The position numbers and the translations under genes were made by a program. Of a stretch of 48,446 bases of DNA, positions 1 to 48,446 are shown one piece after another. A model generated the notes under the pieces. That model saw only the letters and a program-made list of their open reading frames with translations. It was not told the origin of the DNA and searched no databases. The DNA comes from Methanobacteriota archaeon (GTDB lineage Archaea > Thermoplasmatota > Poseidoniia > Poseidoniales > Thalassarchaeaceae): NCBI GenBank assembly GCA_002722735.1, contig PBMR01000015.1:97673-146118 (forward strand). Reading direction: 5' to 3'. The stretch's first letter is position 1. Every line of letters starts with the position of its first letter.

Positions 1-626
1 GATCCGGGAGTATCGGGAGTCTCCCCCAGAACCTGGCGACCGAAGTTGGTCTCCTCGCTCGGACTGGCGTAAATCTCCGCACCGAATGCCTGCATCAGGC
101 CCTTGCGGTACGGCTTCTGATCGAAGCTGATTCGGACCATGAAGACCCTGCACGCGATGTCGAAGAAGGCGCAAGCCATCGCCATTGAGGAGCCCCATTG
201 GCCGGCCCCTGTCTCGGTGGTGATTACCTTGGTTCCTTCGATCTTGTTGTAGTAGGCCTGAGCCACGGCAGTATTCGGCTTGTGAGAGCCCACCGGACTG
301 GTGCCTTCGTACTTGTAGTATATCTTCGCCGGGGTGCCTAGGGCTTTTTCCAGTCGCCGGGCCCTGAAGAGGGGGCACGGCCTCCACTGCTTGTAGACCT
401 CGCGAACCGCCTCTGGAATCTCGATTTCCCTGTCCTGACTGACTTCCTGCATAATCAGCGCCATAGGAAATAACGGGGCTAAATCGGGAGGCCCGATGGG
501 TTGACCTGTGCCTGGGTGGATGACTGGGGGGGCGGGTGTTGGCAGGTCTGCTGCGATATTGTACCAGTGGGTGGGCATCTGGTCTTCAGGCAGTATGTAC
601 TTCGTCTGTTCTTCATCAGATGGCAT
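1..626 (-). CDS. trpB: Tryptophan synthase beta chain, TrpB2 type (partial, C-terminus beyond left edge)
   Basis: PLP enzyme that condenses indole with serine to give tryptophan in the cytoplasm. Only the N-terminal 208 residues or so are present. They contain the TrpB2 signature [14 protein letters not shown] with the PLP-lysine context SHKPN, and [11 protein letters not shown]; TrpB2 differs from classical TrpB in this N-terminal region. The ATG at 626 is chosen because the segment from 626 to 464 reads on in frame as the family's usual N-terminus ([14 protein letters not shown], then [18 protein letters not shown]). A TATA-like box lies 26 nt upstream of that ATG, so the mRNA is probably leaderless. 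A shorter gene starting at Met 464 or 452 would lose this conserved segment. TrpB2 sometimes works without TrpA; no trpA is visible here. Identity is secure, the start fairly so. Confidence 0.93.
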
Positions 627-647
627 GAGCCCCACAGGGAACTACCA

Positions 648-656
648 AGATAAAAG
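648..656 (-). promoter_or_regulatory. TATA box of trpB2
   Basis: The minus strand reads CTTTTATCT, centred about 26 nt before the ATG at 626 and preceded by a purine-containing BRE-like stretch. The spacing fits archaeal TBP/TFB promoters with leaderless transcripts. Confidence 0.6.
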
Positions 657-662
657 AAAGAA

Positions 663-676
663 CCCGAACATATCCG
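663..676 (-). promoter_or_regulatory. Dyad motif upstream of the trpB2 TATA box (copy 1)
   Basis: The minus strand reads CGGATATGTTCGGG. The core CGGATATGTTCG is an imperfect dyad. The identical 14-mer occurs at 2037-2050 in front of isocitrate lyase, in the same orientation and at the same distance from the inferred start (37 versus 38 nt). It is a candidate binding site for a transcription factor next to the BRE. Confidence 0.5.
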
Positions 677-712
677 TGTGGTACCGCGTTCAGGCCCGTA
701 TTGAAGGGGTTT

Positions 713-1999
713 TCAGAACTGCTCGGACTCGGTGCTGCCGCTCATTGCCAGCGTGCTCGAGGTGCCTCCGCTGATTGCCTTGTAAACCTCGTCGAAGTAT
801 CCGGTTCCTACTTCTCGCTGGTGGCGTGTGGCGGTATAGCCTTCGGTCTCTAGGCTGAACTCGTCCTCCTGAAGCTTGACGAAGGCCGTCATGCCATCGG
901 TGGTGTAGGCGTGCGCCAACTCGTACATCGATTTGTTCAGGGCATGGAAGCCCGCCAGAGTGATGAACTGGAACTTGTATCCCAAATCCCCCAGTTCATT
1001 CTGGAACTCTGCTATCTGATCGTCATCGAGGTGCTTCTTCCAGTTGAAAGACGGACTGCAGTTGTACGCCAGCATCTTGTCCGGGAACTCAGCGTGGATC
1101 GCTGATGCGAACTCGCGCGCCTCGTCGATGCAGGGCGTGCTGGTCTCGCACCAAATCAGGTCGGAGTAGGGGGCATAGGCCAAGCCGCGAGCGATAGCGT
1201 GCTTGAGCCCGGGTTCGATTACCATGTAGCCCTCAGCTGTGCGTTCACCGGTGATATGCGCGTGGTCGATGGGATCGATATCGCTTGTGAGCAAGGTGGC
1301 TGCGCGTGCATCGGTGCGGGCGATGACCAGGGTCGGGATGCCCATCACGTCAGCGGCCAGTCGCGCTGATTTGAGAGTGCGGACATGGTGGCTGGTGGGG
1401 ATGAGCACCTTGCCGCCGAGATGTCCGCACTTCTTCTCGCTGGCGAGTTGGTCCTCCCAGTGGACCCCTGCCGCGCCAGCGACTATCATGCCCTTCATCA
1501 GCTCAAAGGCATTGAGTGGGCCGCCGAAACCTGCCTCAGCGTCAGCAACTATCGGCACGAACCAGTCACGTGATATCTTTCCCTCTGACCACTCTATCTG
1601 ATCGGCGCGCATCAGCGTGTTGTTGATGCGCCGTAAGACTGCTGGAACGCTGTTTGCGGGATACAGGGACTGGTCTGGGTACATCTGCTCGGAGAGGTTG
1701 TTGTCTGCGGCGACCTGCCAACCCGATAGGTAAATCGCTTTGAGACCGGCTCGCACCATCTGCATCGCCTGGTTTCCGGTGAGCGCGCCCAGAGCGCGAA
1801 CGAACGACTCGTTCCGTAGGAGTTCCCACAAGCGCTGCGCACCATGGCGAGCTATGGGGTGGTCGAAGGTCATCGAACCGCGCAGACGGACGACATCCAT
1901 CGCAGTGTGCTCGCGCGTGATGCCCTTCCAACGGGGATTGGTGTCCCAGTCTTCCTGTAGCTCTTCGGCCTGCTTCTCCATTTCCCGTTCGATGTCCAT
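713..1999 (-). CDS. aceA: Isocitrate lyase
   Basis: Cleaves isocitrate to glyoxylate and succinate, the first step of the glyoxylate bypass. The 428-residue length is normal for prokaryotic AceA. The catalytic signature KKCGH is present, with Cys191 as the nucleophile/base cysteine, as is the metal-binding [10 protein letters not shown] segment at about 151-160. The ATG at 1999 is preferred over an in-frame TTG at 2023 because a TATA box (TATAATTTT) is centred 27 nt upstream of it and would overlap the TTG. Malate synthase lies directly upstream on the same strand, 147 bp away with its own promoter, so the two bypass enzymes are neighbours but probably separately transcribed. The bypass allows growth on acetate, fatty acids or other C2 units. 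Confidence 0.97.
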
Positions 2000-2021
2000 T
2001 CTACCATTCCTCTGACGATTC

Positions 2022-2030
2022 AAAATTATA
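2022..2030 (-). promoter_or_regulatory. TATA box of aceA
   Basis: The minus strand reads TATAATTTT, centred 27 nt upstream of the ATG at 1999, consistent with a leaderless transcript. Confidence 0.65.
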
Positions 2031-2036
2031 CCAATT

Positions 2037-2050
2037 CCCGAACATATCCG
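2037..2050 (-). promoter_or_regulatory. Dyad motif upstream of the aceA TATA box (copy 2)
   Basis: Identical 14-mer CGGATATGTTCGGG (minus strand) to the one in front of trpB2, 38-51 nt before the start codon and just upstream of the TATA/BRE. A looser relative, CGAACATATTCG, lies at 4001-4012 before the CopD-like gene. Confidence 0.5.
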
Positions 2051-2146
2051 AAGGAGTTCGCAGACGACTCCTTGACGTGCTTCGGCTCGTGGGGAATGGG
2101 GTCGACGGAGGCTCTATCAATTACATACCGCCATCGATGTAGACGC

Positions 2147-3772
2147 TCATACTTCCACCATCTTGGTTGTGATTAACTGGTATGCGGGGATGGTCAAGAA
2201 GGGAGACGGGTCTGGTGATAGGGCAGTCTCAAGGAACAGGTCACACGCCTCATCGAGCATGGTCGTGTGACCAGCGGAGCGTTGAGCGGTGCGTGTCTCC
2301 TCGACGAGTTCTTCCACGAGCGCTGCGTCTACGGCCCTCCCATCGGTCAACTGGGCCGAGTGGCGTACCCATTGCCATACCTGATACCTGCTTATCTCAG
2401 CCGTCGCAGCATCCTCCATCAGGTTGTTTAGGGCCGCTGCCCCAGTTCCCCAGAGCCACGACTGTGTGTAGCGGATGCCCACATCCACGTTCAGCTTGAT
2501 GCCATCGGGAGTGATGCTGCCATCAGGGACGCTAAAGTCCTGCAATGGTGTGGGATCGCTGTCAAGCGGAGTCATGTCGGGAGCTGTCGGAATCTGATGG
2601 GTCTTGTCAGAGAGGTGAGCGGCGAAGGCGTCGAACGCGACCTCGATCAGGTCGGGGTGGGCGACCCATGTGCCATCGCACCCCATCTCTACCTCTCGCA
2701 CCTTGTCCGCCTTGACAGCAGCCAGAGCGCGCTCGGTGACCTCTGGGTTGCGCCGATTGGGGATGAAGGCGCTCATGCCTCCCATTGCCGATGCCTGTCT
2801 TCGATGGGTGGTCCTCACTAGGCGGCTTTGGTATGCGTCCATGAATCCGACGTCCATCGTCACCTGCCCTCGCTCTGGGAGCACGCGGCTGGGATCGTTC
2901 CGTGTGGATTTGATGGCACTGAAGATGTAGTCCCAGCGCCCTGCGTTCAACCCACAGATGTGCTCGCGCAGCGCATGCAGTATCTCGTCCATCTGGAAGA
3001 CGGCGGGGAATGTCTCGATCAGCACCGTGACCTTGATGCTGGCCCGGGGAATCCCTAGAGCATCCTGTGCGTGGACGAAAACATCATTCCACAGCGATGC
3101 CTCCTCGTGATGCTCTAGTTTGGCCAGATAGTACCATGGCCCAGCTCCGCGGGAGAGCTGTTCTGCAGCATTGTGGAAGAAGGTGAGGCCGAAGTCGAAA
3201 AGGGAGGCACTGATTGCCTCGCCGTCGACCTCGACGTGTGCCTCGTCAAGATGCCATCCGCGGAAGCGCACCAACAACTTAGTCGAGGTATTTCCAAGTT
3301 CGTACGACTTGCCCTTCACAGCATCCTCAAAGGTCAATTCACGGCGGACGGCCCGCATCACGTTGACCTGCCCCCATACCATGTTGGACCATGTCGGGCT
3401 AGCCGAGTCCTCGAAATCGGCCATGAAGGCCTGCGCGCCGCTGTTCAGGGCGTTGATCATCATCTTCGCCTCGACGGGCCCGGTGATCTCCACGCGCCGG
3501 TCGAGCAGCGGGGCCGGGATAGGGGCGACACTCCACGCACCGGCCCGGATGGCCGCGGTCTCGGGCAGAAACCCGGGAAGATGGCCAGAGTCGAATTCGG
3601 CCTGCCTATCCTCTCGGGTGCCGAGCAGAGCGAGTCTGCGGCCGTTAAATCTCCTGTGCAGATCGATGAGGAAGGCCCTCGCCTCAGTAGTAAGGACCAT
3701 TTCGACAGCCTCGGAATGAGTGCCTAGGACACATAGTGCGCCAGCCTCTGGGACTGAGGCCGCAGCGGGCAT
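2147..3772 (-). CDS. aceB: Malate synthase A
   Basis: Condenses glyoxylate with acetyl-CoA to malate, the second glyoxylate-bypass enzyme. The 541-residue length is typical of form A. The family signature around LIETFPAVFQMDEILHALRE is intact and is followed by LNAGRWDYIFS. The active-site region AFMADFEDSASPTW near residue 120 and the C-terminal GIRYTQSWLWGTGAAAL are also present. The ATG at 3772 has an AT-rich TATA-like stretch (AGGTTATTAA on the plus strand, 3791-3800) centred about 24 nt upstream. It lies upstream of aceA in the same orientation. Bacterial-type AceB is patchy among archaea, so an old transfer from bacteria is plausible but not shown here. Confidence 0.97.
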   Translation of the reverse strand: MPAAASVPEAGALCVLGTHSEAVEMVLTTEARAFLIDLHRRFNGRRLALLGTREDRQAEFDSGHLPGFLPETAAIRAGAWSVAPIPAPLLDRRVEITGPVEAKMMINALNSGAQAFMADFEDSASPTWSNMVWGQVNVMRAVRRELTFEDAVKGKSYELGNTSTKLLVRFRGWHLDEAHVEVDGEAISASLFDFGLTFFHNAAEQLSRGAGPWYYLAKLEHHEEASLWNDVFVHAQDALGIPRASIKVTVLIETFPAVFQMDEILHALREHICGLNAGRWDYIFSAIKSTRNDPSRVLPERGQVTMDVGFMDAYQSRLVRTTHRRQASAMGGMSAFIPNRRNPEVTERALAAVKADKVREVEMGCDGTWVAHPDLIEVAFDAFAAHLSDKTHQIPTAPDMTPLDSDPTPLQDFSVPDGSITPDGIKLNVDVGIRYTQSWLWGTGAAALNNLMEDAATAEISRYQVWQWVRHSAQLTDGRAVDAALVEELVEETRTAQRSAGHTTMLDEACDLFLETALSPDPSPFLTIPAYQLITTKMVEV

Positions 3773-3790
3773 GCCAATTGTATCTCAATT

Positions 3791-3800
3791 AGGTTATTAA
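3791..3800 (-). promoter_or_regulatory. TATA-like element of aceB
   Basis: The minus strand reads TTAATAACCT, centred about 24 nt upstream of the ATG at 3772. It is the best AT-rich candidate in the interval. The copy-1/copy-2 dyad motif is not present here. Confidence 0.4.
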
Positions 3801-3932
3801 CCATGATTGCTGCGTTCTTTGACAGTGGTCTTTGAGCGGTTCTGACCAATGAGAATGCCTCTAGCTCATCCATGGGGTCCGCTTCTATGCGAGGCTTCTC
3901 CGAAGCGATTAGGGCCTGCTTGAACTCATGGC

Positions 3933-3947
3933 TCGGTCTTAGACCGA
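3933..3947. promoter_or_regulatory. 15-bp perfect palindrome, operator-like
   Basis: TCGGTCT-T-AGACCGA has two 7-bp arms around one central base. It lies in the 194-bp gap between divergent aceB and the CopD-like gene, 20-34 nt before the Met at 3967. No T-run follows it, so it resembles a repressor site more than a terminator. Confidence 0.4.
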
Positions 3948-3966
3948 ATCAACAAGATTGGATTCC

Positions 3967-4545
3967 ATGACATTGATGCCCCTGCAATGCTGGTTGATTG
4001 CGAACATATTCGCCACCAATGATATTCACCTCATTGTCGCCCCCATAATCGTGACCATTAGCACGATGGCATTCATTCGAATTATTCATGTAATGGCCGG
4101 AGTGGCATGGTTTGGTGCGGTTGTGACGGTCAATACCGTGTTAATTCCGTACCTGCTTTCAATTGAGATCGGAAATAGAAGGGAGGTGCTCACCACTTTA
4201 TTTCCCCGGATTTTTCGCTTGGCCTCCGTACTATCCCTTGCCGCAGTTCTGACTGGATCGGCCCTCCTCTACCTGATGATTGGCACGGAAATATCGATCC
4301 TGTGGGAATCGCAATGGGGGTTGTACATACTGATTGGTGGAACGTTGGCCACCATTCTCACGGTATTCCATTTCATTATCGAGGAGAGGTTGGAAAAGCC
4401 ACTAGGGGCGATTCTGGATGATTCGAAAAATAGTGACATCGAGGTTGCAACGAAATTTCTCAGAGTCGTTCCAAGGGTCGGTTTGGTTGTAATTTCCACC
4501 GTATTGCTCTTGATGATATTTGCCAGCCATGGATATTACCCATGA
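3967..4545 (+). CDS. CopD/DUF2269-like integral membrane protein
   Basis: A membrane protein of about 190 residues with four to five hydrophobic segments. The segment RIIHVMAGVAWFGAVVTVNTVLIP has the pattern of the first helix of CopD/DUF2269-type proteins, with a conserved His in the helix start. Three more helices follow, and a short charged loop (EERLEKPLGAIL) separates helices three and four. Function is unknown; copper or heme roles are only suggested for relatives. The start is uncertain: ATG 3967 gives an extra hydrophobic N-terminal segment, whereas ATG 4066 begins just before the family core and may be the true start. It converges with the next gene, the stop codons being one base apart. 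Base composition is more AT-rich than its neighbours. Confidence 0.6.
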   Translation: MTLMPLQCWLIANIFATNDIHLIVAPIIVTISTMAFIRIIHVMAGVAWFGAVVTVNTVLIPYLLSIEIGNRREVLTTLFPRIFRLASVLSLAAVLTGSALLYLMIGTEISILWESQWGLYILIGGTLATILTVFHFIIEERLEKPLGAILDDSKNSDIEVATKFLRVVPRVGLVVISTVLLLMIFASHGYYP

Positions 4546-4546
4546 C

Positions 4547-5770
4547 TCAGACTTGGGCCAAAGCCCCATCCAAATCAGCGAGGATATCTTGAGCATCCTC
4601 GATGCCCACCGAGATGCGCAGCATTCCCTCGGTGATGCCGGAAGCAGCCTTGTCCTCGGCTGAAACTAGCCTATGTGTCATCGATGCCGGGTGTTGCACT
4701 AGGGTGTCCACATTGCCCAAACTGACCGCCAATGAGCAGATCTCGAGGCCGTCCATGAATTTGGTCGCTGCCTCATAACCCCCCAGTTCGAAAGAGATCA
4801 TGGCTCCGAAGTCATCCATCTGACGAACCGCTAACTCGTGCTGGGGATGGCTTTCCAATCCAGGCCAATGGGCCTTCTCGACCTTGGGGTGAGCCTCCAG
4901 GTACTCAGCCAGTATTCGCGCATTGGCACAATGCTCCCTCATTCGCAGGGGGAGAGTTTTGAGGCCTATGTTGGTCAACCAGCAGTCCATGGGGCTAGGC
5001 ACAGCGCCGATGTAGCGAATCAGAGACCCTCCGCCGTTCTCCATGAAGTCGGCATCGGCGCTGACTATCGCCCCCCCAATCACAGTCCCATGCCCGTTGA
5101 TGTACTTCGTCGTGCTGTGGACTACGACGTCGGCACCTAGGATCAAGGGACGTTGAAGCACGGGGGTGGCGAATGTGTTGTCAACGACGACCTTTGCCCC
5201 ATGAGCGTGAGCGATCTCGGAGGTTCTAGCGATATCGACAATCGTCATCGTGGGGTTTGCTGGGGATTCCAGAAAGACGACCTTTGTGTTTGGGTGGGCG
5301 ATCAACTCGGCTTCGAGAAGCTCAGGATCCAGCAATGGAACTCTGCTGCTGGAAATCTGGTATCTCGGCAGGATATCGGTGAATAGGTGGTCGGTTGACC
5401 CGTAAAGAGCCAACTGGGCTATGGCATGGTCGCCCGCGCTGGTTAGCCCCAGTACTGCGGCACTCACAGCCCCCATTCCGGATGCGAACAGTTCGGCGGT
5501 GACCTGCTCGGGGCCCTCAAAACCATAACCCTCCAAGGCAGCCAGCTTCTTGGCCAAGGATGCCCTGTTGGGATTGTCGACCCTGGAATACACGTAGGCG
5601 CCGGATTCCCCGCTCCCCCATGACTCGATGGCTGCGGAATTCTCGAAGACGTAGGTCGAGGTCTGGTGGATGGGTGCTACATGAGCGCCCGAGGGGTCGT
5701 GCATCTCCCCTGCGTGAACCGCTTCGGTCGCTAGTTGACATTTCGAGAGATTCTTTTCTTGACTCGCCAT
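4547..5770 (-). CDS. Trans-sulfuration PLP enzyme (cystathionine gamma-synthase/lyase or methionine gamma-lyase family)
   Basis: A 407-residue Cys/Met-metabolism PLP enzyme. The Schiff-base lysine is Lys222 in HSTTKYINGH. The phosphate-binding YSRVDNP at 61-67, FASGMGA, and the aspartate of VVVDNTF are all present. Where methionine gamma-lyases carry a cysteine (YGCT) this protein has YGST, so methionine gamma-lyase is not favoured, but synthase and lyase cannot be told apart by eye. The ATG at 5770 is chosen over the upstream GTG (5833) and ATGs (5803, 5785). The family core begins shortly after it, and the TATA-like ATAATATG at 5801-5808 would be transcribed or translated if an upstream start were used. 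A role in methionine/cysteine interconversion is expected; any link to the sulfur locus 16 kb away is speculation. Confidence 0.88.
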   Translation of the reverse strand: MASQEKNLSKCQLATEAVHAGEMHDPSGAHVAPIHQTSTYVFENSAAIESWGSGESGAYVYSRVDNPNRASLAKKLAALEGYGFEGPEQVTAELFASGMGAVSAAVLGLTSAGDHAIAQLALYGSTDHLFTDILPRYQISSSRVPLLDPELLEAELIAHPNTKVVFLESPANPTMTIVDIARTSEIAHAHGAKVVVDNTFATPVLQRPLILGADVVVHSTTKYINGHGTVIGGAIVSADADFMENGGGSLIRYIGAVPSPMDCWLTNIGLKTLPLRMREHCANARILAEYLEAHPKVEKAHWPGLESHPQHELAVRQMDDFGAMISFELGGYEAATKFMDGLEICSLAVSLGNVDTLVQHPASMTHRLVSAEDKAASGITEGMLRISVGIEDAQDILADLDGALAQV

Positions 5771-5800
5771 TCTTACTCGTTTCATCGGACGTTGCAACGC

Positions 5801-5808
5801 CATATTAT
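5801..5808 (-). promoter_or_regulatory. TATA-like element of the trans-sulfuration gene
   Basis: The minus strand reads ATAATATG about 34 nt upstream of the ATG at 5770. This would leave a leader of about 8 nt. Confidence 0.4.
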
Positions 5809-5872
5809 GTTGTGTTGGTGAATCGCGAATCACAATATGGAAGATGCATTGGAATCACTAGGGGCGACTACG

Positions 5873-7405
5873 CTATTCCTCCCCAACAGAGCCGATGTGA
5901 ATGGCCCTGCGTGGCATGTACATCTTGACTAGGACTGCATTGACCAAGGCCACCAAGGCTGGTGCGACAGCAGCCCCAGTCATCCCGTCCATGAAAGCCA
6001 GCCTCGCGTTCTCGATCAGTTCCAACCCGAGCATGTTGCCGCCCTCCAATAGGTCATGACCGATTCTCATGGCAGCGGGAAACGACTCGGAGACCACACT
6101 GGAGTGCTCCTCCAGTCCCTCGGGCACAACCAACTCCCTCTGATAGATCTCATTGAGAGCGCTGCCGACTATGGCGATCCCGAAGGCCCCTCCGACCTCC
6201 CGGCTGGCATCGTTGGTCGCACTACCCACGCCGGCCTTGTCTGGGGGTATGGAGTCCATCACCATGGTCGTCGATGGTGCCATTGTGAGCCCCATCCCCA
6301 AACCGCACAGGAAGAAAATCAGGAACAGAACGGTGTAATCCGTCCCTATCTCGACGGTCGTGAAGATCAGCATCGCCGTAGCGATCAGGGTGAGTCCGAC
6401 GGCCACTACGTTGTTGCTCCCGAACCTCGCGCAGAGCCGGTCGCTATTCGCCGCAGCAGGCATCAGGCCCAGCGGCAGAGGCAGGAAGCGCAGGGCCGCC
6501 TGGAACGAGGAGTGGCCCCGTACCAATTGGAAGTGGAGCATCTGGGTGAACATGAAGGAGAACATTACGAAGAAGGCCAGACTGATGGCGATTAGGCCCA
6601 GTGTGAAACCCTTGTCCCGGAAGAACTCGATGGGCAGCATCGGGTACTCAGTCCGCCTCTCCCACCACACGAACATCATGGTCAGGACCAGCCCCAGAGC
6701 CCCGAGGCCCGCGACCTCGTTGCTGGTCCACCCAGCGCTCGGACCCTCGATGATGGCATACAGTATCGAGCCCAGCGCGGCGACGGAGAGCGTGGCGCCG
6801 ATAGGGTCCATCGGATTCCCCCTCTCGTCACGAGAGTTTGGGACCATTAGCAGGGCCAAGGTCATCGCCAGTGCGATAATCGGGGGGTTGATCCAGAAGA
6901 CCGCCCTCCAGTCGAAGTTCTCGACCACCCACCCCCCTACCAGAAGGCCGATTGGTGCGCCGATCCCGGCCATGCCCACCCAGACTCCTACTGCCTTGCC
7001 CCTCTCTTCGGGCGGGAACACGACTACGATGATAGACAGGGTTGCAGGCATCACCATGGCAGCCCCCAGCCCCATCAACGCCCTTGCACCAATCACATGC
7101 TCGGAGGTCGTTGCGTACTGCGCGGTCATCGCGGAAACAAGGCCAACTAGTGACAGTCCGACAATCAACGCGGGCTTTCGCCCGAAGCGATCGCCAACCG
7201 CGCCCATCACTAGGAGCATGCCACCGAACACGACCACGTAGGCATCCATGATCCACTGCAGCTCGGTATTGTCCGCATCCAGATCCTTCGCGAGCTCAGG
7301 AAGGGCCACATTCACGGTGACGTTGTTCAGCAGCGTAATTACCAGACTCAGACTCATAATACCTAGGATTATCCACCTTCTCTGGTGAATCACCTCTGCA
7401 TCCAC
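5873..7405 (-). CDS. MFS multidrug exporter, DHA2 (EmrB/QacA) family, 14 TM
   Basis: A proton-driven exporter in the cytoplasmic membrane. The length (510 residues) and about 14 hydrophobic segments fit the DHA2 family. The loop-2 motif A (GAVGDRFGRKPAL) follows helix 2, and motif C-like GAPIGLLVGGWVVENFDWRAVFWIN lies in the helix 5/6 region. The conserved WIMDAYVV of helix 1-2 is also visible. Start: GTG at 7405, because TAATTATTA is centred 27 nt upstream and the first in-frame ATG would cut into helix 1. A leaderless GTG mRNA is therefore likely. The substrate cannot be predicted. No TetR/MarR-type regulator is adjacent. Confidence 0.92.
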   Translation of the reverse strand: MDAEVIHQRRWIILGIMSLSLVITLLNNVTVNVALPELAKDLDADNTELQWIMDAYVVVFGGMLLVMGAVGDRFGRKPALIVGLSLVGLVSAMTAQYATTSEHVIGARALMGLGAAMVMPATLSIIVVVFPPEERGKAVGVWVGMAGIGAPIGLLVGGWVVENFDWRAVFWINPPIIALAMTLALLMVPNSRDERGNPMDPIGATLSVAALGSILYAIIEGPSAGWTSNEVAGLGALGLVLTMMFVWWERRTEYPMLPIEFFRDKGFTLGLIAISLAFFVMFSFMFTQMLHFQLVRGHSSFQAALRFLPLPLGLMPAAANSDRLCARFGSNNVVAVGLTLIATAMLIFTTVEIGTDYTVLFLIFFLCGLGMGLTMAPSTTMVMDSIPPDKAGVGSATNDASREVGGAFGIAIVGSALNEIYQRELVVPEGLEEHSSVVSESFPAAMRIGHDLLEGGNMLGLELIENARLAFMDGMTGAAVAPALVALVNAVLVKMYMPRRAIHIGSVGEE

Positions 7406-7427
7406 GACCCGTGGAATTCGAAGTCGC

Positions 7428-7436
7428 TAATAATTA
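7428..7436 (-). promoter_or_regulatory. TATA box of the MFS exporter gene
   Basis: The minus strand reads TAATTATTA, centred 27 nt upstream of the GTG at 7405. It is the main argument for that non-ATG start. Confidence 0.6.
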
Positions 7437-7486
7437 GAAGGTAAGAACCTCCACGTCCCCGCAAATAGGTGCCTTCGGATCAAACG

Positions 7487-7753
7487 TCACTGGCGTCTTA
7501 GGCGGACCACGCCGATAATGACCACGAGGATAACCACCAGGGCGGCGATGTTCGCGACGAGAATCGCCTTGCTGTCAATCAGCAGCCCGTATACAAGCCA
7601 AAGAGCCAGTGCAACGGTGATGAGGCCAAAGGTCGGCAGGGAGATTCCCTCGTGCCGCCGATGGACCCACACCTCGCGAATCTGCGGGAACCACGCGATG
7701 ATGCCCAACGTGCCGGCGACCAACCCGACCGCTTCGACCCACCATGCCGCCAT
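7487..7753 (-). CDS. SemiSWEET-like PQ-loop small transporter
   Basis: An 88-residue protein with three hydrophobic helices, the size of bacterial SemiSWEET half-transporters that dimerise to move sugars. The PQ motif is present in the first helix (AWFPQIREVW). It is followed by GISLPTFGLITVALALWLVYGL and a third helix rich in Val/Ile. The C-terminus is basic (RLRRQ). The ATG at 7753 is preferred; it immediately precedes the first helix. It lies upstream of the MFS gene on the same strand, but a separate TATA box precedes that gene. The substrate is unknown; sugars are the usual cargo of relatives. Confidence 0.8.
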   Translation of the reverse strand: MAAWWVEAVGLVAGTLGIIAWFPQIREVWVHRRHEGISLPTFGLITVALALWLVYGLLIDSKAILVANIAALVVILVVIIGVVRLRRQ

Positions 7754-7829
7754 GGCTCGCCCTCAGGCTAGGCCCTCATCAAGCCAGCCCCATTAGGAGC
7801 TAAGACTGACGAAGGGGATGAGGCTGTTC

Positions 7830-9308
7830 TCATTCGAATTCGATTAGTAGGCCGGCCGTTTCGTAGAGGCTCGGGCCGCTGCCTAGGAAGTACACCGAAC
7901 CGCGACGGTCTCGAGAATCCTCAGGCGTCGAGTTGTTGTCGGTGGCGCAAGAGCCGGTACAGCCATCAGCGAAGGCCACGTACGCGCGTCCCTCGAGGTC
8001 GATGTGGAGGTCGTTGAAGTCGAGCAGATTCCGATTGCTGGACTCCCCGATAGTACGACAGTCCCCGCTGTTCAAGCAGATGCTGCCTATCTGGACGGGG
8101 TCGGGTGACACCCGCACCGTGTGGAAGACCGGGTCTGGGTCTAGGGCGTTCAGGCTGTAGGTGATGTACAGGTAGTAGCTGACATTGCCAGTCGCGTAGT
8201 GCGGATTGCCGTTCCATGCCACATCATCGATGTCGGGAAGGCCCAATTCGCTGGCATTCTCGCTGCCGAGGTATGTAATCGCAATCCGCCCTGGGTCACC
8301 GGCATCTATGTGGGGGAAAGTGGTGGAGATTACCTCGATGGGACTCACACGGGTGCTCTCCTGCTCCCATGTCTGGCCTGAGTCCTCGCTGCGCGACATG
8401 TAGATCCCGAAGTCAGAGCCGACCCAGATGTGGTAGGCGTTGGACTCGGAGTCAGTTGCCACCTCTGAGTTCTTGCGCGGGTTAGGCGTGCCAACGTCCT
8501 CGCCCATCGTCCGCTCCACCCAAGTGAGGCCGTTATCCTTGGAGAACACGATGGTAGGCGTCTCGACCCTAGGAGTCACATAGACGGTGCCGTCGGGAGC
8601 GGTGGTGATCGCACCGTGCAGCCCGCCGTTCTCCGTGGCCAGGCCGAAGACCATTCCTCCGACCTCGAAGCTGGCTCCCCCGTCGAAACTGGTGTAGCAG
8701 AAGATGCCAGCCCCTTTGTTGTAGCAGAAGTAGACTGCCTGCTCGTATATCGGGTCCATCTGTCCGGGGATGCCGTAGCCATCATCGGTCCACGGGCCCG
8801 TGCCCAGCTTGATGTGGTCATTGAGGGGAATCGGGCCGGAGTCATGCGGGTTGCCCAGCCAGTTCACCCCGTCGTCATCGCTCCATGCAATCCAGGTGGT
8901 CAAGAGTCCCACCATCTGGACGTCGAACACGCGGTCAGTCACGGGATCGACCCACAGCCACGGATCGCTGGTCGAGGGATGCTGGAATATCGAGTTCATG
9001 TGCTCCCATGACTCGCCGTGGTCGCACGAGCGCATGACCTTCTCGAAGGCGGTGAAGAACATGCAGCCGCTCGAGGTGATACCAATGCTGGGCTCGGCTC
9101 CGTCCTCCCCTACGTCGCTGAAGACAAAGCTGAGGGGCAGAGGCTGGTGGAGGTCCAATGAGAGGCTCAGGCCATCCGACCCAGTCATGAAGATCCCATC
9201 GGGCAGCGAGGGAGGGCCGGGCAGGGGTGGGGTCTGTTCGTCCTGGAGGCAGCCGGAGAATGCAGCCGAAAGCATCAGGGCCCCGACGAGGAGGGCCTTC
9301 GTCTGCAT
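7830..9308 (-). CDS. Exported Asp-box (BNR, sialidase-fold) lipoprotein
   Basis: A 492-residue secreted protein. The N-terminus is a lipoprotein signal: a basic start, a hydrophobic stretch to about residue 17, then lipobox FSGC with Cys20, followed by a Pro-rich linker. Five Asp-box motifs of the form S-x-D-x-G-x-x-W/F can be read (SCDHGESW, SDDDGVNW, SFDGGASF, SKDNGLTW, SEDSGQTW), indicating a beta-propeller like sialidases and photosystem-assembly factors. The catalytic arginine triad of true sialidases cannot be confirmed by eye, so glycan hydrolysis is not claimed. Start ATG 9308: signal peptide position and a TATA-like AGATAATTGC about 27 nt upstream. The gene is divergent from the choline-kinase-like gene. 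A surface binding or degradative role on organic particles is possible. Confidence 0.82.
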   Translation of the reverse strand: MQTKALLVGALMLSAAFSGCLQDEQTPPLPGPPSLPDGIFMTGSDGLSLSLDLHQPLPLSFVFSDVGEDGAEPSIGITSSGCMFFTAFEKVMRSCDHGESWEHMNSIFQHPSTSDPWLWVDPVTDRVFDVQMVGLLTTWIAWSDDDGVNWLGNPHDSGPIPLNDHIKLGTGPWTDDGYGIPGQMDPIYEQAVYFCYNKGAGIFCYTSFDGGASFEVGGMVFGLATENGGLHGAITTAPDGTVYVTPRVETPTIVFSKDNGLTWVERTMGEDVGTPNPRKNSEVATDSESNAYHIWVGSDFGIYMSRSEDSGQTWEQESTRVSPIEVISTTFPHIDAGDPGRIAITYLGSENASELGLPDIDDVAWNGNPHYATGNVSYYLYITYSLNALDPDPVFHTVRVSPDPVQIGSICLNSGDCRTIGESSNRNLLDFNDLHIDLEGRAYVAFADGCTGSCATDNNSTPEDSRDRRGSVYFLGSGPSLYETAGLLIEFE

Positions 9309-9330
9309 GGTGCATCGGCAGAGCCACAGC

Positions 9331-9340
9331 GCAATTATCT
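9331..9340 (-). promoter_or_regulatory. TATA-like element of the Asp-box lipoprotein gene
   Basis: The minus strand reads AGATAATTGC, centred about 27-28 nt upstream of the ATG at 9308. Confidence 0.45.
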
Positions 9341-9433
9341 TGCCATGGCCTGCTCCCGATCTCGGGACCCAAGCACCCAATTGGATATTAGGCAGGGCTA
9401 CGGACCTCTGCCCAGTCCGAGAGCTGTGGTGCC

Positions 9434-10456
9434 ATGGGGTCGATGAGGCAACTGGTGTTCGACAAGTGCCAGGAGGTATTCCCCGGATGGAGGGGGATGG
9501 CCATGGACGAGTTCGAGTTTGCCGATCCGAAGGGGTTCTCCACCTTCACCATGGGTGTTCGGGCGAGGCGCGACGCCACACCCGGCGCAGTCCTATATCG
9601 CCACTTGGAGGGCAAAGAGAACGCCATCTTGGACTTCCCTTCCGAGAAAGAGGTGTTTCTGGCCCTCGGCCATGAGAATATCGCCGCCCACTGCCATCAC
9701 TACGATGACGAATGCCGGATTGAGGAATTCTACCACGGGAGTACTCTAACCGCAAGTGAGGTGTTCGAATCGGAGACCCTGAGGAAGATTGCCGGCGAGC
9801 TGTACCGCTTTCACCAGCTCACCCCCAGCAACCTGCCTACCAAGACCTTCTTCGAGCTCCTTTACGATAAATGGGGGGGGCAGGCAGAATTCGTCTTGGT
9901 GGACCAAAGGCACCGTTTTTCCGCAGAGGAGCAGGCAATGTGCGAGGGGCTCGCAGCGATCTTCAGTGAGGAGACCCTAGCGAAGGTCCAGCGATGCCTG
10001 CCCGATTCGAGACCCGTTTTCTGCCATAACGACACATACCACGGGAACGTCATGCGACTGGACTCAGGTGACATCAAGCTCCTTGATTTCGAGTTCTCGT
10101 GCCTCAATCACAAGGCCTTTGACTTCTCAAACCTCTTCGCCGAGACCGTCATGCAGCACAACCTGGAAGAGCCCCCTCACTTCTCCATAGGCGAGCCTCA
10201 GTTCGGGGATCATGAGATATCGGTATTGATTGGCCACTATCTGGACAATGCCTGCTTCGAGAGCGAAGGGCAGAGGGAGGGGGAGCTCGCAACACTGCTC
10301 GATGAGACCAAATCGATGATTATGATGTCCGACTACATGTATGCGATGGCCGCGCTGCCCCTAGCTCTGGAGCCCATCCAAAAAATCCGCTTCATCCCCT
10401 ACGCCTCCCTGCGATTCGCCAAGTTCCTACGGGCCTATGAGGAGAGATTTGCATAG
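9434..10456 (+). CDS. Choline/ethanolamine kinase-like phosphotransferase
   Basis: A 340-residue member of the protein-kinase-like small-molecule kinases. Brenner's motif is clear as CHNDTYHGNVM (catalytic Asp and Asn), followed by the metal-binding LLDFEFS and the family's HKAFDFSNLF. The N-terminal lobe is recognisable only loosely, around YRHLEGKENAILDFPSEKEVF. The family phosphorylates choline, ethanolamine or other hydroxyl compounds with ATP; the true substrate here is unknown. The ATG at 9434 is used, and ATG 9443 is equally possible. It converges with the flavin oxidoreductase gene (stops 25 bp apart). In an archaeon it could feed polar head-group synthesis or activate a scavenged compound, but there is no local evidence for either. 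Confidence 0.78.
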   Translation: MGSMRQLVFDKCQEVFPGWRGMAMDEFEFADPKGFSTFTMGVRARRDATPGAVLYRHLEGKENAILDFPSEKEVFLALGHENIAAHCHHYDDECRIEEFYHGSTLTASEVFESETLRKIAGELYRFHQLTPSNLPTKTFFELLYDKWGGQAEFVLVDQRHRFSAEEQAMCEGLAAIFSEETLAKVQRCLPDSRPVFCHNDTYHGNVMRLDSGDIKLLDFEFSCLNHKAFDFSNLFAETVMQHNLEEPPHFSIGEPQFGDHEISVLIGHYLDNACFESEGQREGELATLLDETKSMIMMSDYMYAMAALPLALEPIQKIRFIPYASLRFAKFLRAYEERFA

Positions 10457-10481
10457 TCGGCCCACGAGGGACTGCAGACAC

Positions 10482-11579
10482 CTACTGCCTGCCATCCGTG
10501 ACGAAGCCCTTCCACCCCCTCATGTAATCGACGAAGACCGGGCTGAGGCCGGCATCCAGCAGGTGCTCGGGCGTGAATGGCGGGCGAGCCGGGTCAAAGT
10601 CATCGCTGGCGAGCCTGCTGGCCCAGTCAGGGTGTGCTATCGCCACCCTAGCCACGCCGACCAGATCGGCACCCTCCCCCAGGACGAACTCTGCATCCCC
10701 CCCGGTCCACACCGAGCCGGTGGAGAGCAGCGGGAACGATGATGGGATGGCCCGGCGAAACCTGCGTGTCAGGGTCCCCGGGTTTTCGGGCTCGTCATCG
10801 GCTCCCACGAAGGCGTCCCAGCAGGAGATGTGGATGATATCCACACCCCAGTCGGCCAACATACCGGCCAGTTCGATGCTGTCACTCAAGGAAACCCCGA
10901 TGCTGGCGATCTGGGGTGATATTCTGACAGATACCAGGAACCTATCCGAGGTCCTGACGCGTATCGCCTCGACTACCTCCCTGAGGAAGAGCGCCCTCCC
11001 TGCGAGGTCCCCACCCCACCTGTCGTCCCTTCTATTGGTCTTCGTCCCGAGGAACTGACAGATCAGGTAGCCGTGCGCTCCGTGGACCTCCACGCCGTCG
11101 AAGCCGGCCCTCTCGCAGCGTTCTGCCGCCTCGGCGAAGGCATCGACGAGGTCGGAGATCTCGGAGTCCGAGAGCCCCCTAGACTCCTCCTCGACCCCGT
11201 GCTCAGTGTTCTCGCTGGCAGACACCGGCTGCTGGCCGGTCAGAGACCTCGGTGCTCTAAGCCCCCCGTGGAAGATTTGGACTAGGCTGAGCGCGCCGCG
11301 CTCCCTGATGCCTTCGGCCAGCTCAGTGAGCTTGGGCAACTGATGATCGCCCCACACCCCCATCTCGCCTTCCCAGGACTTCCCGCTGGGGTGGACATGG
11401 CTGGCTGCAGTGGTCACGATACCGAATCCCCCTTCGGCGCGCCTGTGCAGCCACCCGATCTCAGCATCCGAGAGAACGCCGTCCAGCCCAGACTGCTTGT
11501 TGGTGATGGCGGCCAGAACGGCCCTGTTGCGCAGTTCGAGCCCGGTCCTAGGGAGGATGAAGCCGGTGTTCACGTCCAT
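10482..11579 (-). CDS. NADH:flavin oxidoreductase, old yellow enzyme family
   Basis: A 365-residue FMN TIM-barrel oxidoreductase. The substrate-binding HGAHGYL, the following NRRDDRWGG, and the C-terminal phosphate-binding STGSVW plus ADLVGVARVAIAHPDW match the OYE/2,4-dienoyl-CoA reductase group. There is no C-terminal FeS/FAD extension, so it is the short OYE form rather than the full dienoyl-CoA reductase. Such enzymes reduce activated alkenes with NAD(P)H; the physiological substrate is unknown. The start ATG 11579 fits the beginning of the barrel. The small membrane protein gene upstream is separated by 43 bp and could be cotranscribed. Confidence 0.88.
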   Translation of the reverse strand: MDVNTGFILPRTGLELRNRAVLAAITNKQSGLDGVLSDAEIGWLHRRAEGGFGIVTTAASHVHPSGKSWEGEMGVWGDHQLPKLTELAEGIRERGALSLVQIFHGGLRAPRSLTGQQPVSASENTEHGVEEESRGLSDSEISDLVDAFAEAAERCERAGFDGVEVHGAHGYLICQFLGTKTNRRDDRWGGDLAGRALFLREVVEAIRVRTSDRFLVSVRISPQIASIGVSLSDSIELAGMLADWGVDIIHISCWDAFVGADDEPENPGTLTRRFRRAIPSSFPLLSTGSVWTGGDAEFVLGEGADLVGVARVAIAHPDWASRLASDDFDPARPPFTPEHLLDAGLSPVFVDYMRGWKGFVTDGRQ

Positions 11580-11622
11580 GGACCAACCCCGGCCCTCGAT
11601 TTCACGGGAACCGCATTGAACC

Positions 11623-11820
11623 TCATAGGTAGCCCAACCACCATAGGAGGAAGTAAGCGATTGGGAGCATGGGCAAGCAGTAGAGGAAGAAGAGTCTCAG
11701 CCCCTTCCTCCACCAGCTCTTTTCATCCCCTTCGGGAAGGCTGTCTATGACGGCAACGACGAGTTCTTCGATTACCTCCGTATTGCCGACCACGCCACGG
11801 TGGAGATGCGCGTGACCCAT
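11623..11820 (-). CDS. Small single-TM protein, function unknown
   Basis: A 65-residue product with a soluble N-terminal half (GNTEVIEELVVAVIDSLPEG), a short basic stretch, and a C-terminal hydrophobic helix ending at the stop, the arrangement of a tail-anchored membrane protein. I do not recognise the family. Support for it being real is moderate: a clean ATG, a sensible hydropathy pattern, and placement in the gap between two genes where no other gene fits. It may be cotranscribed with the downstream flavin oxidoreductase. Confidence 0.5.
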   Translation of the reverse strand: MGHAHLHRGVVGNTEVIEELVVAVIDSLPEGDEKSWWRKGLRLFFLYCLPMLPIAYFLLWWLGYL

Positions 11821-11919
11821 GAATGCCTCCCTTAATTCGGGCTCTCAGGAGGTGTTCCCATCGGGATCCAACTAGCCTTCGTGCCCGGAGGAGGGGTCCG
11901 GAGATTTGAACCGCCGTGA

Positions 11920-13521
11920 ATGGGTTCGGGCGCCGTGGAGCAGTGGGATGTGGTGGTGATTGGCTCGGGGGCCGGTGGCATGACTGCAGCCGTGGCGCTG
12001 GCCAACGCCGGCAAGCGCGTCCTTGTGCTGGAACAGCACTACCTACCGGGAGGCTGGACGCACACATTCTCCCTCGAGGGGCATCGTTTCAGCCCCGGGG
12101 TGCACTACCTGGGCGGGCTGGAGGAGGGCGGTGACATGCGTGCCATCCTCGAGGGCATCGGAGTGGGCGGCGACATGGAATTCTACGAGCTCAATCCCGA
12201 CGGTTACGACCACGTCATAGCCGGCGACCAGCGCTTCGACATCCCCAAGGGCTTCGAGAACTTCAAGCAGCGACTGTGCGAGCGCTTCCCCAACGAGCGC
12301 AGGGGCATAGAGCGATACTTCTCCTACATGAGGAGAATCGATGACGAGATGTCCAGTAGCAGCAGGATAAGGCCACCCTTGGCATCGCTCAAGGCACTCC
12401 TGCTCACCCCGCGCCTCGCGCTCACCGGGCTGCGTCCCATCTCGGATAGGATAGCCAAGTACGTCAGCGACCCCTTCCTTGTCACCATCCTCGAGTCGCG
12501 CTCCGGGGATCACGGGGTGAGCCCGGCGCGCGTGCCCGCCGCCGTCCACATCGGAATAGACTCCCACTACTGGGAGGGGGGCTGGTACCCCAAGGGAGGA
12601 GGGGGTGCCTTCCCGAAGGCACTCGCTCGCAGGCTCAAGTCCCAAGGCGGACAGATCAGGCTGCGCACGATGGTGGAGGGCGTGCTCATAGAGGAGTCGT
12701 CCTCCAGCAGGAAGGCTGTGGGCGTGCGCCTTGCCGACGGCACCGAGATTCCCGCGGACCTGGTGCTCTCCAACGCCGACCCCCACGTAACCTACCGAGA
12801 GCTGGTGGGAGACGAGCACCTCTCTGGGGGGCTTCTGCGCCGCTTGGATGGAGTGGAGTACTCGGGCTCCTGCCTGAGCCTTTTCATGGCCACTGACCTC
12901 GATCTAGCGGCCATGGGGCTGGATTCGGGCAACTACTGGATCTGCGAGAGGTCTGACGTCGATGCCGTCTACCGCTACGCCGAGGAGCAGCTTGACCTCG
13001 GGGCTGCAGGTCCGTTCCCGGGGGGCTTCCTGACTGTGACCACACTCAAGGACCCATCCAAGATGAAGGACGGTATTCACACCATGGAGGCCTTCGCCTT
13101 CGTCTCGCACTCCGCCTTCTCCCAGTGGGCAGGAAGCCGGACCGACCAGCGCGAGGAGGGGTACGAGCGCCTCAAGGAGATTCTGACCGGGCGGATGCTG
13201 GATATGCTCGAGCCGGTCGTGCCCGGTCTGCGCGACAACCTCCTGCTGTGCGACCTAGGCACCCCCCTAACCAATCAGTACTATGTCAACTCGCATATGG
13301 GCAACCTCTACGGCACCGCTAAGACAGCGCGTCAGGTTGGCCCCTCATCATTCCCGATAAGGACCGAGATCGTCGGACTGTTCCACTGCGGGGCATCAAC
13401 CACCTCGCACGGGGTGCTAGGCGTCATGCACAGCGGGCTGCTGGCCGCCAAGAAGATGCTAGGGGTTCAGATCAGGGATCTGCTGGTCCACTCGGACGAG
13501 GGGTCAGTGACCATCCACTAG
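11920..13521 (+). CDS. RetSat/CrtI-like FAD oxidoreductase
   Basis: A 533-residue flavoprotein of the phytoene desaturase/retinol saturase superfamily (COG1233 type). The N-terminal dinucleotide-binding motif VVVIGSGAGGMTAA is followed by the acidic strand end (VLVLEQH) and a segment GGWTHTF / GVHYLGG that closely resembles all-trans-retinol 13,14-reductases. The C-terminal FAD-binding region is around GASTTSHGVLGVMHSGLLAA. Candidate roles are saturation or isomerisation of a polyene such as a carotenoid, retinoid or polyprenyl chain. No other carotenoid gene is in the window. The start ATG 11920 places the FAD motif at residue 11, as usual. No clear TATA box was found. It converges with carB. 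Confidence 0.83.
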   Translation: MGSGAVEQWDVVVIGSGAGGMTAAVALANAGKRVLVLEQHYLPGGWTHTFSLEGHRFSPGVHYLGGLEEGGDMRAILEGIGVGGDMEFYELNPDGYDHVIAGDQRFDIPKGFENFKQRLCERFPNERRGIERYFSYMRRIDDEMSSSSRIRPPLASLKALLLTPRLALTGLRPISDRIAKYVSDPFLVTILESRSGDHGVSPARVPAAVHIGIDSHYWEGGWYPKGGGGAFPKALARRLKSQGGQIRLRTMVEGVLIEESSSSRKAVGVRLADGTEIPADLVLSNADPHVTYRELVGDEHLSGGLLRRLDGVEYSGSCLSLFMATDLDLAAMGLDSGNYWICERSDVDAVYRYAEEQLDLGAAGPFPGGFLTVTTLKDPSKMKDGIHTMEAFAFVSHSAFSQWAGSRTDQREEGYERLKEILTGRMLDMLEPVVPGLRDNLLLCDLGTPLTNQYYVNSHMGNLYGTAKTARQVGPSSFPIRTEIVGLFHCGASTTSHGVLGVMHSGLLAAKKMLGVQIRDLLVHSDEGSVTIH

Positions 13522-13567
13522 GGCCGACTTGCAGGCTAGCGTCTGGAGAGGACCTGCCCAACCCCAG

Positions 13568-16500
13568 TTAGAGCGAACTGATCTGCAGCAGCCTGGGCTC
13601 TGGTATGCCATTCCTCGCCTCGTCTATGGCCTCGACCTCCATCCTAGCGCCTGCCATGGTGGTCACGAAGGGTATGTTGAGCTCGACGGCGAGCCTTCGC
13701 ATCATATTGCCGTCGAGCACCGCCCCCCCAGACGATTGTGGCGTGTTGATGACCAAGTGTATCCTACCCTGCCTCATCAAATCGAGGGCGTCGGGAGACC
13801 TGCCCTCCGCGATCCTGTAGCAGGTGCTGACCTCGAGGTCCCCGGCCTCTCGCAGCACGCGCGAGGTACCCTGGGTGGCATACAGAGTGAAGCCCATCTC
13901 CTGCAGGCGCCTTGCCAAGGGGATGGTGTCGAGCTTGTCCGAATCCTTCACGGTGATGTACACCCCACCCTCGGTGGGAACGGGGAGCTCGGTGGCAAGC
14001 CTCGCCTTCAGGTAGGCGGCCGCAGCCCTCTCGTGCGACCCCATGACCTCTCCAGTCGACTTCATCTCTGGCCCCGGGGCTGGGTCGAGTCCTCGCAGCT
14101 TGATGAAGGGGAAGACTGGGGCCTTGACACAGATAGCGTCGGTTTGCGGCTCGGGGATGTCGAGGTCGGCCAGCCTCTCTCCCAGAGCGACGCGCGCAGC
14201 GATGCGCGCAAGCGGGATTCCAGTAGACTTGGCCACGAAGGGGAAGGTGCGCGAGCCGCGTGGATTGACCTCGAGCACGTACAGCAAGCCATCTTGAATT
14301 GCGAACTGGATATTGAAGCATCCCCTGATTCCGAGCTCCATCCCTATCCTAGTGGTCCACTCCTCCACATCCGAGAGCAGTTCCGCAGGTATGTTCTGGG
14401 GGGGGATGAAGCAGGTGGAGTCCCCCGAATGGATTCCAGCCTCCTCGAGGTGCTCCATGATTGCTCCGATGAGGACTTGTTCGCCATCGCACACAGCGTC
14501 GACGTCCAGCTCGACGGCGTTTCCCAGGTACTTGTCAATCAGGAGTGGGCGGTCGGGTGCTAGGTACGCCTCGCGCATGTACGACTCGAGCTGCTTGTAG
14601 TTAGACAGGATCTCCATGCCCCGTCCTCCGAGCACGTAGGAAGGTCGGATTATTACGGGGTAGCCGATTTCGTTGGCCGCCTCCCTGACCCCGTTCGGAG
14701 TCGTGGCAGTCGCACCGTCAGGCATCCTGAGGCCGCATCTTGTGGCGAACTGCTCGAAGCGCTCGCGGTCACTGGCCTCGTCGACGGCCTCGGGAGTCGT
14801 TCCCTCCATCACGAATTCGAGGCCGAGGTCCGACAGGTAAGGCATGGTATCTGATAAGGGAAGAGCGAGGTTGATGGCCGTCTGCCCTCCGAACTGCAGC
14901 AGGATGCCATCGGCATCCTCGCGCAGTAGAACCTCAGTGACGCACTCGAGGGTCAGTGGGTCGAAGTACAGCCTGTCGCTGGTGTCGAAGTCTGTAGACA
15001 CGGTCTCCGGATTATTGTTGATGATGATTGCCTCGTGCCCGAGATCCTGAATCGCACCGGCAGCGTGGACGCAGCCGTAGTCGAACTCTATCCCCTGTCC
15101 TATTCTAATCGGGCCCGAGCCGACCACAGCAATGCGCTGCTTGGTCGAACCCGCCAGACCGGGCACGAAGTCGATGCCCTGCTCCGAAGATCCGCCCTCG
15201 TAGGTCGAGTAGTAGTATGGGGTCACCGCAGCGAACTCGGCTGCACATGAGTCCACCATGCGGTAACGAGGGTGGATGTGCAAGGCATGACGACGGAGGC
15301 GCACTGCCGTCTCGTCATTCCCCGACTGGAGTTCCTTGAATCCGCCGTCGGGGAATCCGGCCAGTGCATCGGCGATGTGCAGGTCAGTGAAGCCGGAGCC
15401 CTTCCACGACATCATCTCGGCCCGGGGAATCTCGGCTGGTCGCATGCCAATCTCACCGGCGGCCCGAATCTCGGTCTCGATGGCGGCGATCTTCTCAAAG
15501 TGGTGCAGGAACCACCTCGTCACCCCACCGGTAAGGTCCCTGACGTCCTCGATTGAGTAACCCCTCCTGAAGGACTCGATGATAGCACCTAGTCGCCTGT
15601 CTGTAGGGATGCGCAGCCAGTCCTCCATGAGGGCGGTCGGCAGGTTCTCGGCTGCCCGCTCGTCCATCAACTCTCCATCCGATGCATCGGACATCGTGAG
15701 CGGGCGGGGATGGGGCTGGCCGTACTCGAGGCTGGCCCATGCCTTCAGGCAGGCCTCCTCGAAGCAGCGGCCAATTGCCATGACTTCGCCAGTGGACTTC
15801 ATCGAGGTGCCTAAGGTCCTGTCAGCGGTGCGGAACTTGTCGAACGGCCAGCGTGGGATCTTGACCACGCAGTAGTCGAGGGTCGGCTCGAATGCGGCAG
15901 TAGTTCCCTCGCCGGTGATCGGGTTGGGCAACTCATCGAGGGTGTACCCAACGGCGATGAGTGCGGCCATTCGCGCGATTGGGTAACCGGTGGCCTTGGA
16001 GGCGAGGGCAGAGGAGCGGGATACCCTGGGGTTGACCTCGATGACCCTGAACTCCCCCGTGGACTGTTCGACTGCGAACTGGACATTGCAGCCACCCTTG
16101 ATGTTGAGGCGCCTGATCAGCTTGAGCGAGGCATCCCTGAGGACCTGGTGGTCGCGGTCCGAGAGAGTCTGCTGTGGAGCCACTACGATCGACTCGCCGG
16201 TGTGTACGCCCATCGGGTCGATATTCTCCATAGTACACACGATTATGGCGTTGTCAGCACCGTCGCGCATGACCTCGTACTCATGTTCCTGCCATCCCAG
16301 AATGCTCTCCTCGATGAGCACTTGCCCGATTGCGGAGTGCAAGATCCCCTGGCTGGCTATCTCCACCAACTCGCCCATGTTGAATGCGGTGCCACCACCC
16401 AAACCGCCTAGGGTGAAGGCCGGCCTGATGAGAAGCGGGAACCCGTCGAGCATCTCGGCGGCTTCGATAACCTGCTCGATGGAGTCGCATGCAATAGCCC

Positions 16501-16936
16501 TGCAGACCGGGAGGCCGATACTCTCGCAGACCTGCTTGAACTGGTCCCTATCCTCGGCCTCGTTGATCGAGGCGAGGTTGCATCCGATGAGTTCCACTCC
16601 GAGTTCATCCAGAGTGCCATCGTTGGCCAGAGCGGAGGCGATGTTCAGCGCCGTCTGGCCGCCCATGCCGGCTAGCAGGGCATCGGGCCTCTCGGACTCC
16701 ATGATCCGCTTGACTACCTCTGGTAGCAGGGGCTCGATGTAAATCCGGTCTGCCATCTCCGGGTCGTTCTGTATGGTGGCCGGGTTGGAGTTGACGAGTA
16801 TGACTTCGAAGCCATCATTCCTGAGCGCCCGGCAGGCCTGGGAGCCGGAGAAATCGAACTCAGCGGCCTGTCCTATACGAATCGGGCCACTGCCGAGGAT
16901 TACTATCCTGCGGAGGTCGTTGCGACGTGGCATCAT
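13568..16936 (-). CDS. carB: Carbamoyl phosphate synthetase large subunit
   Basis: Makes carbamoyl phosphate from ammonia, bicarbonate and two ATP for pyrimidine and arginine synthesis. The 1122-residue length and tandem ATP-grasp halves are standard. Each half begins with a GSGPIRIGQ motif (SGPIRIGQAAEFDFSG and SGPIRIGQGIEFDYGC), and VIEVNPRVSRSSALASK and VLEVNPRGSRTFPFVAK mark the two active sites. The C-terminal MGS-like allosteric domain is around VYITVKDSDK. The ATG overlaps the carA stop by 4 nt, so the pair is translationally coupled. The full-length single-chain CarB is the bacterial form also found in many euryarchaea, not the split form. Confidence 0.98.
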   Translation of the reverse strand: MMPRRNDLRRIVILGSGPIRIGQAAEFDFSGSQACRALRNDGFEVILVNSNPATIQNDPEMADRIYIEPLLPEVVKRIMESERPDALLAGMGGQTALNIASALANDGTLDELGVELIGCNLASINEAEDRDQFKQVCESIGLPVCRAIACDSIEQVIEAAEMLDGFPLLIRPAFTLGGLGGGTAFNMGELVEIASQGILHSAIGQVLIEESILGWQEHEYEVMRDGADNAIIVCTMENIDPMGVHTGESIVVAPQQTLSDRDHQVLRDASLKLIRRLNIKGGCNVQFAVEQSTGEFRVIEVNPRVSRSSALASKATGYPIARMAALIAVGYTLDELPNPITGEGTTAAFEPTLDYCVVKIPRWPFDKFRTADRTLGTSMKSTGEVMAIGRCFEEACLKAWASLEYGQPHPRPLTMSDASDGELMDERAAENLPTALMEDWLRIPTDRRLGAIIESFRRGYSIEDVRDLTGGVTRWFLHHFEKIAAIETEIRAAGEIGMRPAEIPRAEMMSWKGSGFTDLHIADALAGFPDGGFKELQSGNDETAVRLRRHALHIHPRYRMVDSCAAEFAAVTPYYYSTYEGGSSEQGIDFVPGLAGSTKQRIAVVGSGPIRIGQGIEFDYGCVHAAGAIQDLGHEAIIINNNPETVSTDFDTSDRLYFDPLTLECVTEVLLREDADGILLQFGGQTAINLALPLSDTMPYLSDLGLEFVMEGTTPEAVDEASDRERFEQFATRCGLRMPDGATATTPNGVREAANEIGYPVIIRPSYVLGGRGMEILSNYKQLESYMREAYLAPDRPLLIDKYLGNAVELDVDAVCDGEQVLIGAIMEHLEEAGIHSGDSTCFIPPQNIPAELLSDVEEWTTRIGMELGIRGCFNIQFAIQDGLLYVLEVNPRGSRTFPFVAKSTGIPLARIAARVALGERLADLDIPEPQTDAICVKAPVFPFIKLRGLDPAPGPEMKSTGEVMGSHERAAAAYLKARLATELPVPTEGGVYITVKDSDKLDTIPLARRLQEMGFTLYATQGTSRVLREAGDLEVSTCYRIAEGRSPDALDLMRQGRIHLVINTPQSSGGAVLDGNMMRRLAVELNIPFVTTMAGARMEVEAIDEARNGIPEPRLLQISSL

Positions 16937-18267
16937 CCACCACCTCCGCTTGATGCGACCGCTGCCCAGTCGATGCCAAGGTGATTGGAGACCATTTCCT
17001 GGAACCTGTCGAACAGGGGTGAGGCATCATGTGGGCCGGGGCATGCCTCGGGGTGGAACTGGATGGTGAAGGCGGGTTTGCCGAGCAGGTCCAAGCCCTC
17101 TACCGTGTGGTCGTTTGAGTTCACGTGACGGACCCTGAAGTCCGATCCGAGGACGTTCTCCCCAGCCTCGGAGTGCGCGCCGCTCGGATGCGGTGCCAGC
17201 ATCCCCTGGACAGGATCCTCCACGGCGAACCCATGGTTCTGGCTGGTGATGTGGACCCTGCCCGTCTCCAGATCGAGTACGGGCTGATTGGCACCCCTGT
17301 GGCCGTACCTGAGCTTGTAGGTGCGCAGCCCGGCAGCCAGCCCCATCAGCTGGTGCCCCAGGCATATTCCCATCACGGGCATGCCCGCTCTAACTGCAGC
17401 AGCGAGAGTCTGGCGGGCAGCCGTCGCTGCCCCGGAATGGGCCGGATCGCCCGGACCGTTGGAGGCGAAGACAGCGGCCGGCGTCCAGTCCTGCATGATG
17501 TCGTCAAGCGGCATGGTGGCCGGGCACCACACTACCTCGAAGCGGCGGCAGAGCTCCCTGAGGATATTATGCTTGATACCGCAGTCGATGGCTGCAAGCC
17601 GAGGGAGTGGTCGGCCATCCTCGTCCTGCGCTCCGGGGTTGAGCAGGACGGCTTGCTCGCAAGTGACCTCTGCCACGAGGTCCTCGGAGTCGGGTGGGGC
17701 CATCTCCTTCAGCATGTCCCACATCTCGGAGACGCGCTCGATGGGGCCGAACGCGCACAACAGGGTACCGTGCTCCCTGACTCGGCGAGTCAGCGCCCTG
17801 GTGTCGATTCCCTCGATTCCGGGCACGTCATGAGCGACTAGCAGGTCGTGCACGCTGCCGACGGAGTCCCTGTGGTCGGGCAGGCCGGTGTGATGGCGGC
17901 AAACCACCCCTCGTGGGTGGACTCCCGAGGACTCCGAGATTCCTGGTATGATCCCATAATTGCCCAGAAGTGGGTAGGTGAAGGTCAGCACCTGACCTGC
18001 GAATGATGGGTCAGTCAGGCTTTCCTGGTACCCGCACATCCCCGTAGTAAAGACCAGTTCTCCTTGGGCGATGACCTCGGCACCAAACAGCCTGCCCTCG
18101 AACCTAGTGCCGTCAGCGAGCAGGAGCAGGCCTTGAGAGCCGCTCGGCTGCTCGATGCCGCCATAGTCAATCAGTACATCCGCAGCATCCCTGAACACAG
18201 GAGGTGAGTCGACCCCACGAATACCGGCCCCGGGGGAGAAGCCCCGACCTCCGGTGGTCTCCGACAT
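16933..18267 (-). CDS. carA: Carbamoyl phosphate synthetase small (glutaminase) subunit
   Basis: Hydrolyses glutamine and passes ammonia to CarB. The N-terminal CarA domain starts near LLLADGTRFEGRLFGA. The class-I glutamine amidotransferase domain has nucleophile Cys302 in GICLGHQLMG and the catalytic His/Glu region QFHPEACPGPHD. Possible starts are GTG 18327, ATG 18300 and ATG 18267. The last is preferred because an AT-rich GATTAAGA element sits 24-30 nt upstream, in line with the leaderless pattern of this genome. Even so, the protein (444 residues) has about 45 residues before the family core, longer than most CarA. It forms an operon with carB by a 4-nt overlap. Confidence 0.95.
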   Translation of the reverse strand: MSETTGGRGFSPGAGIRGVDSPPVFRDAADVLIDYGGIEQPSGSQGLLLLADGTRFEGRLFGAEVIAQGELVFTTGMCGYQESLTDPSFAGQVLTFTYPLLGNYGIIPGISESSGVHPRGVVCRHHTGLPDHRDSVGSVHDLLVAHDVPGIEGIDTRALTRRVREHGTLLCAFGPIERVSEMWDMLKEMAPPDSEDLVAEVTCEQAVLLNPGAQDEDGRPLPRLAAIDCGIKHNILRELCRRFEVVWCPATMPLDDIMQDWTPAAVFASNGPGDPAHSGAATAARQTLAAAVRAGMPVMGICLGHQLMGLAAGLRTYKLRYGHRGANQPVLDLETGRVHITSQNHGFAVEDPVQGMLAPHPSGAHSEAGENVLGSDFRVRHVNSNDHTVEGLDLLGKPAFTIQFHPEACPGPHDASPLFDRFQEMVSNHLGIDWAAVASSGGGG

Positions 18268-18340
18268 CAGCAACGCTGCCCTAGTACGATTCTTAATCAT
18301 TGAGAGTGACTTTCTCCCTAAAGCCACAAGGACTCAGTCG

Positions 18341-18895
18341 TCACTCCTCCTCGTGGTTGATCACGATCTTGCCCCTAGTGGAGGGCACTACCTCGATCAG
18401 TCCACCTTCAAACCTCGATGGATCGTCTATCGGCCCGACCCAGGAGTCGAGGAAGACCGCGAGCGCGGCGACCTCGGAGTGTGGCTGGTTTCCGACCGAG
18501 ACGTTGTGATTGGAGAGATGGAACATCTCCGAGGGTACCTTGGTCCCCCCCACCACGACAATTGCTGGCTTGTCAGTGGAAATCTCAGTGATGGCCTCGC
18601 GCCACGGTTGGCCGTACATGGTGAGGTGGACGATTGTGGCTTCTCCATCCTTGGACGAGCTTCTGAGCCAAGCCATCGGCTTGGGCTCGTAGCGACAATC
18701 GAACGAACCGCCGAAGCGCTCGGTCACGGACTTCCAGGTCTCCAGGGCCGAGGGGTCTTCCTCGCCGGCGAGCACGACCTCGTCAGCGCCAAAGGCCCTC
18801 GCCGTCAGACCTAGATGGGAAGTAATCCGCTTGTCTCGCTCGCGCCTGTGGCCCAGTCTGAGGACGGACAACCTAGGCAGTTGGGCACGGGCCAT
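18341..18895 (-). CDS. tRNA (cytidine-56-2'-O)-methyltransferase, aTrm56 (SPOUT)
   Basis: A 184-residue archaeal enzyme that 2'-O-methylates C56 in the tRNA T-loop with SAM. It matches the family from the start: VLRLGHRRERDKRITSHLGL, then AFGADEVVLAGEED, VHLTMYGQPW, and the SPOUT trefoil-knot region VVVGGTKVPSEMFHLSNHNVSVGNQPHSEVAALAVFLD in the C-terminal half. aTrm56 is essentially confined to Archaea, so this gene is one of the best lineage markers in the window. It starts 3 nt after the stop of the upstream membrane protein gene, so the two are very likely cotranscribed. Confidence 0.93.
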   Translation of the reverse strand: MARAQLPRLSVLRLGHRRERDKRITSHLGLTARAFGADEVVLAGEEDPSALETWKSVTERFGGSFDCRYEPKPMAWLRSSSKDGEATIVHLTMYGQPWREAITEISTDKPAIVVVGGTKVPSEMFHLSNHNVSVGNQPHSEVAALAVFLDSWVGPIDDPSRFEGGLIEVVPSTRGKIVINHEEE

Positions 18896-18898
18896 GGC

Positions 18899-19549
18899 TC
18901 ACGCGTAGGGGGGCTCCTCATCAGCCTGACCCTCGTAAGCAGATTCCTGAGGGGTTGGGAACACGTCAACTCCCATGTTCAGCATGCTGGCCCTGACCCA
19001 TTGCAGAAGCATGGCATCGAACATGAAACGCGATGCGAAGTGAATCATGACGGCTAGCAGCAGCAACCTGCCGGAAGCGAACAAGGCAGTATCGAGGCCG
19101 ATATCACTGAAGTGGAGAAGCGCCGGCTCGATGATGTAGAAGAGCGCTAGAACGACCAACAGCCCCCCTGCCTGCGAGAGGGTCGCGTTACCCTTCTCCC
19201 TGCCTATCACCATCACGAGAGTGGCTGCTAAGACCAGCGTGGGGACGATGAGGCTCAGCGCTCCGAAGTCGAATGCCCCTATCAAAGAGGTCGGAATCTC
19301 GGCATCGTTCACCTTAGCAGCGCCCTTATTGACGGCTATCCACCAGAACAGGGCACTGGACATGAACAGTGCGCCGGATATCCATCCGCGCTGGGTGATC
19401 ATGTCCCTGACGTGGTGACTATCCCTGGGTTCCAGCCTTTGGACTATCGATTCGAGAATGAACAGGGTCTCGGGGTCATTAGCGGGTTCGACATCTGCCT
19501 GAACCTGTCCTGAGGGGCCCTCTTCCAAGGCATCATCTCCCAGAACCAT
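18899..19549 (-). CDS. Four-TM membrane protein, function unknown
   Basis: 216 residues. An acidic, probably cytoplasmic N-terminal region of about 55 residues is followed by four hydrophobic helices (near GALFMSSALFWWIAV, ALSLIVPTLVLAATLVMVI, AGGLLVVLALFYII and LFASGRLLLLAVMIHF) and an acidic C-terminal tail. I do not recognise the family. The coding assignment is supported by length, hydropathy and tight spacing (3 nt) to aTrm56. The start could be Met 19549 or an internal Met near the first helix. It is divergent from folP, with a 55-bp promoter gap. Confidence 0.7.
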   Translation of the reverse strand: MVLGDDALEEGPSGQVQADVEPANDPETLFILESIVQRLEPRDSHHVRDMITQRGWISGALFMSSALFWWIAVNKGAAKVNDAEIPTSLIGAFDFGALSLIVPTLVLAATLVMVIGREKGNATLSQAGGLLVVLALFYIIEPALLHFSDIGLDTALFASGRLLLLAVMIHFASRFMFDAMLLQWVRASMLNMGVDVFPTPQESAYEGQADEEPPYA

Positions 19550-19570
19550 CGCTCGATTGCCTCTCCGTCA

Positions 19571-19580
19571 CATCATAAAG
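19571..19580 (+). promoter_or_regulatory. TATA-like element of folP
   Basis: CATCATAAAG is centred about 29 nt upstream of the ATG at 19605. An in-frame TTG at 19557 would lie before this element and is therefore not the likely start. A GGAAGGGG tract before the ATG could also serve as a ribosome binding site. Confidence 0.45.
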
Positions 19581-19604
19581 CAATCGTCGTTTGGAAGGGG
19601 CGAG

Positions 19605-20438
19605 ATGGCCGACTGGCGACCTATGCTCAATCACCGAGAGAGTGGAATGCCCCAAATAATGGGTGTTGTGAACGTCACTCCGGACTCGTTCCACCCCAGT
19701 TCTAGGGCTCCGGATAGGCTGGAGGCTGTCTCCCGAGCCGTTCTCATGGTCGAACAGGGAGCCGACTGGATAGACGTAGGAGGCGAATCGACTCGTCCGG
19801 GCGCCGCTCCCGTTCCAATAGGAACCGAGGCTGAGCGCGTGGTACCGGTGATTGAGGGAATAAGGGATGCGCGGCCAGACGCTTGCATCTCCATCGACAC
19901 GCGGAGAGCAGAGGTTGCTCAGAAGGCGCTGAGTGCTGGAGCGGACATGGTCAACGACGTCTCATCACTCGGGGATCCGGACATGCTGGGGGTGATTGTC
20001 GACCATGGCTGCCCCGTTTGCGTAATGCATATGCAGGGACTGCCGGAGAACATGCAGAAAGACCCGAGGTACGGGGACGTGGTGGCGGAGATCAGGGGGG
20101 CTCTGGAAAGCGTGGCTGAACGCCTCCTAGACCATGGTCTGGCCCCGGGGGAGATCGTCGTTGACCCCGGCATCGGCTTCGGTAAGCATCTCGAGCACAA
20201 CCTCGCACTGCTATCCGCCGGGAGGTGCATTGCTCCAAGGGAGGGCATGCCCCTGATGTGGGGGGTGAGCAGGAAGAGCATGTTCGGGGATCTGCTCGGC
20301 AGGGATTCGAGCGAAGACCGGTTGTCGGGCACGCTGGGGGTGGCGGCGATGGCCCCCTCCAAGGAAGTGGACATAATCAGGGTGCACGATGTGGCAGAAC
20401 ATTCCGACCTGTACGCAGCGATGTCCGCATTGGGGTGA
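19605..20438 (+). CDS. folP: Dihydropteroate synthase
   Basis: Joins pterin pyrophosphate and p-aminobenzoate in folate synthesis. 277 residues forming a TIM barrel. Both family signatures are present: MGVVNVTPDSFH at 19-30 and DVGGESTRPGA at 57-67. Downstream are SIDTRRAEV, VVDPGIGFGK (pterin pocket) and GVSRKSMFG (the SRK motif). Many archaea lack canonical FolP, so presence here suggests tetrahydrofolate rather than only methanopterin chemistry, and perhaps gene transfer from bacteria. The downstream traB-like gene begins 4 nt after the stop, so the two are cotranscribed. Confidence 0.95.
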   Translation: MADWRPMLNHRESGMPQIMGVVNVTPDSFHPSSRAPDRLEAVSRAVLMVEQGADWIDVGGESTRPGAAPVPIGTEAERVVPVIEGIRDARPDACISIDTRRAEVAQKALSAGADMVNDVSSLGDPDMLGVIVDHGCPVCVMHMQGLPENMQKDPRYGDVVAEIRGALESVAERLLDHGLAPGEIVVDPGIGFGKHLEHNLALLSAGRCIAPREGMPLMWGVSRKSMFGDLLGRDSSEDRLSGTLGVAAMAPSKEVDIIRVHDVAEHSDLYAAMSALG

Positions 20439-20442
20439 ACAC

Positions 20443-21612
20443 ATGAATCAAGGGGCACGCAGCGTGATAGATGTGGACGAGCGGCTTAGGCTCGTTGGCA
20501 CCGCTCATGTCAGCACCCAGTCCGTCGATCTCGTACGCAGGCAGATCGAGGAATGGGGTCCCGACCTAGTGGCTGTCGAGCTGTGTCCCTCTAGGATGGC
20601 GGCCCTCACTGAGCCTGACTCACTGGAGTCAGAGGACCTGCTTAAGATAATCAACGAGGGCAAATCGGCGATGATCCTGCTGCAATCCGCCCTAGCAGCC
20701 CAGCAGCGCAGGATGGGTATCGCCGCTGGCGAGCAGCCGGGGGCCGAGCTGCTTGCTGCGATCGAGGCAGCCGAGCATGCGGGAATTCCGATCGAGATGA
20801 TCGATCGTGACGTGGTGGTCACACTCAGAAGGGCGTGGGCGAGGATGGGCCTGATTGAGAAGTGGAGGGTCCTCAACGCGCTCCTGTGGGAAGAGGATGA
20901 GGATGAGGATGTATCGATAGAGGAAATGCTCGGGGATTCGGACCTCCTGAGCAAGCTGCTCGAGGACGCGCGCGAGGTCGCACCAAATGCCGGTGAGGTC
21001 TTGATTGACGAACGCGACGCCTTCCTAGCTGGCAGGATCCAGCAGATCAGGGGCAAGGGCAGGATTCTGGTAGTGATAGGAGCAGGTCACCTCAGCGGCG
21101 TAGCTCATCACCTCGGGGAGCCTGCGATGGAGACAACCGCCAGGCTCACCGAACTGAGGCTCGAGCCCAAGAAGCCAACTTGGCCCAAAGCAGTGGTGAT
21201 GGTGATCCCCATCCTCCTCTTGGGAGCGGTTGCCTTGATGGGGTACAACGGCCAAATGGATGACCTCAGGCAGACAGCTGAGACCTGGCTGGTCATGAAC
21301 GCCCTACTAGCCGGATTGGGCGTTCTCCTTGCTCGGGGCCACCCCCTATCCATACTCGTCGGAGCGGTTGCCTCCCCGATAACATCCCTGAACCCCGCTC
21401 TGGCTGCGGGTTGGTTCGCTGGCTACACCCAGCTCAAGGTGGCTGCTCCGACTGGCAAGGACGCTCAGGACTTCCTAGCGCTTGACGAAATATCGCTGCT
21501 CTGGAAGAACCGGGTCGGAAGGGTGCTAATGGTCACGGTCATGGGGAACATTGGGTCGTCACTAGGTGCTATTCTTGCCGGCGGGGCGATTATCGGCATG
21601 CTACTGAGCTAG
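20443..21612 (+). CDS. TraB-family protein with C-terminal membrane domain
   Basis: 389 residues. The TraB/PrgY domain (about 1-220) shows RLVGTAHVS at the start, DLVAVELCPSR and a C-terminal VVIGAGHLSGV. These carry the two GxxH and Glu residues shared with TIKI-type proteases/erythromycin-esterase-fold proteins. An acidic low-complexity loop (EEDEDEDVSIEE) lies near residue 150. The C-terminal third is hydrophobic, with three to five helices. The family is widespread in euryarchaea; a membrane protease-like activity is proposed from fold relationships but not established. ATG 20443 follows the folP stop by 4 nt. It converges with the LipT-like gene. Confidence 0.85.
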   Translation: MNQGARSVIDVDERLRLVGTAHVSTQSVDLVRRQIEEWGPDLVAVELCPSRMAALTEPDSLESEDLLKIINEGKSAMILLQSALAAQQRRMGIAAGEQPGAELLAAIEAAEHAGIPIEMIDRDVVVTLRRAWARMGLIEKWRVLNALLWEEDEDEDVSIEEMLGDSDLLSKLLEDAREVAPNAGEVLIDERDAFLAGRIQQIRGKGRILVVIGAGHLSGVAHHLGEPAMETTARLTELRLEPKKPTWPKAVVMVIPILLLGAVALMGYNGQMDDLRQTAETWLVMNALLAGLGVLLARGHPLSILVGAVASPITSLNPALAAGWFAGYTQLKVAAPTGKDAQDFLALDEISLLWKNRVGRVLMVTVMGNIGSSLGAILAGGAIIGMLLS

Positions 21613-21649
21613 TCTCTCTCGTCCGGGCCGGGCAAGCCTCGGCTAGGGC

Positions 21650-22705
21650 TCAGCGGGACAATTCCGCGACTATGAAGCGCTCGCGCGACTCATCGTCGGC
21701 CGCAAGGACGACACGGTGCAGATCTGCGACCATTCGGACCATCCCTGCAGCGGCCTTGCGATAGTTCTGGACTGGTGATTCGTATCCCGATTCCACTATC
21801 GCCTCAGCGGCCAGCAGCCCGCTCTCCAGAGCCAGTCTGATGCCCTCGCCGGAGAGCGGGTTGCACAGTCCCGCGGCATCGCCGACCAGCAGCGCGCCCG
21901 AGGCATCGAGAAGTTGCTCACCGAAGGGGATGGCCCACCCCTCCTGGAGGGCCGCTTCACCGATCTCGGCCACCCCGTTGCTCTCCAGCCAATCGGAGAA
22001 GCGATCCAAGGATGGCATCAGGTCGGTACGGGCCTCCTCAGTCATCCCGCTGCCAATCTTGAGCATCCCTCCCTTGGGCACGGTGTAGGCGTAGAACGGG
22101 CTGAGCGTCTCGGCGAAGACGCAGTGGAAGTCCGATGGCATCTCCTCGGAGACGCTGACCAGCCGCTGACCTACGAGTAGCTTGGGTGAGGGGGCATCAG
22201 GATTCAGCATCCTTCGAACAAGGGAGTGGACCCCGTCTGCTCCGACAAGGCACCTCGCTCCGGCCTGCCTGTCCTCGCCCTCATGATGGTAGGTGACATT
22301 GAAACAATTGGTCGCATTGACCTCGATGACCCTCGCTTCGTGCAGCACCTCGGCACCTGCTAGGGATGCTCGATCGCGCAGCCACTGGTCGAACTCGTCC
22401 CGCTTGACGTTTATCAACCGGAAATTGCGAACCCGCCCCCCATTGGCCTCACCGCTCGGAGGGGTGTAGCGCAGGCTGAGTTCCGCTGGCTCGGAGAGCA
22501 CCTCCGGTGGCAGGGGGGAGTCGAACACATCCTCGATGAGCTCCCCTGTAATCTCGGGTAGAATGCCCCCACAGGGCTTGTGCCGAAGCCTGCCGCCCCG
22601 CTCGAGCAGGAGCGTGCTCAGCCCAGCAGCAGCAGCCACGGTGGCCGCACTAGCGCCACCGGGACCGCCTCCGACGACAATCAGGTCCCATTCCGTGCGA
22701 GTCAT
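21650..22705 (-). CDS. lipT: Geranylgeranyl-reductase-like flavoprotein, LipT candidate
   Basis: A 351-residue FAD oxidoreductase. The Rossmann motif VVGGGPGGASAA is at the N-terminus, followed by CGGILPE (the CGG motif of the geranylgeranyl reductase family), the GADGVHSLVRR motif, and the FAD-contacting LLVGDAAGLCNPLSGEGI. On sequence alone it could be an archaeal lipid geranylgeranyl reductase. Context argues otherwise: its ATG overlaps the lipoate ligase stop by 4 nt, and it is the last gene of a lipoate-assembly operon. From memory of the sHdr literature, such operons commonly carry this flavoprotein as LipT, proposed to pass electrons to the radical-SAM lipoyl synthases. LipT is therefore favoured; a lipid role remains possible. 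Confidence 0.72.
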   Translation of the reverse strand: MTRTEWDLIVVGGGPGGASAATVAAAAGLSTLLLERGGRLRHKPCGGILPEITGELIEDVFDSPLPPEVLSEPAELSLRYTPPSGEANGGRVRNFRLINVKRDEFDQWLRDRASLAGAEVLHEARVIEVNATNCFNVTYHHEGEDRQAGARCLVGADGVHSLVRRMLNPDAPSPKLLVGQRLVSVSEEMPSDFHCVFAETLSPFYAYTVPKGGMLKIGSGMTEEARTDLMPSLDRFSDWLESNGVAEIGEAALQEGWAIPFGEQLLDASGALLVGDAAGLCNPLSGEGIRLALESGLLAAEAIVESGYESPVQNYRKAAAGMVRMVADLHRVVLAADDESRERFIVAELSR

Positions 22706-24348
22706 TCCACCACACCCCCCTTGGCAACGACCCTCTGGTCCGTATCGGCCTCGGGCGTCTTTGAGGGGATGAAGCAAGTCCCATGACATGGATTGACATT
22801 GCCCATCACAGCCTCCAGAAGAGGCAGTTTGAGGTCGGCTTGGGCTTCGAAGGTGCCAGCGTAGGCCTTCCCCTCCTCACCGAGGTTGTAGCAGGTCTTG
22901 CCCACTATGTCCAGAATCACGCCGGGGATGCCAGCATCCCTGAAGGCCTCGTTGCGCTTGATGAAGAACGGTTCGCAGGCGCAGCCGATCCACGACTTCA
23001 CCCCCTGTGCCTTCATTCCAGCCAGAGTCTCCTTGAGATGTTCGAACTTGACGATGGTAATCGCCTCCAGATTCTTCTCCTTGGCCATTCCGTAGGCATC
23101 TCCGATGGTGCACATGCCACACTCGTCACAGCCTTGGGTGAAGCGGTACTCGCAATCGGGCAGCTTTGCGCAGTAGGGCAGCAGAAGCACGCTCGCATCG
23201 GACATCACCTGTTCGATGCTACTGCCCTCGGGGACGTTGACGGGATACACGGAGCTAGCATCCCCCTCAGATATTCCGATTCTGTTGTAGCTGGTCTGCT
23301 CGAGAGCGAGCTTGACCGCATCGCAGAAATCGGCAGGAGTGAGGCCCACTAGGTCCACCTGATTCTGGTCGAAGAAGCGTGTGATCGTACCGCGGACCTC
23401 CGGGAAGGGGGTGTTCATCAACTCCGCCTCCAAATCCATAATGGCCCTCCGGGGATTGATGAAGAAGTCGCCCGTTATCAGGACCTGGCGAAGCCACGAG
23501 CGCTTCACATCCACTGCGGCATGAACACGAAGCATGCCACCTGGGCGCTTGTGTATCGAGGAGTAGATCTGCTTCTCGCCATCCGGGGCCGAGATCGAGT
23601 GAATCCAATCGTCGGACTCGAACTCGGGCAACTTCTCCTCGAGCCTCTCGAGCTCGCTATGACTGAGTCCCCCGGGGGCAAACTCGGCACCCAGTGCCTC
23701 GGCGAAGGATCCGGTGAGCGCCTCCCTGATGGCTTGGGCAGTGGGGACCTCTGTCAAGAGGTCCGAGAGGCAGGTCACCCTGTCACGGGCAGTCTCCAGC
23801 CCCCTAGGAGTGAGCTTCTCGGTGGGGATTCGGAGTGCCAGCAGCATCGCCTCGATGTCAAACTCGACCAGCACCGTCCCTTGATACAGGAAGATGCCAT
23901 CATCTGCAACACCTCCTGTGCCGGATATCTTGCGCCCGTCCACCTCGATGTCGTTTCGCGGGCGGAACTCCGCTGCAACCCCAAGTTCGCGCAATCCTGT
24001 GGCAGCGGCTTCACAGACGGTGCGAGTCAGCCCCGTCATGTCAATGCCCTCGAAGTCAGTAGTGGCACCGACCAACTCCCAGCCTATCTGTGTCGAGTCG
24101 AAGTAGATGGCCCCGCCCCCAGTCAATCGCCTATTGACATCGACACCGTGATCCCTGCACCAATCCACCCGTGCCTCCTGGACCACTACCTGGTGGTGGC
24201 CGACGAGGACTGCAGGGGGGGAGAACTGCATGAAGCGGAGCGTGTTCGGGATCTCGTCGGCGATGCGGGAGTCGAATAGCACCTGATCCAGTGCTATATT
24301 CTCGGCAGCCGACCTGACCCCGGTGTCGAGCAGCCTCCATGCCTTCAT
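22702..24348 (-). CDS. Lipoate:protein ligase sLpl(AB)-like, fused to a DUF116-like domain
   Basis: 548 residues in three parts. Residues 1 to about 240 form an LplA ligase domain with RRLTGGGA at 73-80 (canonical RRxSGGGA) and the catalytic-lysine region GRKISGTGG with Lys140. Residues about 250-350 resemble the LplB accessory domain (IHKRPGGMLRVHAAVDV, ADFCDAVKLALE). Residues about 388-512 form a cysteine-rich segment resembling DUF116: LPYCAKLPDCE, CDECGMC, GCACEP and GKTCYNLG, followed by CHGTC near the end. The first two parts would load octanoate or lipoate onto LbpA in the cytoplasm; the third may bind metal or an FeS cluster. The fusion is unusual. Start ATG 24348 has a GGGGTGG site. 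It overlaps the next gene by 4 nt and follows lipS2 by 10 nt. Confidence 0.85.
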   Translation of the reverse strand: MKAWRLLDTGVRSAAENIALDQVLFDSRIADEIPNTLRFMQFSPPAVLVGHHQVVVQEARVDWCRDHGVDVNRRLTGGGAIYFDSTQIGWELVGATTDFEGIDMTGLTRTVCEAAATGLRELGVAAEFRPRNDIEVDGRKISGTGGVADDGIFLYQGTVLVEFDIEAMLLALRIPTEKLTPRGLETARDRVTCLSDLLTEVPTAQAIREALTGSFAEALGAEFAPGGLSHSELERLEEKLPEFESDDWIHSISAPDGEKQIYSSIHKRPGGMLRVHAAVDVKRSWLRQVLITGDFFINPRRAIMDLEAELMNTPFPEVRGTITRFFDQNQVDLVGLTPADFCDAVKLALEQTSYNRIGISEGDASSVYPVNVPEGSSIEQVMSDASVLLLPYCAKLPDCEYRFTQGCDECGMCTIGDAYGMAKEKNLEAITIVKFEHLKETLAGMKAQGVKSWIGCACEPFFIKRNEAFRDAGIPGVILDIVGKTCYNLGEEGKAYAGTFEAQADLKLPLLEAVMGNVNPCHGTCFIPSKTPEADTDQRVVAKGGVVE

Positions 24349-24358
24349 TTGCCACCCC

Positions 24359-25387
24359 CTAACCACAACATCCAGTTGTTGCTCCCTCGTCCGTCAGGCA
24401 GCAGCACCCCGTCGAGACCGAGATGTCAAGACCCATCTCGATGGCAAACTCGTGCCCCTCCTCCGAAGGATAGGCCATCCCGTTGACCCCAGCGCGAATG
24501 GCGAGTTTGTCTGTCTCGATCTTGTGATCCCCCAATGGTCGAGCACATCCCATGATGACAGGGGTGTCGGGCATTGCCAGCCTGCAGGCGAGGATCACTC
24601 GAGCTACCTCCATCGGCGTGCTGGTTGGGGAGTCCTCCATCGGTGTGTCGAGCAGAGGCTTGAACGCGACAATCATGACGCGTTCGGGCTTGTGCCGTGC
24701 TATCATGCGGACTGCCTCGGCCTCGCCCCTAAGCTCACCGCGATGCAACCCGACCACCACGTGAGGCATCAGCGGGACGCCATGGTCGCTGAGCAGCCCC
24801 ATTGAGTGTTCGAAAGCCTCCTTGACGATTTCGAGATGGTAGATCTCGCTGATGGTGGAGTCCGAACCCATGATATCGAGCATCGCCCCATCCACCTCGG
24901 CATCCGCCAGGGCTGCGGCCACCTCCTCGAAGACGACTCCCGTGTGTACCACGACTGAGAGGCCGAGCTCCTTCTTGGCCCGTTTGATCGTCGGGATGAA
25001 GCGCAATAGCGGGACATCGCCCCCGAGGGTCGAGCCGCCGCTGACCAAGCATCCCGTCCCCCCTCTCTCGACAATCTTCAGGAATACCTGCCAGAGCTCT
25101 TGGGGGGTAGTGGCCGGAATCATGGTCTCGAGCATCTTCGCATCGCAGTGCTCGCAAGCCAGAGCGCACGCATCTCCCGTGATCGATACAGAGGGGAAGC
25201 GGAACGGGTCGGTCTGCTTGATGTGCTCGGTCTCGTACGAGACCATTCCGGGAATGCTGAGCGCGAAGTCGTCTCCGAAGTGCTGTCGGGATGTCTGCCA
25301 AGCCTGCTCGAAAAGTGGCCCGAGCTCCTCCTCGGGGGCTTTCATGCAGAAGTCGATAACATCCACGTACCGATCACTGATCATCAT
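24359..25387 (-). CDS. lipS2: Radical-SAM lipoyl synthase component LipS2
   Basis: A 342-residue radical-SAM protein. The SAM/4Fe-4S cysteines are Cys74, Cys78 and Cys81 in CALACEHC. A second set of cysteines ends the protein (TGCCC and GCCG), fitting the auxiliary cluster needed as sulfur donor. The overall pattern (SITGDACALACEHCDAKMLETMIPA) resembles COG1856 biotin-synthase homologues, the group to which archaeal LipS2 belongs. With LipS1 it would insert two sulfurs into a protein-bound octanoyl chain; which carbon each acts on is not inferred. It overlaps the end of lipS1 by 14 nt. Choosing LipS2 rather than LipS1 rests on family resemblance from memory. Confidence 0.82.
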   Translation of the reverse strand: MMISDRYVDVIDFCMKAPEEELGPLFEQAWQTSRQHFGDDFALSIPGMVSYETEHIKQTDPFRFPSVSITGDACALACEHCDAKMLETMIPATTPQELWQVFLKIVERGGTGCLVSGGSTLGGDVPLLRFIPTIKRAKKELGLSVVVHTGVVFEEVAAALADAEVDGAMLDIMGSDSTISEIYHLEIVKEAFEHSMGLLSDHGVPLMPHVVVGLHRGELRGEAEAVRMIARHKPERVMIVAFKPLLDTPMEDSPTSTPMEVARVILACRLAMPDTPVIMGCARPLGDHKIETDKLAIRAGVNGMAYPSEEGHEFAIEMGLDISVSTGCCCLTDEGATTGCCG

Positions 25388-26552
25388 ACGGGTCCACCTC
25401 CTCGTCCTCGGCCCCCTCGTAGTCTCCGAGCTGCCTGCGCACGTGAGAGATATCGGATTCCACAGGAGGAATTGGGAAATTGCGCCAGCGACCTTGGGCG
25501 GCCTCGTACGGGGAGCAATTCCCGAACGGCCTATTGCAGGCGCAATCGACGGTCTCGCCAGAGCATCCCGAGGTCATGAACGCCTTGCCCTCGTCGGTGA
25601 CAGCGTTGAGCAGACGTTCATCGACCCCGAAATCGGTGATGCGCCCAGTCCCATCGTAGGACATGGAATCACCGCGGCCGAGGTCCTCGTTGATAAGGTG
25701 GCGAGCAAGTTGGATCCTGCGGTAGGAACCGATGGGCGGCTGTGGCCAGTCCTCGAGCAGGGTCCCGGGTTCGGGATTGAACGAGAACAGGTGAGTCAGG
25801 GCCCCCATGTCATGAGCCCTCTGCATCGTGGCGACGAGTTCCTCCTCGGTCTCCCCGAGCCCTGCGACCAAGTGGATGCCGGAATTTCGGGGGCCGAAAA
25901 CCTCGATGGTGTCCTCGATGCAACGCCAATAGTCGTCCCAGTCCAATGGCCCCCTCACTTCCTTGCCCCTGACCGCATCGAATACCCCCCTCGTAGCCCC
26001 ATCTAGGGCGGTTGCAACCATATCGGCGCCAGCCTGCTTGGCGCGTATGAGCCACTCCTTGTCGATCACCGTGGGCATCAGGAGGATGGAGATCCGCGAA
26101 ATCGACTCCGAAAGCTTGCGGACCGCCTCGATAGTGTCCTCCTTGGCCCCACGGTTCAGCACCATCGAGACGCACACACGCTCGATATCGGGAACCGAAC
26201 CGCTGCTAATCGACTCATTGACCTCCTCGAGAGAGACGAGGGGCCAGTCGACCCGGATGAAGGAGCGGTCGATCCAGTCATCCTCTGATTCGCGCGACTT
26301 GGCCAGCCCGCAGTATCCGCATTTCGCATGACAGCCATCCTCGTAGTCGAGTAGCACGTTGATCGAATGCAGCCTCGCATCACGGTAGAATCGCCCATTC
26401 TCCGAACCCATAACCAGAGCTGCTGCCTGACTGGTCCTCACATGGGTGACCCGTGGGGACTGCGAGTCTTCTGCGCCCGGCCCGCACTTCGCTTCACCAT
26501 CTGCCAAGGGGAGATCGATTGCCCCCGATGATCTGACCGTGGAATCGCACAT
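25374..26552 (-). CDS. lipS1: Radical-SAM lipoyl synthase component LipS1
   Basis: 392 residues. The radical-SAM cysteines are Cys74, Cys78 and Cys81 in CHAKCGYC. The preceding HVRTSQAAALVMG / GRFYRDARLHSINVLL segment and the C-terminal Cys cluster (TSGCSG, DCACNRP, GNC) resemble COG2516 biotin-synthase-related proteins, where archaeal LipS1 falls. First gene of the minus-strand lipoate operon (lipS1-lipS2-sLpl-lipT), transcribed divergently from arsR-tusA. The ATG at 26552 is used; an in-frame TTG lies 6 nt upstream. The Met about 47 codons downstream would remove the conserved VRTSQAAAL segment. The first 30 residues are poorly conserved-looking and contain two extra cysteines. Confidence 0.82.
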   Translation of the reverse strand: MCDSTVRSSGAIDLPLADGEAKCGPGAEDSQSPRVTHVRTSQAAALVMGSENGRFYRDARLHSINVLLDYEDGCHAKCGYCGLAKSRESEDDWIDRSFIRVDWPLVSLEEVNESISSGSVPDIERVCVSMVLNRGAKEDTIEAVRKLSESISRISILLMPTVIDKEWLIRAKQAGADMVATALDGATRGVFDAVRGKEVRGPLDWDDYWRCIEDTIEVFGPRNSGIHLVAGLGETEEELVATMQRAHDMGALTHLFSFNPEPGTLLEDWPQPPIGSYRRIQLARHLINEDLGRGDSMSYDGTGRITDFGVDERLLNAVTDEGKAFMTSGCSGETVDCACNRPFGNCSPYEAAQGRWRNFPIPPVESDISHVRRQLGDYEGAEDEEVDPYDDQ

Positions 26553-26617
26553 AGACAAATCACCAACACCCAGCTAGAGCCCTGCCACCGTCTAGATTGA
26601 GTGGGAGAATAGAGTTT

Positions 26618-26643
26618 TTCATATATCGCAGAATCATTATATG
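26618..26643. promoter_or_regulatory. Divergent TATA elements forming a dyad between lipS1 and arsR
   Basis: CATATA at 26620-26625 and TATATG at 26638-26643 are exact inverted repeats with a 12-bp spacer. Each arm sits within a TATA-like stretch (TTCATATAT and CATTATATG; GCGATATATG on the other strand). The 124-bp gap therefore holds overlapping promoters for the lipoate operon and the sulfur operon. The dyad is a natural operator candidate for the adjacent ArsR-type regulator. Which arm serves which direction is not certain. Confidence 0.5.
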
Positions 26644-26676
26644 CTCCCCACACTCGTAAGGCGAGACGGTGGTTTG

Positions 26677-27051
26677 GTGACTCAAGCCAATTTCGAAACA
26701 AGCGGTTCTGACGGGGGCGCTGAGTTCCTGCGTGCAGCCTCCCTCATCATGCGAACCCTGGGCCATCCGGAGAGGCTGCGCATCATCGAGTACCTCTCCC
26801 CGGGCGAGCGCTCAGTCGGTGAGATCCAGAGGCATATCGAAATCAGCCAGCCGCAGACCTCCCAGCACCTCACTAGGATGCTAGATCGAGGGATCCTCGT
26901 TTGTCGCACCGAGGGCAACAAGCGCTACTACTCCATCACCAGCCCGTTCATCCACAAGCTGCTTGGCTGCTTCTCAGAGTGTCAGGAGAAGGTCGCCTCC
27001 GGTGAATGGGCCTTCCTTCTCGACATATACAGGGAGAGTTATGAGAAATGA
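26677..27051 (+). CDS. ArsR-family transcriptional regulator of the sulfur locus
   Basis: A 124-residue winged-helix repressor. The ArsR core reads HPERLRIIEYLSPGERSVGEI, then the recognition helix ISQPQTSQHLTRML and the wing RGILVCRTEGNKRYYSI. Cysteines are Cys76 in the wing strand and Cys98/Cys102 in the C-terminal helix (GCFSEC). Thiol-based sulfane-sulfur sensing, as in SqrR/BigR/sHdrR-type ArsR proteins, is possible, but the cysteine positions differ from a simple match. GTG 26677 has a GGTGG site upstream and gives a normal N-terminus; ATG 26641 is in frame but lies within the TATA-like dyad. It overlaps tusA by 4 nt, so the regulator is transcribed with the genes it probably controls. 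Confidence 0.83.
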   Translation: MTQANFETSGSDGGAEFLRAASLIMRTLGHPERLRIIEYLSPGERSVGEIQRHIEISQPQTSQHLTRMLDRGILVCRTEGNKRYYSITSPFIHKLLGCFSECQEKVASGEWAFLLDIYRESYEK

Positions 27052-27284
27052 CGGAAGTTGAAGTTGACATGGAATTGGACTGCTCTGGGCAGAGTTGCCC
27101 ACTGCCCGTTCTGAAGACGAAGAAGGCGATGGACAATATGGAGAGCGGTCAGATTTTGAGGATGGTATCCACCGATCCCGGTGCGGTCAGCGATATGGAC
27201 GCATGGACCAAGCACACCGGCAATGAGTTGGTGGCCAGCGATGTAGCGGGCCCCGAGTACGTATTCTACATGAGGAAGAAGTGA
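27048..27284 (+). CDS. tusA: Sulfur-carrier protein TusA
   Basis: A 78-residue sulfur transferase that carries a persulfide on a conserved cysteine. The CPxP motif is SCPLP with active Cys17; a second cysteine (Cys12) lies five residues before. Size and the KTKKAM helix match the family. In sulfur oxidisers TusA accepts sulfane sulfur from rhodanese or DsrE proteins and delivers it to the oxidation machinery. It is coupled to arsR by a 4-nt overlap, and a DsrE3-type gene follows 12 nt later. Confidence 0.93.
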   Translation: MTEVEVDMELDCSGQSCPLPVLKTKKAMDNMESGQILRMVSTDPGAVSDMDAWTKHTGNELVASDVAGPEYVFYMRKK

Positions 27285-27296
27285 GGGGGCTATGGA

Positions 27297-27812
27297 ATGA
27301 GTGAGCAAGCACCGAAGAAAATGGCCATAATTGCCTCGAAGGGCACGCTTGATTGGGCCTACCCCCCCTTCATCCTCGCCTCGACTGCAGCAGCAATGGG
27401 TATGGAGGTGAAGATTTTCTTCACCTTCTACGGCCTGCCCCTGCTGAAGAGGGATCTGAAACCGGCGGTATCCCCGCTCGGTAACCCGTCTATGCCGATG
27501 AAGATGCCCTTCGGGCCGAAGTTCTTCCAGGGCATCAACTGGCCGATCCCGAATCTGGTCACGAGCAACGTGCCCGGGTTCGAGACCGTGGCAACCGGAT
27601 TGATGAAGAAGACGTTCAAGAACAAGGGGGTGGCGACCATCGGAGAGCTCCGTGATATGTGCCTGGAGTTCGATGTCGAGCTCATCGGCTGCCAGATGAC
27701 GATGGACGTCTTTGGCTTCGAACTGGGGGAGTTCATCGAGGGAGTGAACATCGGCGGGGCTGCTACCTTCCTCGAGTTTGCCGCCGAAGCCGATATCCAA
27801 TTATTCGTGTGA
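27297..27812 (+). CDS. DsrE-family sulfurtransferase, DsrE3A-like
   Basis: A 171-residue DsrE/DsrF/DrsH-like protein. MAIIASKGTLDWAYPPFILAS followed by AAMGMEVKIFFTFYGL is the typical DsrE3 start. The probable sulfur-carrying residue is Cys132 in LIGCQMTMDVFG, with Cys122 nearby. The family exchanges persulfide sulfur with TusA in the cytoplasm. The longer hydrophobic loop (about 60-90, rich in Pro and Met) is common in the DsrE3A group and may mediate membrane or partner contact. SD GAGGGGG lies before the ATG. It sits between tusA and a second DsrE gene, as in other sHdr loci. Confidence 0.88.
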   Translation: MSEQAPKKMAIIASKGTLDWAYPPFILASTAAAMGMEVKIFFTFYGLPLLKRDLKPAVSPLGNPSMPMKMPFGPKFFQGINWPIPNLVTSNVPGFETVATGLMKKTFKNKGVATIGELRDMCLEFDVELIGCQMTMDVFGFELGEFIEGVNIGGAATFLEFAAEADIQLFV

Positions 27813-27836
27813 GTGTCAGAAATGGAGGGATGAGAG

Positions 27837-28214
27837 ATGGACGAAGATGATGGAAGCGTTGCGATTTACATGACCTCCGGGCCGGCGACCCCACAGCGCT
27901 GCGCCACCCCCTTCTACATGGCCAGCATCGCTGCGGCGATGGACAACGAGGTCAAGATGGTCTTCCAGATAGACGGGGTGCTTCTGATGGTCAAGGGGGT
28001 GGCCGATGACCTCTATGCGACCGAGGGTGGTAAGCTGGTATTGGACTTCATTCGCGACGCCAAGGAGGCAGGGGTGGAGATGTACGTCTGCTCTGCCGCG
28101 CTCCAACTTCACAGCATCACCAAGGACGACCTTATCGAGGAGTGCGAGGGAGTTGTGGGTGCGGCCTGGATGACTGATGTGGGCTTGGACGCCGATCTGG
28201 TGCTGATGTACTGA
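27837..28214 (+). CDS. Second DsrE-family protein
   Basis: 125 residues. DsrE fold start (VAIYMTSGPATPQRCATPFYMAS, AAMDNEVKMVF), then VEMYVCSAALQLHSI. Cysteines 22, 85 and 103 are candidates for persulfide transfer; Cys85 occupies the usual DsrE active position, and DDLIEECEGVVGAAW follows. It is shorter than its neighbour and belongs to a different DsrE subgroup (DsrE3B or DsrE2-like; not resolved by eye). An SD-like GGAGGG tract lies upstream, with 24 nt between genes. Likely role: intermediate sulfur carrier between TusA and LbpA/sHdr. Confidence 0.82.
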   Translation: MDEDDGSVAIYMTSGPATPQRCATPFYMASIAAAMDNEVKMVFQIDGVLLMVKGVADDLYATEGGKLVLDFIRDAKEAGVEMYVCSAALQLHSITKDDLIEECEGVVGAAWMTDVGLDADLVLMY

Positions 28215-28223
28215 GGTGAGAGA

Positions 28224-28682
28224 ATGGAGGTGAACAACTGCATGCTGCCGGATGGGCTGCTATACCACGTGGATTACAACGTCTGGGTGAGCCAGAACGA
28301 TGACGGGACCGTCGACCTCGGAATGACCGACATCGCTCAGACCCTAGCTGGCTCGATCATCCACTGCAGGCCCAAGAAGGTCGGCAGGGGGGTGAAGGCG
28401 GGCAGGAGCGTTGCCACAGTGGAATCGGGCAAGTGGGTGGGACCGGTCAAATCCCCTCTCACAGGGGAGATCGTCTCGCGGAACGACGCGGCCGAGGCGG
28501 ACGCGACCATCCTCAACCGCTCGCCCTACAATGAGGGCTGGATCGTCAGGCTGGCGCCCGTCGACTGGGACGGCGAGCGTGCTGCGCTGGTAACCGGTGA
28601 GCAGGCTTCCGAGGGGTTCGCTGCCTACATGGCCGAGAAGGAGCTGTCAGAGTGCATCCACTGCGAGGGTTTCGAGGCATAA
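28224..28682 (+). CDS. lbpA: Lipoate-binding protein LbpA
   Basis: 152 residues, homologous to glycine-cleavage H protein but of the sHdr-dedicated LbpA type. The lipoylated lysine is Lys70 in VESGKWVGPVKSPL, where GcvH has ESVK. In sHdr organisms the lipoyl arm carries sulfur substrate to the heterodisulfide-reductase-like complex. No glycine decarboxylase genes are near, and a dedicated ligase and LipS1/LipS2 are in the divergent operon, which supports LbpA. Unusual detail: the C-terminus ends with a CIHC pair (Cys144/Cys147) on a short tail, which could be a redox site. The ATG has a GAGGTGA site. Confidence 0.93.
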   Translation: MEVNNCMLPDGLLYHVDYNVWVSQNDDGTVDLGMTDIAQTLAGSIIHCRPKKVGRGVKAGRSVATVESGKWVGPVKSPLTGEIVSRNDAAEADATILNRSPYNEGWIVRLAPVDWDGERAALVTGEQASEGFAAYMAEKELSECIHCEGFEA

Positions 28683-28708
28683 CATTGGATGGTGTCGTTC
28701 TGGGGGGA

Positions 28709-28978
28709 TTGAAGCTGCAGGTATTCACACATCCCGCCTGTCCCGGATGCGGTCCGGTGGTTGAGATGGCCTGGAAAGTCGCTGAGAGTCACGAGTCTGT
28801 CGAGTTGCAGACGGTGAAGCTGGAGACCGAAGACGGCCTGTCTCTGGCTCAGGCCTCCTCCATTCGCACCATACCATCGGTCGTCCTCATTGTCGACGGG
28901 GAGGAGGTCGAGAGGTTCGCAGGGACCCCTGAGCCCGACTCGCTGAGAGAAGCAGTCGAAGGCATGCTGGAGGACTGA
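28709..28978 (+). CDS. Thioredoxin-fold protein with CPGC motif
   Basis: A small thioredoxin-like protein of about 89 residues. KLQVFTHPACPGCGPVVEMAW contains the redox motif CPGC after the first strand, and the cis-proline loop is TIPSVVLIVDGEEV, followed by a C-terminal helix. It probably reduces or exchanges disulfides/persulfides within the sulfur module. No ATG is available: TTG 28709 follows a GGGGGG tract and starts exactly at the first strand. TTG 28685 and GTG 28652 (overlapping lbpA by 31 nt) are alternatives. It lies between lbpA and sHdrC1 in the same operon. Confidence 0.78.
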   Translation: MKLQVFTHPACPGCGPVVEMAWKVAESHESVELQTVKLETEDGLSLAQASSIRTIPSVVLIVDGEEVERFAGTPEPDSLREAVEGMLED

Positions 28979-28987
28979 GGTGAGGTC

Positions 28988-29710
28988 ATGCTGCCATTGT
29001 ACCGTGATGCGAAGTACACCGACGTCCCCACAGGGGACAAGCAGGATCTGTTCGATGCCGTCAAGTCCGACATGAGGTACTCGCACGAGCTGTACGGCTG
29101 CTACGAGTGCGGCATCTGCGTCGCAGCCTGCCCCTCTGCGAGATTCTACGACTTCAGCCCGAGGGTTTTCGCCCAGACGATGGCGCGCGAGGACATTCAC
29201 ACCTTCTACGAGCTGCTCAATGACTCGGTGTGGGACTGCTCGCAATGCTTCTCGTGCACTTGCTGCCCCCGTCAGAACAATCCCGGTGGAATCATCACCA
29301 TCATGCGCGAGGTGGCAGTCAACACTGGGCTCCAATCCGCCAAGGACGCCCTGCGTGCATACTCTCGCATCATCTACAAGGTGATGTCCACGGGGACCCA
29401 AGTCTCCCCGGACATGCTGCAGCCGGATTTCTTCCCCGACTGGGGGCCTGATGTGCGTGACGTCTCCTTGAATCTCGACGTCTGGCGCCGTGCCATCCCC
29501 CCCGAGACGCTGCATACAGTCGAGATGGCTTGGGATGTCAGCGAGAAGACCAAGCTGGAGCTCTACATGATCTGGAAGCTGACCGGTAACCTCGAGATGA
29601 TCGAGAGCGTCGACGAGGGGCTGTTCATGATCCTCGAGGAGGTCATGGAGGAATTGCTGGACGAGCACGGGTACGACATCGACGACTACGACTGCATAGT
29701 GGGAGACTGA
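28988..29710 (+). CDS. shdrC1: sHdrC1, iron-sulfur subunit of the sulfur-oxidising Hdr-like complex
   Basis: 240 residues. The first ferredoxin-type motif is Cys38-x2-Cys41-x2-Cys44-x3-Cys48 (CYECGICVAACP). The second is Cys84-x2-Cys87-x2-Cys90 followed by CC at 92-93 (CSQCFSCTCCPR), a crowded variant of the usual CxxCxxCxxxCP. The rest is helical and ends in an acidic tail. It relays electrons between HdrB1 and HdrA in the cytoplasm. The ATG is preceded by GAGGTGAGG. Spacing of 8 nt to sHdrB1 and the C1-B1-A-Hyp order match known sHdr clusters. Confidence 0.9.
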   Translation: MLPLYRDAKYTDVPTGDKQDLFDAVKSDMRYSHELYGCYECGICVAACPSARFYDFSPRVFAQTMAREDIHTFYELLNDSVWDCSQCFSCTCCPRQNNPGGIITIMREVAVNTGLQSAKDALRAYSRIIYKVMSTGTQVSPDMLQPDFFPDWGPDVRDVSLNLDVWRRAIPPETLHTVEMAWDVSEKTKLELYMIWKLTGNLEMIESVDEGLFMILEEVMEELLDEHGYDIDDYDCIVGD

Positions 29711-29718
29711 GGGGTTCG

Positions 29719-30930
29719 ATGATAGGGGACGACGGGGCAATCCGATTGAAGGTGGCCAACCAAGCCCCACCAAAGGCATCGGATCGGGAATTCGAGCTTC
29801 CCAAGGAGCCGCCGACCGCAGACCACAGGGAGCAATTATTCGCCCTCGAGGAGGCCGGGGAGCTGGAGGTCCTCCGCGTTCCCGAGCCCTTGGTGAAGGT
29901 AGACACGAAATACGGACGCAAGAAGAAGATCCCAATCGAGAACACATGGCATCACAAATCCTGTGGCCAGTGCGGCCACATTCCCGGCTACTCCAGCTCC
30001 ATCTACTGGTTGAATCGGCAATTCGAGCTCAACTACCACGACCCGCGGGAACAGACGTCCTGCACGGCCTGGAACTACTACGCCTCATCCACATCCAATC
30101 CAGCAGCCCAAGCCGCAGTCGCCTGTCGCAACTTCGCCCAGGCCAAGTTGGACGGATACTTCCCGCTCATCCACTGTGGAACCAGCTACGGGCACTACAA
30201 GGAGGTGCGTGCGCAACTACTCCACTACCCAGAGCTGCGTCAACAGGTGCGCGATGTGCTCGATCGACTGGGTTTGCCCTTCGTCTTCCCCGAGGAGGTC
30301 GTTCACTACTCCGAGTGGATCCATGTGATGAGACATCGCATAGCCGAACGCCAAGTCAGGGACTTCTCGGCCATCCCCGCCACCGTCCACCCTGCCTGCC
30401 ACTATCACAAGCTGGTCGTCGAGGACGCGATCTACGACCGCGACCTGTACGACGGCCAGCGCACCGCCATCGTATCAGGAGTTGTCGAAGCCCTAGGTGC
30501 CACGGTGGCCGATTACTCGACTTGGCACGACTGCTGCGGCTTCGGCTTCAGGCACATACTAGTCAGCCGCGACTTCTCCCGCTCCTTCGCCACCATCCGC
30601 AAGATCGAGCGCATGAAGGAGGAGGCCGACCCAGATGTCACCCTGACCCATGACACCGGTTGCGTGACCACCCTGGACAAGAGTCAGTTCTCCACACAGG
30701 CGCACGGGCGGAACGTCGGCATCCCGGTGATGTCAGACGCCCAGTTCGCCGCCCTCTCGATGGGAGCGCACCCGTACCTCGTGTGCCAGCTTCACTGGCA
30801 TGGCGTCGACATGAAGCCGCTGCTTGAGAAGATGGGGATAGATCACGTCGGGGCTTGGGAGGAGTTCGAGAGGGTCGCCGAGAGGCTGGAGCAGAATCCA
30901 GAGGCGTTCCTGACTTGGGAGGAAGTATGA
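29719..30930 (+). CDS. shdrB1: sHdrB1, CCG-domain subunit
   Basis: 403 residues, larger than methanogen HdrB (about 300) because of an 80-residue N-terminal extension. Cysteines that could hold the HdrB-type non-cubane clusters include Cys82 and Cys85 (SCGQCGH), Cys115 (SCTAW), Cys227 (HPACHYH), the Cys272-Cys273 pair (DCCGFGF) and Cys315 (DTGC). In Hdr the CCG clusters cleave a disulfide; in sHdr the reaction is thought to run oxidatively on a sulfur substrate carried by LbpA. The stop codon is immediately followed by the ATG of sHdrA with no gap. Confidence 0.9.
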   Translation: MIGDDGAIRLKVANQAPPKASDREFELPKEPPTADHREQLFALEEAGELEVLRVPEPLVKVDTKYGRKKKIPIENTWHHKSCGQCGHIPGYSSSIYWLNRQFELNYHDPREQTSCTAWNYYASSTSNPAAQAAVACRNFAQAKLDGYFPLIHCGTSYGHYKEVRAQLLHYPELRQQVRDVLDRLGLPFVFPEEVVHYSEWIHVMRHRIAERQVRDFSAIPATVHPACHYHKLVVEDAIYDRDLYDGQRTAIVSGVVEALGATVADYSTWHDCCGFGFRHILVSRDFSRSFATIRKIERMKEEADPDVTLTHDTGCVTTLDKSQFSTQAHGRNVGIPVMSDAQFAALSMGAHPYLVCQLHWHGVDMKPLLEKMGIDHVGAWEEFERVAERLEQNPEAFLTWEEV

Positions 30931-31992
30931 ATGAGTGAAAAGAGGATAATGGTGATTGGTGGGGGGCCTGCTGGCCTAGAGGCGTCTCGTGGAATTGTGG
31001 AACTGGGTTACGAGCTAGTCCTAGTGGAGCATCTGGAGGAGCTAGGCGGCTCACCGATCTCGGCTGACTACGCCGCTCTGACGCCCGACATGGAGGATAC
31101 CGGGGTGGCGATGGCCCGGATGGTCGACGCGGTGGTCGGCAACGAGAATGCTGACATCAGGCTGAGCAGCAGCATTGCCTCCGTCGAGGGCTCGGCCCCC
31201 AACTTCCGCGTAACTGTGGAATCTGGCGGGGAGTCCGAGGTGGTGGAGGTCGGTTCGATCATCGTGGCCACCGGCTTCAAGCACTTTGACCCCGGACGGG
31301 AGACGCAGAGGTACGGATACTACGAATTCGACGACGTCATCACCCTAATTGATGCCGAGAGGATGCTCAAGGGAGGCGGTTTCGTCAGACCCTCCACAGG
31401 CGAGCCCCCCAAGACCGTGTGCTTCATCCAGTGCGTGGGCAGTCGCGACCGCCAGATAGGGAACCAGTGGTGCTCCAAGGTCTGCTGTGGCGTGGCCACC
31501 AAGGAGGCCATCGAGATCAAGCACCTCCTGCCCGAGTGCAGGGTGATAGTGTTCTACATCGACATGCGCGTGTACGGCTTCTGGGAGGACCAGCTGTACT
31601 GGAAGGCCCAGGAGGAGCACCATGTCAACTTCATCCGCGGCATCATCAGCGAGGTCACCAAGCGCGGGGACACAGTCGTAGTCAAGGGCGAGGATACCAC
31701 GATGGGGCGACCGATGGAGGTGCCGATGGACGTCGTCATCCTCTCGGTGGGGATGGAGCCTTCGGACGGCACCCTGGCGATGGCCGAGATGCTCGGCCTG
31801 CCATTGGAGTGCCATGGTTGGATCGAGACCATCGATGGTGCGCTGAACACGGTGCAGACCCCGGTCGACGGGGTCTTCGTCGCCGGTGCGGCTGCCGGCC
31901 CCGCCGACCTCGAGGACTCGATCTCGATGGGCGGTGCAGCGGCACTGAAGGCGTGCTCCTTCGTGCGCCGCACCTCACTACCTACAATCTAA
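30931..31992 (+). CDS. shdrA: sHdrA, FAD subunit
   Basis: A 353-residue flavoprotein, the short HdrA form without the extra ferredoxin and thioredoxin-reductase inserts of methanogen HdrA (about 650 residues). The Rossmann motif VIGGGPAGLEAS is at 8-19. The HdrA cysteine set is Cys164, Cys168 (CFIQCVGSRD), Cys181 and Cys185/186 (WCSKVCCGVATK). A second nucleotide motif lies near VDGVFVAGAAAGPADLEDS. The absence of the bifurcation-associated domains fits a sulfur-oxidising rather than methanogenic role. It directly abuts sHdrB1. Confidence 0.93.
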   Translation: MSEKRIMVIGGGPAGLEASRGIVELGYELVLVEHLEELGGSPISADYAALTPDMEDTGVAMARMVDAVVGNENADIRLSSSIASVEGSAPNFRVTVESGGESEVVEVGSIIVATGFKHFDPGRETQRYGYYEFDDVITLIDAERMLKGGGFVRPSTGEPPKTVCFIQCVGSRDRQIGNQWCSKVCCGVATKEAIEIKHLLPECRVIVFYIDMRVYGFWEDQLYWKAQEEHHVNFIRGIISEVTKRGDTVVVKGEDTTMGRPMEVPMDVVILSVGMEPSDGTLAMAEMLGLPLECHGWIETIDGALNTVQTPVDGVFVAGAAAGPADLEDSISMGGAAALKACSFVRRTSLPTI

Positions 31993-32004
31993 GGCGGCCT
32001 TCGA

Positions 32005-32772
32005 ATGCTATACGACTCACTGACAGTTCGGGATGTGGTGGACTCCGAGTCCGCCGTCGAGTTTCTCAAGGAGGCGACCAAGCTCGCCACCTCGCACGAG
32101 CTGGAGGGCATAGCCCAGAGGCTGGAGGCCAAGCGGGACCTGTTCGGTACCGAGCTGTCCGAGGTGCGTCTGGGGAGTATGTCCGAGGAGGGGTTCGTCG
32201 AACTCCTCCGGCACGTCTTCTCGATTCGGCGCAAGTCGCGCAGACTGGTTCGGATCGTGGGCGTGGATGCGCTGCGAGGGGCCGTGAGTGACCTCGTTCA
32301 TGGCAGTGGGGATCCCTCCGACCGATTCGAGGCATTCGTCTCCTCGATGGACGGGGTCATCGACCAACGTCGTGCCATCAACCTAGCCGGAGAGCTGCTT
32401 CACTTCAGCGACCCGGAGCAGCACTGGCTGTGGACCAATTGGATGTGGGACCACCAGACTGGCTCTGGGGCGCTCCCGATGGTCATCCAAGACGATGCCC
32501 CCCTCTCAGGAGGCAGCCTCGCAGAGCGATACCGGAACGTCGGGGCTGCCCTTCGCTTGGTGGAGGCCTCAGGCCATTCTCGAAACATCTCCGGAAACGC
32601 GGATGGGATGCTCGGCAACGACCTGTTCCTGGCCTGCGTGCACGGCGTCTACATGTACACCGTGTTCCGGCTCAAGCTATCCAACGAGTTCAACCGCATC
32701 CTCCCCGAACTACCCGAGCTCGTCGAGAGGGTTCTCGGGGTCCGCAATCTGGAGGTACGTCCGAATGACTGA
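32005..32772 (+). CDS. sHdr-associated protein Hyp (sHdrH)
   Basis: 255 residues, soluble, mostly alpha-helical by appearance, with a single cysteine in LACVHGVYMYTVFRLK. It contains no recognisable cofactor motif. Position between HdrA and the HdrC2/B2 equivalent is the hallmark of the Hyp subunit in sHdr clusters, and size is right. Function is unknown; an assembly or structural role is usually assumed. Its 3' end overlaps the next gene by 8 nt, so translation is coupled. Confidence 0.78.
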   Translation: MLYDSLTVRDVVDSESAVEFLKEATKLATSHELEGIAQRLEAKRDLFGTELSEVRLGSMSEEGFVELLRHVFSIRRKSRRLVRIVGVDALRGAVSDLVHGSGDPSDRFEAFVSSMDGVIDQRRAINLAGELLHFSDPEQHWLWTNWMWDHQTGSGALPMVIQDDAPLSGGSLAERYRNVGAALRLVEASGHSRNISGNADGMLGNDLFLACVHGVYMYTVFRLKLSNEFNRILPELPELVERVLGVRNLEVRPND

Positions 32773-34039
32773 GCACGAGTACCAGAACTTCGTCGAGAAG
32801 GAGAACGCGGTTATCGATGGCATTGACGTGTCCGGCATCTGGAACCGCATGTGGGAACCGCGGGAGTTGACCGGTTTCGACTTCACCTATCTCGACAAGG
32901 TCACGAGCCTTCCTGGTGGGGCGTCGATGAGGGCATGCTACCAGTGTGCCGAGTGCGTCGGGGCATGCCCCGTGGACAACGTCGGCTCGTACGGCCCACG
33001 CAAGCTGTTCCAGAGGCTGCAACGTGGAATGGACCTGTTCAACCACCCCGACCTGTGGCTGTGCACCACCTGCAACAACTGCCTGAGGGTCTGCCCCAAG
33101 GGGGTGGATATGATGCAGGTCATGCCGGCTGCGCGAGAGCAGGCCATCCTAGACGGCAACGTACCCGCCGAGCTGCAGGAGATGCTCCAGAACGTCGCCG
33201 AGTACGGCAATCCCATGGGCGAGTCAGCCCGGAGGAGGACTCGTTGGACCAAGGGGGTCGAGTACCCGGTTCGCGACCTCTCGAAGGATCCAGGCGAAGT
33301 CGACGTGCTCTGGTACGTGAGCGACTACTTCAGCTACCACTCGCGGGGCAACGACGCGGCCCGCGCCATGGTCAGGGTGTTCAACCACCTAGGGGTGGAC
33401 TTCGGCATACTGGGTCGCGGCGAGCGCTGTGACGGGGACTCGCAGCGCCTGTGCGGTGAGGCCGGTTTGTTCGAGGAGCTGGTCGAGCACAACCACGCCC
33501 TGTTCGAGCAGAACCCGCACCAGACGCTGGTGGTTAGCGACCCGCACGCCTACAACGCGCTCAAGAACCACTATCCCGAGCTCACAGGGGTCGAATACCC
33601 GGTTCAGCACTACACTCAATTCCTAGCCGGGCGAATCGCCCAGCTCAACGGGCTTCTCACTGGGGAGTTCGCGCGCAAGGTGACCTTCCACGACCCATGC
33701 TACCTCGGCAGGCACAACGGCGAGTACGAGGCCCCGAGAAATCTCATCGAGACCGTTCCCGGCGTCGAGCTGATCGAGATGTTCCGCTGCAAGCAGCAGG
33801 GCTACTGCTGCGGCGGTGGCGGTGGTGGGATGTGGTTGGACGGCCTGACTGCCGACCACACCAGCGAGCGCCTCTCCGAGAACAGGGTGCGCGAGGCGGT
33901 GGAAGTCGGCGCGGAGGTCCTAGCGGTCTGCTGCCCCTACGAGGTCTCGCGCTTCGAGGACGCGGTTAAGTCGACTGGCAACGAGGACGTCCTCGAGGTG
34001 CTGGACATCATAGAGATCATCGATATGTGCATAGGATGA
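32765..34039 (+). CDS. shdrB3: sHdrB3: fused HdrC2-HdrB2-type subunit
   Basis: 424 residues. The N-terminal HdrC-like domain has two 4Fe-4S motifs: Cys58/61/64/68 (CYQCAECVGACP) and Cys100/103/106/110 (CTTCNNCLRVCP). The C-terminal part has two CCG-type repeats. The first is degenerate (GERCDGDSQRLCGEAG). The second is complete: FHDPCYLG, GYCCGGGGGG and AVCCPYE. The fusion of C2 and B2 next to etfBA is the arrangement of the type II sHdr cluster as I know it. The start ATG 32765 overlaps the Hyp gene by 8 nt. It is clearly paralogous to the soluble part of the membrane oxidoreductase at 35761. Confidence 0.9.
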   Translation: MTEHEYQNFVEKENAVIDGIDVSGIWNRMWEPRELTGFDFTYLDKVTSLPGGASMRACYQCAECVGACPVDNVGSYGPRKLFQRLQRGMDLFNHPDLWLCTTCNNCLRVCPKGVDMMQVMPAAREQAILDGNVPAELQEMLQNVAEYGNPMGESARRRTRWTKGVEYPVRDLSKDPGEVDVLWYVSDYFSYHSRGNDAARAMVRVFNHLGVDFGILGRGERCDGDSQRLCGEAGLFEELVEHNHALFEQNPHQTLVVSDPHAYNALKNHYPELTGVEYPVQHYTQFLAGRIAQLNGLLTGEFARKVTFHDPCYLGRHNGEYEAPRNLIETVPGVELIEMFRCKQQGYCCGGGGGGMWLDGLTADHTSERLSENRVREAVEVGAEVLAVCCPYEVSRFEDAVKSTGNEDVLEVLDIIEIIDMCIG

Positions 34040-34058
34040 TTGGATAAGGAGGGGAATA

Positions 34059-34799
34059 ATGAGGTTCGCAGTGCTTCTGAAATGGGTACCCGACCTCGTT
34101 GAGGACCTGGAGGTCGACGACGAGGGGACGGGGGTCGACACCGAGGACCTGAAATTCAAACTCAACGAATTCGATGACCACGCCCTCGAACAGGCCCTCC
34201 TCCTCGCTGGCGAGGGCGACGAGGTCGTCGCGCTCACGCTGGAAGGGGATGGGGCTGAGAAGATGCTCTGCACGGCCATCGCCAAGGGGGCGAGCCGTGG
34301 CATCAGGCTTACCGGGGGCTCGTCCTTGGACACAGCGGGCCTTGCCGACTCGTTCTCCCAAGCCCTGGGGGCAGATACGTACGACCTGATTCTCACCGGG
34401 GTCCAGTCGGTCGACGACCGCGACGGGCAACTGGGGCCCGTCCTAGCAGCGCGGATGGGACTGCCGTGCGTCTCGGTTGTCAGCGAGGTCGGCCTTGAAG
34501 GCAGCACTGCGATGGTCGCCAAGGAGTACTCGGGGGGGATGGTGGCCGAGTTCGAGGTCGACCTGCCCGCCGTTCTCGGGATACAGGCTGCCAGTGAGGC
34601 GCCTCGCTACGCACCCGTGAGCAGGGTCCGCCAGGTCCAGCAGACCGTGGACCTCGAGGAGTTCGCAGTCTCAGGGACGGGAGCCAGCTCGGGTAGCTCG
34701 ATCACCGGGATGGCCCAGCCCGAGTCCGGTGGCGGCGCCAAGATGCTCACGGGCCTCGACGAGTTGGTCGAGGTCCTCAATGGCCTGGGGGTGACCTGA
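34059..34799 (+). CDS. etfB: Electron transfer flavoprotein beta subunit
   Basis: 246 residues. Typical EtfB start (RFAVLLKWVPD), NEFDDHALEQALLL, and the signature region LTGVQSVDDRDGQLGPVLAARMGLP, ending in a Gly/Ser-rich linker and C-terminal helix. With EtfA it takes electrons, here presumably from the sHdr complex, and delivers them to the membrane oxidoreductase encoded downstream. A strong SD (GGAGGGG) precedes ATG 34059. The TGA overlaps the etfA ATG by 1 nt. Whether this Etf bifurcates cannot be told by eye, but no ferredoxin partner is encoded nearby. Confidence 0.92.
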   Translation: MRFAVLLKWVPDLVEDLEVDDEGTGVDTEDLKFKLNEFDDHALEQALLLAGEGDEVVALTLEGDGAEKMLCTAIAKGASRGIRLTGGSSLDTAGLADSFSQALGADTYDLILTGVQSVDDRDGQLGPVLAARMGLPCVSVVSEVGLEGSTAMVAKEYSGGMVAEFEVDLPAVLGIQAASEAPRYAPVSRVRQVQQTVDLEEFAVSGTGASSGSSITGMAQPESGGGAKMLTGLDELVEVLNGLGVT

Positions 34800-35734
34800 T
34801 GGCCGGGGTGCTGGTTGTCTGCGAGCACCTCTCTGGGGGCTTCGCGGATATCACCTTCGAGATGCTGGGGCTGGCAAGCAGCCTGCAGGTCGGTGAAGTC
34901 AGCGCGGTTGCCTTCGGATCCATGGCCGACAGGTCAGGCGAGCTCGGAGCGGCGAGCACCGTGATCTCGGCTGGCTGCTCGGACGACTTCAACCCGGAGG
35001 AGTACGCTGCAGCGGCCAAGTCCGCCGTCGAGACCACATCGCCCGACCTCGTTCTGGTTGCCTCGACCTCGATGGGGTACGACATCGCGAACCCGCTGGC
35101 CGCCACTCTGGGAATTCCACTCATCGCATACTGCACGGGAATAGAGCCCGAAGAAGGGGCGTTTGTGTGCACCAGCTCGCTATACGGCGGCAAGATGGGG
35201 GTCACTTCGACAGTCCCGGGCCCGGCAGTGGTGATGATGCTCTCCGGAGCGCACAACGCCGATGACGGGAGAATCGAGGGGAGTCCGGGGGTCAGCGATC
35301 TCGGCGCGGTTGACACGCCGGGCAGGGTCCGCTTCAAGCAGCTGATTGAGCCGGACCAGGGGGACGTCGACATCACCCAGTCGGGTGTGCTGGTCGCCAT
35401 AGGCCGCGGAATAGGCGGCAAGGATGACATCGAGGTGGCCGAGGAGCTAGCCGATCTGCTGGATGCCGACATGGCCTGCTCCCGACCCCTCGTCGATGCC
35501 GGATGGATGCCGAAGTCCCGTCAAGTGGGGAAGTCCGGAATGAGAGTCAAGCCGAGTCTGTACATCGCACTGGGAATTTCCGGCGCCCCCGAGCACATTG
35601 AGGGGATGAAGGACTCAGCTACCATCATCGCCATCAACAGCGATGAGAACGCGCCGATCTTCGATGTGGCTGACTATGGCATGGCAGAGGACCTGTTCGA
35701 TGTCTGCGAGGAGCTTATCGAGGAGCTGGAGTGA
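34799..35734 (+). CDS. etfA: Electron transfer flavoprotein alpha subunit
   Basis: 311 residues. The N-terminal alpha/beta domain begins [11 protein letters not shown]. The C-terminal FAD domain has the EtfA signature: [38 protein letters not shown] and [17 protein letters not shown]. The FAD-binding residues of these motifs look intact. Forms a heterodimer with EtfB. The gene is coupled to etfB by a 1-nt overlap and followed by the Etf:quinone-type oxidoreductase 26 nt later, forming a complete relay from Etf to membrane. Confidence 0.95.
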
Positions 35735-35760
35735 GGGGTTTTGGCGCAGGGGGTGCATGA

Positions 35761-37776
35761 GTGTTCAGCGAGCAGGAGCGCCTCGCCTTCGTAGCCCTAG
35801 CAGTGGTATGCGGGGCTCTCGCATGGCCCGGTTTCAGCAGGATCTTCCGAATCGTCCTCAGAGGGGGGGCCGCCAAGCGCACCGACCGCCTAGTCAGCCG
35901 CATATTGACCGCGGCCTTCGACGTGCTTCTCCAGAGGACCGTGTTTCGCACCCGCCCCATCGTCAGCATCCTGCACGCCTTCATCTTCTTCGGATTCTCC
36001 TTCTACCTGCTCGTGAACCTGAGCGATCTTGCAGAAGCCTTCGTCGGGGACTGGGTGACGATAGGCAGAGGAGGGTTGTTCGGCGCGTTCAACCTCCTAG
36101 CGGACCTGTTCAGCGTGCTGGTGATCTTCGGCATGGCATCGATGCTGATTCGGCGTTTCGCGCTCAAGCCGAAGGCCTTCGAGTTCAATGACAACGTGCT
36201 GCTGCACCCCAAGGTATCGGCTGGGGCGATTCGCCGTGACTCCCTAGTCGTCGGGCTCTTCATCATCCTGCACGTCGGCTCGCGCTGGGTCGGCACGGCG
36301 CTTCGCATGGCGCAGTCCGGACAGACTGACCCCTGGCTGCCCACAGCGAGCCTGCTGGTGCCGCTCTTCGCCGACTGGGGCCCCGATGCCATCGAGTCTG
36401 GCGTCCACCTGACGTGGTGGCTGGCTATTGGGCTGATAGTCGCCTTCATCCCGTACTTCCCACGCTCCAAGCACATCCACCTGATGGTGGCCCCAATCAA
36501 CCTCGTATTCGCGAGGAGCTCCCACATCGGGGCCCTGGATGCGGTCAATGACACGGCCTCCCCCGGCGCTAGGGGGGTGCTCGACCTGTCCTGGCCGCAG
36601 TTGATCGACCCCTATGCCTGCATCATGTGCACGCGATGCCACGAGGTCTGCCCAGCGCACGACAGCGGCACGCCGCTGAGCCCCTCGGCCCTGGAGATCA
36701 ACAAGCGGTACCTGATCAACGAGGGCAGCGGGCCCCTGGCTGCCGGGCAGGACGTCGGGCTGCTGGGGAGCGCCATCTCGAGCGAGGCCGTATGGGCCTG
36801 CACCACCTGTCACGCTTGCGTATCCGTCTGCCCCGTGGGCAACGAGCCGATGCGCGACATCGTCGACCTGCGTCGCAGCATGGTGTTCGACTCAGAGGTC
36901 CCCGACGAGCTCGCCGAGACCCTGCGGTCTCTGGACGAGCAGGGCAACTCCCTGGGAGAGTCCAACCGCAGGCGGAGCAGGTGGACGAAGGGACTGGGGA
37001 TGGAGATCAAGGACGCTCGCAAGGAGGCCGTCGACCTGCTGTGGTTCGTCGGCGACTACGCTTCCTTCAACCAGTCATGCACCGGCACCACTCGCAAGGT
37101 GGCCGAGGTCCTGGGGGCTGCCGGTGTCGACTTCGGGATCATCAAGAGGGGCGAGAGGAGCGCTGGCAACGATGTTCGCAGGGTCGGGGAGGAGGGGCTG
37201 TTCGAGTCTCTGGCGGAGCAGAATATCGCACTGCTCGAGGAATGCGAGTTCAACCGCATCATCACCACCGACCCCCACACATACAACACGCTCAAGAACG
37301 AGTATCCGAAACTGGGGGGTGACTACGACGTGGTGCACTACTCCACGCTCCTGCTGGAGCTCCTTGACTCCGGGGCGATCGTGCTGAGCGGGCGGCTGGA
37401 GGGCAGCGCCACCTTCCACGACCCCTGCTACCTCGGCCGCTACAACGGGATATTCGATGCCCCGCGCAGGGTCATTGAGCGCTGCGGCCTCGAACTGATC
37501 GAGATGCCGCGCAACCGGGAGAGCTCGTTCTGCTGCGGTGCCGGCGGCGGGCAGATCTGGCTCAACGATCACGATGACATGACCCAGAGGCCCTCCGAGA
37601 TGCGGATCGAGGAGGCCCTCTCGGTAGGGGTCTCGCGCTTCCTGGTCGCCTGCCCCAAGGACATGACGATGTACTCGGACGCAGTCAAGACCGGCGGGCA
37701 CGAGGACGACATCGCGGTCGAGGACATTATCGACCTCGTGGCCGCAGTGATCGAAACACGGGAGGGGGGCGAGTGA
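35761..37776 (+). CDS. Membrane FeS/heme-b Etf:quinone oxidoreductase (EtfD/EMO-like, HdrDE-like fusion)
   Basis: 671 residues. The N-terminal 240 residues form a NarI-like membrane domain with about five helices and histidines in helices (ILHAFIFF, ILHVGSR, SGVHLTWW) suited to b-type hemes. Two 4Fe-4S motifs follow: Cys287/290/293/297 and Cys347/350/353/357. Then come two CCG-type repeats, of which the second is intact (FHDPCYLG, SFCCGAGGG, ACPKD). The first has lost its cysteines (GERSAGNDVRR). This layout matches proteins that pass Etf electrons to (mena)quinone. GTG 35761 is used, with GGGGGTG upstream; an ATG 4 nt before is out of frame. It follows etfA and overlaps the next gene by 4 nt. 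Confidence 0.9.
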   Translation: MFSEQERLAFVALAVVCGALAWPGFSRIFRIVLRGGAAKRTDRLVSRILTAAFDVLLQRTVFRTRPIVSILHAFIFFGFSFYLLVNLSDLAEAFVGDWVTIGRGGLFGAFNLLADLFSVLVIFGMASMLIRRFALKPKAFEFNDNVLLHPKVSAGAIRRDSLVVGLFIILHVGSRWVGTALRMAQSGQTDPWLPTASLLVPLFADWGPDAIESGVHLTWWLAIGLIVAFIPYFPRSKHIHLMVAPINLVFARSSHIGALDAVNDTASPGARGVLDLSWPQLIDPYACIMCTRCHEVCPAHDSGTPLSPSALEINKRYLINEGSGPLAAGQDVGLLGSAISSEAVWACTTCHACVSVCPVGNEPMRDIVDLRRSMVFDSEVPDELAETLRSLDEQGNSLGESNRRRSRWTKGLGMEIKDARKEAVDLLWFVGDYASFNQSCTGTTRKVAEVLGAAGVDFGIIKRGERSAGNDVRRVGEEGLFESLAEQNIALLEECEFNRIITTDPHTYNTLKNEYPKLGGDYDVVHYSTLLLELLDSGAIVLSGRLEGSATFHDPCYLGRYNGIFDAPRRVIERCGLELIEMPRNRESSFCCGAGGGQIWLNDHDDMTQRPSEMRIEEALSVGVSRFLVACPKDMTMYSDAVKTGGHEDDIAVEDIIDLVAAVIETREGGE

Positions 37777-39182
37777 GCAACTACGGCTTCGTCATCGACA
37801 ACCGCACCTGCATCGGCTGCCACGCCTGCACGGTGGCCTGCAAGTCCGAGCACAGCGTCCCCATAGGCGTCAACCGAACCCACGTCAAGTACATCGAGAA
37901 AGGCACGTTCCCGGACTCCACACGTGAGTTCAGCGTCCATCGCTGCAACCACTGCGAGAACGCGCCGTGCGTGAGCATCTGCCCCACGACCGCGCTGTTC
38001 AGCCGGGCTGACGGCATCGTCGACTTCGACGACGAGCGCTGCATCGGCTGCAAGTCGTGCATGCAGGCATGCCCCTACGATGCCCTGTACATCGACCCCG
38101 ACAATGGGACTGCGGCCAAGTGCAACTACTGCGCGCATCGAATCGAGCGCTCCTACGAGCCGGCCTGCGTCGTCGTCTGCCCGACAGAGTCCATCACCTC
38201 GGGCGACCTCGACAAGCCGGGCTCGAGGATTTCGCAACTCGTCTCATCGCACCGGACCACTGTCCGCAAGCCCGAGCAGGGCACCAAGCCGAGCGTCCAC
38301 TACATCGATGCGAGCGAGGAGATGCTGGATCCCGCCGCCACCGAGGTGACCGGCTACGGGATGTGGACGGAGCAGGCTGCCGGGGTGGGCCACTTCGCCA
38401 AGTACGCACAGGAGCGCCTCGGAGTGGCCGACTCCTCATCGATGATCGTGCAACTGGCGCTCGAGAAGAAGGCGAGCCAGTCCGCCCCTCGCGATGCTGC
38501 GATCATCCATGACGTAATTGAGCGTCTTGCCGCCGATTCTGGGGCCAAGCGCTCCTACGACCAGCCCAGCAAGGGCGTCCTGTGGGGCTGGGAGGTATCC
38601 ACCTACATCTGGACCAAGGCGATCGCATCCGGCACATACCTAGTCGCGATGCTGCTGATGCTGGCCGGGCAGGTCGAGATGACCGACCAGCTGTGGTCGG
38701 CCACCCTGGGCATCGGCATCGGCTTCCTGGCCATCACCGGCCTCATGCTCGTCATCGACCTCGACCGGCCCGAGCGCTTCCTCTACGTGCTGCTGCGCCC
38801 GAACTGGGACTCGTGGCTCGTGAGGGGGGCGTACATCCTGTCTGGCTACGGCGCCGTGCTGGCCGCCAGCGCAGCGGTGCTGCTGCTCGACCTCGACCGC
38901 GGCCTGCTGACCTACCTCGCCTACGCCGGCATACCCCTAGCCGCCCTCACGGGCGTGTACACCGCCTGGCTGTTCCAGCAGGCCAAGGGGCGCTCCTGGG
39001 CCGAGGATGGCCTGCTGCCGCTCAAGTTCCTAGCAGAGACCCTAGTCGTAGGCGGCGCCGCCTTCCTGCCGATGGTGGAGCAGCGGCCATTGGTCATCGC
39101 CGCTGGCGCAGCCCTGCTGGCTGTGGCTTGGGTGCGCGGCAAGCGAGTGGTCAGGAAGCCGCAGATGGAGCCGCTGCTGTGA
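37773..39182 (+). CDS. Fused FeS (DmsB/NrfC-type) and NrfD/PsrC-type membrane subunit
   Basis: 469 residues. Residues 1 to about 160 hold four 4Fe-4S cysteine groups: CIGCHACTVACK (Cys13-23), CNHCENAPCVSICP, CIGCKSCMQACP and CNYCAHRIERSYEPACVVVCP. A linker follows. From about residue 270 an NrfD/PsrC-like domain has about eight helices, with DLDRPERFLYVLLRPNWDSWLVRG, the characteristic D-x-R-P-x-R-F loop. The protein would take electrons from the adjacent molybdoenzyme to quinone. B and C subunits are normally separate, so the fusion is notable. The GTG start overlaps the upstream stop by 4 nt. No signal peptide is seen, so the FeS part faces the cytoplasm. Confidence 0.9.
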   Translation: MSNYGFVIDNRTCIGCHACTVACKSEHSVPIGVNRTHVKYIEKGTFPDSTREFSVHRCNHCENAPCVSICPTTALFSRADGIVDFDDERCIGCKSCMQACPYDALYIDPDNGTAAKCNYCAHRIERSYEPACVVVCPTESITSGDLDKPGSRISQLVSSHRTTVRKPEQGTKPSVHYIDASEEMLDPAATEVTGYGMWTEQAAGVGHFAKYAQERLGVADSSSMIVQLALEKKASQSAPRDAAIIHDVIERLAADSGAKRSYDQPSKGVLWGWEVSTYIWTKAIASGTYLVAMLLMLAGQVEMTDQLWSATLGIGIGFLAITGLMLVIDLDRPERFLYVLLRPNWDSWLVRGAYILSGYGAVLAASAAVLLLDLDRGLLTYLAYAGIPLAALTGVYTAWLFQQAKGRSWAEDGLLPLKFLAETLVVGGAAFLPMVEQRPLVIAAGAALLAVAWVRGKRVVRKPQMEPLL

Positions 39183-39191
39183 GGTGATGTG

Positions 39192-41918
39192 ATGGGGGGG
39201 ACGTTCATCGAGGACCTCGCTCAGAGGCTGGGCATCATTCCCGACCTCGACCGCGAGGATGCCAGTGGGGCCAGCGGGGCCCTGCGCAGGTTTCCCGAGC
39301 CGGCGGATTGGGACGAGCACGTCGAGCTCGATGCCGATTCGTGGCCCGAGCGGGTCGAGCGGCGCTACTCCCTCGTTCCCACTACCTGCTTCAACTGCGA
39401 GTCCGCCTGCGGCATGCTCGCCTACGTCGACAAGGACTCGGGGCAAGTCGCCCGATTCGAGGGTAACCCGCACCACCCGGGCAGCCGCGGGCGCAACTGC
39501 GCCAAGGGACCTGCGACAATCAACCAGATTCAGGACACCGAGAGGATCCTGCACCCACTGAGGAGGGTGGGCAAGCGTGGAGAGGGGGGCTGGGAGAGGG
39601 TCTCATGGGAGGAGGCGCTGGACGATATCGCAGCCAAGATCAGGGGCTCCCTCAAGACCGGTGCCAAGGACCGGGTGGCGTACCACGTCGGCAGGCCGGG
39701 CAACGAGGGCTACGTCGAGCGGGTCCTGAAGGCCTGGGGGGTCGACGGGCACAACAGCCACACCAACATCTGCTCGGCGGGGGCCCGGACCGGCTACGCG
39801 CTTTGGCACAAGCACGACCGCCCGTCACCCGACCACGCCAACGCCAAGGTCATACTCCTGACCTCCTCCCACCTCGAGACTGGTCACTACTTCAACCCGC
39901 ACGCGCAGCGGATCATCGAGGGGATGATGGATGGCGCCAAGCTCATCGTGATCGACCCGCGACTGTCCAACACCGCTGCGATGGCCGACCACTGGATTCC
40001 CACGTGGCCGGGCTCCGAGCCCGCGCTCTTCCTTGCTTGGGCGAGGATGATCCTCGAGCGCGGCCTGTACGACCGGGACTTCGTCGAGAACTGGGTCAAC
40101 TGGGAGATGTGGCTCGAGGCCGACCACCCCGACGAGCCGCGCACCTTCGAGCGCTTCATCGAGCTGCTTCTCGAGGAGTACGCCGAGTACACCCCGGAGT
40201 TCGCAGCGGAGGAGTGCCGCATCCCCGTCGAGCAGGTCATCGAGGCCGGTGAGGCCGTGATCAACGCCGGCAGCCGTCTGAGCGCTCACGTCTGGCGCTC
40301 GGCCTCCATAGGCAACCTCGGTGGTTGGCAGGTGGCGCGTACCATGCACCTGCTGAATGTCCTGACCGGGAGCGTTGGCACCGAGGGCGGGACCCTCCCG
40401 AACTCGTGGTCCAAGTTCGGCCCCGAGCTATTCGACGTGCCCCCCGACCCGGACGGCTGGAACGAGCTCCACTTCCCCCCCGAGTACACCCTCGCGCACT
40501 ACGAGATGAGCCAGATCCTGCCTCATCTGGTCAAGGACGGCCGCGGCACCCTCGATGTCTACTTCACACGCGTCTTCAACCCGGTCTGGACCTACCCGGA
40601 CGGGTTCTCGTGGATTGGAATGCTGGAGGACGAGGATTCCATCGGCTGCCACGTGGCGCTCACCCCGACCTGGAACGAGACTGCCTTCTACGCCGACTAC
40701 GTGCTGCCTATGGGGCACGCCTCCGAGCGGCACGACGTCAACTCGTATGCTACCCAGTCGGGCAAGTGGGTCGCCTTCCGGCAGCCGGTGCTGAGGGAGT
40801 TCGCCCGGCGCGAGGGGCGCGAGGTCGAGTTCACCCACGAGGTCAACCCCGGCGAGGTGTGGGAGGAGGACGAGTTCTGGATCGAGCTGTCGTGGCGCAT
40901 CGACGACGGCTCGATGGGCATCCGTGAGCACTTCCAGAGCCCCTATCGCGAGGGCAAGCGGATAACCGTCGACGAGTACTACCAGTACCTCTTCGAGCGC
41001 GTGCCCGGCCTGCCCGAGGCAGCAAGCAGCGAGGGCACGGACCCACTGGGCTACATGCGCAAGCACGGGGCCTTCCTCATCGAGGAGGAGAGTTACAACA
41101 AGCACGAGGAGGTCGGCTGGCCCACCCCCAGCGGCAAGCAGGAGCTGTACTCGCAGACGATGGTGGAGTTCGGCCATCCCGAGCACGCCATCCCGCACTA
41201 CCGTATCCGCAGCCACGTCCATCCCGAGAACCTGCAGGGCGAGGACGAGTACTGCCTGCTGCCCAACTTCCGGCTCCCGCAGCACATCCACTCGCGCTCT
41301 GCCAACGCCAAGTGGCTGGCCGAGATCGCGCATCGCAACCCGATCTGGATTCACCCCTCCGATGCCTCCAAGCTGGGCGTGGGCGAGGGGGACCTGCTCA
41401 AGATCGAGACCGAGATAGGGTGGTTCGTGGACAAGGTATGGGTGACCGAGGGAATCAAGCCCGGCGTGGTCGGCTGCTCGCACCACATCGGGCGCTGGAG
41501 GCGCAGCCAGGACCGCGGGAACCGATTCATGACCAACGAGGTCGCCATTGAGGACCTCGGAGGGGGCAGGATGCGGATGAGGACGGTCTCGGGCGTTGAG
41601 CCCTGGGAGTCAGATGACCCCGATACCAACAGGGTGTGGTGGAGGGACGGGGGGGTTCACCAGAACATCACCCACGCTGTGCAGCCCGACCCCATCAGCG
41701 GCGCCCACTGCTGGCTGCAGAAGGTGAGGCTGAGCAGGCCGTCTGCCGACGAGAGGTACGGCGATGTCGAGGTCGACACCGAGAAGTCGTTCGAGCACTA
41801 CAAGCGCTGGAACGAGATGGCCAAGCAGCGCGAGACCCATCCGAGGGGCGAGCGCCGACCACTGTGGATGAAGAGGCCGCTGTCCCCGGGCAAGGAACAC
41901 TGGTTCATGCCCGAGTAA
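39192..41918 (+). CDS. Molybdopterin oxidoreductase catalytic subunit, probable SoeA-like sulfite dehydrogenase
   Basis: 908 residues of the complex-iron-sulfur molybdoenzyme family. The N-terminal cluster ligands are Cys66, Cys69, Cys73 and Cys103 (CFNCESACG, GRNCAKG). The likely Mo ligand is Cys194 in HTNICSAGAR. The C-terminal cofactor-binding domain begins near residue 690 (PENLQGEDEYCLLPNFRLPQHIHSRS). There is no Tat signal, so the enzyme is cytoplasmic, like SoeA and unlike PsrA/PhsA/TtrA. Downstream of sHdr, which produces sulfite, sulfite oxidation is the best guess; polysulfide or tetrathionate reductase activity is not excluded. ATG 39192 has GAGGTGATGTG upstream; the GTG one codon before is possible. 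Last gene of the operon. Confidence 0.83.
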   Translation: MGGTFIEDLAQRLGIIPDLDREDASGASGALRRFPEPADWDEHVELDADSWPERVERRYSLVPTTCFNCESACGMLAYVDKDSGQVARFEGNPHHPGSRGRNCAKGPATINQIQDTERILHPLRRVGKRGEGGWERVSWEEALDDIAAKIRGSLKTGAKDRVAYHVGRPGNEGYVERVLKAWGVDGHNSHTNICSAGARTGYALWHKHDRPSPDHANAKVILLTSSHLETGHYFNPHAQRIIEGMMDGAKLIVIDPRLSNTAAMADHWIPTWPGSEPALFLAWARMILERGLYDRDFVENWVNWEMWLEADHPDEPRTFERFIELLLEEYAEYTPEFAAEECRIPVEQVIEAGEAVINAGSRLSAHVWRSASIGNLGGWQVARTMHLLNVLTGSVGTEGGTLPNSWSKFGPELFDVPPDPDGWNELHFPPEYTLAHYEMSQILPHLVKDGRGTLDVYFTRVFNPVWTYPDGFSWIGMLEDEDSIGCHVALTPTWNETAFYADYVLPMGHASERHDVNSYATQSGKWVAFRQPVLREFARREGREVEFTHEVNPGEVWEEDEFWIELSWRIDDGSMGIREHFQSPYREGKRITVDEYYQYLFERVPGLPEAASSEGTDPLGYMRKHGAFLIEEESYNKHEEVGWPTPSGKQELYSQTMVEFGHPEHAIPHYRIRSHVHPENLQGEDEYCLLPNFRLPQHIHSRSANAKWLAEIAHRNPIWIHPSDASKLGVGEGDLLKIETEIGWFVDKVWVTEGIKPGVVGCSHHIGRWRRSQDRGNRFMTNEVAIEDLGGGRMRMRTVSGVEPWESDDPDTNRVWWRDGGVHQNITHAVQPDPISGAHCWLQKVRLSRPSADERYGDVEVDTEKSFEHYKRWNEMAKQRETHPRGERRPLWMKRPLSPGKEHWFMPE

Positions 41919-41921
41919 GGC

Positions 41922-42137
41922 TCAGAGGGCCTCGGTCATCTTGCCCCAGGTGACCATCTCCCAGCCCCTCTCGTGCATGTAGTAGAACATCATCTTGAGT
42001 GAGATGTCAGCTCCAGCGAAAACCGCGCCGTGCTCGAACTCGCCTGTTATGGCGATGACGATCGCGACCCCCGTAAAGGTGGCAATGGCCCGCCAACTAA
42101 CCGCCTTGACGAAACTCCGTGAGCGGGTCTGTCCCAT
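41922..42137 (-). CDS. DUF2061 membrane protein (copy A)
   Basis: 71 residues. Pattern of DUF2061: RSFVKAVSWRAIATFTGVAIVIAITG, then a second hydrophobic helix and MMFYYMHERGWEMVTWG. Two short helices with the conserved HERxW near the end. Function unknown. From memory, DUF2061 is often found next to or fused with sulfate-activation enzymes such as CysC, so its place right behind a sulfite-oxidation gene is suggestive. The ATG at 42137 is chosen over an upstream TTG. A GATTATTTG element lies about 33 nt upstream. Converges with the molybdoenzyme gene, the stops being 3 bp apart. The paralogue is 106 bp upstream. Confidence 0.75.
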   Translation of the reverse strand: MGQTRSRSFVKAVSWRAIATFTGVAIVIAITGEFEHGAVFAGADISLKMMFYYMHERGWEMVTWGKMTEAL

Positions 42138-42243
42138 CCCCAACGGGGCGACGGTACAAACTCACCAAATAATCTGTACGGTCTCCAAATCGCGCGAATA
42201 GCGGTTTTGACGCCTCCCCAAATGGACGCCGCCGGCGAGCATC

Positions 42244-42573
42244 TCAATGAACGGGATGAAGTTCCAGGGAATTGATATCCACATCGACGTCCTCAAGGCC
42301 CCAATCCGATGCGCTCCAACCTCGCTCATGCAGATAGTACAGTAGCATTTTCGTCACCACCTCAATGCTAGCTATCCCCAAACCGATTGTCCAGCTTCCG
42401 GTTAGGAGTCTGGCGATTAGGATGGTGTCCGTCGTGGCGATTGTCCTCCACGACAGGGTCTTCGCTAGGCTGCGTGCCCTATTTGCGTGCCCCGTTCCCT
42501 TGATGTGCTCTGGCAACTCCGCTTGGAGTTGCAATTTACCTTCTGGAGTTTCTACCACAATGGGCTCTATCAT
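42244..42573 (-). CDS. DUF2061 membrane protein (copy B)
   Basis: 109 residues, with the same core as copy A: RSLAKTLSWRTIATTDTILIARLLTG, then TKMLLYYLHERGWSASDWG. It adds a 30-residue N-terminal segment (ETPEGKLQLQAELPEHIKG) and an acidic C-terminal tail. This copy is closer to the DUF2061 consensus than copy A. Function is unknown. It is the upstream member of a tandem pair on the minus strand; the 106-bp gap with its own AT-rich element suggests separate promoters. Confidence 0.8.
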   Translation of the reverse strand: MIEPIVVETPEGKLQLQAELPEHIKGTGHANRARSLAKTLSWRTIATTDTILIARLLTGSWTIGLGIASIEVVTKMLLYYLHERGWSASDWGLEDVDVDINSLELHPVH

Positions 42574-42717
42574 GTTATCACATGCTTCGCGGAGTTATCT
42601 GCTGCATAACCCCTCCTACGGCGAAAAAATGGAAAAACGGTAGAACGACCGATAATGAACGCGATTGCTGACCGCTACAAAGGCATGATAAGGGCATGAT
42701 TGGCCGTGTGCGCTGGC

Positions 42718-44139
42718 TCAGGAGTCGCTCTCTTCATCGGTCATTGACCCGAGATAGTCGGGGAGTTCGACGCCCGACATCTTGGCGACGTCGTGGATCG
42801 GCGGCAGGCTCTGGACCAGGCTGCTGACGAAGTTGCTGGTCGCCGAGGAGCCGTCGGGGCTGTTACCGCTGTCCCACACGGTGACCTTGTCGATCTTCAG
42901 GTTGCGAATCGCCTCGACCTGCGCCGCCACCATGCTCTCAATCTTCTCGACCATCAAAAGGGTGGCTGCGGCCTTGGGGTCGCCGGAGGCGCTGGCGACT
43001 AGGTTGTTGTAGCCCTGCGCCTTGGCATCGAGGACCTTCTGGATGCCCTCCGCCTCGGCCTCGTACACCGCGAGGATGGCATCCGCCTCTCCTCGGGCAG
43101 TGCGTCGCTGGCGCTCGGCCTCGGCATCGGCAGCGATTTCTATCTGCTTCTTGGCGATCTGCTCGCGTACGATCTCGCTCGCCTTCAGGCGCTCCTCCTC
43201 CTCGCTGTAGAAGGCTTTCTGGATGGCAGCCTCGGCCTGGGCCGAGGCGACGTCCGCCCTCTGCTTCGCGGCGGCCTCGGCCTGCGCGAGGTCGGCGTTG
43301 ACAGCGGCTATCTCCGCTTGGGCCGCGTTCTCTCCGGCCACGGCCATGGCCTCCTGCTGCTCGACGAAGACACGCTGGTCGGCCTCGGCGGCCTTGCGGC
43401 CCTTCTCTGCCTCAGCCAGGTTCTCAGCGACCTCGATCTCTCGGGCCCTGTTGGCCTTGGCAGCGCCGATAGCACCGTCGCGCTCGGCGTTGGAGACATC
43501 GATGCGCGCCTGCTCGACTGCGTGGGCAGCTGCCTTCTTGCCGATGCTCTCGATGTAGTCGGACTCGTCTGTGATGTCGACGATGTTGACGTTGATCAGG
43601 TACAGGCCGACCTTGCGCAGCTCGGAGCCGACGTTGGTAAGGATGAGCTCGAGGAAGGCATCCCTGTCCTGGTTGATCTGCTCGATGGTCATGGTGGCCA
43701 CAGTGAGACGGAGCTGGCCGAAGATGATCTCCTTGGCCATCTCCTCGATGTCCGGGATCTTGAATCCCAGCAGGCGCTCGGCTGCATTGGACATGATGGC
43801 GGGCTCGGTGGACACGCCGATGGTGAAGGTGCTCGGCACGTTGATGCGGATGTTCTGCAGCGAGAGTGCGCCCTTCATGTCGATGTTGATGGTCATCGGC
43901 TTGAGGGAGAGGAAGGCGTAGTCCTGGATTAGCGGCCATACGAGGGCAGCACCGCCGTGCAGCGTCCTGGACGCCTTCGCCCTGCCTTCTGCAGTCCTCT
44001 CGGTTCGACCGTAGATGACCATGACCTGGTCGGGCGGGCACCTCTTGTAGCGCTGGGCGAAGAACATCACCGCAGCGACCAGTATCAGTACGACTGCGAA
44101 TATCATTATCGTTAGTATTGTGTCTGCATCTGCTGCCAT
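42718..44139 (-). CDS. Flotillin-like SPFH-domain protein
   Basis: 473 residues. N-terminal membrane helix (ILTIMIFAVVLILVAAVMFFAQRY), then the SPFH/band-7 domain (CPPDQVMVIYG to about residue 240). A long Ala/Glu-rich coiled coil of flotillin type (ARIDVSNAERDGAIGAAKA through KKQIEIAADAEAERQ) leads to a C-terminal region that ends acidic. Flotillins scaffold membrane microdomains. The operon partner NfeD lies directly upstream, as is common for flotillin-NfeD pairs. ATG 44139 is chosen since it directly precedes the membrane helix. Confidence 0.93.
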   Translation of the reverse strand: MAADADTILTIMIFAVVLILVAAVMFFAQRYKRCPPDQVMVIYGRTERTAEGRAKASRTLHGGAALVWPLIQDYAFLSLKPMTINIDMKGALSLQNIRINVPSTFTIGVSTEPAIMSNAAERLLGFKIPDIEEMAKEIIFGQLRLTVATMTIEQINQDRDAFLELILTNVGSELRKVGLYLINVNIVDITDESDYIESIGKKAAAHAVEQARIDVSNAERDGAIGAAKANRAREIEVAENLAEAEKGRKAAEADQRVFVEQQEAMAVAGENAAQAEIAAVNADLAQAEAAAKQRADVASAQAEAAIQKAFYSEEEERLKASEIVREQIAKKQIEIAADAEAERQRRTARGEADAILAVYEAEAEGIQKVLDAKAQGYNNLVASASGDPKAAATLLMVEKIESMVAAQVEAIRNLKIDKVTVWDSGNSPDGSSATSNFVSSLVQSLPPIHDVAKMSGVELPDYLGSMTDEESDS

Positions 44140-44165
44140 AGGCTCAACTCTAGGATGGAAGGGGG

Positions 44166-44177
44166 TAGGGGCCCCTA
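44166..44177. repeat. 12-bp perfect palindrome TAGGGGCCCCTA upstream of flotillin
   Basis: Perfect palindrome in the 89-bp gap between the NfeD stop and the flotillin start, 27-38 nt before the ATG. It may be a protein site or simple chance in GC-rich DNA. Confidence 0.3.
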
Positions 44178-44228
44178 TCAATGCTTACCCGGCAGACTTC
44201 CTCTGCGGCCCCGGGATTCGCCCTGGAA

Positions 44229-44843
44229 TCAGATCCTCTTGACGACGAGTACCTCGCCGATGATGTCCACGACCTCGATGAAGTCCCCCGTGGCAATCTC
44301 AGCGTTGTCATGGGACTTGGCGTTGAACGTCCTCTGGGTCCCGTTGACCTCCACAGTCACTTGACCCACGCCATCACTAGAGATCCTGAGGTATGTCTGC
44401 CCCTTGGCGCCAATCGCCTCCATGAGATCAGTGGTGCCGTCCTGCTGGAGCTCGACGAACAGCTGGAACAGCATGCCCGTAGCGTACATCGACACGCCTC
44501 CTGTGACGGCGCCTGCTAGGACGGCGAGGCTATCGCCGCCACCGGACTTTTGGGGATACAGGCCGGCCAGCCCGAAGAACATCATGAAGGCCATTATCCC
44601 CTGGAAGGTCAGGGCCTTGAACGCGGCATCGGCACCCATGTCCACATCGATTCCGAAGAGCCCGTCGAAGACGTCGGTGGCAATGCCACCTATCATGAGC
44701 AGGAAGAAGTACAGGACGAACAGGATCCCTCCCACGAGGGCGCTGGCAGCGAAGAGCAGTTCCAAGCCGGAGGCATCGCCCAGGCCGACGAGATCGAAGA
44801 GGCTGTAATCGAGGAGGGCCATGCCGTTCGGTGAGGCCATCAT
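44229..44843 (-). CDS. NfeD-like membrane protein
   Basis: About 204 residues. Three to four hydrophobic helices are followed by a C-terminal OB-fold of NfeD type: GAKGQTYLRISSDGVGQVTVEVNG, then NAKSHDNAEIATGDFIEVVDIIGEVLVVKRI. NfeD proteins pair with flotillins or stomatins; the short form lacks the ClpP-like protease domain. The start is uncertain: ATG 44843 is used, while GTG 44882 overlaps the upstream stop by 2 nt and would add a non-hydrophobic segment rich in Arg/Ser/Pro. It lies within a four-gene minus-strand operon. Confidence 0.85.
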   Translation of the reverse strand: MMASPNGMALLDYSLFDLVGLGDASGLELLFAASALVGGILFVLYFFLLMIGGIATDVFDGLFGIDVDMGADAAFKALTFQGIMAFMMFFGLAGLYPQKSGGGDSLAVLAGAVTGGVSMYATGMLFQLFVELQQDGTTDLMEAIGAKGQTYLRISSDGVGQVTVEVNGTQRTFNAKSHDNAEIATGDFIEVVDIIGEVLVVKRI

Positions 44844-44878
44844 GATTTGACTTGTTCGGCGGCGCGGGGAGGGGTGAG

Positions 44879-45142
44879 TCACTTCCTCGACATCATATGG
44901 CCGTAGTACCTCTCGAAGTTCAGTATCGGCCCGAGGGATAGCCCCACCACCATGAAGGAGACAATCAGGTTGGTCCGGTCGGACAGGTGTCCATCAAGGA
45001 TGGTGTAGGTCAGAAGCCCTAAGCAGAACAGCAGCAGAGGTATGGCGACCCTGCGGAAGAAGATGTGGTAGCCGCCCATCTGGTCGAAGGCCGGGTTGCC
45101 GATCACCCGGTCGATGAACTCCGATGGCTCGTCCTCGGGCAT
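44879..45142 (-). CDS. Small two-TM membrane protein in flotillin/NfeD operon
   Basis: 87 residues with an acidic N-terminus (PEDEPSEFIDRVIGNPAF) and two hydrophobic helices (VAIPLLLFCLGLLTYTILDG and TNLIVSFMVVGLSLGPILNF), ending in a short basic tail. I do not recognise the family. The clean ATG, hydropathy and close spacing on both sides support it as a real gene cotranscribed with nfeD. Possible role as an accessory to the flotillin/NfeD membrane domain. Confidence 0.65.
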   Translation of the reverse strand: MPEDEPSEFIDRVIGNPAFDQMGGYHIFFRRVAIPLLLFCLGLLTYTILDGHLSDRTNLIVSFMVVGLSLGPILNFERYYGHMMSRK

Positions 45143-45151
45143 GCTGCGCCC

Positions 45152-45496
45152 TCAGCCGACCAGCCATGCCATCAGACCGATGAAGGTCATCACCGCTGGG
45201 ACGGCGTACCAAGCGGCCTTGAGGGGCTTCGAGGAGTCGTCGACGAGCACCTTCTGACCGGTCACCGGGTCGGTTTCCAGCACGGTCTTCTCGAGCTTGC
45301 TGTAAGCATCGGTGAACTCGGACTCATGACGGGCGAGGAAGATGAGGAAGTAGATGCCAAGGGCGATGGTCCCGCCACCGGAGACCTGAATGAGTTGAGC
45401 CAGCACCTGCGAGGTCCCCGATTCCATCAGGGCCTCGCCGAGGAGGAGCTGGGCCACCCCGAGCATGAACCATGTCCATGAGTCCTTTCGCGCCAT
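45152..45496 (-). CDS. Three-TM membrane protein in flotillin/NfeD operon
   Basis: 114 residues with two helices near the N-terminus (TWFMLGVAQLLLGEALM, LIQVSGGGTIALGIYFLIFLA), a charged loop with ETDPVTGQKVLVDD, and a C-terminal helix (AVPAVMTFIGLMAWLVG). Family unknown. ATG 45496 is preferred; an in-frame start at 45640 would add 48 residues of low-quality, Pro/Arg-rich sequence that looks non-coding. Nine nucleotides separate it from the next gene. First gene of the four-gene operon. Confidence 0.65.
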   Translation of the reverse strand: MARKDSWTWFMLGVAQLLLGEALMESGTSQVLAQLIQVSGGGTIALGIYFLIFLARHESEFTDAYSKLEKTVLETDPVTGQKVLVDDSSKPLKAAWYAVPAVMTFIGLMAWLVG

Positions 45497-45542
45497 GGCA
45501 GAATGACAGTGCGGTGACACATCAATGTATTGCCGGCATGCG

Positions 45543-45965
45543 CTAATCGGTGCCGCCTTGGCTGGCAGGGCGGGAGGCCCAGACCGCCCAGACACCCTTG
45601 GCGGAGGCCACAAGGGTCCCGTCCTCGGCAGTAATCTCACCCTCCAGGTGGGCGATGCCGCTGCCCCTGCGCACCATCCTGCCGGCGGCGACGAGGTGCA
45701 CCCCGGGATAGGCCGCGTTCAGGAAGGAGACGTCGAGCTGCGCGGTGGCGCACCACTCCCCCTCGGACAGCTCCGAGACGAGGGCCCCGCTCATCGCGGT
45801 GTCGAGCATGGTGGCGTGCAGGCCACCGTGGGCCACGCCGGCGAGGTTGACGTGGCGCTCGTCCACGCTGCACTCCACGGTGCAGTTGCCATCGCTCAGG
45901 CTAGTGATGGTGATGCCTATGGACTCGGCGAGGTCGCTTAGCCTGTCTGTGGAGAAATCGACCAC
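45543..45965 (-). CDS. PaaI-type hotdog thioesterase
   Basis: A 140-residue single hotdog-fold protein. The family motif is VNLAGVAHGGLHATMLDTAMSGAL, with the HGG and the acidic residue of the central helix. It is followed by the beta strands QLDVSFLNAA and LVAAGRMVRRGSGIAHLEGEI. Likely hydrolyses acyl- or aryl-CoA thioesters; the substrate is unknown. GTG 45965 is preferred (upstream CTCCTGGGTG region) because longer versions to 46043 run into the end of the ABC exporter gene. Possibly cotranscribed with that exporter. Confidence 0.83.
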   Translation of the reverse strand: MVDFSTDRLSDLAESIGITITSLSDGNCTVECSVDERHVNLAGVAHGGLHATMLDTAMSGALVSELSEGEWCATAQLDVSFLNAAYPGVHLVAAGRMVRRGSGIAHLEGEITAEDGTLVASAKGVWAVWASRPASQGGTD

Positions 45966-46006
45966 GGCGCACCCAGGAGACTCGTCCCTTTGAGTGCAGC
46001 GACGGG

Positions 46007-47779
46007 CTAGACTGACACGGACTCGCCGGTCTGGACGGCCCACAGCCTCGCATAGAGCCCGTCATGGTCCACCAGGCTGTCGTGGTCGCCGGTCTCGGTG
46101 ATGCGCCCGTCCTCCATCACCGCGATGAGGTCCGCGTTGCGCACCGTCGAGAGGCGGTGCGCGATGATCAGGGTGGTGCGGTCCCTCGAGATCCGCTCGA
46201 TTGAGCGCTGGAGGGCTGCCTCGGTCTCGTTGTCCACGTTGCTGGTGGCCTCGTCGAGCACCAGCACCGGGGCGTCCTTGAGCACCGCTCGGGCGATCGC
46301 GATGCGCTGGCGCTGGCCGCCGGACAGCCGATGGCCGTCCTCGCCTATGTTGGTGTCCCAGCCCTCGGGCAGCTGCTCGATGAAGCCAGTGGCCTCGGCT
46401 ATGCGGGCTGCCTCGGCCATCTCCTCCTCGCTGGCCCCGGGGCGCCCGTAGAGGACGTTGTCGCGGACCGTGCCCGGGAACAGGGTGGTGGTCTGGCTGA
46501 CCAGCGCTATCGAGCCACGCAGGGACTCGAGGGTCAGGTCGCGCACGTCGTGGCCGTCGAGGCGCACTGCGCCGCCCAGCGGATCGTGGAAGCGCAGCAG
46601 CAGGCGCACGAGGGTGGTCTTGCCCGAGCCGGTCGCCCCGACCAGGCCCACTGTATTGCCCGCTGGCACCTCGAGGTCGATGCCCTGCAGGACGTCCTCG
46701 CGCCCGGGGTAGGTGAACTCGACTGCATCGAAGCGGATGTCCCCGGAGACGGAGTCGAGGTGGGTGTCGCCCTCGACGATGCCCACCTCGGTGTCCAGCA
46801 GGTCGAGCACCCGGGAGGTCGAGGCCATGGCGCGCTGGTACAGATCGAAGGTCTCGCCCAGCCGCGTCAGCGGCCACAGCAGGCGCTGGGTGATGAACAC
46901 GATGACCGAGTAGGCGCCGAGCCCGATGCGGCCCTCGATGGCGTACCAGCCACCGACCAGCATGTTGGCTGTGAAGGCGAAAAGTATGGCCATTCGGATC
47001 AGGGGGACGAAGGAGGCGGAGAGCCGGATCGCCTCGCGGTTGGCGTCGCGGTAGGACTCGGAGGCCTTGCTGACCCTGCCGGCCTCGCGGGCCTCGGCCG
47101 TGAACGACTTGATCGTGGTGATGCCGTGCAGGTTGTTGTTGAGGATGGCGTTCATCTCGCCGACCTCCTTGCGCACCTTGGTGTAGCGGATTCCGATCCT
47201 GCGCTGGTACACGAAGGAGCCACCCACGATGACGGGCACGGGGATGACCGCGAGGATGGCCACCTCGGGGGCGACCGAGAACATGATCGCGCTGACCACT
47301 ATCACCGTCGTTGCCACGTGCAGCAGGTCGGTGGCGCCCTGGTCGAGGAATCGCTCGAGCTGGTTGACATCGTCATTCATTATCGCCATCAGCCCGCCGG
47401 TGCTCTGCTCGGAGAACCACTGCATCTCGAGGTCCTGTATGTGGGTGTAGGCCTGCATCCTGAGCTCGTGCTGGGCGGTCTGGGCGAGGTTGCGCCAGAG
47501 CACCCCGTAGAAGTACTGGAACAGCGACTCGAGAACCCATATCGCGATGGTGAAGGCCGTCAGGATGTACAACTGGTCGTACACGTCGGGGTAGCCAAGA
47601 CCGGCCAGAAAGGAGTCCTCCTGCTCGGCGACCACGTCGATGGCCATGCCGATCAGGATGGGCGGTGCGAGGTCCCAGATCTTGTTGAGCACCGAGCAGA
47701 AGGCAGCGAGGTAGACAGTCGCCCTGTGCTCGCTGAGGTGCCAGAGCAGCCTCATCAGAGGATGCCGGGCCTCTGACAT
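46007..47779 (-). CDS. ABC exporter, MsbA/LmrA-type (fused membrane and ATPase domains)
   Basis: 590 residues, a half-transporter expected to dimerise. The N-terminal six-helix exporter domain (about 1-320) includes [25 protein letters not shown], typical of type IV ABC exporters. The ATPase domain has Walker [11 protein letters not shown]-loop [17 protein letters not shown], signature LSGGQRQR, Walker [13 protein letters not shown] and H-loop IIAHRLSTV. All catalytic motifs are intact. Substrate unknown: lipids, peptides or drugs are all possible. ATG 47779. A 17-bp palindrome lies 54-70 nt upstream and may be an operator. Confidence 0.96.
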
Positions 47780-47832
47780 GGCGCCCGCTCAGGCAAAATG
47801 CGTTTCAATGTGCTCGTGCCGGGAGATGAGCC

Positions 47833-47849
47833 CGTTTCCTCCGGAAACG
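47833..47849. promoter_or_regulatory. Palindrome CGTTTCC-TCC-GGAAACG, operator-like
   Basis: Perfect 7-bp arms with a 3-bp centre in the 208-bp gap between the ABC exporter and the right-edge gene. No T-run follows, so it is not an obvious terminator. Placed 54-70 nt before the exporter start, it could bind a regulator of that gene. I see nothing else distinct in the gap apart from the TATA-like element near 47960. Confidence 0.4.
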
Positions 47850-47958
47850 AAGGGTTCAGACTCACGAGGAAATACGTTCCCAACGATGAGGAAGAGTAGC
47901 CGATTCTTTTGACCGAGTCCACGAGGACAAAACCCATCTTACGCATTACTTCGTAGGG

Positions 47959-47966
47959 TTATTACG
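47959..47966 (+). promoter_or_regulatory. TATA-like element of the right-edge gene
   Basis: GTTATTAC, centred about 25 nt upstream of GTG 47988, with the spacing seen at other leaderless starts in this window. Confidence 0.45.
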
Positions 47967-47987
47967 TCTATCTGTGTTCCGATTACT

Positions 47988-48446
47988 GTGAGCGAGGAGT
48001 CCGAGAAACAGTCTCTGGACACAAGGCTCAGAGGTGCCTTGGACAAATTGGACGAAGGGTCGAAGAAGGTTGCTGAGTCGACAAAGGAAGGCTTCAACAA
48101 AGCAAAGGGCAAGGTCAAGGAGAAGTCCGATTCCATTGATGCCAAGGAAATGATGAATAGGACTAGGAAAGGGATTTCCAGCATGAACGAGCGCATCTCC
48201 TCGGCTGCCGAAAGGGCCGATGTGAAGGGCAAGGCTACCAAGTCAGCCTCATCCATGTTCTGGCTCGGAAGTAGGTTGGAAGCGTTAGTCTACTGGCTAA
48301 TGGGGTCCATGCAGTACCTAATCCCGGCCACGATAATCTTCCAATCTTGTGTTTGGCTAGCGTATCTCTCAGAGGGGTCATCGTCACACGACTTCGTATC
48401 GCAGTTCTCAGATGGGATGGCCGAATCAGACCAACTGATATGGACA
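47988..48446 (+). CDS. Membrane protein with charged helical N-terminal region (partial, open at right edge)
   Basis: 153 codons read without a stop to the window edge. Residues 1 to about 85 are Lys/Glu/Ser-rich and look like a long amphipathic helix (LDKLDEGSKKVAESTKEGF, KAKGKVKEKSDS, SSMNERISSAAERA), reminiscent of apolipoprotein-like or late-embryogenesis-type repeats. A hydrophobic region follows (ALVYWLMGSMQYLIPATIIFQSCVWLAYLSEG), probably one or two membrane helices. Family not recognised. GTG 47988 is chosen from the TATA spacing. Its base composition is more AT-rich than the preceding exporter gene. Confidence 0.65.
   Translation, partial: MSEESEKQSLDTRLRGALDKLDEGSKKVAESTKEGFNKAKGKVKEKSDSIDAKEMMNRTRKGISSMNERISSAAERADVKGKATKSASSMFWLGSRLEALVYWLMGSMQYLIPATIIFQSCVWLAYLSEGSSSHDFVSQFSDGMAESDQLIWT

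Follow-up and report, generated by a model that had tools for sequence, protein, structure and literature searches.

Does one short stretch of DNA control both the assembly of lipoate and the oxidation of sulfur in an uncultured archaeon? A preliminary description of the DNA analysed here (48,446 nucleotides, hereafter the window) had proposed a single divergent control point in a 124-bp gap (26553..26676), where a bound ArsR protein would shut off both operons. The gap is real: it is bounded by the start codons of a radical-SAM lipoyl synthase gene on the minus strand (ATG) and of arsR on the plus strand (GTG). The lipoyl synthase gene had been named lipS1. By NCBIfam, the gene adjoining the gap is lipS2 (25374..26552, minus strand; NF053743, E 1.7e-59) and lipS1 (24359..25387, minus strand; NF053742) lies one gene further, both calls falling below the curated cut-offs (201.7 bits against 270 for LipS2, 205.7 bits against 230 for LipS1). 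On the same strand follow a gene for an lplAB-like lipoate-protein ligase with a DUF116 tail (22702..24348) and, as the last gene of the lip cassette, one for an FAD-dependent oxidoreductase (21650..22714). From 26552 down to 21650 these genes overlap or nearly touch (for the biology of LipS1/S2 and LplAB, see PMC10332631).

On the other side of the gap, arsR (26677..27051, plus strand, GTG start) encodes an ArsR/SmtB-type winged-helix regulator of 124 aa, recognised by NF033788 and by its AF2 model. It is followed on the plus strand by tusA (27048..27284; PF01206), dsrE2 (27297..27812; NF047629, over the cut-off), a dsrE-like gene (27837..28214; PF02635), lbpA for a GcvH-like lipoate-binding protein (28224..28682; PF01597), the sHdr genes (hdrC1, hdrB1, hdrA, a hypothetical gene and an HdrC/B-like gene, 28988..34039), and etfB and etfA (34059..35734). 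Intergenic gaps from arsR to etfA are at most 24 nt. A Type II sHdr cluster is defined by shdrC1B1AHB3 and etfAB in one cluster (PMC11582611); the window has HdrC, HdrB, HdrA-type, HdrC/B-like and etfBA in order, and its hypothetical gene has no Pfam match. Because both operons are so tightly packed, both promoters must lie inside the 124 bp unless one of them is intragenic. No other sizeable non-coding space is open to either operon, and one divergent control region is thus likely in the source genome (G000, a draft assembly of 1.4 Mb, 80% complete; the gap is on contig C15), which we take to be that of a marine Poseidoniia-type archaeon. A Shine-Dalgarno-like GGTGAT (26559..26564, minus strand) stands 6 nt before the lipS2 ATG, and GGTGA is the commonest word at -20 to -10 in this genome.

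We then asked whether the gap contains an operator. The preliminary description had pointed to CATATA (26620-26625) and TATATG (26638-26643), and these are indeed exact inverted repeats with a 12-nt spacer. Taken alone, this dyad (26620..26643) does not exceed chance: when the gap was dinucleotide-shuffled 5000 times, 29% of the shuffles had a perfect inverted repeat of 6 nt spaced by 0-20 nt, as did 369 of 780 window tiles. Conservation in relatives, which the preliminary description had expected of the dyad, held for a looser form, ATAT-N12-ATAT (ATATCGCAGAATCATTATAT, 26623..26642), the same element with its axis shifted by 1 bp; the exact CATATA-N12-TATATG was seen in this one arsR upstream region out of 24 and is ruled out as the conserved form of an operator. 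These counts might suggest that the exact dyad is a chance inverted repeat without function. Nearly the whole of it, however, overlaps the conserved element, and we give this reading very little credence. ATAT-N12-ATAT itself appeared in 37 of 20000 shuffles of the full gap (0.2%); a further shuffle figure, with the element of the source genome included, was 78 of 20000. The 1.4-Mb source genome has 5 copies versus 2 of the reversed pattern, and a second match in the window lies at 4006-4025. As a separate observation, a perfect 9-nt inverted repeat, CCACCGTCT/AGACGGTGG (26585-26593 and 26664-26672), flanks the dyad. A repeat of this length was found in 0.9% of gap shuffles, a lower share than for the dyad; in 426 kb there are 6 occurrences of AGACGGTGG, two of them in the gap. 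The repeat may be a translation-start sequence.

ATAT-N12-ATAT was present upstream of arsR at 18 of 24 homologous loci and in 12 of 15 lineage groups (near relatives lumped by genus and similarity, a grouping of our own), including all 6 sHdr genomes. In 2000 shuffles, the mean was 0.56 groups and the maximum 4 at the N12 spacing and 5 at any spacing. The 16-bp register was first seen in an EM search for palindromic motifs and the word ATAT was picked after inspection of the motif results. A test free of word and spacing, which covers palindromic 4-mers only, ranked ATAT at a 16-bp step best among 16 palindromic 4-mers and 31 spacings, with 11 of 15 groups when the element of the source genome was left out (shuffle maximum 5, 300 shuffles). 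In relatives, the ATAT half-sites often number three or four and form an 8/16-bp ladder: such multi-copy ladders stand at 12 of 24 loci, with three ATATs at exact 16-bp steps at 9 and steps of 16-8-16 at 3 more. Distances of 8, 16, 24 and 32 bp between ATATs were found in 6, 12, 5 and 6 groups, respectively. The six arsR loci without ATAT-N12-ATAT are those of G295, G322, G315, G318, G321 and G323. A different dyad, ATTAAG-N12-CTTAAT, precedes arsR in the last four; these loci (L044, L045, L043 and L068) belong to one genus, g20, and the arms reach 8 nt in two of the four.

An AT-rich element of this kind could be core promoter only, the TATA/BRE of one or two promoters, with no operator at all. 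ATAT resembles a TATA box, and the right half-site (ATTATATG, 26636..26643, plus strand) lies where the arsR TATA box could be, making it a candidate for that box by position alone. Yet the step is fixed at 16 bp across most groups and half the loci have ladders, and the pattern is found in none of 75 other promoters of the same loci and in 3 of 757 AT-rich windows from them, the windows addressing the difference in AT content between the control promoters (48%) and the arsR regions (56%). We thus consider a pure core promoter improbable. Taken together, these comparisons support an operator-like element in the gap, one that is conserved before arsR genes of this archaeal class.

The element of the source genome is of a weak kind: it has two half-sites, its arms measure 4 bp when read in the conserved register, and its third site is degenerate. 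The possible third half-site is GAAT (26607..26610), 16 bp from the distal ATAT, at the step where relatives carry ATAT. The element starts at -54 from GTG 26677 and 70 bp from the lipS2 start; among relatives, it starts at -54 in G046 and at -58 in G029, G049 and one G189 copy. An ATG at 26641, open and inside the right arm of the dyad, is disfavoured as the arsR start; it would place the element at -18. We prefer the GTG because the element then stands at -54, as in relatives. A promoter model built from 116 upstream regions in 426 kb of the source genome was too noisy to place TATA boxes, and we treat the TATA-like elements that had been reported on both strands of the gap as putative. An ArsR protein bound at the gap might block TBP, as proposed.

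We next examined how the two operons are arranged in relatives. LipS2 matches were found in 6 of 339 genomes of the class and matches to the lipoate-binding protein in the same 6; ArsR matches were found in 23 of the 339 genomes, at 24 loci. All three proteins were absent, at the thresholds used, from all 20 other listed genomes of the same genus (G121-G140). A LipS2 scan of viral contigs found none. A scan of GTDB genome contigs gave 4 loci, three of which had already been found; the fourth, from a Thorarchaeota record, had lip genes but gave no arsR match. The arsR loci without sHdr mostly read arsR-tusA-dsrE2-rhodanese-like, and so the regulator belongs to an older sulfur module and not to sHdr specifically.

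Among the six sHdr/lip genomes, lipS2 and arsR stand head-to-head in the source genome only. In G335, a rhodanese gene separates arsR from lipS2 (L026 1891-2934); in G163, some 14 kb separates the lip and arsR clusters, which share a strand; in G046, G164 and G166, each of the two clusters has its own contig and is preceded by other sequence. ATAT-N12-ATAT was found before lipS2 in none of these five genomes, arguing that lip control is not a conserved target; the two copies in G335 are both beside its arsR. Other features of these loci were seen as well. Before lipS2 of G046 there is a broken rhodanese remnant (L017 5082-5198) with 77% identity over 39 aa to the intact G335 gene. ACAAAGGTTTGTAATC is present before lipS2 in G046 (L017 about 4960-4985) and G335 (L026 about 2990-3010) and was not seen in the window gap; it is possibly a separate lip control element. 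In G163, G164 and G166 (L055, L054 and L053), arsR lies inside a cluster, tusA-dsrE2-arsR-dsrE-lbp-hdr, with an ATAT ladder directly before it, suggesting an internal promoter before arsR.

The folP-traB pair (19557-21612 in the window) is found near arsR in six relatives (G029, G034, G037, G046, G049 and G332). The slot that separates traB from arsR is occupied differently: by a divergent TauE gene in G034 and G037, by a divergent rhodanese gene in G046 and G332 (with a further gene in the latter), by no large gene in G029 and G049 (166 and 253 bp), and by the lip cassette in the source genome. Divergent rhodanese partners of arsR also occur in G104, G106, G045 and one G189 copy; that such partners are again sulfur genes speaks for the explanation favoured below. 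Because this slot is common to the six relatives, arsR looks like the resident and lip like the newcomer. Read most simply, the slot already had its operator when the lip cassette entered it, and the cassette then came to be governed by that operator.

The same facts can be turned against control of lip. ArsR might control its own operon only, the lip promoter being in the gap by accident of the gene move and either constitutive or otherwise controlled. This fits an element that goes with arsR and not with lipS2, and a slot in which arsR was there first. On the other hand, the element lies so close to the lipS2 start within a gap of this size that a bound repressor would likely hinder either polymerase, and homologous repressors of Hyphomicrobium are described as binding before lipS1 too (PMC12423496, PMC10451225). 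We regard control of the arsR operon alone as rather unlikely, though it is the rival to be taken most seriously. The claim that lipoate assembly and sulfur oxidation are controlled from a single point can be kept in part: gene layout makes it likely in the source genome, but it is not a conserved design.

What might the regulator sense? The protein belongs to the ArsR/SmtB family: it scored 42.2 bits with PF01022 (cut-off 22) and 71.7 with NF033788 (cut-off 55), and its AF2 model (pLDDT 90.2) has the ArsR fold and matches CzrA, SqrR and HlyU. The best structural matches were nearly tied (HlyU, Z 14.5; YgaV, 14.0; CzrA, 13.9; BigR, 13.8; SqrR, 13.3), and residues 13-107 matched SqrR 16-110, and residues 10-105 HlyU 10-105, without gaps. 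The genes nearby (sulfur oxidation, rhodanese or TauE) are those of a SqrR/BigR/sHdrR-type neighbourhood, and the score with the NCBIfam BigR model was below its cut-off (50 bits against 155). By gapless structural match, the cysteine pair of SqrR, BigR and sHdrR is absent, both positions being Glu (Glu38 and Glu104); we take the sensor pair of SqrR to be Cys41/Cys107 and that of HlyU to be the equivalent pair. Glu38 is present in 22 of 24 homologues. Because the sensor positions are Glu, the bridge mechanism of SqrR and sHdrR does not apply as such.

Three cysteines had been proposed as sulfur sensors. Counted over all 24 homologues (alignment A1 has 23, with G166 omitted as nearly the same as G164), Cys98 is invariant (24/24), but Cys102 is found in 4 and Cys76 in 7, and none of the three coincides in position with either cysteine of the pair known to sense sulfane sulfur. 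The 124-aa protein has no CxxC; Cys98 and Cys102 form a CxxxC in helix alpha5. Sensing would then depend on a single thiol or on a mechanism across the dimer.

We favour the following explanation and hold it, with some reserve, to be probable: the adjoining ArsR governs the gap, as a divergent promoter region, through predicted binding to ATAT, release by sulfur and co-control of lip. ArsR dimers would bind the ATAT half-sites 16 bp apart (26623-26642), as they would the longer 8/16-bp ladders of relatives. The half-sites overlap or flank the predicted arsR TATA region, so that a bound ArsR could repress arsR-tusA-dsrE2-dsrE-lbpA-sHdr-etf. A sulfur species made when sulfur substrate is present would release the repressor, and would probably be read at the invariant Cys98 in helix alpha5. 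In the source genome, the lip cassette (lipS2-lipS1-lplAB-FAD oxidoreductase) presumably came to lie between traB and arsR; its promoter is expected in the same 124 bp and would therefore be co-controlled. A broader proposal is more tentative, and we consider it possible but not likely: that an archaeal ArsR class senses sulfur via a single invariant alpha5 Cys98, possibly by a cross-dimer bridge or persulfide, and binds an ATAT ladder with 8/16-bp steps cooperatively, the moved lip cassette having been captured by the operator in the source genome. To our knowledge, neither sensing by a single alpha5 cysteine nor binding to an ATAT ladder has been described for sulfane-sulfur ArsR proteins. 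This ArsR family is a defined case of an ArsR without the sensor pair, with an invariant single cysteine and a predicted operator, and the locus suggests how moving genes can bring the assembly of a cofactor under the repressor of a pathway that depends on it.

Joint ArsR control of sHdr and lipoate assembly is itself already known: SoxR and sHdrR of Hyphomicrobium denitrificans bind DNA fragments from upstream of lipS1, of dsrE3C and of the shdrR locus, and the soxR work describes lip and shdr genes as responding together (PMC12423496, PMC10451225). A search of the open-licence literature found no publication on the archaeal case in uncultured archaea. The Hyphomicrobium system is like the window in that an ArsR-type gene lies beside shdr and lip genes. 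It differs in the sulfur bridge of sHdrR, formed by Cys50 and Cys116 (PMC12423496, PMC10451225), both of which are Glu in the window ArsR; in the window, moreover, the host is archaeal, a single divergent gap is common to the lip and sHdr operons, and the operator-like element is an ATAT ladder. Section 2.1 of PMC12423496 notes that the two sensor cysteines are missing from many of the ArsR proteins encoded next to shdr, and that these may act in another way. SqrR, BigR, YgaV and HlyU share with the window ArsR the same fold (Z 11.4-14.5 among the matches listed, several gapless over the core) and a similar gene company (rhodanese, TauE), whereas the window ArsR is without the Cys pair and has a single invariant cysteine in alpha5, placed earlier by one to two turns. 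Like the window ArsR, SurR of Thermococcales is archaeal and has an ArsR-like winged helix; it has a sulfur-responsive thiol switch, but is described as a protein of two wHTH domains with a CxxC in the N-terminal one and with GTTn3AAC-type sites (PMC12162507). What is new here, compared with these systems, is the predicted ladder of operator half-sites in an archaeon, an invariant cysteine other than the known pair, and one divergent gap common to both operons.
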